A DNA stretch of 64,000 bases from Pythium myriotylum (lineage: Eukaryota; Oomycota; Peronosporomycetes; Pythiales; Pythiaceae): NCBI GenBank assembly GCA_023091665.1, contig JALJCQ010000009.1:1240001-1304000 (forward strand). Direction: 5' to 3'. The notes below the pieces were generated by a model. The model was not told the DNA's origin, searched no databases, and saw only the letters and a program-made list of their open reading frames with translations. Made by a program: the position numbers and the translations under genes. Below, in pieces: positions 1-64,000 of the stretch (position 1 is the stretch's first letter; each line of letters opens with the position of its first letter).

Positions 1-144
1 GCGAGTGCGGGCGTGAGCGTGAGCGCGTGGCTGAGAGGAGACGACGACCAGCCGTCGACAGACCAACAAGACCCAACGACCGTCACTGATCCTGCGGCAG
101 ATCAGTTAAGCAAGCCCAGGACGGATACTATTCCGCACGTTCCT

Positions 145-2028
145 ATGGCAACTCTGATGGCCCAGTGGCCGCAAGCAATTCTAGAGCGCACGCGCCTATG
201 TAAGGAGGCAAGTGAAGCATCGGCATCACCTCAGAGTGTCGTCTATTGGATTCGGAACACACTTCGTGTCAACCAGGGAAACTTTGCGCTGGCAGCGGCG
301 CTAGAACTGAGCAAGCACTATAAGCTGCCTGTCGTCGCCGTCTATCTCGCGCCGTCGTCCATCATGTACCCAGTGCGTCATGCCTCAGGGATCAACGACG
401 CTGTCACGAGATGGTCAATCGAAGAAGTTCGAAAGAGACTACGAGACGATTTCCACATCGAGCTGCTCGTATTCTCACCCCAGCTATCCTGGAAGGCGAC
501 ACACAAGGCCGGTGCCTCAAGTACTGATGGCGGCAGTGGTTTGTTCGCACTTCTCGATGCGCTTGACCCCGTTGCTGTGGTTACCGACGACGGATTCTCG
601 TCAAGTGCCCGAGCTGAAGTTGATTGTTTGCGACAGTATTTGCACACAAGAGTCCGCGCCTTGTGGAGCCTTCTGGCTGTTGATTCCATGACTTGCGTCC
701 CTTTTCAGTCCCAATCAGAAGCTGTGCGAAAATCCCTCGATATTGAAACCGCACCATATCTCACCGACGACCAGTTCTCAATTGAATATGCTTCGCTGCT
801 TCAGCATCGCAACGCGTTCTCGTTAGTCCCAGATCCATTGCCTACTAAGAGCATTCAAGCTCCGCTGTCGTTAGAGGTAAGAAATGCTGTGGGTGCCGCA
901 GCCAAGAAAGTGAATGTCGAGGAGGTTTTGTGGGAAGTTGTGGAAGCGATTAACGCAGAGGCTGCGACCAATATCGCGTCGGCCTCGGAGGCTTCTGCCT
1001 TAGCTCGGCTCGAAGCCCTAGTCTCCGTCACTGATGACCGCCCGGCCATCCAGCAAGAGCTTCAGGTACGGTGGAACATCGCACAACTCGCACGGACACC
1101 TACAGTCGCTCAGTTGGAACATGTTACAGGGTTCCGGCATCATGAGTTTGATCCCACTAATTCGGCACGGAAGCTTATTCTCTGGCTACGTCCTCGATAG
1201 ACTGGGATTGGTCATCTCACTTCTACCAAAGCCACATGATGCGAAGTCAAGAAAAGCTTTGGCTAACTTGAAGGTGTGCTAGTTTCTCCTGGCTTATTTG
1301 GCGAAAATTCTTACCTTTGCTGAAGGTGCTTCGCTCGCGAGCGTCGTCTCACTTAGCCAAGGACAGAGACTATAGTTTGTATCTCTCTTTGTGGGCTGTG
1401 AGGCAGCTGGAACGGTCTCAAGCTTTTACGGGTCGCTTAGCGCCCTTTCATTCCATCTTGTCGTTCAAGACCAATTTGTCGGAGATGTAAGCGATACATC
1501 GTTCTTTCAAGGTCATAGTGCTTGACTTGTGCCTTCTGATCAGGGAAACATACAAGCACTTGCTGCCGGGGTGGGTCTCGCCAAATGCGGCCTTAGGTGG
1601 CCACATCCGTCATATTCCACTTTACGATCCTTATCAACTCGAGAGTGGGCGCACGGATGACTTGTACTGGAACGAGATTCAAGTGTCTCTCATCGAGAAC
1701 AGGTACATGCATCCTTTGCTGATGCTGTACTGGGCATATAGGATCATGCAATGGAGCATATCTTCGCGAGCAGGTGTAGCGGTAAGTTTCTCCGTCCGAG
1801 CCGATGCTGATCTCGTCTCACTTTGACTCTTAAACTCAGACAATCGAGGACCTTCTCGATAAGTGCAGCCTAGGATCAACTGTATGTGCCGATTCCATTT
1901 TCAGTGTCTGGATCACACTGTTTCGTGTGGGAAAGGGGATGACTCAGCTTGATGACACGGACACCGTGTTCGTCCAGCGCGTTGAAGCAGAACTATCAAA
2001 TCAACAACGACTTCAGATTCGCAAATAG
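145..2028 (+). CDS. Divergent class II photolyase/cryptochrome-like protein, multi-exon, 5' end uncertain
   Basis: The first exon (open from the window edge; first ATG at 145) encodes a photolyase-type N-terminal alpha/beta domain: a VVYWIRNTLRVNQGNFAL stretch followed by LPVVAVYLAP, the usual layout of class II enzymes. A GT-AG intron at 1066-1129 leads to GSGIMSLIPLIRHGSLFSGY, in the place of the family's SxLSPYxHFG motif. The last exons (about 1545-1781 and 1840-2028, intron 1782-1839) give TDDLYWNEIQ and MHPLLMLYWAYRIMQW, matching the class II signatures for flavin binding (HDPLWNAAQ; MHGFLRMYWAKKILEW). Exons between 1274 and 1544 are not resolved with certainty. Many otherwise invariant residues differ (H-D-P to D-D-L, N-A-A to N-E-I), so CPD repair activity is doubtful; a signalling or decaying paralogue is possible. 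It converges on CFAP418 with a 46-bp gap. The true start may lie upstream of the window. Confidence 0.68.
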
Positions 2029-2074
2029 AGAGTAGCGTCTAATTCGTCCAGTATTTAATGATATCTTGGATCCA

Positions 2075-2937
2075 TCAGTGACCAGCGCATGACCACTTCA
2101 CGCGGCACATGTCCACCCGCGTCTGTACGTCAATTGAAAGCCATTTGCACTGGCAAGCGTAAGCTGCAGAGTCTTCGAGATCATGAAGATCAGTGACACA
2201 CAAACAATAGCCTTAGCTACCAAATACATACCAGGAGCGAGCTCCATCCGAGCTCGTAATTTTGCCTCATTCGGCACGTTCTCTCGAAAGAACATGTAAT
2301 CAGCATTCGAGGCCCATTTTCTAGCAAACAAATACATCAACGAACAATTGTCCATTCTGCAGGTCAATAGGGACTCACTTTCCAAGGAACTGAACAACTG
2401 TGAAGTCGCAATCGTTGCAACGAAGGTTGGCGCACACATTGTGGGAAGCAAATGCGGTGTTCAAACCGCGCTTTGCTGACTCACCTCCAAGCATTGGTGT
2501 TGAGCATCTGTAGCGTCATGATCATAGAGTGAGAGACTCACATTAGGTGTTTGGCCGTCAAGACGTCTTACTTCTTCGAGACTCCACAACTGACATGAAA
2601 CTCTTCAGCCTTCGAGTGCAGTGGTTTTGATGATGAAGTGGAACTTGGAGCATGACGTGGATAGACCTGGGCTGCGCTATCATCGTCATCGTCCCCGATC
2701 ATCTTCAGCAAGTCATCGATATCGTCCTACGGAGCTAAAATGAGATGAGTCGTTCCAATACATACCAACCGTCTCACGCACCACAGTTTTCTTTCGTAAC
2801 GACGAGGATGCCCGTAAACTATCATCGCTGCGCGAGTTATTGGAATTGCCCGAATTTGAGCTCGCCAGCGCTTTCTTCGCACTTGGCTTATCTTGCATCA
2901 CCTCCTCCACTTCGTCTAACAGGTCCTGGATATCCAT
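2075..2937 (-). CDS. CFAP418: CFAP418 (C8orf37) family protein
   Basis: Five exons on the minus strand: 2770-2937, 2572-2726, 2379-2507, 2232-2320 and 2075-2163. Joined, they give 209 residues, close to the 207 of the human protein. The N-terminus MDIQDLLDEVEEVM matches the acidic family start, exon 2 begins DDIDDLLKMI, exon 3 holds KCSTPMLGG and CANLRCNDCDF, exon 4 NADYMFFRENVPN, and the end is YACQCKWLSIDVQ to WSCAGH. Each has a direct counterpart in the vertebrate protein, including the paired cysteines. All four introns (43, 64, 58 and 68 nt) are GT-AG and keep phase; the first donor choice (GTTGGT) is the least certain. The family is linked to cilia and to photoreceptor outer-segment maintenance, so a flagellated zoospore stage fits. 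The gene converges on the photolyase-like gene downstream. Confidence 0.92.
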
Positions 2938-3047
2938 GGTGGTTTGTGAAGCGATCCGAAGCCTCAAATGGCAATGGGCAAAAAAAATAAAACTGAGAAG
3001 GCGAAGTACAACGACCAGGTCTATTTTCTGCGATGCATTTGGGATCC

Positions 3048-3109
3048 AAAACCGCATAACCGACTTTTAAGTCGGTTATGCGGTTTTGATCACATTTAAA
3101 AATGTGATC
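3048..3109. repeat. Two abutting perfect palindromes
   Basis: Arms 3048-3066 and 3069-3087 (19 bp each, 2-nt loop) form one perfect palindrome. It is followed with no spacer by a second with arms 3088-3097 and 3100-3109 (10 bp each, 2-nt loop). The pair lies between the CFAP418 start and the end of eIF2B gamma. The same two-in-a-row layout recurs at 9002-9160. There is no coding capacity; it could act as a convergent terminator-like hairpin or be a small foldback insertion. Confidence 0.9.
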
Positions 3110-3186
3110 TGCCTGAAAACGCGAAGCGTGTATGCAAGAAAAAAAAATCGCATTGCGCTCTTAACCAAGATTGATTACTGCATTCT

Positions 3187-4152
3187 CTACGCGGACATGG
3201 ACGACGACGCCGGGCGTTGTGGAATCCGCAAGCGAGACTTGACCTCTGCATCCATTGCTTTGTACGCCTGAACGGTATCGGCTCGTTCACAGTAACCGTT
3301 CGCGGGCATCACGAAACCGAAGCAGCGCAGCACGTCCTCTTCGTCAAACTTGCTTGTTGCAAGGGAAAGCGAAGACGCAAGCTGCTGCTTGCTCACAGCA
3401 TTCTCACGTACGCTCTCGGGCAACACTTGGACGCCACGAAACTGACGTCGGACAAGATGAGGAATCAGATCCGCCTTGATGCTCGCGATGTACTTCTTTT
3501 CCATGAGCAGGTCAAGAATCCAGTGCGAGAAAATGTAGAAATGTGCATCAAAAAGGTCTGTGTGCAACGTAAAGTTGGTCTTGCGCTTGGTCAGAGTCTT
3601 GGGAATATACATGTCCTCGTTCACGTGGACGGCCTGAGAAATCATCACGATGCGGGAGTCGCTGCCAGCCAACGCGATACAGTCTGTGAGATCCTTCTCA
3701 CGTCGCGGCTTCTCACCCTTGGCTTTATCCAGAGGTTCCTGCTGCTTGAGTAGCATAGTCACGCTCGCGTCGTTGATGCGGTGCGCATCCGCGACGTTGT
3801 GTACCACGACATCAGTGATCAAGTCGCCAGCAATTACGATAAAGTCTTTCTTGATCTTGTCCGAGATCTCGCGCAGCGCATCGGCTGTTTCAATGTTATC
3901 CTCAACTTCACACAGCTCGATGTGGATCTTGCCGTCGTACTCGCGAGTGACGTAGTCCTGAATCTGCGGCAGCATGTCGCCGACCGTGACCACAATCACA
4001 TCGGAGAATCCCGACGACTCGAGCAGGTTCAGCTGGTACCAGAGCAGGGGCTTCTTGTTAGCCGGCAGAAGAGACTTGGGCGTCTCGTCCGTGAGCGGGT
4101 AGAGGCGAATGCCGCGGCCACCCGCGAGGATGATTGCCTGGAACTCGGCCAT
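3187..4152 (-). CDS. EIF2B3: Translation initiation factor eIF2B gamma subunit, C-terminally short
   Basis: An unbroken 321-residue frame from ATG 4152 (MAEFQAIILAGG). It is the nucleotidyltransferase-like domain of eIF2B gamma: GGRGIRLYPLTDETPKSLLP near residues 11-30, NKKPLLWYQLNLLE, then GDLITDVVVHNV, HTDLFDAHFYIF and SIKADLIPHLVRRQF, all in family order. eIF2B is the cytosolic GDP-GTP exchange factor for eIF2, and gamma pairs with epsilon in the catalytic subcomplex. The family is usually about 450 residues with a left-handed beta-helix C-terminal domain. Here the frame ends soon after the RCFGFVMPANGYCERADTVQAY segment, and only about 250 bp separate the stop from the CFAP418 start, with no beta-helix coding visible. 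Either the lineage lacks this domain or the gene was truncated; the palindromes at 3048-3109 lie just beyond. Confidence 0.93.
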   Translation of the reverse strand: MAEFQAIILAGGRGIRLYPLTDETPKSLLPANKKPLLWYQLNLLESSGFSDVIVVTVGDMLPQIQDYVTREYDGKIHIELCEVEDNIETADALREISDKIKKDFIVIAGDLITDVVVHNVADAHRINDASVTMLLKQQEPLDKAKGEKPRREKDLTDCIALAGSDSRIVMISQAVHVNEDMYIPKTLTKRKTNFTLHTDLFDAHFYIFSHWILDLLMEKKYIASIKADLIPHLVRRQFRGVQVLPESVRENAVSKQQLASSLSLATSKFDEEDVLRCFGFVMPANGYCERADTVQAYKAMDAEVKSRLRIPQRPASSSMSA

Positions 4153-4437
4153 CTTGGACGAGCAGCTCAATTGGGTCTGTCGCCAGTGATGCAGCCTTAG
4201 GTGCGCGTAGCTCCAAGTGCGAACTTAAGCGTATGGGTGCGCACTTTTCCGGGGAGAACCATGAACGAAGAGAGACTGCAGTTTGTTGCGCGTAGTCTGC
4301 ATCCTCCTCGACGATGTGATTTCCAGAGCAACAGGCAGAGGACACTGGACGTTTATCAAAGTGATGCCATTACTATTGTGGTCTGGACGAGGAGCAAAAA
4401 ACTCGTCGTGAACCCCATCTTAAATGTCCTCTCCGAT

Positions 4438-5263
4438 TTACGCCTCAATTTCACGAATGCCGTTCGCGTCGACAATCTAAACGGGCGAGCGCGCAATGTG
4501 TCAGTGTGCAACCATTCCAAAACAGGTAGCAGTGGGAGGGGGCTGATGCTTACCTTGTAAATCCACTTGCCGTTGCGAACGAGGAAACGCATCTCCAACT
4601 CCTGGTGGCACTTCTGGAGAATCTGCGTTGCCTGCTCCACTGTGAGATCCGGCTATAAGACACACAGTGCGACCATCAGATCTTCAATTGGCAAATCCTT
4701 TCCCGAGCGCGTGCACCGACCTTCCATTCGCGATCAAAAATGGACAGACAGAAGTTCGCTCCGTAACCGTGGGCGCCAAAGTTCACCTTGACCATCGAGC
4801 CGAGGTAATCGATCCAGTGAAGCGACGGCACCGACTTCTTCATGTTTTCGGGTGTAACTTCGTCGTCTACTCCGCCGATGAGCAGGTTCACCTGGTAGGG
4901 AGACTTGCGCAGGAACTTGGCGAGCTCGCCACGCACGTAGTTGGCCGTGGCGTGGCCGTTGAGCGTGACTCCATTTCGCAGCTCGTACAGCTTCATGTTC
5001 TTCTGGATGTATTCGCCAAAGCCTACACGGTCGGCCTGCGGGCCGGTCGCGACCATGACCTTGTGGGCATCGAGCTCGACGTACTACGGACGCGGAAAGC
5101 ATCGTCAGTTCCGCGCTATTCGCTGCCGCGAGGGAGCGCCGTTGGGTCGCGGACGCACCTTGTCCTCGTCGTCCTTGTACACGAGAATGGAGCGCGCGAC
5201 CTTCGCGTCCGCCGCGAACAGCACGAAGTCCTTGCCGACGATACCAAACACCGACTCGGTCAT
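4438..5263 (-). CDS. PSMB2: 20S proteasome subunit beta-4 (PSMB2 type)
   Basis: Four phase-0 exons (5159-5263, 4721-5083, 4554-4652, 4438-4476) join to 201 residues, the same length as the human subunit. Exon 1 reads MTESVFGIVGKDFVLFAAD and ends DDEDK. Exon 2 carries FGEYIQKNMKLYELRNG, SPYQVNLLIGG, HWIDYLG and AHGYGANFCLSIFDR, exon 3 the TQILQKCHQELEMRF helix, and exon 4 IVDANGIREIEA. This is one of the non-catalytic beta subunits: it has no propeptide and starts directly without a Thr1 processing site. It takes part in the beta-ring of the 20S core. The introns (75, 68 and 77 nt) are all GT-AG. About 280 bp upstream separate it from the TPR gene, in the same direction, including a CCAAT-like box near 5347 on the + strand. 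Confidence 0.96.
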
Positions 5264-5540
5264 CTTCCTCTTGGTTCCTGCGAGAAATCTTTGCGTAGCT
5301 TTCCAGGAGGGGAGCAAAGATTTCGGCCTATTGACAGCATTTCATCCAATCAACGATGATTAGTAGCGTGATTGGTAGATATTGTGCAATGTGAGTGCAA
5401 GTTGCCTTTTCACCTCTTGAGAAGCTGCTGGCATCACGACCTGCTTGTTGGGTCAATAGACACTCAAAACAGCAGCCCAACGAAATTGGTAGAGCTGGGG
5501 CCCTTGTCGGGACATGAAATTTAAAAACTCCTGTACTTGT

Positions 5541-6551
5541 CTACCGAGCGTTGTTGTCCTCGCCTTCCTCCACGACGTCGAACAGCTCGAGAATTTCGTT
5601 CTGGATGGCCACGGCTTTATCCTCGTTGCCACTCGCGCGGTAGGCTTCCGCGAGGTTGTGTTTAGCCATGATGGTCTCGTGGTGCTCGCTCCCCCACTTG
5701 GCCTCTCGCACAGCGACGACCTGCTCGTACAGCTCGATAGCCTGCTCATAGTGTCTTGCTTCTTTGTACACGAACGCGAGGTTGTTCATGGCCAGTGCCG
5801 TGAGCGTACTCTGCTTCCCGACGCGCTTCTCCAAGGTCTCAAGCGCCTCCTTGAGCATGTCCACGGCCTTGTTGGCCTGCTTGTTATGCCAGTGGATAAT
5901 GCCGAGGTTGCACATGCTCAGCGCAATGTCGGGGTGCCCGGGCTCGAGTAGGAGGCGACGGATCTTGAGGCTCTCCTCGAAGCAGTCCTGCGCGCGATGC
6001 AACGCGCTCACGCGCTCCATGCCTTTGACCGAGTGAGCCATCGTCTGGTAGACCGAGCCGAGATTGTGGAGCGTAGTCGCGAACGACGCGTGCTGCTCGC
6101 CCACGCTCTCCTTGTAGATCCTCAGCGCGTACTCGTACGACTCGATAGCCTCCTCCATCTGTCCCGAGTTCTTGTACATGAGCGCGATGTTGGTGATCGT
6201 GCTCGCGTACACCGGGTGGGTCTCTCCGAAGTGGCTCTGCACGAGGTCGCGGCACTGGAGGCCGATCTCCAGCGCCGTCTCGTAGTTGCCCGCGCTGTAC
6301 GCGTCGCGGATCTCGCGCTGCATGGCCGCGATGTCCTCTTCCACCTGCACGTAGCTCGCCTTGGGCGTGTGGTCGTGGCGAAGCACCTGCACGGTCGGAC
6401 GCGCTTTCGTGGGCTGCTGGTCGTCGCCGGCGCTCGCGAAGCCACGAGCGGAGAGCGCGGGCGTTGGGCGAGCGCGTGTGCGCAGCGACGAGGCCAGCGG
6501 CGGCGCGCGTGGCGAGAAACGGCGCGCAGCAGCGAGCGTGCGAGCGTGCAT
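5541..6551 (-). CDS. Kinesin-light-chain-like TPR protein with likely mitochondrial presequence
   Basis: A single-exon 336-residue protein from ATG 6551. Residues 1-40 are rich in Arg, Ala and Ser with no acidic residue and reach RGFASAGDD, typical of a mitochondrial targeting peptide cleaved near residue 37-40. From about residue 72 to 327 there are five to six tetratricopeptide repeats of the 42-residue kinesin-light-chain type, each with the HP..A...NLA..Y...G...EA...Y..AL pattern, for example ASTITNIALMYKNSGQMEEA and LTALAMNNLAFVYKEARHYE. Such repeats make protein-binding superhelices; the partner cannot be told from sequence. No motor-binding N-terminal heptad region is present, so it is unlikely to be a true kinesin light chain. 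A TTC19-like role is possible but not shown. Confidence 0.9.
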   Translation of the reverse strand: MHARTLAAARRFSPRAPPLASSLRTRARPTPALSARGFASAGDDQQPTKARPTVQVLRHDHTPKASYVQVEEDIAAMQREIRDAYSAGNYETALEIGLQCRDLVQSHFGETHPVYASTITNIALMYKNSGQMEEAIESYEYALRIYKESVGEQHASFATTLHNLGSVYQTMAHSVKGMERVSALHRAQDCFEESLKIRRLLLEPGHPDIALSMCNLGIIHWHNKQANKAVDMLKEALETLEKRVGKQSTLTALAMNNLAFVYKEARHYEQAIELYEQVVAVREAKWGSEHHETIMAKHNLAEAYRASGNEDKAVAIQNEILELFDVVEEGEDNNAR

Positions 6552-6665
6552 TAGTGTCCTCGTCTGTGGGAATCGACGGTCAGGACCGGACCACCATAAA
6601 AGAATTGACAGAATGTGCATACCATGAGATATTGGTCTCCGTTATTTCTGTGGATCATCTCACCC

Positions 6666-8303
6666 CTAGAAGCCCTCGCCGGCGGCGGTGGCCTTGGGCA
6701 CGCACGTCGCCACGGGCGAGCACGGCGCCGTGACGCAGTCGGACTGCAGCAGCTGGCAGGCCTCGTTCGGCCCACAGCGGTCGGCGTGGCACACGTCCAC
6801 GCAGTGCGCGCGGAGCCGACCGCCGCCGTCCTCGCATCGCTTGTAGCGGCGGCACGTGAGCGTCGCGCACGTGAGTCGCGTCTGGCGCCCGCAGGCACCC
6901 TCGTGGACGACGGAGAGCTGCGGGATCTCGCACTTGGCGTTGTTGAGCATGCACGCGTTGAGGTACGTCTCGCCGTCCGAGCCGCACACGGGCGCGTCGG
7001 TGCCGGGGCACACCGAAGGCACGCACGACGGTCCACTACCACGAGCCTCGTGGGTCGTTCCCAGGTACAATTCCGAGCAGCTACTGTTCCCCAGCCTGGT
7101 GACGCGCGGGTCTTGGCAATTGGCGAACGTAAAGAGACATTCATTGCCGTAGGTGATACCGTTCGAGCCGCACACTGGCGCGTAGTCTTTCCCGCAGTAC
7201 GGATTGCAGTCAGCACTTGTCTCTTGAACCGCTAGCGATGGCACACCGCCAGTCGAGGGAGCGTGACCCATGATGCAGAGCCCGTCGTACTGCTTTTCTA
7301 ACTCAGGCGCCTCGCACTTGGACGAGAGTAAGTGGCACGGATTGATGTACGACCGCGAGTCGGTGCCGCATATTGGCTCGATAGCAACAGCGCCCGTGGG
7401 ACACTCAAGCGTACAGTACGCGCTGAATTTATGGCGGTCTGTGTGAACATCCACGGCTGTGTCGACCTCGACCTCGTCCAACTCGACAGGCACATCAAAC
7501 ACGACCCCCCACACATCCCCCGTGGATTGAACCTCTATCGGGACGAGCTTGTTGTCACATGGGCCTTTGGATACGATAAAGAGCGACTCGCTCGGAGATT
7601 CGCAGTACGCGTTCTTGAACTGGCACTCGTTGCTATATGTGTATCCGTTCGAAGCGCATACGGGGTCGTTGGTGGCATCACATGCCAGGTCACCATTGTC
7701 ACAGTCGTAGTTCCGAGATGATTTACCAGCCGGGGTTTCCCCGACACCACTTCCTTCAACTGAAGTATCAGCGACGACGGGTGACTCGATACCATCGCTG
7801 TCTGTGATTGTGGGACTAGTGACGCCGTCAATGTCAATAGGCACGTCAAAGACTTCTTTCGTGAACGTAATGCCGTCATTATCACCGTCGTCTACTGATT
7901 GGACTTGCAGAGCTGCGTCGTCGCTGCATGTGCCATTAGACACAATGTAGAATGTGTCACTAGGATTTTCGCAATACGCGTTCTTGAACTGGCACGGATT
8001 GCTATAGGTGCGCCCATTGGATGTGCAAACTGGGCTGTAAACTTGCGGGCATGTCAGATTTCCATCACATACAATAGTCTCGGTTGCCATTGGGAATGGA
8101 GTTGGTGTCAGCGTCTCGCTGGCAGTGGCAGTAGCAGTAGCAGTAGCAGTAGCAGTAGCAGTAGCAGTAGTAGTAGCAGTAGCAGTAGCAGTAGCAGTAG
8201 CAGTAGCAGTAGCAGTAGTGATCGTATCATCGACTTCTTCGCCATATGGCAGCATCATGGAGGTAGAGAGGACAGCGAGAAAGACCCCAACCCACGCCTT
8301 CAT
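6666..8303 (-). CDS. Secreted five-domain Kazal-like serine protease inhibitor
   Basis: 545 residues from ATG 8303. Residues 1-20 (MKAWVGVFLAVLSTSMMLPY) are a signal peptide, and 28-63 a Thr-Ala tract. Kazal domains lie at about 81-128, 203-251, 299-345, 368-411 and 429-473; each has the PVCxSNGxTYxNxC core (PIC in domain 3) and a distal Cys. A final Cys-rich tail of ten Cys (481-536) is not a Kazal fold I recognise. The presumed P1 residues (second after the second Cys) are Gln, Ala, Thr, Lys and Gly, so only domain 4 looks trypsin-directed. Domains 1 and 2 and their acidic linkers (FDVPIDIDGV, FDVPVELDEV) are closely alike, pointing to internal duplication. Oomycetes secrete Kazal inhibitors that block host or own proteases; the target of this one is unknown. 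It has no intron. Confidence 0.94.
   Translation of the reverse strand: MKAWVGVFLAVLSTSMMLPYGEEVDDTITTATATATATATATATTTATATATATATATATASETLTPTPFPMATETIVCDGNLTCPQVYSPVCTSNGRTYSNPCQFKNAYCENPSDTFYIVSNGTCSDDAALQVQSVDDGDNDGITFTKEVFDVPIDIDGVTSPTITDSDGIESPVVADTSVEGSGVGETPAGKSSRNYDCDNGDLACDATNDPVCASNGYTYSNECQFKNAYCESPSESLFIVSKGPCDNKLVPIEVQSTGDVWGVVFDVPVELDEVEVDTAVDVHTDRHKFSAYCTLECPTGAVAIEPICGTDSRSYINPCHLLSSKCEAPELEKQYDGLCIMGHAPSTGGVPSLAVQETSADCNPYCGKDYAPVCGSNGITYGNECLFTFANCQDPRVTRLGNSSCSELYLGTTHEARGSGPSCVPSVCPGTDAPVCGSDGETYLNACMLNNAKCEIPQLSVVHEGACGRQTRLTCATLTCRRYKRCEDGGGRLRAHCVDVCHADRCGPNEACQLLQSDCVTAPCSPVATCVPKATAAGEGF
8121..8220. repeat. In-frame hexanucleotide microsatellite (GCAGTA)n
   Basis: About sixteen GCAGTA/GTAGCA units with two imperfect ones. 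On the minus strand they encode the alternating Thr-Ala tract directly after the signal peptide of the Kazal inhibitor. Because the unit is six bases, slippage would lengthen or shorten the linker by dipeptides without shifting the frame. Confidence 0.95.
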
Positions 8304-9001
8304 CGTTCTGCAGTTCTCTTCGAGCCGTTCGAATCCAAATTATGTGGGGAAATTCGGCTTCTATCGCCTTGAGCGAAACGACTGTTGAGGGGCTATCTAT
8401 TATTATTTATGAACATCGCATGTTGTTTGGAGTTTCGTGGCTTCTCATGTACGGAACGAGTCGTGTGCTGTCACAGCGCCGGCTCAAGCATTGTCGAAAT
8501 TTCCCATAATTCTTGAGTTGGTTTACAGGTTCACTGGACGAGTGCGCAGCCCAGAAACTCGCGCGCTCTCTACGGTGTGCGGGACGATGTGACGGCCGCC
8601 AATTTCTAAGCGTCGCCGCGCGGTGGCGCGGCGGCGAAGAGCAATGGTTCTAATTTTGCAGTTGACCTTTTTTAAACTCTTTCAGCTCGGTCACACTAAA
8701 CCCAAGTTAATTTATTACATTACGCGGAGTCTTTTTGGTTCCCAGGATAATGGGCTTCGCCCAATAACCAATACAGATTCTGAGAGTTATCCATACAATT
8801 TTGAAGACAACCAATTCGAACTTAACAGGGTGTGCTTCGGTACTTATTAAACGAGGCCTTTTTTACAGGCTGATTAGACCTATTAGGCCATTGCTCCCCT
8901 CCAGATTCGAATTACGGTAGACAAAAGGCGTGATCAGAACGCCAGTAAAACGCACTACACACATGTCTACTTTTTATGGTTCAAAATTTTATTCCGGATT
9001 T
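8304..9001. other. Intergenic, no gene recognised
   Basis: The stretch holds the presumed promoter side of the Kazal gene and a GC-rich inverted repeat near 8610-8637 (CGCCGCGC and GCGCGGCGG). An AT-rich open frame at 8641-8850 has no recognisable domain and reads like decayed sequence. Confidence 0.5.
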
Positions 9002-9160
9002 CGTGAAAAAAACCAGGGCTACTTGACTCGTGGATCGCTTGTTAAAACAAGCGATCCACGAGTCAAGTAGCCCTGGTTTTTTTCACGGAGATTCAGTGTT
9101 AATTCTGCAGTTGAGATTTTTGTTTAAAAAATCTCAACTGCAAAATTAACACTGAATCTC
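9002..9160. repeat. Two abutting long palindromes (foldback)
   Basis: Palindrome one: arms 9002-9043 and 9046-9087, 42 bp each, perfect, 2-nt loop. Palindrome two follows immediately at 9088-9160, with arms of about 34 bp and one mismatch. The arms of the first contain CTACTTGACTCGTGGATCG, a core found again near 17737-17755 and 25441-25458 (copy 2: 43937-43954). This is typical of foldback insertions or of template switching during repair; nothing is encoded. Confidence 0.93.
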
Positions 9161-9271
9161 CCAGTCAACCGAAGCCGTTCACCCAGGGTTAGCCAAAAAG
9201 CGATGGATCGTAGAAACGTTTTTATGCCGTTAAAAGGATTCTCCTCTCGTAAAAATGTTTAAACTATCGTA

Positions 9272-9647
9272 CTGTATTTACTCCAATTGCGAACCCCCCT
9301 GCAATTGTAAACCCCCTAAAATTGCACTCCTGTCCCGTGGACCACCCAGCTTAGAAAACCCTCCCTGAAATAGTACTCCCGTGGGCAGATCCACCAATTT
9401 GCCGCGGGGGCACATCCTCCGATGTGAGTTCCGAAACGCAAGTTCACCAACGAGAAGTAGCTCGATGCCATCGCTCAAGCAGCGGCCACCTCCATCCGCG
9501 CGGGATCGAACCACTGGCCTCTTCCATGAGAACTGGTAGGCCGACCAGCAACCGCATGAGGTTACAAACCCCTCCCAAAAATAGTACATCTGTTCGTGGA
9601 GGGCTTACTAAGGACTAAGCCCGGGTTCGCAATTGGAGTAAATACAG
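9272..9647. mobile_element. 376-bp MITE with TA target site duplication
   Basis: The ends are perfect inverted repeats of 25 bp (starting CTGTATTTACTCCAATTGCG), flanked by TA at 9270-9271 and 9648-9649, as in Tc1/mariner non-autonomous elements. Inside, on the minus strand, a GGTTCGATCCC stretch at about 9502-9512 resembles a Pol III B box, so a tRNA-like piece may be captured. No open frame of note starts inside. Confidence 0.85.
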
Positions 9648-10422
9648 TAATTACAGTTAAAACGTTTTTACAAGTTTGTCATTTCTGGTGCCAAAAGCGC
9701 GTGTCCGCACGTTGGAGTGCACATTTGCATGCCGGATCGGCAATCTTCAGAACGAGTGGACCTGGTGTCTCCTCCTGCCGAGTTACCGATCTGCAAGAGC
9801 GCAAGCAAGAGTCAATGACAAAGCCACTCGGTACCCCTCGAGTCGTGGGAACCAAACGTTCGCAGTCTCTGCTCGAGACTTGGCGGAAAGAGAGAATGGG
9901 ACAGCCTGCTTCCCACGCGCGCCAGCAGTTCGTCGAACTGACACCAGACCAACTGCGACGGCTTACGTGCGACCCGGTCGATCCCAAGAAGCCGCTTCTT
10001 TGTGTCCACTGCATGCGGACGTATACTAGCCGCCAGCCTGCACTGCACTGGTTTCCGGCACGAGCTGACTCACTCACACGCCACATACTGGAGTGTCCGG
10101 GGTACTTTGCAATGTTTACCGCTCCAGTCGCTGAACAATCTTCTCGGTCTACCAATGGGTCCACGTCACCACCTTTTGTGAATGGCCAAAACGCACAGCT
10201 ATTATCTCCTTCCTCAGCAAGACTCGAGCGTGAGGTATTCTGAGCTTCTCCGCCGCCCAGGTCGCGGCACGTTCCCCCATCTGCCGTTATGGCTCCCGCA
10301 CAGCGTGGGCTAGCTGTTCCTGTTGTGGCACACACACGACGAGCAACCTCCCAAGTGGAACTTCGCAAAAAAAAGCAGACGAGAATTGACAACTAATTCG
10401 CCGCCAGCAACTCATGCGACTA

Positions 10423-12380
10423 CCTCCTCTGTTCCAAAATATAAGCGGTCGCCAGTATTAAGCCTGTCCCAAAATATAAGCGTTAAGTACGATTTATGTG
10501 TCTGAAGCGTTCGCAATCGAACCACCAATCGAACTTAAGAATTGTTCAGCCTTGCTGAAGATACGTGGGCTGCACTGCAACGACCTCGGCAGAAGGCCGT
10601 TGCGAGAGATGGGAGGTCAAGTACTTTTTGCAGCCGTCCACGTTCATCGCGGCTTGGAGGACGGACTGGAACGTCAAGAAAACCTTGTCGATTGACTGGA
10701 AGGAGAGTTGCCTGTTCGCCTCGTCGACGTTGTCCAAGAGCTGATCGATTGTTCTCGCTTGTTTCTTGTGGTGTAGTGACTGTAGTGAAGCAAAAAAGCC
10801 GAAGTCAAGGGCGTTAGAATCGGGAGAGTTCGCTGGCTGCGGACGAATGCCGATGTCCCATCCACTGTAACGAGGCTGGCCTCGTTACGTCACGTACACT
10901 GTGGAGCAGTGTAGGAAGCGCGCAACACAGGGACTTGTGTTGAATCAGGCAAATGGGAAACTGAATTTATGGATTAGGAAACCTAGAAAAACCTACTCTT
11001 TGTATATAAAACCTCGCAGATCTGCCCTCGGATTTCTGCCATCCACTCAATCACAAGACCCTAACGTGATTGGTGGGAAATCGGGATAATATCGTAGGAT
11101 ATTATCCAATCAGGAGACATCGCAACCAGATGGGTTCACGATGTTCCTATCGGACACCATTGACATGGGTCCGTACTATGTAATGGGCACACCCCGTTAC
11201 ATCCACCGTCGGCATAGGCCGCAAGAACCCCCGGATCATTTTCAGTCACGTGGGGCTTGGCGTTGTCGTGTTGGAGAATCACACGCTTGCCGGAACCCGC
11301 CGGTTACACCGCCTTGATTTGTGGGGGCACCATCGTGCAGATTGCACGGCGGTAGATTTCTCTATCGACCGTGAACGTCTTCATCTCGAGCGTGCCGGCT
11401 TGCCGATTATTACTCGATCGTTTCGCAGGCTCGTACACGACGAAAGGCCACAAACCAATCTCACCATCCCACAGACGATGGTTCTTCACCTCCCAACACG
11501 GGCGGGCCACGGCAACGAGGAACATCACCTTAATAATGTGGTTCTTGTTCTTGATCGTGAGATAGGGAACTTTTTCAGTTTCTGAGAACTAAAAACGTTG
11601 CTTCACTTTCGTCAGATAGAACCATTTCTCATCAAGATGAACGTACTCCAGCATGGCATCAAAATGGAGATCACCGCGGGGACTGGGACAGACGAAGCGA
11701 AGAGCAAACTTTACACGAGCAACACGCTAGTCATCGGTGAGAAGCGGCTTCACATGAGCTGTATGGCAATGAAAAACGCCGGCACGGAAGTAGTTGTGGA
11801 GCGTAGATTCAGCGAGACCGAAGGCATTCGCTAAAGTACGAATCTCAGTCCTCTCTTCGAGAGGAATGCATACAGCATGGTTGAGATCATGGCAGAACTC
11901 CTCCGTCATGCGCGACTTGCGGCCGCTGCGGCCCTTCCTCCCGCTCTCGTAGTTGATGGAACAGCCGTTTTTGATGTCCTAAACCGCCCGCCGCCACAAT
12001 CGCGCGATCTGGTCATCACTACACTCGTTGGCGCGGGCGCACTCTTTGATGGAGCCGACGGGCGGCACTAGCTCGACGCTGATGGAGAGCAGGAACGCTA
12101 CGGATACTGCGCACTGCGTGGGACGGAGGTTTCTTCGCTTCTGTCGTGTTGACGCGGCCGTTAGCTCCTTTTTAAGTGGGTCAAACCGAAAATGGGCCGA
12201 GGGCGCGAAGTTTGAGTGGTTATATCTTCGAAACCACGGCGCCAAAGTGCGCGCGAAAAGTACCAGAAAAACCGCAAAGAATTCAGCTTTATTTTAAGCC
12301 AATCAGATCAGCAACAGAGCGTCATTGGCGCTTAATCGGAATTTTATGTTGGAACCGCTCATATTTTGGGACAGAGGAGG
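10423..12380 (-). mobile_element. Tc1/mariner element (1,958 bp) inserted in the hAT pseudogene
   Basis: The ends read CCTCCTCTGTTCCAAAATAT and, inverted, CCTCCTCTGTCCCAAAATAT. Both are flanked by TA (10421-10422, 12381-12382), giving a textbook mariner/Stowaway-type target duplication. A second, direct copy of the CTGTCCCAAAATATAAGCG motif lies 41 bp inside the left end (10466-10484). The cargo is a decayed transposase on the minus strand (separate entry). Confidence 0.9.
10546..12245 (-). pseudogene. Mariner-type DDD transposase, decayed
   Basis: Read on the minus strand in shifting frames. The N-terminal helix-turn-helix region is at 11979-12245 (ending NECSDDQIARLWRRAV), a second at 11727-11909 (TLANAFGLAESTLHNYFRAG, HTAHVKPLLTDD). 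The catalytic triad follows as YVHLDEKWFYLT near 11612-11655, LQHDNAKPHVTEN near 11240-11282, and ANSPDSNALDFGFF near 10795-10835. The C-terminal end is at 10546-10737 (FQSIDKVFLTFQSVLQAAMN). Order and spacing fit a mariner-like transposase with Asp as third catalytic residue. Frameshifts and stops between the blocks show it is dead, though terminal repeats are kept. Confidence 0.85.
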
Positions 12381-13346
12381 TACGAAGAACTGTACCAGTT
12401 GTGACTTCGTCAGTTTCAAATCGATAATGGTCTCCCCGATAGTTTTATCTCAAAGAAAAGCACGCGTCGATTCTTCACGCTGCTTAAACCCCACCTACCG
12501 AAACCGAAAGGACTCGGTGGAAAAAAAAAATTGAACCGATTTGGAACTGAATCAATCGACGAGGAAAAGCCGCTTTGCAAGTTGCCCAGGACACGACCGA
12601 CGGATTTTGTCTGACGTGTGGCAGAACATTCAAAGGCCTCATTTAATGGGCTGCCAATTATCGATTTTCGGAACTGTGGCTACCTTTGATTTCAAGTCAG
12701 TCGGATCCCGTCACGTTGTCCTCGCGGTAGCCTATCAGATAGAGATTATCATGAAAACATTTTTCGCTGACGCGTGTAAGTTCGGGGCCGTCATCACAGA
12801 CAACGCTCGTCAATACGCTCGAGCGCGATGTACTCTTCAACCCCCATGGCCCGATCTGGTGTTCCTGTTTTTGCTAAGGACATGCGATCAACAACCTTGT
12901 GGAGGCTGTTTTGAAGACGTCATTTGGGACGATTGCGAGCGATGCCACCTCGATTGCCAATGCACTCACGATTCTCCGATCTCGACGCCAAAACCGGCGA
13001 TGTACAAACTTTCACGCGCACTGAAATCAGTGTCCGAGGTATGGAGTGAGTTTACCACTGATATCGCCCGGGACCCTCTGTGCAGCACCTCGAGCAGTAC
13101 GTATCATCGTGGCGGCTTGATGAAGCAGAGCGAAAGTGTTTTAACAGGAGGCATGTCTAATATGACTCAATCTGACAACTAGCCGACAGAAGTGGTGTGA
13201 GAGAGTGTGAGGTCGTCGCAGTGCTGGACGCCGCTTGGACTGAACGGATGGGCTTAGATGCGTTCATAAAGGAGCTGAAGGAAATCGAAGCCGATAGCGT
13301 ATACGATGCAGCCATAGTTGACGTGGGGCACGGATACAACACATAA

Positions 13347-14253
13347 TTCTCTGTAACACTTTACAATGAAGGTGGAATTGGCACTTGGGCGAGCTGCTAT
13401 GGACCACTACTATACAATTTTCAAGATACCAATACCTTTCACAATACATAAATTAACTGCAATACGGGATTTTTATCTATTCAAGAAGCATACCCCTCTC
13501 AAACCAATTTTTCTGAGCAAACCTGCGAACAAATTTAAGTTTGCTGTTTTGCGAAAATTTATACAAATATGGGAAAGTGATCTCGACAGAGCTGGTAGTT
13601 CTCCTTCGGAGCAATGCCAGTATAATACCTTTCAGGTTCTCACTAAGGGTGGACGCTAACGACCGTGCTTGCCACGGCAGGAGATTGAGGGTTCGGGGAA
13701 GCAGATCACTGTTCATTGAAAGGACCACGCATGCCTCGGCACAAGCCCACATGAAACTTTGCAAAATAAACCGGTATCACATCGGTATTTTGGGGGCCAT
13801 CACACGGGCAAATGAGCTGCAGAATCAAGTCACTAAAATTGTGTCCTTAAGACGGGGCTCGGCTGGTATTTTTCACATGCAGTCATGTAAACTACATCCA
13901 AACCATCAAGCAAATCGTGTTGACTCGGAAAAGAGGATTTGCTTGTGCTTGGTACTTACACCTAACCACGAAATCCGGCGACCAATCAAATCGCTCCATT
14001 TTTGCCTCGGCAAAGCAAAAGTGGTCGTTAGCGTCGACCCTAAAGATACACCCACTTTTGTTTTAAACAACTTGAAGTTTATGACAACTCACTTGTACTG
14101 TATGGGGCAGTGCGGACCACATATGAACCAAACAGGAACTGGAAGTGCCCAGTATTCAGAACCACCCGGTGGGCGATAACAGGCTCGTTTAAGACGAAAC
14201 GAAGCATCGCTGCATCATTTGGGTGACTCGTTCGTCTGTGGTAACGCGGTCGG
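13347..14253. other. No recognised gene
   Basis: An open frame at 13541-14179 on the + strand has no domain I recognise and atypical composition. The stretch sits between two transposon relics and is most likely more decayed mobile DNA. Confidence 0.4.
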
Positions 14254-15656
14254 CTAAAACTGGGGCCGAGCCGTGCACACAACAGACCTTGATCCTTGAT
14301 TCGAGTGGCAGCAACTTACCACTGACGTCAACAGGCCGTGAAAATCGCTGTGGCCTGGACCGTGGGCGCTCTGAACTCCGGAGTCGGGAGGGGAGGGGGG
14401 GGGGGGGGGGGGAGAGAGAGACCAAGGGGTCGTGAATCCCTTGGTTTTCCGGCTCTGGTGGCTGCGTGTAGATCGAGGACACGCGGCCGTCCGGTCAAGC
14501 GCAGAGCCGATCGGATCAACCTCAACACGGTTGTGCCGGATGCGTAAGGTGTCGTACAAATGTGCTTGATGCTCAAACATTTCGTCGTGGTGGATACGTA
14601 GGTTACACTTGATCTTGGCTTTGAGAACGCTGAAGCAACCTTCGATAGGGTTGCACATCGGAGAGTATGACCCAAGTCGAAGCAGCACTAAGTCATATCC
14701 ACCCTCGACGCGAGCTTCCGTTTGGTTGTGGGCGGGAGCATTATTAAACACAATCACGATCTTCTTATCCGCGTAGTTGGCGAGATACTCGTCGGATGCC
14801 TTGACAGTCATAAATCTCCTGGACGAATGCTGCCTTTTGCTCCATTTTGATCGATCCCCGTTGGCTCTCGGACAGGATGACACCTCCTACTGTCGACACA
14901 GCACACTGGATCTGCAGATTCGGACCCTTCGACGGTGGCTGCGTGAAAATGGCGCGCCTTTCTTAATGGCTCGCCTTTCTTAGAGCGGCCCTGCATCCGG
15001 GCGCAGTACAGATTGAAATTAGTCTCGTCGTAGTACACAATGTAGTCGCCATCCGCGATATCCTGTTGAAGCTTTTTTGCAAACTCCTGTCTCTTCTTCT
15101 TGTTGACCTCATTGTTACACGTCACAGGTTCAATTCACACCTACAGTACACTCCATACACAAAACTTGAGAACTCGCTGACACGCTCGTGAGACAGCATA
15201 CCTTACCTTCTTCACCGTGTACAGAGCACCACAAAGGTAGCGACTAACTGTACTCTGCGAGATACGTACGTTGTAGTCTAAGAGTACGATGTTGCTGATC
15301 TCGAGCAGCGTAAGAGTACAGTCGTCGTCGATGTAACGTTCGAGTGCCTCCACAATCTCTGGGCTGACCTTGGTGCGTTTACCGCGGGCACCACCACGCC
15401 GCTTGTGGACGACGGTACCGCGCTGAACTAAACGCCATGCTTTCGAATCACTAATACCATTGTGCTTGGTGATGACCTTCCAATTGGCGCCATTGTCGAA
15501 TGCCTCGAGCACACGCAACTCGGCAGAAATGTCACGCTTTCTTCTTTCCTTGGGCAACTCAAAACAAAGAATGGCGCGACAACTTTGATGTAGCGGGACC
15601 GGTTCCCCGCGGACTTTCCCGGAATTCCCCATCTGTGTGGGACCGGGAACTGTCAA
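14254..15656 (-). pseudogene. Tc1/IS630-like DDE transposase pseudogene
   Basis: Read on the minus strand. The N-terminal helix-turn-helix part lies at 15141-15656 (RRGGARGKRTKVSPEIVEAL, then LLDYNVRISQSTVSRYLCGA). The first catalytic block is near 15020-15060 (DYIVYYDETNFNLYCARMQG). The second is near 14740-14760, where the expected Asp is Asn (IVFNNAPAHNQ). The third is near 14640 (SPMCNPIEGCFSVLKAKI), with 33 residues between the second and third positions, close to the DD34E spacing of Tc1. Frame changes between 15125 and 14883, and the lost second Asp, mean it is inactive. No terminal repeats were found. Confidence 0.8.
14391..14424. repeat. Poly-G / GA tract
   Basis: A run of about 20 G follows short G clusters and leads into GAGAGAGA. 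It lies within the tail of the Tc1-like pseudogene and has strong quadruplex potential. Confidence 0.85.
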
Positions 15657-16900
15657 GAACCACTGTGGTTCTTTAGGATAGGTCTAAAGTTGTGTACTAC
15701 ACACTAGCTGGGTATTTATACCCAGTTTCCGGTTGTGCCACACTAATAGTACCGGGAAATGCGGTACCTCACTCTACTGGCGAATATTACCAGCCAGTTA
15801 GAGATTTCAGGGAAGTCCTGGTATATTACCGGTTCTAGCGGAAAACTACCGTTAGTTTCGTGTGTGCCATTAGCCGTCCGTACTGGTCCGCGAACCCATT
15901 GGAATCTGATTCGCACCCCCCGGTACCTCCTCGATTCTGGTCTAGTAAACAGTTTCTCCCGGTTATAAGAGGGACGGGGCAACCGGCCCACCCTCCGTAA
16001 TAGACTTCCTCTTTTGCCTTGTCAGCTCCAAGTCTTCGGGCCTACAACAGCAGTTGTATCGGCGGCCACCTCGACATCCCGGTTCTCTAAGGTACTGGCT
16101 GTGTGTTGGAGTGCTCAGGCGGTGTGTACTGCGTGTGTGTGCGTTGCCCTGTGAGTCGTGGAGCCGATCAAGTGACTGGGTGAACCGGTTTCCTGGTTCG
16201 ATAACCTAAGGGAAGTGGCTCAGGCCACGGACTGAGGGTTTTTATAGTGTGGTGGCGAGCTGTATTAACTGGGAAACCCGGTAATACATTCTATTGTATT
16301 TGTCTTTGTTGCGTTCGCTCCGGTCTGGGACCGGTTGCTTGAACTGGTTGATCGCTCCGTACCGTCACAGTCCCCCCTTTTCCCTTGCATTTCCGGAGTA
16401 TCTGAAGGTTCTGGCAACCGGTTTGCCTACCAAGACAGCATCGGGTAGCGGGTCATTTCCTCTATTACCCAGCTTCTGAAGAACCGTCAAAGGGTACACA
16501 ACGTGAGGTGCTAGCCGGGTGAGCATTCTATCTCGCTTGCGCTAGTCATCTTTGGATATCTGCGTGGAGAAAGCTTTGCCCACCTTCTGCGATCGCTTTT
16601 TGCCTGCTATTGCAACCGGGTTAGTCTGTCGTGACTGAACCGGAATCGCAGCAGCAGCAGAGCGTGAGCAGCTAAGTTTGGCAAGTGTTTCCCGGCTCCT
16701 AGCGCTACCCCTTCGCTAGTTGGAGCCGGGTGGATTGTCAAAAACGTACGACCGCTACATCACACAACAGTGGCGCTGCGCCAAAGCAAACAAACGCAGC
16801 TCAACCACTCAGTCCCGGTGGCTGAGAACAGCTCGAGACAGTCCCGCAATCTCCCGCCCTTTCCTCCCGCCAAAAACGTTTCACTTTGATTGGGGATTTT
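15657..16900. other. CCGGT-rich non-coding stretch, possible solo LTR
   Basis: No gene is visible. The stretch is thick with CCGGT/ACCGG words (more than ten between 15,730 and 16,430), and has TATA-like spots (TTTATACCC near 15716, TTATAAGAG near 15962). It could be bounded by TG at 15651 and CA near 16489 as a solitary LTR of about 840 bp, but I find no target site duplication or primer-binding site, so this is only a suggestion. Confidence 0.3.
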
Positions 16901-17099
16901 TTCATTTTGATTGCAAACCTTAAAATATTATTTTGTCCCGCCTAGAAACGGAATATATCAGTTTCATTTTGGTTGCAAGCCTTTTCATTTTGACCGGGCA
17001 AAGGTGTATAACTGCTTCTGGCTCATTTGTGACAGCAGCTCGTACTTTTCTGGCGTAGGCCCGACACGATGGCTGTGCAAAGACCTCGTGCAAGCACAG

Positions 17100-17603
17100 C
17101 GGGTGGTTAGGAAACTGTGCTGTCATAATCGTTGCGTCTTGAACGAGCACATCCCTTGGAGTAAGAAGCAGTGTCGCAAAGCCTTGGCAAGCAATATCGT
17201 TGACAAGGTGGCTCTTCTTTCAAACCGCTGCTTGCGGAAAAACCGCTTGCACAAGCGATTCTGGTGCGGGTACGATTGCTCTTTTCAAGAAAAAGCTTCC
17301 CCCTGCAGGGTTGAAACCTGCAAGTGCTCCTGTAGAGTGTACGTCCCGTTATCATTTCTCAACCGCACGCATCAACTTCATGCACTCCGTGTGGGCGATG
17401 CATCTGTAGACGAATTTACCATGCTTTCCTCCGTGGTTACGGAAAAAGGAGTAGGATCCACCAGCAGTCAATTCCATCGCGCCAAGTGCGTCGGCTTTCG
17501 TGCTGTGCGTGGGCACATGGTCGTAGCGACGTGCGGAGAACTCCACCTTGCTCTCGCATCAACGACAGGGACAAGTTCGTCTATAGTCATCACTGAGAAC
17601 TGA
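17100..17603 (-). pseudogene. Mutator-like transposase N-terminal fragment (tentative)
   Basis: On the minus strand 17352-17546 reads GGSYSFFRNHGGKHGKFVYR followed by CIAHTECMKLMRAVEK, and continues in another frame to NRTRTRIACASGF and RSRRNDYDSTVS near 17107-17260. The FFRNH..KFVYRC..H..C..LMR pattern resembles the zinc-binding entry domain of oomycete Mutator-like transposases as I remember them. Frames are broken and no catalytic part is present. Confidence 0.4.
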
Positions 17604-18284
17604 GAAGTGCGACCAAGAGGAGAATCGCCCTGACCAACTTGCAACTTGGTGACCAAGCTGCAGTCGTGCCCTGTCTGCCAATATAAATGTATTATCAAAT
17701 TGTTGTTTACATAAAAAAATTGTTTTTAACAAAAAATCCACGAGTCAAGTAGGACTTAAACACTGTTTTTCGGAGTTGGACCTCCCAGTGCGAAATCCGG
17801 AAATGCGCAAAGAAATCCGGAGGTGGCACTAAACGATAGCAGACAGCAAGGCGATCAAGAATATCCAACTTACACTTCCACCCGATGCATGGTTGTCGAG
17901 AGAATGAATTGTGTGCACCGTCACCAGGTGGCATGTGAAGAGCACTTCCATCTCGTGACTAGGGCTAGGTCCATCTCGTTGACAGCTGTTCCACCTCACA
18001 TGAACTGCAACTTCTCATGTATTATCGATTCTTACCGGTACTGGAATAGTCCACTGCGAGACTGCTGCAACTGCGGCAAGTCGGTCGACGGCCAAAAACC
18101 ACTCGAGGCACTCCACGTCGCTCAAGCACCTTGGGCACGAGCAACTGGGTCACGGCCACACACCAGAGGACGATGAAGACGACGATGAAGAGGACGACGC
18201 GAATGACGATGCGGACGACGGCTGCGGCTGCGGTGCTGACTGCGGCCACGACGAGGACGGACCGCATCTGCTCCACATGAGGCC
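17604..18284. other. No recognised gene; acidic low-complexity end
   Basis: At 17737-17755 there is one more copy (inverted, single arm) of the ATCCACGAGTCAAGTAG core seen in the palindromes. From 18150 an Asp/Glu-rich reading (EDDEDDDEEDDANDDADDG) runs into the CENP-B-like fragment. It is probably the true upstream part of that gene, which copy 2 lacks. Confidence 0.4.
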
Positions 18285-18331
18285 CGGCGAACCACTCGCC
18301 GTCGTCGGACGCGTCGTCCTCGCACGGCGGT

Positions 18332-18794
18332 ATGCGCACCAGCGGCAGCAGCAAGAGCAAGCGCGTGGTGCTGTCAATCCACGAGAAGCAGCAGGTGCTC
18401 CAGCGGCTGGACATGGGCGAGCAGCCGGTGGTCGCGCGACTTTGGCACCAGCCGGCAGGAGGTCTCGAACATCAAGAAGAACCGCGCGCGGATCCTCGTG
18501 TTCCGCCTCGACGCCACACACCTCTCGAGCCTGCGCCGCAAGACGCTCAAGGCCACGACCGAGTACCACTGGAGCGTGGAGCAGGAGCTCAACCGCTGGC
18601 CCATCCACCAGCGCAGGCTCGGCCGCGGCGTCTCGCCCGACGCGCGCGTGCACAAGGCGACCGACGTGTTCATGCAGGACGCGGCCGACGACCTGACTCA
18701 ATTCACGCTCAGTCACTGCAAGTTCGGAGCTTTTGTGCTAAAGTTCCGCAATCTGATCGGCATCAAGCTGTACGCTCGTGAGATGGGGAGCTGA
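18332..18794 (+). pseudogene. CENP-B/psq-type (pogo-like) transposase fragment, copy 1
   Basis: The N-terminal helix-turn-helix reads SKSKRVVLSIHEKQQVLQRL, DMGEQPVVAR. It then continues after a one-base frame change near 18437 as DFGTSRQEVSNIKKNRARIL, matching the psq-like DNA-binding domain of CENP-B and pogo/Tigger transposases. The second helix region follows at 18510-18690 (TTEYHWSVEQELNRW, DARVHKATDVFMQDAADDL). A DDE catalytic part is absent. The same frameshift is present in copy 2, so it predates the duplication. Confidence 0.65.
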
Positions 18795-18913
18795 AGCGGC
18801 GATTACTGATTTCCATCACTCTCGGATGTGGTATCTGCTTGTTGTTCGAGCAACTTTACTGAGCGCAACACTGCCTCTGGGCTCATTGACCACGACTTTC
18901 CCCATCTGCTCGG

Positions 18914-18951
18914 AACTCGTGGAGATTCGTCGCGACGAATCTCCACGAGTT
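18914..18951. repeat. 38-bp perfect palindrome, copy 1
   Basis: Two 19-bp arms with no loop, centred on GTCGCGAC. The arm begins AACTCGTGGAG, sharing ACTCGTGGA with the foldbacks at 9002-9087 and 25432-25474. It lies about 900 bp downstream of the 1,210-codon transposase gene. Confidence 0.95.
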
Positions 18952-19135
18952 TCCTAGTGATCGTGAGGCACGGTGGCCACCAGCTATTGCGCTGGTGCTG
19001 AAATACTGTGGACTCACTGAGTACCCACCGAAGTTAGCTCTTTTGGGACTGCAGGGGCTGTCGCTCACCGGGAATGAGATATTATAATAGTGATGCTTCC
19101 AGCAAAGGCAATCGAGACGCCGGACTGTAATCCAT

Positions 19136-19432
19136 ATGGCTGTGCGAGGAAATCCGATCCCCCAACTAATACCAGAAGACGTTGACATCTCCGAAGTGAC
19201 AATATGGTTGTTTTATCTTGACTCGTCTAACATTGCAATTCTGCCTCCGTGGATGACCGACGAAGCGTTTTGGGAGCGAGAAGGAGCCGTGACTGCCGGA
19301 AGAACTCCACTGTGTGAAGCCATTCTCAAAGCCAACCAGAGCGAGAGAGATTCTCAGCCGTGGATATCCCGGATCGACTCCACGAAGATCGAAGAGCTTG
19401 GGCTTATCCTCTTTCTGTGGACGAGAGAATAA
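19136..19432 (+). CDS. Hypothetical 98-residue protein, copy 1
   Basis: An ATG-started frame (MAVRGNPIPQLIPEDVDISE to LILFLWTRE) of ordinary amino acid composition. No domain is recognised. It sits between the palindrome and the large transposase gene, and may be an extra reading frame of the same mobile element or a chance frame. It is fully kept in copy 2. Confidence 0.25.
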   Translation: MAVRGNPIPQLIPEDVDISEVTIWLFYLDSSNIAILPPWMTDEAFWEREGAVTAGRTPLCEAILKANQSERDSQPWISRIDSTKIEELGLILFLWTRE

Positions 19433-19820
19433 ATGAGGTCCAGTAATGGTCAAATACACCCAGGAAGCCACGAAGTTGAGAGCACTCATTCTCGGCTTCT
19501 AGCACGCGCCTCGACGCACTCCTATTGCGAAGTAAATTGAAGGCACATGACGTTGACGTGTGTGTATCAGCTCTGTTTGCAGTAGCAGTTAGATATCGAG
19601 ACCTCTGGTGTTCATGATTGGGCGAGATTCCTTTCCCCTGCTCTACGCACTTTGAAACAAGTCAGGAGAGTTTGAATGTACACTTCTGGTCGTTCCGAAG
19701 ACCAGTGGGCTTACCCGCTTCGTGTTTCTCATGTTTGCCGCCGTGAACGAACTTGTGTTGTGCTCATAGATAATGAAGCGCAAACGCAGCTGACGGACCG
19801 TTCCTTCGTCAGCTGACCAT

Positions 19821-22800
19821 CTACATTCGCTTCCGTTTGGACCTGAGGTTGTTGATCTCCCTGCTCAACTGAATATCATCAAGATCACACTGGAATCCCT
19901 TTCTGACTTCAGTTGGACAATCTTCAGTTGAAATAGTTGCATTCTCCGTGAGGACCTGCTCGATGAATTTAGTCAAAGGCTGTGTACGCCGCCCACGCTT
20001 CCGTGCCGGGTTTCCCGCGGTAGTGGAGACTTCAGTGCTGTTCGTCGGATTCACCTCCTGTTGCCCCTCGGTAACGCCGTCCAGCGAGTCGATGGGTACA
20101 CTATGATGAGGCTGAGGCGGGGGGCGTGCGGGCCGCCGCTTAAGCTTGGCAATCTCTTGTCGAATCTCGTTTTCGCCGGGTAAGTCGTAGCGACCAGGGT
20201 GCGCACAGCAGATAAGCTCCAACATGCGACCGGGTCCTATCCTCTTTGACGGATTCTCTTCACCCAATCGGAACATCACCTCGATCTCACTGTGGAAGTT
20301 GCCGACATATCTTTCGCCGTATGACATACCCCATGCTGGTCGCTCTGCCCAACCTCTCGAAAAGAGCAAATAATCAGGTCCATCACCGTCACGTGTGGAA
20401 TCGACGTCGGTGTCTCCAACAGTGGTTGCTTCATGGCCTGCTCTGTCACGGATGCTGCAGTCGTTCTCATTGTTTAGGTCATTGCCGTTAGGAGAAACTA
20501 TCGTCTGCGGATCTCGAAGAACGACATCACCAACACGCTGCATCTTCAGTGCCGTTCGAATTGCGTGTGCAATGGCGTCCCGGTTAGCGACATCATCTTC
20601 AGTCAAAGCTTCTTTTTCTAACACATTCCTCGCAGGCCTCGTTCGCCGTCGAAGTTGTCCTTGCGTTGCAATTCCAACTCCCGTCACGCGACCTACTCGA
20701 ACAGCAAGCTCAATCGCCTCCTCTCCTTCGCATTCCTCGCCTTCTGATTCATCATCACTTGGTGGTGGCGCATGGACCACCGAAAGTTCGGTCTCGTCCT
20801 CGTCATCCGCGTCAGCATGACCGGCTTCACGGGACGGTTGGCTGCTTCGTTTTAGTTGAATCTTGCTCGACGACACTGGTTGGGAAACTAAAACACACGA
20901 GCCCTTAGATGGGTTGCAGAGGAATTGGAACCCCTTCCCAATCCCAGAGTACTCAAAAAATGTAACCGTGAATGTTGGACAGCTTGCATATCCATCCGCG
21001 GGGTTCGGCACTGCGCTCGTGTTGTGTCTCTTCAGTTTGATGTGATTGGCACGTTTCACATGCTTTCGAATCGTGGTCTCAAAGTTCTCCACGACCTTCA
21101 CTAGTCGGTCCAACGTCTCTCGGTCATGCTCGATGAGCTCCACAACTGTGTTTGGCAGACCGCCGTGGCTTTTGAGTGCAATAACAGCCTCAGTAGGTGT
21201 CACACAATTGTGCTTTTCCTTAACCCACGAGCGAATCACCCCCATTGATCTCGCGAAGTGCGCATCGATGATACCCTTGCCATCTTGTGTTTCAGTGTGC
21301 AGAAACTCGTCGATCTCAACTCCGTGGATCCATGAGAGAAAGGGAAGGATCAGTGGGATGAATATGTTCTGGTAGCTGGTAGCGTTGTCGGACTGCAGCA
21401 CCATTCTCTTCAGACTGGGTTGATCGATCTTGACGCGCACCAGAAGAGCCTCAAGAATCGACACAACCGCCTCTTTATCCTGCTTGTTATCCCCCTTGCT
21501 GATGTGGTCGTAGTACAGCTTTCGAGGTTCTATCACTGGAGGTGCTTCAGTCGCATCTGCCACTGAGGTATGAAAGTACTGGACGACGGTCCCATGCCAA
21601 CTAATACCGCGCTTGCCGTAGTGATCCACGGTCTTTTCACGATGATACATGGGTTCAAGCTTCATCTTGAAGTCAATCAGAGCCAACGCTTCTAGAGTGC
21701 TAACTTGCTCAACTTGACGGTCGCGTATCTTCTCTATGGTTGATTGGATTGCGAGTTGTTGATTGACAACCCGCACTCTGTGGCCGAGGTAGAGGCGCGC
21801 CTTGTGAGCACAATCGTCGATGACCTTGAAGACGGACGGGTGAGGATCCACAGACTGCAATTTGGTTTTCAGAACGGAGTACAGGCGGAATACCTCACGA
21901 CAGTCGTCGCAGATTACGTTCGTTGGCGGAGGGCAACTGCTGGTGCAACCCACCGTCGCTCTGTGTGTGCATGTGTTTGTACGATCGCCGAGCCCATAGC
22001 GAACGTGATGAAGAATGCATCCTCTTTCATTCTCTCGAAGCTGAGAGTCGAATCCGTACTTGAGGTACACCTCAACGAGATGGAGATGACTCAAAAGCTC
22101 TCCTTGCTCCTCACCGGGTGGGATCAAATCCCTGATTATCCGTTCAAGTAAGACAGTTGAATCATTGACCAAAAAGCCAACAACATAATCGACAGCGTTC
22201 CGTTGCTGTGCTTCGCCGTTGGTCAAGGTGGATACGATATTGAAAAACGTGGATCTCTTGATTGTCGGAGCATTCGGGTTTTCAGCCATGTGGGCCACGT
22301 ACGCTTGATAGATGTGTGTTCTTGTCTGTCGACGCATTATGGACGGAAAAACGAAAGCTTGGTCACCCACACGCAAGCGCTTCGTTCCCCACGAGAAAAA
22401 TGACACGTATGTCGATGATATCATGAACGCTACTGCGTCTTCCACTGCCATCGGATCGAAACGTCGCACGCTTCGTTTTGTTTTCATGAGTAGATTGCCT
22501 CTCTGCAGCTCCTCTAAGTCCTCTCGCCCCTTGACGAAAGTTCGTTTAGCAACGTTCACACCTTCGAGGTTCTGAAGCTCAGTAAGTGAGAGTACAGAGA
22601 GACACGCGCGTAGCGCACGCCTTTCGATCGATCCCTTCTGCGTTTTGGAGTAACAGGCGATCAAATTGGCTAAAACCTTGAGTGCAAGAGCTTCTCTTCC
22701 TTGGTGGACAACCTGCCGCCCAATGAGATCCCACAACGCCTTCCCCGAGGGCTCATCACCGCCGCAAAACAAGAAACAAACCTGATCAATCGCTTCCTTA

Positions 22801-23453
22801 GTCACTTTCACAGCCGCCTTCACAGCACTGTTGTCATAATCTTTCCACGTGGTTTGGGTCGAGCGCATTTCTGCCGATGGTGCGTGATTTTTGAAGTACT
22901 GCACGAGCATGGGTAGGTCGAGGGCATGGAGAACGTCGGCTACGCGCGGAAATCGGAACAATTGCGTTGATAAACGACTGGGGACCTGTACTGCTTGATG
23001 TTGGCCTGATGAACGGGTCTGAGGATGTTGTTCCACGTGCGCCGATCTGCCGGGGGCTTGGGGAGTCATCGGTGACTCAAAAAATGCCCCAGGTTGGTAA
23101 ACATTTGCGAGGCGTTTGGGTAACTTCTCTGGCATTACCCGGATAGCTCCGTCCTGTCCTACGCGCCTTGACAGGTTGACTTCGACCGATATTCCGTCAT
23201 GGTCGCATCCACAGTAACTGCACAGCTCGCAGATAGCACAACGCCGTCTCTTGTGCCCACAGGTCAATGGTGGTCTCTGCCCTCCCGTCTGGCTCATGAT
23301 TCGATGGATTGGTGGTCTTACTGGACTGGAAATGCGTCGCTCAGGGGTCTCAAGGAGTACACGCGGGGAACTTCGACTTTCCTCATCGGCTGATCTAGCC
23401 TCATCTTCACTCAGGCCATGAGCATCTGACCGTGATGTTGCATATTCGTTCAT
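19821..23453 (-). CDS. Large DDD/E transposase of an unnamed eukaryotic family, copy 1
   Basis: An intact, intronless 1,210-residue frame from ATG 23453. Two Cys/His clusters could bind zinc: residues 65-85 (TCGHKRRRCAICELCSYCGC) and 495-518. A likely RNase H-fold core follows: IDFKMKLEPMYHREKT with D594, YGKRGISWHG at 612-621, LQSDNATSYQN with D689, and ETQDGKGIIDAHFARS with D730. The order D...GKRG.PWH...SDNA..Y...GKG..D, followed by a V(T)..EA...HGG stretch, is one I remember from uncharacterised long proteins scattered in fish, cnidarians and other eukaryotes; I cannot assign a named superfamily. An acidic linker (880-915) and a C-terminal FHSEIEVMF...P..ML domain follow, with a basic tail RSKRKRM. 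An intact frame in two near-identical copies suggests recent activity. Confidence 0.8.
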   Translation of the reverse strand: MNEYATSRSDAHGLSEDEARSADEESRSSPRVLLETPERRISSPVRPPIHRIMSQTGGQRPPLTCGHKRRRCAICELCSYCGCDHDGISVEVNLSRRVGQDGAIRVMPEKLPKRLANVYQPGAFFESPMTPQAPGRSAHVEQHPQTRSSGQHQAVQVPSRLSTQLFRFPRVADVLHALDLPMLVQYFKNHAPSAEMRSTQTTWKDYDNSAVKAAVKVTKEAIDQVCFLFCGGDEPSGKALWDLIGRQVVHQGREALALKVLANLIACYSKTQKGSIERRALRACLSVLSLTELQNLEGVNVAKRTFVKGREDLEELQRGNLLMKTKRSVRRFDPMAVEDAVAFMISSTYVSFFSWGTKRLRVGDQAFVFPSIMRRQTRTHIYQAYVAHMAENPNAPTIKRSTFFNIVSTLTNGEAQQRNAVDYVVGFLVNDSTVLLERIIRDLIPPGEEQGELLSHLHLVEVYLKYGFDSQLRENERGCILHHVRYGLGDRTNTCTHRATVGCTSSCPPPTNVICDDCREVFRLYSVLKTKLQSVDPHPSVFKVIDDCAHKARLYLGHRVRVVNQQLAIQSTIEKIRDRQVEQVSTLEALALIDFKMKLEPMYHREKTVDHYGKRGISWHGTVVQYFHTSVADATEAPPVIEPRKLYYDHISKGDNKQDKEAVVSILEALLVRVKIDQPSLKRMVLQSDNATSYQNIFIPLILPFLSWIHGVEIDEFLHTETQDGKGIIDAHFARSMGVIRSWVKEKHNCVTPTEAVIALKSHGGLPNTVVELIEHDRETLDRLVKVVENFETTIRKHVKRANHIKLKRHNTSAVPNPADGYASCPTFTVTFFEYSGIGKGFQFLCNPSKGSCVLVSQPVSSSKIQLKRSSQPSREAGHADADDEDETELSVVHAPPPSDDESEGEECEGEEAIELAVRVGRVTGVGIATQGQLRRRTRPARNVLEKEALTEDDVANRDAIAHAIRTALKMQRVGDVVLRDPQTIVSPNGNDLNNENDCSIRDRAGHEATTVGDTDVDSTRDGDGPDYLLFSRGWAERPAWGMSYGERYVGNFHSEIEVMFRLGEENPSKRIGPGRMLELICCAHPGRYDLPGENEIRQEIAKLKRRPARPPPQPHHSVPIDSLDGVTEGQQEVNPTNSTEVSTTAGNPARKRGRRTQPLTKFIEQVLTENATISTEDCPTEVRKGFQCDLDDIQLSREINNLRSKRKRM

Positions 23454-23970
23454 ATTGACAGTTTCAAGTGTCAGTCACACCAAGAGCCACTTTAACTTGC
23501 CACCCTATTGGCTTGATCAAGGGCCCTGTCCTCCAGTAGCGTGCGCGGTTGATGGCGAGCTTGCGGCTACCTGCGTTGGCGTTTGGTACTGCTCTTGCAG
23601 TAGCTTAGGCTGGTGGTGGACTCGCTTGTGGTGGCAGTCGTGCTCAGTCTCGTGTTGAGGCGGCTCGCGCTGGAAGTCGTGCTTGCTTGCGCTGGTGGTC
23701 GTGCTCGGTCTCGTGCTTGGTGCTGGTGGTGGGCTCGCTTGCTTTGGGAGTTGGTATTCTGGGTGACCTGACCGTTTGTCTGTGCGTTCAGTTGTACCGA
23801 CATATGGGCACAGTGTGTTGGTACCAACGACCACTGTTCTGTTGAGACGGATTCGTTTTGGACGAGGTGGCGCCACACCGACGGCTACATCTCCATGCAA
23901 ATCGGATCACGCATGGCACAGCTCTATACGGAACGTCGAGCACAGGAAGAATAAAACTCAAATACGGACT
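23454..23970. other. Spacer between transposase and companion gene
   Basis: GT-rich low-complexity sequence with repeats of GGTGGTCGTGCTC/GGTGCTGGTGG type at 23,590-23,740 and the shared promoter side of the large gene. A minus frame at 23517-23900 is Thr/Pro/His-rich and is not convincing as a gene. One SNP to copy 2 lies here (23684). Confidence 0.4.
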
Positions 23971-25014
23971 TTATTGGTTTAGCTTTCGCTTGAGTCCCAC
24001 GAGGAGCGAATTCAATACAATCGCGTTCGCATCGACTGCTTCGATCAGATCATTCACAGACTCTTCGAGATCTTTAGCTGGCTGGCATGCGGGGTTGGCT
24101 TCGGTGGCGATCATCTGCCGAAGTTGAACGTCGAGTATCTTGTAGTCGGAGTGGTTGCAGAATTTGTGGTCAAATCGCATGCTGTCTTTCACGCAGCACG
24201 GACAAAACTTCGTACAGGCGCACGCGATGTTGGCTTCGAGCGAACGTGAGTGGAGTTGTTGCTTGCGCCAGCAGTCGGACGTTCGATATGCCTTCTGTAG
24301 CACCGGGAGCGACTTGATTATGGGGGTTGCACGCGGACAAAACTCGTTCCACTGGTGGCACAGCACGCTCTTTTTCGCCTTGAAGAGCTTCTTCGACGAC
24401 GGATCCTTGAAAAGCCGCCACTGTAGAAAGTATTGTATAAAGCAGTGAGAGGTCAGTCCTGCAGCTGGTACCTGCGCAGCAAGAAGTGCGTGTGTATCAT
24501 ACAATGGCACCGCACAACCCTTCTCCCTGTGACCTTCGTCATGTTGAAGGTATACTCGCTCCCACGGCTGCACACTCAGCTTCCGTTCGCGGGCAACTTG
24601 CGTTGGCGTTAACCACGGAAAAGGATCTTCGGTTAGACGAAGCCCGGACTCCGCACACTCTCCCTGGAGAGAGCTCCGTCCGTCTGGACGGTGCGGGCCC
24701 ACATCGGCGCTCGAGATGGCCGATGGCGGCGCCGATGATGCTGGAGTCGATGGGGACGGTGCACGCTCGGTGGACGTTGCTGGAAGAGGCGGTTCTGAAC
24801 CTTCTTGGATGGCCAAGAGCGCTGATAAATCTAGCGTGTCGCTTAGTCCATCGCAATAGGAGATGATTGACTCGTCCGCTGAGAAAGGCGATGACGGAAG
24901 AGATGGACACTCGGGCAATTCGAACGGCGAACTTCGTTGCGAGGTCAGGGAGCCTTGGTCGTCGCAGGACGCGCCCGAATCTTCGGTCGCCGACACAACG
25001 CTGTCAGATTCCAT
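23971..25014 (-). CDS. Companion gene of the large transposase, Cys-cluster protein, copy 1
   Basis: A 347-residue frame from ATG 25014 (MESDSVVSATEDSG); the frame stays open a further 39 codons upstream but without ATG. The first 130 residues are Ser/Pro-rich and acidic, with no fold seen. The C-terminal half is more ordered (PWERVYLQHDEGHREKG, HCFIQYFLQWRLFKD) and holds a dense Cys motif, CACTKFCPCC near residues 265-274, with H and C further on, suggesting a zinc-binding module. It runs in the same direction as the transposase, 517 bp upstream, and is duplicated with it. A second element-encoded protein is the simplest reading; it could also be a 5' exon of the same transcription unit. Function unknown. 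Confidence 0.5.
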   Translation of the reverse strand: MESDSVVSATEDSGASCDDQGSLTSQRSSPFELPECPSLPSSPFSADESIISYCDGLSDTLDLSALLAIQEGSEPPLPATSTERAPSPSTPASSAPPSAISSADVGPHRPDGRSSLQGECAESGLRLTEDPFPWLTPTQVARERKLSVQPWERVYLQHDEGHREKGCAVPLYDTHALLAAQVPAAGLTSHCFIQYFLQWRLFKDPSSKKLFKAKKSVLCHQWNEFCPRATPIIKSLPVLQKAYRTSDCWRKQQLHSRSLEANIACACTKFCPCCVKDSMRFDHKFCNHSDYKILDVQLRQMIATEANPACQPAKDLEESVNDLIEAVDANAIVLNSLLVGLKRKLNQ

Positions 25015-25431
25015 GTCCGGACACGGGGCCGAGAGTGGAAAGGAATTCCTCCCTCTTTGGCGTGCGCCGAACGCCACACGATGTGGGAGCCTTTTACTGG
25101 AGGGGAAGACTGGCTTTAAACCTAAATACACGACGTGAGGTTTTACTGAGCAAGGTACCGGTAATGGGTCAGTTCCTGACGTATGTTTTTTGTACGAGTT
25201 GAGATGACCTGACGTGCATCTTCAGAACGAGATTCAAAATGGGATTTGGGGATTCCAAAATGATGAATTAGATGGCGCACGGGCTCTATTAGGCTCGTGC
25301 GCGACACCAAAGAGAGTATGAGCTTCGTTGAAAGCGGGAACTTTGTTTTCAAACGATTGCTCACCACATTCTGCCTCAACTTTAGCCAACGTGTTTGTAC
25401 CGGATTTCGTTGTGTTTTGGCCATCTCCCAT

Positions 25432-25474
25432 GTTTGGGCTACTTGACTCGTGGATCGCTTGTTAAAGCCCAAAC
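25432..25474. repeat. Hairpin carrying the CTACTTGACTCGTGGATCG core, copy 1
   Basis: GTTTGGGCT and AGCCCAAAC enclose a 25-nt loop that contains ACTTGACTCGTGGATCGC. The loop sequence is one arm of the palindrome at 9002-9087. It lies 420 bp upstream of the companion gene start, so with the 18914 palindrome it brackets both genes of the large element. Confidence 0.85.
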
Positions 25475-25640
25475 TGTTTTATTCATTCGATAGTCATCTT
25501 CAGTTTTGTTCACGAGGAGATTTGTCATCCGCTTTGGAAAATCTTCTCGATAGTCATCTATCCGGAGTGACTACTCGACAGTCATCCGTCACCTACTCGA
25601 TATCCATCCGCACCCTTCTGCTTCATCGCAGTGAGAAGCG
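25475..25640. repeat. Degenerate CTCGATAGTCATC repeats before the Merlin gene, copy 1
   Basis: Four spaced copies, near 25482, 25544, 25573 and 25597, of a TCGATAGTCATC-like word. They are possibly subterminal transposase-binding repeats of the Merlin element. Copy 2 has the same series at 43971-44136. Confidence 0.5.
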
Positions 25641-25784
25641 CGCGAACACTTCACTTATTTTTTGTATACTTAGCAAAAACACACCCACTGAACCGGCCCT
25701 CCCCACACAGAAACAAGCCTTCTTTGTGCGCGGACTGTGGGCTCGTTCTTCAAGTCACCAAGCCCAGCCCAAGTCCGCGCACCC

Positions 25785-26186
25785 ATGGCCGCAGCCGCCA
25801 CTGCCACGGCAGCGGCAGCGGTGCAAGAGGCACCGCCGTTCCAGTACCACCTGGACACCACGCACTTCTCCCACGACGCCGTCATGGAAGCGACGACGTC
25901 GGAGGAGAAGAGTGTGGAATGGTGCATGGCGATCGGTCTCGTCGACACGAAGAAGTTCTGTCCTGAGTGCGCCCAGCCGATGAGGCTCACGTTGGCGACC
26001 AAGCGTTGGCGCTGTGCTCGGCGCACACGACACGTCTCAGGGAAAGAGACGATGATCGCCCTTCACATCGGCTCCTTCCGTGCCGAGATTCCAATAAAAA
26101 GTGCAGTGCGCCTGATGCTGGCGTGGTGCATGCGGACACCGCAGGCCCAAGCGATGGAAATGACGGGCCTTTCCGCACCACTGTGA
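25785..26186 (+). pseudogene. Merlin (ISXO2-like) transposase, 5' part, copy 1
   Basis: From ATG 25785: an Ala-rich lead, then EEKSVEWCMAIGLVDTKKFC, PECAQPMRLTLATKRWRCAR and HIGSFRAEIPIKSAVRLMLA, ending EMTGLSAPL. The paired CxxC plus short beta region before a helical domain is the zinc-ribbon entry of IS1016/ISXO2 and eukaryotic Merlin transposases. It stops at what looks like an intron donor (GTGAGT at 26183). The matching 3' part resumes at 31828 (TVSHWYACIRSVC type), about 5.6 kb further on, so the gene was split by later insertions. Confidence 0.75.
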
Positions 26187-26875
26187 GTAGTGCATACGTT
26201 AACCCGAAATGTTGAGCTTAACTATACTAACTTGAACATTGCAGTTGAAGCTAGTAGCGTTCGTAACTGCCTTCGTATTTTACCGGTCTTGTGCAACTTA
26301 ATCAAATTTTCACACGCAAACTTCAAACAAAATCTGGAAGTGAAGATGGACGCGGGAACTTCATCGAAGATCACGCAGCCGACCCCGTAGACACCATCAC
26401 ACTACGTGCATCACGTTCCACGTGACGACCTTCGGCTGCCTCGAGGACTTGCGACGAGGGCGAGTGTGTTCCTCACAGGACAGTCTTGGTGCGTGACGTG
26501 GATCCGCCTTACGAAACTCGAATGAGCTGCTGGATATTGCGGCGCACGTCGGTGGGCGAGCGAGTTGCTTCATTCTCCAATCTGAGCAGTTCGATGCAAG
26601 CCTTCCAAGTCCAGCGTCTCCGTGGACCCCTGTCATCACTCTCAACTTCCCAGTTGCTTGAAGCAACGCCGTTGCCACAGGCATTGGAGTCGTCGGAATC
26701 ATTCGAATCATCCGACTTGTATGAGTCCTCCGAGTCGTCACAGTCATCGCTGTCTTCGTCACAGTGGTCGCTTGCGATGCTCCAGCAGACGCCATCGCCT
26801 GCCTTGTCCTCATCTCAATCGCCGTCGCTATCGACGTCGGAGCCCTCTCATATCAGCGGTGTCCCATTGATCATT

Positions 26876-28694
26876 ATGGTTCGCAACGCGGTATGTGATT
26901 TTACCCTCCCGTTGGTTGCTCATACTAATGTTTGATGCAGGAGGAAACAGCTGACCGTGCTGCCAACTCTCGACGTCAATTGGCTGTAGCGAATGCAGCA
27001 GCTCCGGCATCGATCGACGGACTCTACGACATCAAGCGCAAGCGCAAAGCTGAGCATTGTACGTGCATCCAGCTCAGGGCTAAGGACGAGTTTCGTCATC
27101 TCTCTTCGGAATCGCTCACATCGGAGCATGCTGCGAGTGCTTACTGCACCAAGTGTCAGATTGACATTAAATTTGCCAAGGGTCAGACCTCAGCAGTAAG
27201 CAGCCATATGCACACGTGCCATCTTGATGATCTCATCGATCATCGTGCGCGCAAGATGCAGAGGACCCAGGCCCCACTGGAGAACATGTACGCCACCAAG
27301 CCAACTCAGATTGAGACCACCAACGGTCATGCAGTGACCTCGGAGGAGCAAGCGTTTGCCGATCAACTCCCCGCAGGCTGGCTTTCTGAGAGCCACCGAC
27401 CCTGTAACTTGGTTCATGACAGTGGATTCAAGCGCTACGTGAAATTCATCCAAGCCATCTTCAACGGCGAGGGACTGCGTATTCCGTCCCGCACGAAGGT
27501 GGCGGATGATGCAGCAAGTGTGTCATCCCAGCTACGAGCGTCTCTAATGCATTGCTTGCGCCGTGACTGCGACTTCTACCACGCTACCATGGACATTTGG
27601 AGTGACCGTGCTGCTCGAAGCTACATCGGTTTGACTATTCACTATCTCGAGGAAGCGTTCACACTCAACAAGTGGCTATTAGACGTCTTGCCCATCCCTG
27701 GTAAGCACATGGGATCCGCAATGGCCCAAGCAATCGGAGTCCTCGATGGTTGGGCTCTCCAGAGAGAATCTTGCGGTGGACTCGTGTGCGATGGCGCATC
27801 GAATGGGGTGGCCGCAGCAAATCAACTTGGCATGCTCAGTTTCTCGTGTGTTGCCCACTCACTACACCTCGTCGTGGGTGGGGCATTAATCAAGAAGAAG
27901 GAAAGGCGCAACACTTCCCCTCCAGCTCCAGCTATCGCAGTGTGCCCGACGGAGGATCGGGGAGAGGAGTTCGATGATGAGAACGCCCCGCCTCTCGATC
28001 CGCAGACTCATCGAATTACATCAAGAGTGTCCTGGATAATGACCGGATCTTTGCTGACGACGTCACCACTCCGGTCGTGGAGGCCTTGCAGCAGGTTAGG
28101 CTTGCTGTGGGTGATTTGTTTCGTGCTCGCTTCTCTGAGATGGACTCGGTGATGTTATGGGTTTCCATACTTGATCTTCGTCTCAGTGACTTGGAGCATC
28201 TCGAACCAGAGGAGCGAATGCGTGCCCGACGCCTCGCTCTCCGAGCCGTCATTGAAGAAGCAACTCTTCTGGACGCCCGTGGAACACTCAACAACCTTCC
28301 AGCATCAGCATCCAATGCATCTACGCCTGAGAAGGCGAAGGAACGACTGGACAAGGCTATATCCGGACGTCGTGCCCAGCGCAGCGCCTCGGTAACTCGC
28401 CCACACACAACGCCACTGTATCAGCGATGCGAAACTGCTCTTAGCGACTATCTTCGCGGTGCCCAAGTCGCTGACTTCGACGTCAACCCACTGGTGTGGT
28501 GGCGAGCCAACGCGAAGTCTCACCCTATTGTCGCCCGTGTTTCCCGTAAGTGGTTATCTCGTATTGCGACTTCTGTCCCATCCGAGCGAGCGTTCTCGAC
28601 TGGGGGCAACATTGTCACTGCTAAGCGCTGCGACATGAGTCCTGATGCCGTTCGAGACAGCATCTTCATCGCGCAAAACTGCAAGTTCCAGTGA
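26876..28694 (+). pseudogene. hAT transposase, internally deleted and frameshifted, copy 1
   Basis: Exon 1 (26876-26890, MVRNA) is joined through a 50-nt GT-AG intron with a CTAAT branch-like spot to EETADRAANSRRQLAVANAA. Further on are a BED-like finger (AYCTKCQIDIKFAKGQTSAV, SSHMHTCH), DFYHATMDIWSDRAARSYIG, GGLVCDGASNGVAA and CVAHSLHLVVGG, the standard hAT catalytic order. Soon after, the frame shifts near 28010, and the usual RWNS helical stretch is missing. The C-terminal dimerisation region at 28077-28694 is well kept (NPLVWWRANAKSHPIVARVS, IATSVPSERAFSTGGNIVTA). The element is dead as a source but keeps both ends of its protein. Confidence 0.85.
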
Positions 28695-29069
28695 CACATT
28701 ATTGTACACCGCGTTGGTCATGAGACCAAGATTCAGTGGCTCCCATCTGCCCTATTTCTGAAATATCCTATGGTGACAGTTAGATACGAGGGGTAATTTT
28801 GCACGCTGAACCCGTTTTTGTGATCCATTTTGCGTGAAACGCAGCCGTTTTCGAGCTGTCTGGCTTCGTGCGCGAGTCTCCCTGTCAATTTTCCTTCGTG
28901 GATAGGGTTGATCGATTCAGCTTTTTTGATTGGACAGTTTGAGCAATCCATCTGACGCGCATGGGACAGGCGCAGCCACTTTCTCGAGGTTGTGGTTGTG
29001 AACGAAATTTCAATGTAACGGATCAATTATGATATGCAACAGAGTTATAAAAACATAGGGGTAGTCATT
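28695..29069. other. No recognised gene (between hAT and Tc1-like relics), copy 1
   Basis: AT-balanced sequence with no gene. It probably contains the terminal sequence of the hAT element, but no inverted repeat could be paired by eye. Copy 2 equivalent: 47191-47565. Confidence 0.4.
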
Positions 29070-30102
29070 CAGGTGGATCTGGAGTTGAAGTCTTCCTCGA
29101 CCTTCTGTGTGTGTCGGAGCAGCTTGAGCCATGCCGAGTCGTGCTCAGCCAGGCCGGCGAGTACCTTCGCCACCACGTCGGTGCCATTCTTGGCCGGGTT
29201 CCGTGCAATGCCCCCTTCACTAACCCCCACATCAGCTCGATCGACAGGAGGGTTGGATGGGGTGACGACACCTTGCGTCCAGATCACTCCGGCAGCAATA
29301 ATGCACGCTCTACAAACAAATTAAAGTCGTAAGATATAGTCAATCGCGATCATTGCGTGTGGCAAGCACTCACCTTGGACCTCTCCCAGATTTTGCGTAC
29401 CGTATTTTGTCAGACGTCAACCATGTCTTGCCCGTGACATGGTTGACGTTGCAGAAAGACTCGTCCAGGTACACCTCGGGCCAGGAGACGCCGCCGACGA
29501 CCTTGCCATGAGATCCTTGGACTTCGGCTCGGTTGGCTAGTTTCTTCGCGATGTATTCATCGCGGAACCTGACATTGCCGTCGGACTTCCGCGTGAATAT
29601 CCCGCTTCTCACCTTTCATGTAATGGTAGCCGAGCTCAGACAGCAGACGACCCATGGCATCGATGCCCACGTCAATGTCGTGAAGCTCGGCAACCTCACC
29701 GCAGATTCGCTGCGTTGTTGTTGGTTGTCCGAGTTGGTTTTGGCTGACTATGAAGTCGTGTATGGTTGGTGCAATTTCCAAAACATCATACGCTCTCTCT
29801 TTTCCACGTCATATGGATTTGATCTAAAATATAAATCCATAGAGTTATCAGTGAAAGATCGGATATGAACCAAACATGGACCAAAATGCGCGTAGTCACC
29901 TCCATTATGCTCGCTGGGTCGCGCCTGTACTCGGCAAGCACGTGATCGATAGTGCTCCACGAGGTGCCCACACTCTCCGCTACCAAATCGCTCGTGCGCC
30001 GGCCTTTGAATCGGCCTAGCGTTTTCTCACCAGCAAAAACGTGTGCGAGGACACCATCATCTGCTTCTCCGCTGGCGTGTATTCATGCCTCGCGCTGGCC
30101 AT
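29070..30102 (-). pseudogene. Tc1-like transposase relic, copy 1
   Basis: Minus strand from ATG 30102 (MASARHEYTPAEKQMMVSSH), with frameshifts. The helix-turn-helix reads LVAESVGTSWSTIDHVLAEY near 29930-29990, the second domain APTIHDFIVSQNQLGQPTTT near 29710-29775. The first catalytic block is WPEVYLDESFCNVNHVTGKT near 29415-29490. The second catalytic block is gone. A C-terminal piece at 29070-29280 reads SIELMWGLVKG in one frame and ARNPAKNGTDVVAKVLAGLA in another. It is a deleted Tc1/mariner-type gene inside the Merlin-hAT nest. Confidence 0.7.
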
Positions 30103-31307
30103 GATTGACAAATGAGGGACAAAAATGCATATGTAGGGTATAGAGGCTGCTCTGCGCCATCCATTGCTGGTCTCAGTGGTTCGAACCGAGCCGTGCTCGG
30201 TTCAGGCGAACGATTTTTCTAACCGTGACGACCATCTTGGCCTCATGACCAACGCGGTGCACAATACCCAAGTAGTGAATCATTCGATGCAGTTGATGTA
30301 ACGTATTTCACCAGATTATGGTCCTAAAACGGGTACCTAAGGATTTTTGCTGGCATTTCTGCAATTTGGCGCCAATCCTGGCAGGAATGGTACGAGACGG
30401 AAGCTGTTTTAACGGTGCACAACGTGTGCGTACGAGAGTCTAAGCGACCCAAACGTGTTTCTTCCGCTGAAGCTGGAACATGAGAATTCGGATTTTGGCC
30501 ACATCAGATTATCGCAGGTCCAGTATTGGAAGCAAAAACTTCTAATAGCGTGAATTTTGGTCAGGCGGTACAAAACATATGGGAATGTGAAGGGATATAC
30601 TATATCAGTCAGTTCAAGATACATGGATCGGACCGTGGTCGACCATGGTTGCTGTGCCATAAACCGCTGGGCCAAAAATCCCCCAATGAACGGACTCGAT
30701 TTGCCTATACGATTCATCGATTGGCTAATGCGCTATTTTTCGCCAAAAACTGGTGCACCTCCATAATCTGCTGAAATACGTTATATACAAAAAGCATAGG
30801 TCTAATGAGGCGTACATATTGATACTCAATACACGTTACTACTCTCATCAAATGCCGAGTTGGATAGGTGATTGGATACCAGTGGCAATGCTCAAAGTCC
30901 TTGTCAAAGGGCGAAAAGCGTATGCCGACTTTGCTCGTAGCAACGAGCTGCAGATGCACTCACTCGGGCAGTTCAAATATCTCAGCGGCACTTTGCAGAC
31001 AACCATCATCACTAGCAGAAATTTGAGCGACGGATCGTGTGACTGCGACACGTTCTAGGGCACAATCTCGAGAAGCTCCTCACGAGCAGCTTTTTGCTCT
31101 GCGTCGAGCAAAAGCATTAGCACGGGCGGGAACTTTTCACCGTGGATCGCGCTCTTGGCGTTCTTGATCACGAGCCCTACCTTGCACGACTCAAGCCCGT
31201 TGAAAATCTCATCCAGCGGCTACGGCAGCGCCGCCTTGTCGCCGCCCTTGAGCAGCTACTGCAGCACAGCGCAGTAGCGGTCGTTGCTCGCGCCTTCAGC
31301 CTCCATG

Positions 31308-31312
<5 letters not shown>
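30103..31312. other. No recognised gene, copy 1
   Basis: The + strand has a frame at 30526-30774 (NFGQAVQNIWECEGIYYISQ) and others of 80-100 codons. None shows a family signature, and they are broken by stops. The minus strand near 31080-31300 reads NAKSAIHGEKFPPVLMLLLD with two internal stops, perhaps another transposon piece. Copy 2 equivalent: 48599-49808. Confidence 0.35.

Positions 31313-31399
<87 letters not shown>
31313..31399. repeat. (GA)n microsatellite, copy 1
   Basis: About 43 GA units in a row. Copy 2 has 30 bp less (49809-49865). It is the first length difference between the two duplicate blocks. Confidence 0.95.
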
Positions 31400-31402
<3 letters not shown>

Positions 31403-31827
31403 AGGGATAGAGTAACAGGAGTCGCTCACGAGATCCGAGATGCTTACTTTCTAACGGGGCCGTGGCGGTGTCGTGAGGATCGCGCCCAGAGCTTCAAAAT
31501 GGAAACGCGCAAGGTTACCGATTAAGCTGCCGTATTGGTCTATGTGATCGTTTATTCCGTCGCACGGGCGTCGAGGTCATCGTGGCCGCGAAGAAGCGCA
31601 AGCAATGCATGCGCCCGAGTGCGCCGCTCCGTTCATATCGAATGGCAAGTTGGATTTCGCGCCATCTCACTGGCTTCGCTCGGGAATATTACCGATGAGG
31701 TTTTGTGAGTAAAACCTCATGATATCGTGCTATACAAATTCCAAGTCACTTGGGCTGGCTCTTTGGTTTAGTTAGCAACGTTGGTAACTAACGTTTACGT
31801 TGTTTCTCAACACTTAACGTATGCAGG

Positions 31828-32560
31828 GCTAACTGTGAGCCACTGGTACGCGTGCATAAGGAGTGTCTGCTCCCAAGAATTGGTGCGTACGGACTGCCAG
31901 GTAAGTTGAAATCGGCGTCAGATAGAGCTGTTTCTAACTTAAAGTCTATAAAGATTGGTGGTGCAGGGATGTCGTCGAAATCGACGAAACCAGTCTTGCT
32001 GAGGAGCAAAAGTATGGCCGCGGTGCAAAGTACCATGAGTTCTGGCTGTTTGGGGGCGTTGAGCGCAACACGCTGGTTCGGTCGTATTGTGTATGATGAC
32101 CGAACCAAGGCGACCCTCCTTCCGATCATCAAGGCATTTATAAAGCCGAGGTGTGTTGGACGTTGACTACCACATTGATGTGAAACTAAGTGTTGTTTTA
32201 AACAGAACGTTGATTATATCGGAAAAGTTCTAATCCTATGTGTGGGAGCGGGGTGATCACCTGTACACTCTGGCAAACAACTGCTCCCTTGCAGGGATGC
32301 AATATGCGCACCAATAGGTAAACCACTCTATAAACTTTGCTGACCCAGAGACCGGTGCCCACACCAACACCATTGAGGGTCTCTGGGAGGTGCGCATCAA
32401 ACGATATATCGAGGCAATGCGGGGGGTGTGCAGCGAACGCCTGGACGCTTATATTGACGAGTTTATGTGGCGCTCGCGGTTCTTTCCACCACGAGCTACA
32501 GGCGGTGAATATCTGTGTGGGCTTGTATGTGCCATCCAGAGAAACCACTGGTACAGGTTA
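31828..32560 (+). pseudogene. Merlin (ISXO2-like) transposase, 3' part, copy 1
   Basis: The exon at 31828-31900 reads VSHWYACIRSVCSQELVRTD. After a GT-AG intron (31901-31966) come GDVVEIDETSLAEEQKYGRG and AKYHEFWLFGGVERNT, the first catalytic block of Merlin/ISXO2 enzymes, then GRIVYDDRTKATLLPIIKAF. A further intron ends near 32207. The final exon gives FADPETGAHTNTIEGLWEVR and LDAYIDEFMWRSRFF, the typical HTNTIEGLW end. Two in-frame stops (SEKF followed by TAA; CACCAA followed by TAG), and Glu in place of the expected second Asp, mark it as inactive. It completes the gene started at 25785. Confidence 0.8.
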
Positions 32561-32625
32561 AGTACACTGCAGTACACTTCAAGTTGTTGAAAACAAAAGT
32601 GGGTCTCTCTTTAGTGAGAGCCAGG

Positions 32626-32790
32626 GTTAACACATGTAGAATAAATAACAGCTATTAACACGTTTCGACCAGCTAACACGTTTTAACAATCGCGTACTTT
32701 TTCAGCAGTTTCTAACACTGCAACAGAACAGATCTTAACACTTGCTAACAATTCTCGCATTAACGCTTTGCTACATTTCCGTCCTAACAC
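32626..32790. repeat. TTAACAC-type short repeats ahead of hAT relic 2, copy 1
   Basis: About ten TAACAC/TTAACAN words at irregular spacing; TTCTAACGCTTCTTAACAC-like words recur near 33415. They may be subterminal binding repeats of the second hAT element. Copy 2: 51092-51256. Confidence 0.6.
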
Positions 32791-32819
32791 TTTTTCGAGC
32801 TCGATCGCTGGTGAACGCG

Positions 32820-33216
32820 ATGAGTGAGGTGAAGAAGAAGCGCGTGCATGTGGCGCCCAACAAGAAAGACACTGGGGTCGTACCCGAACTGCCTGGAGAA
32901 GCTCAGCTACGGTGGCTTCAAGAACCATTTCACCAAGATGCACCTCGGCCGGACACTTTATGGGATGCGCCTCTCTAGACAAAATACGCTGTCTCCCTTG
33001 GCGATCATGCGCGTCTGGCAGCGCATCGGCTCAACGAGCCGATGCCGTTGACCCATCTCGCCGAGCAGCAGAGATTTTTGATCGATGAGGTGTCGAAGCT
33101 TAGCCGCGGGGTGGCCACCTTAATGGCACATTTCAAGGTCACGGCAAGCGGCGCAAGTGAGTCGGAGGAGAGAAACGACGGGTTAATCAAGAAGAAGAAG
33201 AGAAGTAGGAGGGGAG

Positions 33217-33247
<31 letters not shown>

Positions 33248-34457
33248 AGGAGGAAGTAGAAGAAATTGAAGAAGTCGACGAAGCTACTGCGGTGGAGGTA
33301 GTGCCGGTGCCAGTGCCATAGGTCGTAGCCGACGGCAAAGGCCGAGCTAGAAACGGCAGCAGGGCCACCCCAGAAAAAACGCCGAGCGAGCCGCATGCAA
33401 GCGCGTGCACAACATTCTAACGCTTCTTAACACCCTCAACACAAGCCGATGCGCTAGCATCGCCTCGGCAGCCTGCCGCCTCACCTCCGCTACTTTGCCT
33501 GCAATCAACCGTAAATGTCGATGTCAATTACTGCATATTGAAGCCATCGTCTCGACCAACGTTTCCGCGATCGTGTCATTCGCACCAGCATGATGCTCAC
33601 TCTTTTTGGGGCTCTGCGTAAAATCAAACGTGAAAGAATATAGGATGGGAACCACACGGCAGTTGCTATTCCTGTCTCACACACTGCAAACCCACACTGA
33701 GCCCACGAATCTTGTTGCATCCATATCCCAAAACTTCGCCACGCGTCATGTATAGGGTTAATTTGGAGAAGGTGTCACTCTTTCCGATCCAACTGCGAAA
33801 TCATGCCATCGGATCCCTACTCACCCAACATATTTTCAACGAACTCATGCGTGGTGAGCAGGTGCGGTAGACGGCCTAACCCTGTACATCGGTGGTTGCA
33901 TAGATGCCACTTGGCTGGACAGGAAGAAAAAAATACACAAACAGGGTGTCCGAGCCAAACCAAAAAAATATGTCCATTTTTGTGTGCAGCTAACAGCGTA
34001 TACAGGCTCGATGTGTATGGATAGTTCGCTAATCGAGCGCTACCTGGGCTTAGCGCGTCACCTCGCCACCGACGCTGACATTGTCCAGAGCCCTGCGTGC
34101 GTTGCGGTGCTCGTTAGTTGCGACCAGGAGCTCACTACAGAGCAACGCAATGCACTCATCGCTTTTCGTGCACGTTCCACTGGCGCCGAGGAGAACGCTG
34201 ACGAAAAGCTTGGCTTTGCGGAGCGCATCCTACGCGAGAAGAAGCGCGCCCGCAGTAGCGTCGCTCAGTATCGCCACATCGAGTTCATTCCCTCTACGTC
34301 GAACATTGTCGAGCGCTTTTTCGGTGAAGCGAAAATGGTGCTCGGTCACCATCGCCAGTCCAAGCTACCGGCAAATTTTGAGACAATTCTCTTTTTGAAG
34401 ATGAACCGCTGTTTCTGGAATTTCACCACGGTATCGGAGGTGATCAACGGGAACTAG
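32820..34457 (+). pseudogene. Second hAT relic: BED-like start and dimerisation end, copy 1
   Basis: It starts MSEVKKKRVHVAPNKKDTG, continuing in the next frame as SYPNCLEKLSYGGFKNHFTK with MHLGRTLYG, a BED-type finger. A coiled segment (AEQQRFLIDEVSKLSRGVAT) and a poly-G tract follow. The last 157 codons (33984-34457) are open and end in a clear hAT C-terminus: SSVAQYRHIEFIPSTSNIVE, RFFGEAKMVLGHHRQSKLPA, NFETILFLKMNRCFWNFTT. The central catalytic part is missing. This makes it a non-autonomous, internally deleted element distinct from the hAT at 26876. Confidence 0.7.
33220..33247. repeat. Poly-G run, copy 1
   Basis: 28 consecutive G; copy 2 has 29 (51686-51714). Such runs are prone to sequencing and polymerase error, so the one-base difference means little. 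Confidence 0.9.
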
Positions 34458-35429
34458 CCACAGCAATCATTGATTTTCGGTTGTTGAGGATTTTAGTGCA
34501 ATAATTATGAGTTATCTCGGGGGTCGCTTTGTGGGTCCAGGTCCTGGACCTCATGACGGAACTGTAGGTTAGGACCCAAGCTTCAATAACCTGTTTCGGG
34601 ACAGAGACTGTTTGAAATTTCAACTGATTCTGATTGGACGGAATGGAATTATGTACGCATGTGGAAAACGTGCGCGCAAACAAGGAGAAACAAGCAGAGT
34701 GCCAAGACGTCAACGTGAGTGAGACTGATGCGTGTTATATTATTACAACTCGATGCCGAAATCCAAAGACATTGTATGTTTCTGCATGTGTTGTCGAAGG
34801 GGGCTCTTCGAAGAGTACACTTTATGGCACAGTGAGCATTGGGAAGGCGTTGTGTTTTGTTCTTTGTACCTCTTCCTCGTCGCTTGAACTCTTCAAAATC
34901 GCCAAACTTTTTGCACCACCCACGGTGTTTCCATATAGTCTGTTTTGTTGAAAACGCTGATCCACGTTTGCAGTCATGCGATTGGATCACCACGGGATGG
35001 GTTACGTTGTCTAGAGCACCAAAGCCTTCGATGCCAATTGCAAAATGGAGTCGAATGTTGTACTCACTGTATTTCAGACCACAGTGCGCCTAAGCAATCT
35101 CGCACGAAGACGGGCACGTCTTTTGCTCGGCCCATGTCGACTTCGACTGTATCGCCAAAGCGACCGTTGAACACCCTTTGCTTCGTGTTGGGCATCAATG
35201 CCACAAGAACACCCAGTGAAGGAACACCTTTGCTTTTGACGTCGGATTCCACAGAAGAGAGTGAAATATCTCTATGATGACTCCTCCTTTTAGTGCAACT
35301 GCTTCTCGAATTTCGTACCGCGAGTCCGGTTCACGACAAATTCGACGGCAAGGAACAGGGGCTCCGTACCTGGGCATCTGTCGAGTCGAGCTTGAAATCG
35401 ATCAGATTTTGCGCGCGACCTACTTCCTT
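34458..35429. other. Transposon scrap, possible Mutator-like piece, copy 1
   Basis: On the minus strand, 34649-34993 reads KKFGDFEEFKRRGRGTKNKT, then IKCTLRRAPFDNTCRN, and 35064-35252 reads LGVLVALMPNTKQRVFNG. These faintly recall the zinc-binding and catalytic entry of Mutator-like transposases, but the match is too weak to name. Copy 2 equivalent: 53693-54664. Confidence 0.3.
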
Positions 35430-35559
35430 GAATACTGATTCATATGAGAGCAATAGGCGAATGCTGCACCTATCTCCTTATCTGTGACGTCAATGAATAC
35501 TGATTCACATGAGAGCAATGGGCGAATGCTGCACCTATCTCCTGATCTGTGACGTCAAT
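35430..35559. repeat. 65-bp direct repeat x2 with TGACGTCA sites, copy 1
   Basis: Two adjacent 65-bp units with four base differences, each ending GTGACGTCAAT. The repeat abuts the left edge of the tRNA-Gly module. TGACGTCA is the palindromic site bound by CREB/ATF-type bZIP factors; use here is not shown. Confidence 0.9.
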
Positions 35560-36139
35560 GGGTAGTGCTTATCCATGGCTCGACTCGGTTTTGCCTGGCA
35601 AGTGGTCTGTCAACTCAGGCCAGACGACTCCTTTGTGCCTGCGGACAGTGTTCAACCCATGCACAGTGAATGGATCGAACCGATGGGCGTTGGTCCGTCG
35701 TGTCGCAACCCCCGAATTGCGCTCTCGCCACCAGCCGGTCGAAGGTCACCGGCGCACTACGCTCGGCCAGCGCCAGCGCCAGCGCCAGCGCCATCTGTCT
35801 CTGTCTCTGTCTCTGTCTCTGTCTCTGTCTCTGTCTCTCTCCGCATTCGTGGGGCAGTGCGACTACGAGAGCAGGGGAAGTAATAGCGGATTGGAGCGGG
35901 GGTGGCGGCGGTGGAGCGGGGGTGGCGGCGGTGGAGCGGGGGTGGCGGCGGTGGAGCGGGGATGACGCGGGGCCAGGAGCAGGAGCGAGCGCCGGAGAAG
36001 GGCGCGAATCGGGTAGAAGAAGAGTGAGAAGAAGAGTTAGAGTTGTGGATGGAAATGGTATCATAGGGCTCTGCAGAGCGTCAGGTAGGGCTGGGTCGTG
36101 GCAAAACGTTGTGAAACGTGCTGTAAAGGGGCAAAACTG

Positions 36140-36211
36140 TGCGCCATCGGGGAATCGAACCCCGACCTCATCCTTGGAAGGGACGAATCCTAACCATTAG
36201 ACCAATGGCGC
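36140..36211 (-). tRNA. tRNA-Gly(UCC), module A
   Basis: 72 nt with discriminator A. The acceptor GCGCCAT pairs with ATGGCGC. The A box is TGGTCTAATGG and the B box GGTTCGATTCC. The anticodon loop CTTCCAA gives UCC (reads GGA). A TTTT Pol III stop lies 4 nt downstream on the minus strand. No intron, CCA not encoded. Confidence 0.96.
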
Positions 36212-36615
36212 GATGCGGACCACGCTCAAACAGCCACACACACAAACACAACACAACTACCAAACACACAACGGCCAAACGCACACGACAAACAAAACGA
36301 ATCGCTACGGACACGACCCTCGAACGCCTGACGACACCCCCATCAGAACACAGACACACAGCGGCACACATACACCACCGCTCTTCTACAATCACACTCA
36401 CACCCAAACAGCCCATCAAACACAAACACAAACACACTCACGCTCACACTTACACTTACACTTATACTCACAGTTCAACATCACCCGTCCCACTCCCAGC
36501 GACCAATGCGAGCGATCCTTTGTCCCACGCTCCATTTGGGACGAGAGGCCTCTCGATCAAGGCGTCGCCATCGTGGTATCGTGCGTGGTGTTGGGTTTCG
36601 CAAAACAAAGAGGAT

Positions 36616-36687
36616 TGCGCCGCCGGGGAATCGAACCCCGACCTCGTCCGTGGGAGGGACGAATCCTAACCATTAGACCAACGGCGC
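36616..36687 (-). tRNA. tRNA-Gly(CCC), module A
   Basis: 72 nt with discriminator A. The acceptor GCGCCGT pairs with GCGGCGC (one G-U). The anticodon loop CTCCCAC gives CCC (reads GGG). It differs from the UCC gene mainly in the acceptor and anticodon stems, so the two are paralogues. A TTTG TTTT stop lies downstream. It lies 404 bp upstream of the UCC gene in transcription direction. Confidence 0.96.
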
Positions 36688-36770
36688 ATCGCGAAACTCG
36701 CTTGTAGACGTTTTTTCACCACCCCCAAAAACCCTACCCCGCGCCCCGCAAATTTTCTGGACAGGCTACT

Positions 36771-36780
36771 AGCGGGTCCG
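36771..36780. other. 10-bp junction filler between the duplicate blocks
   Basis: AGCGGGTCCG belongs neither to the right end of copy 1 (which continues GAATCT in copy 2) nor to the left flank of copy 1 (ATGAGGCC). It resembles filler inserted at end joining. Confidence 0.85.
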
Positions 36781-36827
36781 CGGCGAACCACTCGCCGTCG
36801 TCGGACGCGTCGTCCTCGCACGGCGGT

Positions 36828-37290
36828 ATGCGCACCAGCGGCAGCAGCAAGAGCAAGCGCGTGGTGCTGTCAATCCACGAGAAGCAGCAGGTGCTCCAGC
36901 GGCTGGACATGGGCGAGCAGCCGGTGGTCGCGCGACTTTGGCACCAGCCGGCAGGAGGTCTCGAACATCAAGAAGAACCGCGCGCGGATCCTCGTGTTCC
37001 GCCTCGACGCCACACACCTCTCGAGCCTGCGCCGCAAGACGCTCAAGGCCACGACCGAGTACCACTGGAGCGTGGAGCAGGAGCTCAACCGCTGGCCCAT
37101 CCACCAGCGCAGGCTCGGCCGCGGCGTCTCGCCCGACGCGCGCGTGCACAAGGCGACCGACGTGTTCATGCAGGACGCGGCCGACGACCTGACTCAATTC
37201 ACGCTCAGTCACTGCAAGTTCGGAGCTTTTGTGCTAAAGTTCCGCAATCTGATCGGCATCAAGCTGTACGCTCGTGAGATGGGGAGCTGA
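36828..37290 (+). pseudogene. CENP-B/psq-type transposase fragment, copy 2
   Basis: Identical to 18332-18794, including the one-base frameshift after GEQPVVAR. Here the acidic upstream part is missing because the duplication boundary lies 47 bp before the ATG. Confidence 0.65.
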
Positions 37291-37409
37291 AGCGGCGATT
37301 ACTGATTTCCATCACTCTCGGATGTGGTATCTGCTTGTTGTTCGAGCAACTTTACTGAGCGCAACACTGCCTCTGGGCTCATTGACCACGACTTTCCCCA
37401 TCTGCTCGG

Positions 37410-37447
37410 AACTCGTGGAGATTCGTCGCGACGAATCTCCACGAGTT
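37410..37447. repeat. 38-bp perfect palindrome, copy 2
   Basis: Identical to 18914-18951, unmutated in both arms. Confidence 0.95.
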
Positions 37448-37631
37448 TCCTAGTGATCGTGAGGCACGGTGGCCACCAGCTATTGCGCTGGTGCTGAAAT
37501 ACTGTGGACTCACTGAGTACCCACCGAAGTTAGCTCTTTTGGGACTGCAGGGGCTGTCGCTCACCGGGAATGAGATATTATAATAGTGATGCTTCCAGCA
37601 AAGGCAATCGAGACGCCGGACTGTAATCCAT

Positions 37632-37928
37632 ATGGCTGTGCGAGGAAATCCGATCCCCCAACTAATACCAGAAGACGTTGACATCTCCGAAGTGACAATA
37701 TGGTTGTTTTATCTTGACTCGTCTAACATTGCAATTCTGCCTCCGTGGATGACCGACGAAGCGTTTTGGGAGCGAGAAGGAGCCGTGACTGCCGGAAGAA
37801 CTCCACTGTGTGAAGCCATTCTCAAAGCCAACCAGAGCGAGAGAGATTCTCAGCCGTGGATATCCCGGATCGACTCCACGAAGATCGAAGAGCTTGGGCT
37901 TATCCTCTTTCTGTGGACGAGAGAATAA
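37632..37928 (+). CDS. Hypothetical 98-residue protein, copy 2
   Basis: Identical to the frame at 19136-19432. No family recognised. Confidence 0.25.
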   Translation: MAVRGNPIPQLIPEDVDISEVTIWLFYLDSSNIAILPPWMTDEAFWEREGAVTAGRTPLCEAILKANQSERDSQPWISRIDSTKIEELGLILFLWTRE

Positions 37929-38316
37929 ATGAGGTCCAGTAATGGTCAAATACACCCAGGAAGCCACGAAGTTGAGAGCACTCATTCTCGGCTTCTAGCA
38001 CGCGCCTCGACGCACTCCTATTGCGAAGTAAATTGAAGGCACATGACGTTGACGTGTGTGTATCAGCTCTGTTTGCAGTAGCAGTTAGATATCGAGACCT
38101 CTGGTGTTCATGATTGGGCGAGATTCCTTTCCCCTGCTCTACGCACTTTGAAACAAGTCAGGAGAGTTTGAATGTACACTTCTGGTCGTTCCGAAGACCA
38201 GTGGGCTTACCCGCTTCGTGTTTCTCATGTTTGCCGCCGTGAACGAACTTGTGTTGTGCTCATAGATAATGAAGCGCAAACGCAGCTGACGGACCGTTCC
38301 TTCGTCAGCTGACCAT

Positions 38317-41300
38317 CTACATTCGCTTCCGTTTGGACCTGAGGTTGTTGATCTCCCTGCTCAACTGAATATCATCAAGATCACACTGGAATCCCTTTCT
38401 GACTTCAGTTGGACAATCTTCAGTTGAAATAGTTGCATTCTCCGTGAGGACCTGCTCGATGAATTTAGTCAAAGGCTGTGTACGCCGCCCACGCTTCCGT
38501 GCCGGGTTTCCCGCGGTAGTGGAGACTTCAGTGCTGTTCGTCGGATTCACCTCCTGTTGCCCCTCGGTAACGCCGTCCAGCGAGTCGATGGGTACACTAT
38601 GATGAGGCTGAGGCGGGGGGCGTGCGGGCCGCCGCTTAAGCTTGGCAATCTCTTGTCGAATCTCGTTTTCGCCGGGTAAGTCGTAGCGACCAGGGTGCGC
38701 ACAGCAGATAAGCTCCAACATGCGACCGGGTCCTATCCTCTTTGACGGATTCTCTTCACCCAATCGGAACATCACCTCGATCTCACTGTGGAAGTTGCCG
38801 ACATATCTTTCGCCGTATGACATACCCCATGCTGGTCGCTCTGCCCAACCTCTCGAAAAGAGCAAATAATCAGGTCCATCACCGTCACGTGTGGAATCGA
38901 CGTCGGTGTCTCCAACAGTGGTTGCTTCATGGCCTGCTCTGTCACGGATGCTGCAGTCGTTCTCATTGTTTAGGTCATTGCCGTTAGGAGAAACTATCGT
39001 CTGCGGATCTCGAAGAACGACATCACCAACACGCTGCATCTTCAGTGCCGTTCGAATTGCGTGTGCAATGGCGTCCCGGTTAGCGACATCATCTTCAGTC
39101 AAAGCTTCTTTTTCTAACACATTCCTCGCAGGCCTCGTTCGCCGTCGAAGTTGTCCTTGCGTTGCAATTCCAACTCCCGTCACGCGACCTACTCGAACAG
39201 CAAGCTCAATCGCCTCCTCTCCTTCGCATTCCTCGCCTTCTGATTCATCATCACTTGGTGGTGGCGCATGGACCACCGAAAGTTCGGTCTCGTCCTCGTC
39301 ATCCGCGTCAGCATGACCGGCTTCACGGGACGGTTGGCTGCTTCGTTTTAGTTGAATCTTGCTCGACGACACTGGTTGGGAAACTAAAACACACGAGCCC
39401 TTAGATGGGTTGCAGAGGAATTGGAACCCCTTCCCAATCCCAGAGTACTCAAAAAATGTAACCGTGAATGTTGGACAGCTTGCATATCCATCCGCGGGGT
39501 TCGGCACTGCGCTCGTGTTGTGTCTCTTCAGTTTGATGTGATTGGCACGTTTCACATGCTTTCGAATCGTGGTCTCAAAGTTCTCCACGACCTTCACTAG
39601 TCGGTCCAACGTCTCTCGGTCATGCTCGATGAGCTCCACAACTGTGTTTGGCAGACCGCCGTGGCTTTTGAGTGCAATAACAGCCTCAGTAGGTGTCACA
39701 CAATTGTGCTTTTCCTTAACCCACGAGCGAATCACCCCCATTGATCTCGCGAAGTGCGCATCGATGATACCCTTGCCATCTTGTGTTTCAGTGTGCAGAA
39801 ACTCGTCGATCTCAACTCCGTGGATCCATGAGAGAAAGGGAAGGATCAGTGGGATGAATATGTTCTGGTAGCTGGTAGCGTTGTCGGACTGCAGCACCAT
39901 TCTCTTCAGACTGGGTTGATCGATCTTGACGCGCACCAGAAGAGCCTCAAGAATCGACACAACCGCCTCTTTATCCTGCTTGTTATCCCCCTTGCTGATG
40001 TGGTCGTAGTACAGCTTTCGAGGTTCTATCACTGGAGGTGCTTCAGTCGCATCTGCCACTGAGGTATGAAAGTACTGGACGACGGTCCCATGCCAACTAA
40101 TACCGCGCTTGCCGTAGTGATCCACGGTCTTTTCACGATGATACATGGGTTCAAGCTTCATCTTGAAGTCAATCAGAGCCAACGCTTCTAGAGTGCTAAC
40201 TTGCTCAACTTGACGGTCGCGTATCTTCTCTATGGTTGATTGGATTGCGAGTTGTTGATTGACAACCCGCACTCTGTGGCCGAGGTAGAGGCGCGCCTTG
40301 TGAGCACAATCGTCGATGACCTTGAAGACGGACGGGTGAGGATCCACAGACTGCAATTTGGTTTTCAGAACGGAGTACAGGCGGAATACCTCACGACAGT
40401 CGTCGCAGATTACGTTCGTTGGCGGAGGGCAACTGCTGGTGCAACCCACCGTCGCTCTGTGTGTGCATGTGTTTGTACGATCGCCGAGCCCATAGCGAAC
40501 GTGATGAAGAATGCATCCTCTTTCATTCTCTCGAAGCTGAGAGTCGAATCCGTACTTGAGGTACACCTCAACGAGATGGAGATGACTCAAAAGCTCTCCT
40601 TGCTCCTCACCGGGTGGGATCAAATCCCTGATTATCCGTTCAAGTAAGACAGTTGAATCATTGACCAAAAAGCCAACAACATAATCGACAGCGTTCCGTT
40701 GCTGTGCTTCGCCGTTGGTCAAGGTGGATACGATATTGAAAAACGTGGATCTCTTGATTGTCGGAGCATTCGGGTTTTCAGCCATGTGGGCCACGTACGC
40801 TTGATAGATGTGTGTTCTTGTCTGTCGACGCATTATGGACGGAAAAACGAAAGCTTGGTCACCCACACGCAAGCGCTTCGTTCCCCACGAGAAAAATGAC
40901 ACGTATGTCGATGATATCATGAACGCTACTGCGTCTTCCACTGCCATCGGATCGAAACGTCGCACGCTTCGTTTTGTTTTCATGAGTAGATTGCCTCTCT
41001 GCAGCTCCTCTAAGTCCTCTCGCCCCTTGACGAAAGTTCGTTTAGCAACGTTCACACCTTCGAGGTTCTGAAGCTCAGTAAGTGAGAGTACAGAGAGACA
41101 CGCGCGTAGCGCACGCCTTTCGATCGATCCCTTCTGCGTTTTGGAGTAACAGGCGATCAAATTGGCTAAAACCTTGAGTGCAAGAGCTTCTCTTCCTTGG
41201 TGGACAACCTGCCGCCCAATGAGATCCCACAACGCCTTCCCCGAGGGCTCATCACCGCCGCAAAACAAGAAACAAACCTGATCAATCGCTTCCTTAGTCA

Positions 41301-41949
41301 CTTTCACAGCCGCCTTCACAGCACTGTTGTCATAATCTTTCCACGTGGTTTGGGTCGAGCGCATTTCTGCCGATGGTGCGTGATTTTTGAAGTACTGCAC
41401 GAGCATGGGTAGGTCGAGGGCATGGAGAACGTCGGCTACGCGCGGAAATCGGAACAATTGCGTTGATAAACGACTGGGGACCTGTACTGCTTGATGTTGG
41501 CCTGATGAACGGGTCTGAGGATGTTGTTCCACGTGCGCCGATCTGCCGGGGGCTTGGGGAGTCATCGGTGACTCAAAAAATGCCCCAGGTTGGTAAACAT
41601 TTGCGAGGCGTTTGGGTAACTTCTCTGGCATTACCCGGATAGCTCCGTCCTGTCCTACGCGCCTTGACAGGTTGACTTCGACCGATATTCCGTCATGGTC
41701 GCATCCACAGTAACTGCACAGCTCGCAGATAGCACAACGCCGTCTCTTGTGCCCACAGGTCAATGGTGGTCTCTGCCCTCCCGTCTGGCTCATGATTCGA
41801 TGGATTGGTGGTCTTACTGGACTGGAAATGCGTCGCTCAGGGGTCTCAAGGAGTACACGCGGGGAACTTCGACTTTCCTCATCGGCTGATCTAGCCTCAT
41901 CTTCACTCAGGCCATGAGCATCTGACCGTGATGTTGCATATTCGTTCAT
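38317..41949 (-). CDS. Large DDD/E transposase of an unnamed family, copy 2
   Basis: 1,210 codons, same protein as 19821-23453 with no residue difference noticed. The D594, D689 and D730 candidates, the GKRG motif and both Cys clusters are all kept. Two uninterrupted copies of a frame this long mean that neither has yet suffered loss-of-function change since the duplication. Confidence 0.8.
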   Translation of the reverse strand: MNEYATSRSDAHGLSEDEARSADEESRSSPRVLLETPERRISSPVRPPIHRIMSQTGGQRPPLTCGHKRRRCAICELCSYCGCDHDGISVEVNLSRRVGQDGAIRVMPEKLPKRLANVYQPGAFFESPMTPQAPGRSAHVEQHPQTRSSGQHQAVQVPSRLSTQLFRFPRVADVLHALDLPMLVQYFKNHAPSAEMRSTQTTWKDYDNSAVKAAVKVTKEAIDQVCFLFCGGDEPSGKALWDLIGRQVVHQGREALALKVLANLIACYSKTQKGSIERRALRACLSVLSLTELQNLEGVNVAKRTFVKGREDLEELQRGNLLMKTKRSVRRFDPMAVEDAVAFMISSTYVSFFSWGTKRLRVGDQAFVFPSIMRRQTRTHIYQAYVAHMAENPNAPTIKRSTFFNIVSTLTNGEAQQRNAVDYVVGFLVNDSTVLLERIIRDLIPPGEEQGELLSHLHLVEVYLKYGFDSQLRENERGCILHHVRYGLGDRTNTCTHRATVGCTSSCPPPTNVICDDCREVFRLYSVLKTKLQSVDPHPSVFKVIDDCAHKARLYLGHRVRVVNQQLAIQSTIEKIRDRQVEQVSTLEALALIDFKMKLEPMYHREKTVDHYGKRGISWHGTVVQYFHTSVADATEAPPVIEPRKLYYDHISKGDNKQDKEAVVSILEALLVRVKIDQPSLKRMVLQSDNATSYQNIFIPLILPFLSWIHGVEIDEFLHTETQDGKGIIDAHFARSMGVIRSWVKEKHNCVTPTEAVIALKSHGGLPNTVVELIEHDRETLDRLVKVVENFETTIRKHVKRANHIKLKRHNTSAVPNPADGYASCPTFTVTFFEYSGIGKGFQFLCNPSKGSCVLVSQPVSSSKIQLKRSSQPSREAGHADADDEDETELSVVHAPPPSDDESEGEECEGEEAIELAVRVGRVTGVGIATQGQLRRRTRPARNVLEKEALTEDDVANRDAIAHAIRTALKMQRVGDVVLRDPQTIVSPNGNDLNNENDCSIRDRAGHEATTVGDTDVDSTRDGDGPDYLLFSRGWAERPAWGMSYGERYVGNFHSEIEVMFRLGEENPSKRIGPGRMLELICCAHPGRYDLPGENEIRQEIAKLKRRPARPPPQPHHSVPIDSLDGVTEGQQEVNPTNSTEVSTTAGNPARKRGRRTQPLTKFIEQVLTENATISTEDCPTEVRKGFQCDLDDIQLSREINNLRSKRKRM

Positions 41950-42466
41950 ATTGACAGTTTCAAGTGTCAGTCACACCAAGAGCCACTTTAACTTGCCACC
42001 CTATTGGCTTGATCAAGGGCCCTGTCCTCCAGTAGCGTGCGCGGTTGATGGCGAGCTTGCGGCTACCTGCGTTGGCGTTTGGTACTGCTCTTGCAGTAGC
42101 TTAGGCTGGTGGTGGACTCGCTTGTGGTGGCAGTCGTGCTCAGTCTCGTGTTGAGGCGGCTCGCGCTGGAAGTCGTGCTCGCTTGCGCTGGTGGTCGTGC
42201 TCGGTCTCGTGCTTGGTGCTGGTGGTGGGCTCGCTTGCTTTGGGAGTTGGTATTCTGGGTGACCTGACCGTTTGTCTGTGCGTTCAGTTGTACCGACATA
42301 TGGGCACAGTGTGTTGGTACCAACGACCACTGTTCTGTTGAGACGGATTCGTTTTGGACGAGGTGGCGCCACACCGACGGCTACATCTCCATGCAAATCG
42401 GATCACGCATGGCACAGCTCTATACGGAACGTCGAGCACAGGAAGAATAAAACTCAAATACGGACT

Positions 42467-43510
42467 TTATTGGTTTAGCTTTCGCTTGAGTCCCACGAGG
42501 AGCGAATTCAATACAATCGCGTTCGCATCGACTGCTTCGATCAGATCATTCACAGACTCTTCGAGATCTTTAGCTGGCTGGCATGCGGGGTTGGCTTCGG
42601 TGGCGATCATCTGCCGAAGTTGAACGTCGAGTATCTTGTAGTCGGAGTGGTTGCAGAATTTGTGGTCAAATCGCATGCTGTCTTTCACGCAGCACGGACA
42701 AAACTTCGTACAGGCGCACGCGATGTTGGCTTCGAGCGAACGTGAGTGGAGTTGTTGCTTGCGCCAGCAGTCGGACGTTCGATATGCCTTCTGTAGCACC
42801 GGGAGCGACTTGATTATGGGGGTTGCACGCGGACAAAACTCGTTCCACTGGTGGCACAGCACGCTCTTTTTCGCCTTGAAGAGCTTCTTCGACGACGGAT
42901 CCTTGAAAAGCCGCCACTGTAGAAAGTATTGTATAAAGCAGTGAGAGGTCAGTCCTGCAGCTGGTACCTGCGCAGCAAGAAGTGCGTGTGTATCATACAA
43001 TGGCACCGCACAACCCTTCTCCCTGTGACCTTCGTCATGTTGAAGGTATACTCGCTCCCACGGCTGCACACTCAGCTTCCGTTCGCGGGCAACTTGCGTT
43101 GGCGTTAACCACGGAAAAGGATCTTCGGTTAGACGAAGCCCGGACTCCGCACACTCTCCCTGGAGAGAGCTCCGTCCGTCTGGACGGTGCGGGCCCACAT
43201 CGGCGCTCGAGATGGCCGATGGCGGCGCCGATGATGCTGGAGTCGATGGGGACGGTGCACGCTCGGTGGACGTTGCTGGAAGAGGCGGTTCTGAACCTTC
43301 TTGGATGGCCAAGAGCGCTGATAAATCTAGCGTGTCGCTTAGTCCATCGCAATAGGAGATGATTGACTCGTCCGCTGAGAAAGGCGATGACGGAAGAGAT
43401 GGACACTCGGGCAATTCGAACGGCGAACTTCGTTGCGAGGTCAGGGAGCCTTGGTCGTCGCAGGACGCGCCCGAATCTTCGGTCGCCGACACAACGCTGT
43501 CAGATTCCAT
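42467..43510 (-). CDS. Companion Cys-cluster protein, copy 2
   Basis: 347 codons from ATG 43510, same protein as 23971-25014. The CACTKFCPCC cluster is intact and the distance to the transposase gene is unchanged (517 bp). Function unknown. Confidence 0.5.
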   Translation of the reverse strand: MESDSVVSATEDSGASCDDQGSLTSQRSSPFELPECPSLPSSPFSADESIISYCDGLSDTLDLSALLAIQEGSEPPLPATSTERAPSPSTPASSAPPSAISSADVGPHRPDGRSSLQGECAESGLRLTEDPFPWLTPTQVARERKLSVQPWERVYLQHDEGHREKGCAVPLYDTHALLAAQVPAAGLTSHCFIQYFLQWRLFKDPSSKKLFKAKKSVLCHQWNEFCPRATPIIKSLPVLQKAYRTSDCWRKQQLHSRSLEANIACACTKFCPCCVKDSMRFDHKFCNHSDYKILDVQLRQMIATEANPACQPAKDLEESVNDLIEAVDANAIVLNSLLVGLKRKLNQ

Positions 43511-43927
43511 GTCCGGACACGGGGCCGAGAGTGGAAAGGAATTCCTCCCTCTTTGGCGTGCGCCGAACGCCACACGATGTGGGAGCCTTTTACTGGAGGG
43601 GAAGACTGGCTTTAAACCTAAATACACGACGTGAGGTTTTACTGAGCAAGGTACCGGTAATGGGTCAGTTCCTGACGTATGTTTTTTGTACGAGTTGAGA
43701 TGACCTGACGTGCATCTTCAGAACGAGATTCAAAATGGGATTTGGGGATTCCAAAATGATGAATTAGATGGCGCACGGGCTCTATTAGGCTCGTGCGCGA
43801 CACCAAAGAGAGTATGAGCTTCGTTGAAAGCGGGAACTTTGTTTTCAAACGATTGCTCACCACATTCTGCCTCAACTTTAGCCAACGTGTTTGTACCGGA
43901 TTTCGTTGTGTTTTGGCCATCTCCCAT

Positions 43928-43970
43928 GTTTGGGCTACTTGACTCGTGGATCGCTTGTTAAAGCCCAAAC
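43928..43970. repeat. Hairpin with CTACTTGACTCG core, copy 2
   Basis: Identical to 25432-25474. Confidence 0.85.
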
Positions 43971-44280
43971 TGTTTTATTCATTCGATAGTCATCTTCAGT
44001 TTTGTTCACGAGGAGATTTGTCATCCGCTTTGGAAAATCTTCTCGATAGTCATCTATCCGGAGTGACTACTCGACAGTCATCCGTCACCTACTCGATATC
44101 CATCCGCACCCTTCTGCTTCATCGCAGTGAGAAGCGCGCGAACACTTCACTTATTTTTTGTATACTTAGCAAAAACACACCCACTGAACCGGCCCTCCCC
44201 ACACAGAAACAAGCCTTCTTTGTGCGCGGACTGTGGGCTCGTTCTTCAAGTCACCAAGCCCAGCCCAAGTCCGCGCACCC

Positions 44281-44682
44281 ATGGCCGCAGCCGCCACTGC
44301 CACGGCAGCGGCAGCGGTGCAAGAGGCACCGCCGTTCCAGTACCACCTGGACACCACGCACTTCTCCCACGACGCCGTCATGGAAGCGACGACGTCGGAG
44401 GAGAAGAGTGTGGAATGGTGCATGGCGATCGGTCTCGTCGACACGAAGAAGTTCTGTCCTGAGTGCGCCCAGCCGATGAGGCTCACGTTGGCGACCAAGC
44501 GTTGGCGCTGTGCTCGGCGCACACGACACGTCTCAGGGAAAGAGACGATGATCGCCCTTCACATCGGCTCCTTCCGTGCCGAGATTCCAATAAAAAGTGC
44601 AGTGCGCCTGATGCTGGCGTGGTGCATGCGGACACCGCAGGCCCAAGCGATGGAAATGACGGGCCTTTCCGCACCACTGTGA
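44281..44682 (+). pseudogene. Merlin transposase 5' part, copy 2
   Basis: Same as 25785-26186: zinc-ribbon entry domain with CPEC and an RWRC, ending at TGLSAPL before an intron-like donor. Confidence 0.75.
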
Positions 44683-45371
44683 GTAGTGCATACGTTAACC
44701 CGAAATGTTGAGCTTAACTATACTAACTTGAACATTGCAGTTGAAGCTAGTAGCGTTCGTAACTGCCTTCGTATTTTACCGGTCTTGTGCAACTTAATCA
44801 AATTTTCACACGCAAACTTCAAACAAAATCTGGAAGTGAAGATGGACGCGGGAACTTCATCGAAGATCACGCAGCCGACCCCGTAGACACCATCACACTA
44901 CGTGCATCACGTTCCACGTGACGACCTTCGGCTGCCTCGAGGACTTGCGACGAGGGCGAGTGTGTTCCTCACAGGACAGTCTTGGTGCGTGACGTGGATC
45001 CGCCTTACGAAACTCGAATGAGCTGCTGGATATTGCGGCGCACGTCGGTGGGCGAGCGAGTTGCTTCATTCTCCAATCTGAGCAGTTCGATGCAAGCCTT
45101 CCAAGTCCAGCGTCTCCGTGGACCCCTGTCATCACTCTCAACTTCCCAGTTGCTTGAAGCAACGCCGTTGCCACAGGCATTGGAGTCGTCGGAATCATTC
45201 GAATCATCCGACTTGTATGAGTCCTCCGAGTCGTCACAGTCATCGCTGTCTTCGTCACAGTGGGCGCTTGCGATGCTCCAGCAGACGCCATCGCCTGCCT
45301 TGTCCTCATCTCAATCGCCGTCGCTATCGACGTCGGAGCCCTCTCATATCAGCGGTGTCCCATTGATCATT

Positions 45372-47190
45372 ATGGTTCGCAACGCGGTATGTGATTTTAC
45401 CCTCCCGTTGGTTGCTCATACTAATGTTTGATGCAGGAGGAAACAGCTGACCGTGCTGCCAACTCTCGACGTCAATTGGCTGTAGCGAATGCAGCAGCTC
45501 CGGCATCGATCGACGGACTCTACGACATCAAGCGCAAGCGCAAAGCTGAGCATTGTACGTGCATCCAGCTCAGGGCTAAGGACGAGTTTCGTCATCTCTC
45601 TTCGGAATCGCTCACATCGGAGCATGCTGCGAGTGCTTACTGCACCAAGTGTCAGATTGACATTAAATTTGCCAAGGGTCAGACCTCAGCAGTAAGCAGC
45701 CATATGCACACGTGCCATCTTGATGATCTCATCGATCATCGTGCGCGCAAGATGCAGAGGACCCAGGCCCCACTGGAGAACATGTACGCCACCAAGCCAA
45801 CTCAGATTGAGACCACCAACGGTCATGCAGTGACCTCGGAGGAGCAAGCGTTTGCCGATCAACTCCCCGCAGGCTGGCTTTCTGAGAGCCACCGACCCTG
45901 TAACTTGGTTCATGACAGTGGATTCAAGCGCTACGTGAAATTCATCCAAGCCATCTTCAACGGCGAGGGACTGCGTATTCCGTCCCGCACGAAGGTGGCG
46001 GATGATGCAGCAAGTGTGTCATCCCAGCTACGAGCGTCTCTAATGCATTGCTTGCGCCGTGACTGCGACTTCTACCACGCTACCATGGACATTTGGAGTG
46101 ACCGTGCTGCTCGAAGCTACATCGGTTTGACTATTCACTATCTCGAGGAAGCGTTCACACTCAACAAGTGGCTATTAGACGTCTTGCCCATCCCTGGTAA
46201 GCACATGGGATCCGCAATGGCCCAAGCAATCGGAGTCCTCGATGGTTGGGCTCTCCAGAGAGAATCTTGCGGTGGACTCGTGTGCGATGGCGCATCGAAT
46301 GGGGTGGCCGCAGCAAATCAACTTGGCATGCTCAGTTTCTCGTGTGTTGCCCACTCACTACACCTCGTCGTGGGTGGGGTATTAATCAAGAAGAAGGAAA
46401 GGCGCAACACTTCCCCTCCAGCTCCAGCTATCGCAGTGTGCCCGACGGAGGATCGGGGAGAGGAGTTCGATGATGAGAACGCCCCGCCTCTCGATCCGCA
46501 GACTCATCGAATTACATCAAGAGTGTCCTGGATAATGACCGGATCTTTGCTGACGACGTCACCACTCCGGTCGTGGAGGCCTTGCAGCAGGTTAGGCTTG
46601 CTGTGGGTGATTTGTTTCGTGCTCGCTTCTCTGAGATGGACTCGGTGATGTTATGGGTTTCCATACTTGATCTTCGTCTCAGTGACTTGGAGCATCTCGA
46701 ACCAGAGGAGCGAATGCGTGCCCGACGCCTCGCTCTCCGAGCCGTCATTGAAGAAGCAACTCTTCTGGACGCCCGTGGAACACTCAACAACCTTCCAGCA
46801 TCAGCATCCAATGCATCTACGCCTGAGAAGGCGAAGGAACGACTGGACAAGGCTATATCCGGACGTCGTGCCCAGCGCAGCGCCTCGGTAACTCGCCCAC
46901 ACACAACGCCACTGTATCAGCGATGCGAAACTGCTCTTAGCGACTATCTTCGCGGTGCCCAAGTCGCTGACTTCGACGTCAACCCACTGGTGTGGTGGCG
47001 AGCCAACGCGAAGTCTCACCCTATTGTCGCCCGTGTTTCCCGTAAGTGGTTATCTCGTATTGCGACTTCTGTCCCATCCGAGCGAGCGTTCTCGACTGGG
47101 GGCAACATTGTCACTGCTAAGCGCTGCGACATGAGTCCTGATGCCGTTCGAGACAGCATCTTCATCGCGCAAAACTGCAAGTTCCAGTGA
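45372..47190 (+). pseudogene. hAT transposase, internally deleted, copy 2
   Basis: Same structure as 26876-28694, with the same frameshift near 46506. One coding SNP (46380 T versus 27884 C) changes VVGGALI to VVGGVLI. A second SNP (45264) lies 108 bp upstream of the ATG. Confidence 0.85.
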
Positions 47191-47565
47191 CACATTATTG
47201 TACACCGCGTTGGTCATGAGACCAAGATTCAGTGGCTCCCATCTGCCCTATTTCTGAAATATCCTATGGTGACAGTTAGATACGAGGGGTAATTTTGCAC
47301 GCTGAACCCGTTTTTGTGATCCATTTTGCGTGAAACGCAGCCGTTTTCGAGCTGTCTGGCTTCGTGCGCGAGTCTCCCTGTCAATTTTCCTTCGTGGATA
47401 GGGTTGATCGATTCAGCTTTTTTGATTGGACAGTTTGAGCAATCCATCTGACGCGCATGGGACAGGCGCAGCCACTTTCTCGAGGTTGTGGTTGTGAACG
47501 AAATTTCAATGTAACGGATCAATTATGATATGCAACAGAGTTATAAAAACATAGGGGTAGTCATT

Positions 47566-48598
47566 CAGGTGGATCTGGAGTTGAAGTCTTCCTCGACCTT
47601 CTGTGTGTGTCGGAGCAGCTTGAGCCATGCCGAGTCGTGCTCAGCCAGGCCGGCGAGTACCTTCGCCACCACGTCGGTGCCATTCTTGGCCGGGTTCCGT
47701 GCAATGCCCCCTTCACTAACCCCCACATCAGCTCGATCGACAGGAGGGTTGGATGGGGTGACGACACCTTGCGTCCAGATCACTCCGGCAGCAATAATGC
47801 ACGCTCTACAAACAAATTAAAGTCGTAAGATATAGTCAATCGCGATCATTGCGTGTGGCAAGCACTCACCTTGGACCTCTCCCAGATTTTGCGTACCGTA
47901 TTTTGTCAGACGTCAACCATGTCTTGCCCGTGACATGGTTGACGTTGCAGAAAGACTCGTCCAGGTACACCTCGGGCCAGGAGACGCCGCCGACGACCTT
48001 GCCATGAGATCCTTGGACTTCGGCTCGGTTGGCTAGTTTCTTCGCGATGTATTCATCGCGGAACCTGACATTGCCGTCGGACTTCCGCGTGAATATCCCG
48101 CTTCTCACCTTTCATGTAATGGTAGCCGAGCTCAGACAGCAGACGACCCATGGCATCGATGCCCACGTCAATGTCGTGAAGCTCGGCAACCTCACCGCAG
48201 ATTCGCTGCGTTGTTGTTGGTTGTCCGAGTTGGTTTTGGCTGACTATGAAGTCGTGTATGGTTGGTGCAATTTCCAAAACATCATACGCTCTCTCTTTTC
48301 CACGTCATATGGATTTGATCTAAAATATAAATCCATAGAGTTATCAGTGAAAGATCGGATATGAACCAAACATGGACCAAAATGCGCGTAGTCACCTCCA
48401 TTATGCTCGCTGGGTCGCGCCTGTACTCGGCAAGCACGTGATCGATAGTGCTCCACGAGGTGCCCACACTCTCCGCTACCAAATCGCTCGTGCGCCGGCC
48501 TTTGAATCGGCCTAGCGTTTTCTCACCAGCAAAAACGTGTGCGAGGACACCATCATCTGCTTCTCCGCTGGCGTGTATTCATGCCTCGCGCTGGCCAT
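47566..48598 (-). pseudogene. Tc1-like transposase relic, copy 2
   Basis: Same as 29070-30102, with the same frameshifts and missing second catalytic block. Confidence 0.7.
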
Positions 48599-49803
48599 GA
48601 TTGACAAATGAGGGACAAAAATGCATATGTAGGGTATAGAGGCTGCTCTGCGCCATCCATTGCTGGTCTCAGTGGTTCGAACCGAGCCGTGCTCGGTTCA
48701 GGCGAACGATTTTTCTAACCGTGACGACCATCTTGGCCTCATGACCAACGCGGTGCACAATACCCAAGTAGTGAATCATTCGATGCAGTTGATGTAACGT
48801 ATTTCACCAGATTATGGTCCTAAAACGGGTACCTAAGGATTTTTGCTGGCATTTCTGCAATTTGGCGCCAATCCTGGCAGGAATGGTACGAGACGGAAGC
48901 TGTTTTAACGGTGCACAACGTGTGCGTACGAGAGTCTAAGCGACCCAAACGTGTTTCTTCCGCTGAAGCTGGAACATGAGAATTCGGATTTTGGCCACAT
49001 CAGATTATCGCAGGTCCAGTATTGGAAGCAAAAACTTCTAATAGCGTGAATTTTGGTCAGGCGGTACAAAACATATGGGAATGTGAAGGGATATACTATA
49101 TCAGTCAGTTCAAGATACATGGATCGGACCGTGGTCGACCATGGTTGCTGTGCCATAAACCGCTGGGCCAAAAATCCCCCAATGAACGGACTCGATTTGC
49201 CTATACGATTCATCGATTGGCTAATGCGCTATTTTTCGCCAAAAACTGGTGCACCTCCATAATCTGCTGAAATACGTTATATACAAAAAGCATAGGTCTA
49301 ATGAGGCGTACATATTGATACTCAATACACGTTACTACTCTCATCAAATGCCGAGTTGGATAGGTGATTGGATACCAGTGGCAATGCTCAAAGTCCTTGT
49401 CAAAGGGCGAAAAGCGTATGCCGACTTTGCTCGTAGCAACGAGCTGCAGATGCACTCACTCGGGCAGTTCAAATATCTCAGCGGCACTTTGCAGACAACC
49501 ATCATCACTAGCAGAAATTTGAGCGACGGATCGTGTGACTGCGACACGTTCTAGGGCACAATCTCGAGAAGCTCCTCACGAGCAGCTTTTTGCTCTGCGT
49601 CGAGCAAAAGCATTAGCACGGGCGGGAACTTTTCACCGTGGATCGCGCTCTTGGCGTTCTTGATCACGAGCCCTACCTTGCACGACTCAAGCCCGTTGAA
49701 AATCTCATCCAGCGGCTACGGCAGCGCCGCCTTGTCGCCGCCCTTGAGCAGCTACTGCAGCACAGCGCAGTAGCGGTCGTTGCTCGCGCCTTCAGCCTCC
49801 ATG

Positions 49804-49808
<5 letters not shown>

Positions 49809-49865
<57 letters not shown>
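49809..49865. repeat. (GA)n microsatellite, copy 2
   Basis: About 28 GA units, 15 fewer than in copy 1 (31313-31399). Confidence 0.95.
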
Positions 49866-49868
<3 letters not shown>

Positions 49869-50293
49869 AGGGATAGAGTAACAGGAGTCGCTCACGAGAT
49901 CCGAGATGCTTACTTTCTAACGGGGCCGTGGCGGTGTCGTGAGGATCGCGCCCAGAGCTTCAAAATGGAAACGCGCAAGGTTACCGATTAAGCTGCCGTA
50001 TTGGTCTATGTGATCGTTTATTCCGTCGCACGGGCGTCGAGGTCATCGTGGCCGCGAAGAAGCGCAAGCAATGCATGCGCCCGAGTGCGCCGCTCCGTTC
50101 ATATCGAATGGCAAGTTGGATTTCGCGCCATCTCACTGGCTTCGCTCGGGAATATTACCGATGAGGTTTTGTGAGTAAAACCTCATGATATCGTGCTATA
50201 CAAATTCCAAGTCACTTGGGCTGGCTCTTTGGTTTAGTTAGCAACGTTGGTAACTAACGTTTACGTTGTTTCTCAACACTTAACGTATGCAGG

Positions 50294-51026
50294 GCTAACT
50301 GTGAGCCACTGGTACGCGTGCATAAGGAGTGTCTGCTCCCAAGAATTGGTGCGTACGGACTGCCAGGTAAGTTGAAATCGGCGTCAGATAGAGCTGTTTC
50401 TAACTTAAAGTCTATAAAGATTGGTGGTGCAGGGATGTCGTCGAAATCGACGAAACCAGTCTTGCTGAGGAGCAAAAGTATGGCCGCGGTGCAAAGTACC
50501 ATGAGTTCTGGCTGTTTGGGGGCGTTGAGCGCAACACGCTGGTTCGGTCGTATTGTGTATGATGACCGAACCAAGGCGACCCTCCTTCCGATCATCAAGG
50601 CATTTATAAAGCCGAGGTGTGTTGGACGTTGACTACCACATTGATGTGAAACTAAGTGTTGTTTTAAACAGAACGTTGATTATATCGGAAAAGTTCTAAT
50701 CCTATGTGTGGGAGCGGGGTGATCACCTGTACACTCTGGCAAACAACTGCTCCCTTGCAGGGATGCAATATGCGCACCAATAGGTAAACCACTCTATAAA
50801 CTTTGCTGACCCAGAGACCGGTGCCCACACCAACACCATTGAGGGTCTCTGGGAGGTGCGCATCAAACGATATATCGAGGCAATGCGGGGGGTGTGCAGC
50901 GAACGCCTGGACGCTTATATTGACGAGTTTATGTGGCGCTCGCGGTTCTTTCCACCACGAGCTACAGGCGGTGAATATCTGTGTGGGCTTGTATGTGCCA
51001 TCCAGAGAAACCACTGGTACAGGTTA
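50294..51026 (+). pseudogene. Merlin transposase 3' part, copy 2
   Basis: Same as 31828-32560: EIDETSLAEEQKYGRG, then HTNTIEGLW, with the same two in-frame stops. Confidence 0.8.
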
Positions 51027-51285
51027 AGTACACTGCAGTACACTTCAAGTTGTTGAAAACAAAAGTGGGTCTCTCTTTAGTGAGAGCCAGGGTTAACACA
51101 TGTAGAATAAATAACAGCTATTAACACGTTTCGACCAGCTAACACGTTTTAACAATCGCGTACTTTTTCAGCAGTTTCTAACACTGCAACAGAACAGATC
51201 TTAACACTTGCTAACAATTCTCGCATTAACGCTTTGCTACATTTCCGTCCTAACACTTTTTCGAGCTCGATCGCTGGTGAACGCG

Positions 51286-51682
51286 ATGAGTGAGGTGAAG
51301 AAGAAGCGCGTGCATGTGGCGCCCAACAAGAAAGACACTGGGGTCGTACCCGAACTGCCTGGAGAAGCTCAGCTACGGTGGCTTCAAGAACCATTTCACC
51401 AAGATGCACCTCGGCCGGACACTTTATGGGATGCGCCTCTCTAGACAAAATACGCTGTCTCCCTTGGCGATCATGCGCGTCTGGCAGCGCATCGGCTCAA
51501 CGAGCCGATGCCGTTGACCCATCTCGCCGAGCAGCAGAGATTTTTGATCGATGAGGTGTCGAAGCTTAGCCGCGGGGTGGCCACCTTAATGGCACATTTC
51601 AAGGTCACGGCAAGCGGCGCAAGTGAGTCGGAGGAGAGAAACGACGGGTTAATCAAGAAGAAGAAGAGAAGTAGGAGGGGAG

Positions 51683-51714
<32 letters not shown>

Positions 51715-53692
51715 AGGAGGAAGTAGAAGAAATTGAAGAAGTCGACGAAGCTACTGCGGTGGAGGTAGTGCCGGTGCCAGTGCCATAGGTCGCAGCCGAC
51801 GGCAAAGGCCGAGCTAGAAACGGCAGCAGGGCCACCCCAGAAAAAACGCCGAGCGAGCCGCATGCAAGCGCGTGCACAACATTCTAACGCTTCTTAACAC
51901 CCTCAACACAAGCCGATGCGCTAGCATCGCCTCGGCAGCCTGCCGCCTCACCTCCGCTACTTTGCCTGCAATCAACCGTAAATGTCGATGTCAATTACTG
52001 CATATTGAAGCCATCGTCTCGACCAACGTTTCCGCGATCGTGTCATTCGCACCAGCATGATGCTCACTCTTTTTGGGGCTCTGCGTAAAATCCCCAGGAG
52101 GAGGAAGTAGAAGAAATTGAAGAAGTCGACGAAGCTACTGCGGTGGAGGTAGTGCCGGTGCCAGTGCCATAGGTCGCAGCCGACGGCAAAGGCCGAGCTA
52201 GAAACGGCAGCAGGGCCACCCCAGAAAAAACGCCGAGCGAGCCGCATGCAAGCGCGTGCACAACATTCTAACGCTTCTTAACACCCTCAACACAAGCCGA
52301 TGCGCTAGCATCGCCTCGGCAGCCTGCCGCCTCACCTCCGCTACTTTGCCTGCAATCAACCGTAAATGTCGATGTCAATTACTGCATATTGAAGCCATCG
52401 TCTCGACCAACGTTTCCGCGATCGTGTCATTCGCACCAGCATGATGCTCACTCTTTTTGGGGCTCTGCGTAAAATCCCCAGGAGGAGGAAGTAGAAGAAA
52501 TTGAAGAAGTCGACGAAGCTACTGCGGTGGAGGTAGTGCCGGTGCCAGTGCCATAGGTCGCAGCCGACGGCAAAGGCCGAGCTAGAAACGGCAGCAGGGC
52601 CACCCCAGAAAAAACGCCGAGCGAGCCGCATGCAAGCGCGTGCACAACATTCTAACGCTTCTTAACACCCTCAACACAAGCCGATGCGCTAGCATCGCCT
52701 CGGCAGCCTGCCGCCTCACCTCCGCTACTTTGCCTGCAATCAACCGTAAATGTCGATGTCAATTACTGCATATTGAAGCCATCGTCTCGACCAACGTTTC
52801 CGCGATCGTGTCATTCGCACCAGCATGATGCTCACTCTTTTTGGGGCTCTGCGTAAAATCAAACGTGAAAGAATATAGGATGGGAACCACACGGCAGTTG
52901 CTATTCCTGTCTCACACACTGCAAACCCACACTGAGCCCACGAATCTTGTTGCATCCATATCCCAAAACTTCGCCACGCGTCATGTATAGGGTTAATTTG
53001 GAGAAGGTGTCACTCTTTCCGATCCAACTGCGAAATCATGCCATCGGATCCCTACTCACCCAACATATTTTCAACGAACTCATGCGTGGTGAGCAGGTGC
53101 GGTAGACGGCCTAACCCTGTACATCGGTGGTTGCATAGATGCCACTTGGCTGGACAGGAAGAAAAAAATACACAAACAGGGTGTCCGAGCCAAACCAAAA
53201 AAATATGTCCATTTTTGTGTGCAGCTAACAGCGTATACAGGCTCGATGTGTATGGATAGTTCGCTAATCGAGCGCTACCTGGGCTTAGCGCGTCACCTCG
53301 CCACCGACGCTGACATTGTCCAGAGCCCTGCGTGCGTTGCGGTGCTCGTTAGTTGCGACCAGGAGCTCACTACAGAGCAACGCAATGCACTCATCGCTTT
53401 TCGTGCACGTTCCACTGGCGCCGAGGAGAACGCTGACGAAAAGCTTGGCTTTGCGGAGCGCATCCTACGCGAGAAGAAGCGCGCCCGCAGTAGCGTCGCT
53501 CAGTATCGCCACATCGAGTTCATTCCCTCTACGTCGAACATTGTCGAGCGCTTTTTCGGTGAAGCGAAAATGGTGCTCGGTCACCATCGCCAGTCCAAGC
53601 TACCGGCAAATTTTGAGACAATTCTCTTTTTGAAGATGAACCGCTGTTTCTGGAATTTCACCACGGTATCGGAGGTGATCAACGGGAACTAG
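51286..53692 (+). pseudogene. Second hAT relic, copy 2, enlarged by 384-bp triplication
   Basis: Same BED-like start and C-terminal dimerisation region (53219-53692) as 32820-34457. The middle is expanded by two extra 384-bp units, which moves the C-terminal part 768 bp further away. Confidence 0.7.
51709..52860. repeat. Three tandem 384-bp units (copy 2 only)
   Basis: Units 51709-52092, 52093-52476 and 52477-52860 are essentially identical. Copy 1 has one (33242-33625). The first unit begins in the poly-G run (GGGGGGAGG) where the others begin CCCAGGAGG, marking the junction. The units hold part of the hAT relic 2 middle. Confidence 0.95.
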
Positions 53693-54664
53693 CCACAGCA
53701 ATCATTGATTTTCGGTTGTTGAGGATTTTAGTGCAATAATTATGAGTTATCTCGGGGGTCGCTTTGTGGGTCCAGGTCCTGGACCTCATGACGGAACTGT
53801 AGGTTAGGACCCAAGCTTCAATAACCTGTTTCGGGACAGAGACTGTTTGAAATTTCAACTGATTCTGATTGGACGGAATGGAATTATGTACGCATGTGGA
53901 AAACGTGCGCGCAAACAAGGAGAAACAAGCAGAGTGCCAAGACGTCAACGTGAGTGAGACTGATGCGTGTTATATTATTACAACTCGATGCCGAAATCCA
54001 AAGACATTGTATGTTTCTGCATGTGTTGTCGAAGGGGGCTCTTCGAAGAGTACACTTTATGGCACAGTGAGCATTGGGAAGGCGTTGTGTTTTGTTCTTT
54101 GTACCTCTTCCTCGTCGCTTGAACTCTTCAAAATCGCCAAACTTTTTGCACCACCCACGGTGTTTCCATATAGTCTGTTTTGTTGAAAACGCTGATCCAC
54201 GTTTGCAGTCATGCGATTGGATCACCACGGGATGGGTTACGTTGTCTAGAGCACCAAAGCCTTCGATGCCAATTGCAAAATGGAGTCGAATGTTGTACTC
54301 ACTGTATTTCAGACCACAGTGCGCCTAAGCAATCTCGCACGAAGACGGGCACGTCTTTTGCTCGGCCCATGTCGACTTCGACTGTATCGCCAAAGCGACC
54401 GTTGAACACCCTTTGCTTCGTGTTGGGCATCAATGCCACAAGAACACCCAGTGAAGGAACACCTTTGCTTTTGACGTCGGATTCCACAGAAGAGAGTGAA
54501 ATATCTCTATGATGACTCCTCCTTTTAGTGCAACTGCTTCTCGAATTTCGTACCGCGAGTCCGGTTCACGACAAATTCGACGGCAAGGAACAGGGGCTCC
54601 GTACCTGGGCATCTGTCGAGTCGAGCTTGAAATCGATCAGATTTTGCGCGCGACCTACTTCCTT

Positions 54665-54794
54665 GAATACTGATTCATATGAGAGCAATAGGCGAATGCT
54701 GCACCTATCTCCTTATCTGTGACGTCAATGAATACTGATTCACATGAGAGCAATGGGCGAATGCTGCACCTATCTCCTGATCTGTGACGTCAAT
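54665..54794. repeat. 65-bp direct repeat x2 with TGACGTCA, copy 2
   Basis: Identical to 35430-35559, again abutting a tRNA-Gly module. Confidence 0.9.
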
Positions 54795-55362
54795 GGGTAG
54801 TGCTTATCCATGGCTCGACTCGGTTTTGCCTGGCAAGTGGTCTGTCAACTCAGGCCAGACGACTCCTTTGTGCCTGCGGACAGTGTTCAACCCATGCACA
54901 GTGAATGGATCGAACCGATGGGCGTTGGTCCGTCGTGTCGCAACCCCCGAATTGCGCTCTCGCCACCAGCCGGTCGAAGGTCACCGGCGCACTACGCTCG
55001 GCCAGCGCCAGCGCCAGCGCCATCTGTCTCTGTCTCTGTCTCTGTCTCTGTCTCTGTCTCTCTCCGCATTCGTGGGGCAGTGCGACTACGAGAGCAGGGG
55101 AAGTAATAGCGGATTGGGGCGGGGGTGGCGGCGGTGGAGCGGGGGTGGCGGCGGTGGAGCGGGGGTGGCGGCGGTGGAGCGGGGATGACGCGGGGCCAGG
55201 AGCAGGAGCGAGCGCCGGAGAAGGGCGCGAATCGGGTAGAAGAAGAGTGAGAAGAAGAGTTAGAGTTGTGGATGGAAATGGTATCATAGGGCTCTGCAGA
55301 GCGTCAGGTAGGGCTGGGTCGTGGCAAAACGTTGTGAAACGTGCTGTAAAGGGGCAAAACTG

Positions 55363-55434
55363 TGCGCCATCGGGGAATCGAACCCCGACCTCATCCTTGG
55401 AAGGGACGAATCCTAACCATTAGACCAATGGCGC
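55363..55434 (-). tRNA. tRNA-Gly(UCC), module B
   Basis: Identical to the gene at 36140-36211, including the TTTT terminator. Confidence 0.96.
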
Positions 55435-55844
55435 GATGCGGACCACGCTCAAACAGCCACACACACAAACACAACACAACTACCAAACACACAACGGCCA
55501 AACGCACACGACAAACAAAACGAATCGCTACGGACACGACCCTCGAACGCCTGACGACACCCCCATCAGAACACAGACACACAGCGGCACACATACACCA
55601 CCGCTCTTCTACAATCACACTCACACCCAAACAGCCCATCAAACACAAACACAAACACAAACACACTCACGCTCACACTTACACTTACACTTATACTCAC
55701 AGTTCAACATCACCCGTCCCACTCCCAGCGACCAATGCGAGCGATCCTTTGTCCCACGCTCCATTTGGGACGAGAGGCCTCTCGATCAAGGCGTCGCCAT
55801 CGTGGTATCGTGCGTGGTGTTGGGTTTCGCAAAACAAAGAGGAT

Positions 55845-55916
55845 TGCGCCGCCGGGGAATCGAACCCCGACCTCGTCCGTGGGAGGGACGAATCCTAACC
55901 ATTAGACCAACGGCGC
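55845..55916 (-). tRNA. tRNA-Gly(CCC), module B
   Basis: Identical to 36616-36687; the spacing to the UCC gene is 6 bp longer because of one extra ACACAA unit. Confidence 0.96.
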
Positions 55917-56861
55917 ATCGCGAAACTCGCTTGTAGACGTTTTTTCACCACCCCCAAAAACCCTACCCCGCGCCCCGCAAATTTTCTGGACAGGCTACTG
56001 AATCTTTTGAATAGAGTCTATGAGTCTATTAAATTTTAACAGACACGACCTGCACCACACCCTCTGTCCGATGCTAACACACACTGCATGGTACACTCTC
56101 TTTGGCCCATTCTGTCCTTCCCCATCTGCTTACCAATGGCCTGCTTTCGTGGTGGTCATCTACTCACCACTGCGTTGAGCATCTGCACGCTCTACATCGA
56201 CTTCCGTGCCTCCAAGGAATCACTATGCTGACCTCGATAGACTCGCTTCGAAACGAAGCACTCTCTTTGGCAGTGCATCACCCCTCCCCAACGCCACGCT
56301 CTTCTCCACCACTCCACCACTCCGACATTTCAAACGGAACACTACGACAAAACAACCAAATCATATCTCCAACCCGCCCCGGGTCCAGTGCATCACGAAT
56401 ACGAATATTGACAACACGAACACGACATGGTCCCAACACACACCCCGAACACGACGGATGGCAGTGACACCGCGCGCTCGTTTGTTTGGAACAGCTCGCC
56501 TCCCAGGATGATCACACCACAGCCGGTGAGCAACGATAGAGTGCTTATCCATGGCTCGACTCGGTTTTGCCTGGCAAGTGGTCTGTCAACTCAGGCCAGA
56601 CGACTCCTTTGTGCCTGCGGACAGTGTTCAACCCATGCACAGTGAATGGATCGAACCGATGGGCGCTGGTCCGTCGTGTCGCAACCCCCGAATTGCGCTC
56701 TCGCCACCAGCCGGTCGAAGGTCACCGGCGCACTACGCTCGGCCAGCGCCAGCGCCAGCGCCATCTGTCTCTGTCTCTGTCTCTGTCTCTGTCTCTGTCT
56801 CTGTCTCTCTCCGCATTCGTGGGGCAGTGCGACTACGAGAGCAGGGGAAGTAATAGCGGAT

Positions 56862-56971
56862 TGGGGCGGGGGTGGCGGCGGTGGAGCGGGGGTGGCGGCG
56901 GTGGAGCGGGGGTGGCGGCGGTGGAGCGGGGGTGGCGGCGGTGGAGCGGGGGTGGCGGCGGTGGAGCGGGG
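56862..56971. repeat. 20-bp G-rich minisatellite, five units
   Basis: Unit GGGGGTGGCGGCGGTGGAGC, the longest allele in the window. Other alleles: three units at 35893 and 55116, one each at about 58638 and 60346, three at 62064, two at 63811. The unit is not a multiple of three and is strongly quadruplex-prone. Confidence 0.93.
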
Positions 56972-57149
56972 ATGACGCGGGGCCAGGAGCAGGAGCGAGC
57001 GCCGGAGAAGGGCGCGAATCGGGTAGAAGAAGAGTGAGAAGAAGAGTTAGAGTTGTGGATGGAAATGGTATCATAGGGCTCTGCAGAGCGTCAGGTAGGG
57101 CTGGGTCGTGGCAAAACGTTGTGAAACGTGCTGTAAAGGGGCAAAACTG

Positions 57150-57221
57150 TGCGCCATCGGGGAATCGAACCCCGACCTCATCCTTGGAAGGGACGAATCC
57201 TAACCATTAGACCAATGGCGC
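57150..57221 (-). tRNA. tRNA-Gly(UCC), array monomer 1
   Basis: Same 72-nt gene as in module A; A and B boxes and the T-run are intact. Confidence 0.96.
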
Positions 57222-57625
57222 GATGCGGACCACGCTCAAACAGCCACACACACAAACACAACACAACTACCAAACACACAACGGCCAAACGCACACGACA
57301 AACAAAACGAATCGCTACGGACACGACCCTCGAACGCCTGACGACACCCCCATCAGAACACAGACACACAGCGGCACACATACACCACCGCTCTTCTACA
57401 ATCACACTCACACCCAAACAGCCCATCAAACACAAACACAAACACACTCACGCTCACACTTACACTTACACTTATACTCACAGTTCAACATCACCCGTCC
57501 CACTCCCAGCGACCAATGCGAGCGATCCTTTGTCCCACGCTCCATTTGGGACGAGAGGCCTCTCGATCAAGGCGTCGCCATCGTGGTATCGTGCGTGGTG
57601 TTGGGTTTCGCAAAACAAAGAGGAT

Positions 57626-57697
57626 TGCGCCGCCGGGGAATCGAACCCCGACCTCGTCCGTGGGAGGGACGAATCCTAACCATTAGACCAACGGCGC
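57626..57697 (-). tRNA. tRNA-Gly(CCC), array monomer 1
   Basis: Same gene as 36616-36687, loop CTCCCAC; 404 bp from the UCC gene. Confidence 0.96.
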
Positions 57698-58844
57698 ATC
57701 GCGAAACTCGCTTGTAGACGTTTTTTCACCACCCCCAAAAACCCTACCCCGCGCCCCGCAAATTTTCTGGACAGGCTACTGAATCTTTTGAATAGAGTCT
57801 ATGAGTCTATTAAATTTTAACAGACACGACCTGCACCACACCCTCTGTCCGATGCTAACACACACTGCATGGTACACTCTCTTTGGCCCATTCTGTCCTT
57901 CCCCATCTGCTTACCAATGGCCTGCTTTCGTGGTGGTCATCTACTCACCACTGCGTTGAGCATCTGCACGCTCTACATCGACTTCCGTGCCTCCAAGGAA
58001 TCACTATGCTGACCTCGATAGACTCGCTTCGAAACGAAGCACTCTCTTTGGCAGTGCATCACCCCTCCCCAACGCCACGCTCTTCTCCACCACTCCACCA
58101 CCCCGACATTTCAAACGGAACACTACGACAAAACAACCAAATCATATCTCCAACCCGCCCCGGGTCCAGTGCATCACGAATACGAATATTGACAACACGA
58201 ACACGACATGGTCCCAACACACACCCCGAACACGACGGATGGCAGTGACACCGCGCGCTCGTTTGTTTGGAACAGCTCGCCTCCCAGGATGATCAAACCA
58301 CAGCCGGTGAGCAACGATAGAGTGCTTATCCATGGCTCGACTCGGTTTTGCCTGGCAAGTGGTCTGTCAACTCAGGCCAGACGACTCCTTTGTGCCTGCG
58401 GACAGTGTTCAACCCATGCACAGTGAATGGATCGAACCGATGGGCGTTGGTCCGTCGTGTCGCAACCCCCGAATTGCGCTCTCGCCACCAGCCGGTCGAA
58501 GGTCACCGGCGCACTACGCTCGGCCAGCGCCAGCGCCAGCGCCATCTGTCTCTGTCTCTGTCTCTGTCTCTGTCTCTGTCTCTCTCCGCATTCGTGGGGC
58601 AGTGCGACTACGAGAGCAGGGGAAGTAATAGCGGATTGGGGCGGGGGTGGCGGCGGTGGAGCGGGGATGACGCGGGGCCAGGAGCAGGAGCGAGCGCCGG
58701 AGAAGGGCGCGAATCGGGTAGAAGAAGAGTGAGAAGAAGAGTTAGAGTTGTGGATGGAAATGGTATCATAGGGCTCTGCAGAGCGTCAGGTAGGGCTGGG
58801 TCGTGGCAAAACGTTGTGAAACGTGCTGTAAAGGGGCAAAACTG

Positions 58845-58916
58845 TGCGCCATCGGGGAATCGAACCCCGACCTCATCCTTGGAAGGGACGAATCCTAACC
58901 ATTAGACCAATGGCGC
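58845..58916 (-). tRNA. tRNA-Gly(UCC), array monomer 2
   Basis: Unchanged copy of the UCC gene. Confidence 0.96.
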
Positions 58917-59320
58917 GATGCGGACCACGCTCAAACAGCCACACACACAAACACAACACAACTACCAAACACACAACGGCCAAACGCACACGACAAACAA
59001 AACGAATCGCTACGGACACGACCCTCGAACGCCTGACGACACCCCCATCAGAACACAGACACACAGCGGCACACATACACCACCGCTCTTCTACAATCAC
59101 ACTCACACCCAAACAGCCCATCAAACACAAACACAAACACACTCACGCTCACACTTACACTTACACTTATACTCACAGTTCAACATCACCCGTCCCACTC
59201 CCAGCGACCAATGCGAGCGATCCTTTGTCCCACGCTCCATTTGGGACGAGAGGCCTCTCGATCAAGGCGTCGCCATCGTGGTATCGTGCGTGGTGTTGGG
59301 TTTCGCAAAACAAAGAGGAT

Positions 59321-59392
59321 TGCGCCGCCGGGGAATCGAACCCCGACCTCGTCCGTGGGAGGGACGAATCCTAACCATTAGACCAACGGCGC
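59321..59392 (-). tRNA. tRNA-Gly(CCC), array monomer 2
   Basis: Unchanged copy of the CCC gene. Confidence 0.96.
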
Positions 59393-60551
59393 ATCGCGAA
59401 ACTCGCTTGTAGACGTTTTTTCACCACCCCCAAAAACCCTACCCCGCGCCCCGCAAATTTTCTGGACAGGCTACTGAATCTTTTGAATAGAGTCTATGAG
59501 TCTATTAAATTTTAACAGACACGACCTGCACCACACCCTCTGTCCGATGCTAACACACACTGCATGGTACACTCTCTTTGGCCCATTCTGTCCTTCCCCA
59601 TCTGCTTACCAATGGCCTGCTTTCGTGGTGGTCATCTACTCACCACTGCGTTGAGCATCTGCACGCTCTACATCGACTTCCGTGCCTCCAAGGAATCACT
59701 ATGCTGACCTCGATAGACTCGCTTCGAAACGAAGCACTCTCTTTGGCAGTGCATCACCCCTCCCCAACGCCACGCTCTTCTCCACCACTCCACCACCCCG
59801 ACATTTCAAACGGAACACTACGACAAAACAACCAAATCATATCTCCAACCCGCCCCGGGTCCAGTGCATCACGAATACGAATATTGACAACACGAACACG
59901 ACATGGTCCCAACACACACCCCGAACACGACGGATGGCAGTGACACCGCGCGCTCGTTTGTTTGGAACAGCTCGCCTCCCAGGATGATCAAACCACAGCC
60001 GGTGAGCAACGATAGAGTGCTTATCCATGGCTCGACTCGGTTTTGCCTGGCAAGTGGTCTGTCAACTCAGGCCAGACGACTCCTTTGTGCCTGCGGACAG
60101 TGTTCAACCCATGCACAGTGAATGGATCGAACCGATGGGCGTTGGTCCGTCGTGTCGCAACCCCCGAATTGCGCTCTCGCCACCAGCCGGTCGAAGGTCA
60201 CCGGCGCACTACGCTCGGCCAGCGCCAGCGCCAGCGCCATCTGTCTCTGTCTCTGTCTCTGTCTCTGTCTCTGTCTCTGTCTCTGTCTCTCTCCGCATTC
60301 GTGGGGCAGTGCGACTACGAGAGCAGGGGAAGTAATAGCGGATTGGGGCGGGGGTGGCGGCGGTGGAGCGGGGATGACGCGGGGCCAGGAGCAGGAGCGA
60401 GCGCCGGAGAAGGGCGCGAATCGGGTAGAAGAAGAGTGAGAAGAAGAGTTAGAGTTGTGGATGGAAATGGTATCATAGGGCTCTGCAGAGCGTCAGGTAG
60501 GGCTGGGTCGTGGCAAAACGTTGTGAAACGTGCTGTAAAGGGGCAAAACTG

Positions 60552-60623
60552 TGCGCCATCGGGGAATCGAACCCCGACCTCATCCTTGGAAGGGACGAAT
60601 CCTAACCATTAGACCAATGGCGC
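60552..60623 (-). tRNA. tRNA-Gly(UCC), array monomer 3
   Basis: Unchanged copy of the UCC gene. This monomer has the extra ACACAA unit also seen in module B. Confidence 0.96.
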
Positions 60624-61033
60624 GATGCGGACCACGCTCAAACAGCCACACACACAAACACAACACAACTACCAAACACACAACGGCCAAACGCACACGA
60701 CAAACAAAACGAATCGCTACGGACACGACCCTCGAACGCCTGACGACACCCCCATCAGAACACAGACACACAGCGGCACACATACACCACCGCTCTTCTA
60801 CAATCACACTCACACCCAAACAGCCCATCAAACACAAACACAAACACAAACACACTCACGCTCACACTTACACTTACACTTATACTCACAGTTCAACATC
60901 ACCCGTCCCACTCCCAGCGACCAATGCGAGCGATCCTTTGTCCCACGCTCCATTTGGGACGAGAGGCCTCTCGATCAAGGCGTCGCCATCGTGGTATCGT
61001 GCGTGGTGTTGGGTTTCGCAAAACAAAGAGGAT

Positions 61034-61105
61034 TGCGCCGCCGGGGAATCGAACCCCGACCTCGTCCGTGGGAGGGACGAATCCTAACCATTAGACCAAC
61101 GGCGC
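61034..61105 (-). tRNA. tRNA-Gly(CCC), array monomer 3
   Basis: Unchanged copy of the CCC gene. Confidence 0.96.
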
Positions 61106-62310
61106 ATCGCGAAACTCGCTTGTAGACGTTTTTTCACCACCCCCAAAAACCCTACCCCGCGCCCCGCAAATTTTCTGGACAGGCTACTGAATCTTTTGAA
61201 TAGAGTCTATGAGTCTATTAAATTTTAACAGACACGACCTGCACCACACCCTCTGTCCGATGCTAACACACACTGCATGGTACACTCTCTTTGGCCCATT
61301 CTGTCCTTCCCCATCTGCTTACCAATGGCCTGCTTTCGTGGTGGTCATCTACTCACCACTGCGTTGAGCATCTGCACGCTCTACATCGACTTCCGTGCCT
61401 CCAAGGAATCACTATGCTGACCTCGATAGACTCGCTTCGAAACGAAGCACTCTCTTTGGCAGTGCATCACCCCTCCCCAACGCCACGCTCTTCTCCACCA
61501 CTCCACCACCCCGACATTTCAAACGGAACACTACGACAAAACAACCAAATCATATCTCCAACCCGCCCCGGGTCCAGTGCATCACGAATACGAATATTGA
61601 CAACACGAACACGACATGGTCCCAACACACACCCCGAACACGACGGATGGCAGTGACACCGCGCGCTCGTTTGTTTGGAACAGCTCGCCTCCCAGGATGA
61701 TCAAACCACAGCCGGTGAGCAACGATAGAGTGCTTATCCATGGCTCGACTCGGTTTTGCCTGGCAAGTGGTCTGTCAACTCAGGCCAGACGACTCCTTTG
61801 TGCCTGCGGACAGTGTTCAACCCATGCACAGTGAATGGATCGAACCGATGGGCGTTGGTCCGTCGTGTCGCAACCCCCGAATTGCGCTCTCGCCACCAGC
61901 CGGTCGAAGGTCACCGGCGCACTACGCTCGGCCAGCGCCAGCGCCAGCGCCAGCGCCATCTGTCTCTGTCTCTGTCTCTGTCTCTGTCTCTGTCTCTGTC
62001 TCTGTCTCTCTCCGCATTCGTGGGGCAGTGCGACTACGAGAGCAGGGGAAGTAATAGCGGATTGGGGCGGGGGTGGCGGCGGTGGAGCGGGGGTGGCGGC
62101 GGTGGAGCGGGGGTGGCGGCGGTGGAGCGGGGATGACGCGGGGCCAGGAGCAGGAGCGAGCGCCGGAGAAGGGCGCGAATCGGGTAGAAGAAGAGTGAGA
62201 AGAAGAGTTAGAGTTGTGGATGGAAATGGTATCATAGGGCTCTGCAGAGCGTCAGGTAGGGCTGGGTCGTGGCAAAACGTTGTGAAACGTGCTGTAAAGG
62301 GGCAAAACTG

Positions 62311-62382
62311 TGCGCCATCGGGGAATCGAACCCCGACCTCATCCTTGGAAGGGACGAATCCTAACCATTAGACCAATGGCGC
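62311..62382 (-). tRNA. tRNA-Gly(UCC), array monomer 4
   Basis: Unchanged copy of the UCC gene. Confidence 0.96.
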
Positions 62383-62792
62383 GATGCGGACCACGCTCAA
62401 ACAGCCACACACACAAACACAACACAACTACCAAACACACAACGGCCAAACGCACACGACAAACAAAACGAATCGCTACGGACACGACCCTCGAACGCCT
62501 GACGACACCCCCATCAGAACACAGACACACAGCGGCACACATACACCACCGCTCTTCTACAATCACACTCACACCCAAACAGCCCATCAAACACAAACAC
62601 AAACACAAACACACTCACGCTCACACTTACACTTACACTTATACTCACAGTTCAACATCACCCGTCCCACTCCCAGCGACCAATGCGAGCGATCCTTTGT
62701 CCCACGCTCCATTTGGGACGAGAGGCCTCTCGATCAAGGCGTCGCCATCGTGGTATCGTGCGTGGTGTTGGGTTTCGCAAAACAAAGAGGAT

Positions 62793-62864
62793 TGCGCCGC
62801 CGGGGAATCGAACCCCGACCTCGTCCGTGGGAGGGACGAATCCTAACCATTAGACCAACGGCGC
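62793..62864 (-). tRNA. tRNA-Gly(CCC), array monomer 4
   Basis: Unchanged copy of the CCC gene, the last complete tRNA gene before the window ends inside monomer 5. Confidence 0.96.
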
Positions 62865-64000
62865 ATCGCGAAACTCGCTTGTAGACGTTTTTTCACCACC
62901 CCCAAAAACCCTACCCCGCGCCCCGCAAATTTTCTGGACAGGCTACTGAATCTTTTGAATAGAGTCTATGAGTCTATTAAATTTTAACAGACACGACCTG
63001 CACCACACCCTCTGTCCGATGCTAACACACACTGCATGGTACACTCTCTTTGGCCCATTCTGTCCTTCCCCATCTGCTTACCAATGGCCTGCTTTCGTGG
63101 TGGTCATCTACTCACCACTGCGTTGAGCATCTGCACGCTCTACATCGACTTCCGTGCCTCCAAGGAATCACTATGCTGACCTCGATAGACTCGCTTCGAA
63201 ACGAAGCACTCTCTTTGGCAGTGCATCACCCCTCCCCAACGCCACGCTCTTCTCCACCACTCCACCACCCCGACATTTCAAACGGAACACTACGACAAAA
63301 CAACCAAATCATATCTCCAACCCGCCCCGGGTCCAGTGCATCACGAATACGAATATTGACAACACGAACACGACATGGTCCCAACACACACCCCGAACAC
63401 GACGGATGGCAGTGACACCGCGCGCTCGTTTGTTTGGAACAGCTCGCCTCCCAGGATGATCACACCACAGCCGGTGAGCAACGATAGAGTGCTTATCCAT
63501 GGCTCGACTCGGTTTTGCCTGGCAAGTGGTCTGTCAACTCAGGCCAGACGACTCCTTTGTGCCTGCGGACAGTGTTCAACCCATGCACAGTGAATGGATC
63601 GAACCGATGGGCGTTGGTCCGTCGTGTCGCAACCCCCGAATTGCGCTCTCGCCACCAGCCGGTCGAAGGTCACCGGCGCACTACGCTCGGCCAGCGCCAG
63701 CGCCAGCGCCATCTGTCTCTGTCTCTGTCTCTGTCTCTGTCTCTGTCTCTGTCTCTCTCCGCATTCGTGGGGCAGTGCGACTACGAGAGCAGGGGAAGTA
63801 ATAGCGGATTGGAGCGGGGGTGGCGGCGGTGGAGCGGGGGTGGCGGCGGTGGAGCGGGGATGACGCGGGGCCAGGAGCAGGAGCGAGCGCCGGAGAAGGG
63901 CGCGAATCGGGTAGAAGAAGAGTGAGAAGAAGAGTTAGAGTTGTGGATGGAAATGGTATCATAGGGCTCTGCAGAGCGTCAGGTAGGGCTGGGTCGTGGC

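Follow-up and report, generated by a model that had tools for sequence, protein, structure and literature searches.

A single unbroken reading frame of 1,210 codons in a 64,000-nucleotide stretch of the Pythium myriotylum genome (hereafter, the window) raises the question of whether it encodes the transposase of a mobile element and, if so, where this element ends, what travels with it and to which transposon superfamily it belongs. The frame starts from an ATG and occupies positions 19821 to 23453 of the minus strand, as given in the preliminary description, and the motifs listed there were located as described: IDFKMK at residue 593 (with D594), GKRGISWHG at 613, QSDNA at 687 (with D689) and GKGIID at 725 (with D730). 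In an alignment of 76 cores, comprising the window protein, four frames from the same genome and 71 database proteins, aspartate is present in 73, 72 and 74 sequences in the columns of D594, D689 and D730, respectively, and the conservation of these columns indicates that the reading frame is not fortuitous. D724, which is located six residues ahead of D730, just before GKG, is an aspartate in all 76 cores and thus no less conserved than D730, which is probably the third catalytic acid; sequence conservation does not decide between the two.

Structure prediction, the check proposed in the preliminary description, with the lack of an RNase H-like core to count against a transposase, yielded a model in which such a core is present and matches the integrase core. 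The predicted topology is b-b-b-a-b-a-b-a, with D594 (codon 21672-21674, minus strand) on strand 1, D689 (21387-21389, minus strand) after strand 4 and D730 (21264-21266, minus strand) on the last helix, after strand 5. The modeled fold and the conserved aspartates jointly support the DDD transposase assignment; the identity with the retroviral integrase core domain is 10%, which reflects a fold in common and is not evidence of close descent. The N-terminal region of the protein contains a Cys-rich cluster, CGHKRRRCAICELCSYCGCDHDG (residues 65-87; 23193-23261, minus strand), that presumably binds zinc. Clusters resembling this one were identified in the L006 and L007 frames and in proteins P0003 and P0010, the two that show the pattern among 47 database proteins (a set with many fragments), and the cluster is missing from the L005 frame.

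A DNA search of the same genome (58.7 Mb in 55 contigs) showed that other copies begin at window position 25466, and the sequence from this position inward recurs in the inverted orientation at 17725, with 5 mismatches over 31 bases. Together with the homology edges and the empty paralogous sites described below, this pair of terminal inverted repeats (TIRs) delineates an element of 7,732 bp, both TIRs included, on the minus strand (17730-25461). The interval originally proposed, 19821 to 25014, thus contains both genes, but the element is in fact wider. The TIR at the transposase end, CAAAAAATCCACGAGTCAAGTAGGAC, occupies 17730-17755 (plus strand), and the TIR at the companion end, CAAGCGATCCACGAGTCAAGTAGCCC, occupies 25436-25461 (minus strand, read from 25461 to 25436). 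The two 26-bp repeats are identical in 21 positions, and each is preceded by TTAA (17726-17729 on the left and 25462-25465 on the right), which we identify as the target-site duplication from the sequence itself and from the paralogous empty sites, where the tetranucleotide is present only once. With up to three mismatches allowed, the genome contains 12 companion-type ends (including that of the duplicated window copy) and five transposase-type ends, and neither type was found in the backward control. The four bases before the companion-type ends are TTAA in 9 of the 12 cases, and AAAA, ATAA and CCAA in one case each. Homology with the copy on contig C18 ends at most five bases outside either end of the element.

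The right flank of the element belongs to a dispersed repeat, and nine further places in the genome carry this flank. Six of these were compared with the joined flanks: five lack the element and can be aligned through the junction, and in the sixth, the alignment ends before the junction. One of the five empty sites crosses the junction by only 15 bases, and two, on C12, are located 1.7 kb apart in inverted orientation and might not be independent; the junction is TTAA in one site (L025) and is off by one or two bases in the other four. The empty paralogous sites with one tetranucleotide imply that the element inserted into a copy of the repeat and duplicated 4 bp in the process. The inverted repeats, the 4-bp target duplication and the dispersed copies bear out the earlier reading of this locus as a two-gene DNA transposon, and we conclude that it is very probably a 7.7-kb cut-and-paste DDD transposon that targets TTAA. 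A search of window positions 17000-26000 against Rfam at the gathering thresholds produced no match, and two frames from the 2 kb that separate the stop codon of the transposase from the TIR had no Pfam match at E <= 0.01. The element includes a GC-rich stretch (18281-18791) that is interrupted in the C18 copy as well and the plus-strand frames of which resemble, by eye, a frameshifted pogo-type helix-turn-helix, a likeness that finds no support from any profile.

The companion gene (23971-25014, minus strand, with the ATG at 25014) encodes a 347-aa protein with a CACxxFCPCC cluster; as noted previously, it is on the same strand as the transposase gene, contains the sequence CACTKFCPCC and is separated by 517 bp from the start of the transposase, which follows it downstream. 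The companion is present in both window copies of the element and, as an open frame with 97% identity, in the C18 copy, and remnants of it adjoin a matching TIR at C8:1208751-1209300. The location of this gene between the element ends in two independent copies (C18 and C9, the contig of the window), along with the remnants in a third (C8), argues that it is mobilized together with the transposase. A companion fragment with about 40% identity was detected at C8:1358952 (L015, C8:1358952-1359459), on the same strand as a degraded transposase (L051) that is located approximately 2.5 kb upstream, an arrangement suggesting that another subfamily may carry the companion at the other end. The genome search detected no companion beyond the window copies and the C18 and C8 matches, so the gene may be confined to this subfamily and a few others. 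Its database relatives are four metagenome proteins with 40-52% identity; the Pfam search gave nothing under 0.08 in five members, the best NCBIfam match was at 0.056, and the structure model, with a pLDDT of 42.6, is of insufficient quality for interpretation. The Cys cluster suggests binding of metal and of DNA or protein, and the companion is probably an element-borne accessory protein, possibly with a DNA-binding or regulatory helper role.

Protein search of the genome with the transposase sequence yielded at least 54 matches grouped into about 24 loci, a lower bound given that 38 of the 65 candidates were scored. The matches outside C9 and C18 are 28-52% identical to the window protein and are mostly partial or interrupted; C17 encodes a divergent open transposase frame of 1,172 aa. 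The copy on C18 is approximately 98.5% identical to the window element but has lost 561 bp and, with them, residues 537-723, including two of the catalytic aspartates. TTAA adjoins one of its ends and TCAA the other, and the copy is located between two inverted copies of the end of a dispersed repeat that begins TGAGACCACGCAAAACAAAACCGGTCTTAACGCC (L060-L067); hence, it shows no clean duplication. Nested within the C18 copy is a 13.4-kb LTR element (L031-L033, C18:159817-173223), with 1,187-bp LTRs that are 99.66% alike; window positions 16230-16769 are 97% similar to a stretch of that LTR element.

Short copies that retain both ends are flanked by TTAA on C3 and C11 and by ATAA on C30, and the other sequence carried by the C11 copy, about 6.1 kb, resembles neither the transposase nor the companion. 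At 9002-9087 in the window, an 86-bp palindrome consists of two companion-type ends placed head to head on either side of TTAAAA, and on one side it continues into a short non-autonomous copy. In a comparison of the copies of the divergent C28/C13 subfamily, the right edge was sharp, but neither clear TIRs nor TTAA were evident, and a TIR scan of L005-L008 and L049-L051 with 10-base seeds produced nothing convincing. Dispersed copies with shared ends and target duplications, which the preliminary description had proposed to look for across the genome, are thus present, and, within this genome, the locus is not single-copy, as it would be, in all related genomes and with conserved synteny, under the host-gene outcome named there. 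The ratio of nonsynonymous to synonymous changes between C9 and C18 is 0.58 overall (0.51 and 1.24 in two transposase pieces and 0.47 in the companion), a value derived from only 49 changes that does not establish purifying selection between copies so little diverged. The long open frames of both genes, together with the second, identical copy in the window described below, would also be compatible with a domesticated pair of host genes that is no longer mobile; the location of both genes between TIRs with a target duplication, the empty paralogous sites, the 98.5% copy elsewhere, the remnants, the short copies and the roughly 24 transposase loci all speak against domestication, which we regard as extremely improbable.

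The window contains a second copy of this transposon (36781-43957, minus strand), truncated such that the last 555 bp, including the transposase-end TIR, are missing. It consists of the transposase gene (38317-41949), the companion gene (42467-43510) and the companion-end TIR (43932-43957). The encoded transposase is 100% identical to that of the first copy, which is at odds with the earlier statement that the first frame stands out among neighboring transposases that are all broken. The second copy is part of a tandem duplication in which 36781-52092 repeats 18285-33625 with 99.77% identity over 15.3 kb; the 7,181 bp of element sequence that were compared differ at a single position. The part of the window from 18285 to 64000 consists of this 18.5-kb tandem duplication followed by tandem repeats of 380 bp and about 1.7 kb up to the window end. 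Such high identity, both over the 15.3 kb and within the element, and the approximately 1.7-kb tandem repeats present at the junction might indicate that the second copy is an assembly artefact, for example, two haplotypes placed in tandem. Given that the junction is precise (18285/36781), that some differences are scattered along the 15.3 kb and that a recent tandem duplication accounts for the second copy equally well, we view an artefact as a possibility, albeit the less likely one, and it would be compatible with the transposon interpretation. Elsewhere in the window, the minus strand encodes a TPR-repeat protein and a multi-Kazal protease-inhibitor protein (5541-8303).

A search with a profile of the transposase core, in which the 7,996 candidates with the most words in common were scored, identified at least 90 related proteins; an earlier protein search gave three matches, probably, because its words came from the first 500 residues, which precede the core. 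The relatives come from Phytophthora lilii, P. cinnamomi, Peronosclerospora sorghi and Aphanomyces stellatus, as well as Daphnia pulex and D. sinensis; one more is from EukProt, and many are metagenome proteins. The nearest named relatives of the window transposase are those from Phytophthora, in agreement with the earlier surmise that the host is, presumably, an oomycete, and in a 76-row tree, the window protein belongs to a supported set of 14 together with P. lilii and three loci from the same genome. None of the 90 relatives contains a Pfam domain; only P0080 bears an automatic name, RemA, which is without support here, and the other named relatives are annotated as 'hypothetical' or 'unnamed'.

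Searches against other collections yielded no credible family. For the window transposase, Pfam-A gave nothing below E 0.01 (one match at E 0.29), and Pfam searches over 50 aligned relatives gave only two matches, each in one member (OAM_alpha at 0.0012 and Pox_D5 at 0.006). NCBIfam had no match for three transposases, PHROGs matched one member at E 0.01, and the PDB sequences included nothing credible, with a designed DARPin at 0.0045, without a stretch of its own, and otherwise nothing under 0.6. Foldseek comparison of the transposase model with the PDB and with a viral library found no structure at E <= 0.001; the top row from the viral library was the marginal match to the DNA polymerase of Macrobrachium rosenbergii bidensovirus (E 2.7e-3, 120 columns, 19% identity). 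None of the 159 pattern-matching stretches in viral contigs or the 42 in prokaryotic genome contigs was confirmed by tblastn. A literature search, which covered few subscription papers and so weighs little, found no description of the element or the companion.

Two named superfamilies other than Sola have to be considered as sources of a TTAA duplication. The THAP domain, a trait of Kolobok, was not found among the Pfam matches of the transposase family of the element, and the Pfam piggyBac domain was detected in none of 50 family members at E <= 0.01. Both superfamilies generate TTAA duplications and Kolobok encodes a DDD/E transposase, according to a published account (PMC9587614), and two others describe TTAA and ATAA, both present here, as typical of piggyBac (PMC8634313) and its catalytic triad as DDD (PMC3731211). 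The termini of Kolobok are given in the former account as RR...YY, as opposed to CA...TG here, and the C/DxxH signature specified there (PMC9587614) is absent from the window protein and present in 1 of 48 proteins checked. We consider membership in Kolobok or piggyBac very improbable.

Sola3 elements prefer TTAA as the target, a preference that 9 of the 12 companion-type ends follow and three do not. To our knowledge, Sola is not represented by a model in Pfam, and the lack of Pfam matches is therefore to be expected. In a published description, Sola elements encode a DDD transposase, produce a 4-bp duplication, are mostly 2-9 kb long and have TIRs of 11-1124 bp (PMC10741241), and our element, with its DDD transposase, 4-bp duplication (TTAA here and ATAA at C30), length of 7,732 bp and 26-bp TIRs, falls within this range. 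AT-rich 4-bp duplications are reported for Sola2 elements (PMC3627910), and in Phytophthora sojae, an oomycete as well, the repeat reported to be most abundant around RxLR genes, relative to random genes, is Sola3 (PMC11139960). All element-level traits tested fit this named superfamily, by description, so that the designation 'unnamed family' in the preliminary description finds no support in this form, and the element likely belongs to the Sola3 group of Sola, an assignment judged from its traits by description and not by sequence. Because Pfam, NCBIfam, PHROGs and the PDB sequences contain no credible family, and the 90 relatives lack Pfam domains and credible functional names, one could instead envisage a group of TTAA-targeting DDD transposons that belongs to none of the named superfamilies. 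The fit to the Sola description (PMC10741241), the report of Sola3 in an oomycete (PMC11139960) and the expected silence of Pfam make such a separate group unlikely.

In the most likely mechanism, the 1,210-aa transposase would bind the 26-bp ends, perhaps via its Cys-rich N-terminus, and is predicted to bring both ends together; the ends would be cut by the RNase H active site formed by D594, D689 and D730, and the excised element would insert at TTAA or similar 4-bp sites and duplicate them. The companion would move along as an accessory protein, and a second conserved Cys-rich gene is not known as a Sola3 trait. A more speculative scenario, which we consider quite doubtful, is that of a two-component TTAA lineage, outside the named superfamilies or the known Sola3, in which the Cys-rich companion is required for mobility. 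That the element is potentially active, as suggested in the preliminary description, is plausible.

The element is a complete, intact-looking member of a group that has neither a Pfam family nor credibly named relatives; its exact ends and target site are now defined, and a conserved second gene is tied to the mobile unit. Given the reported abundance of Sola3 around the RxLR genes of P. sojae (PMC11139960), an intact member would aid the annotation of oomycete genomes.
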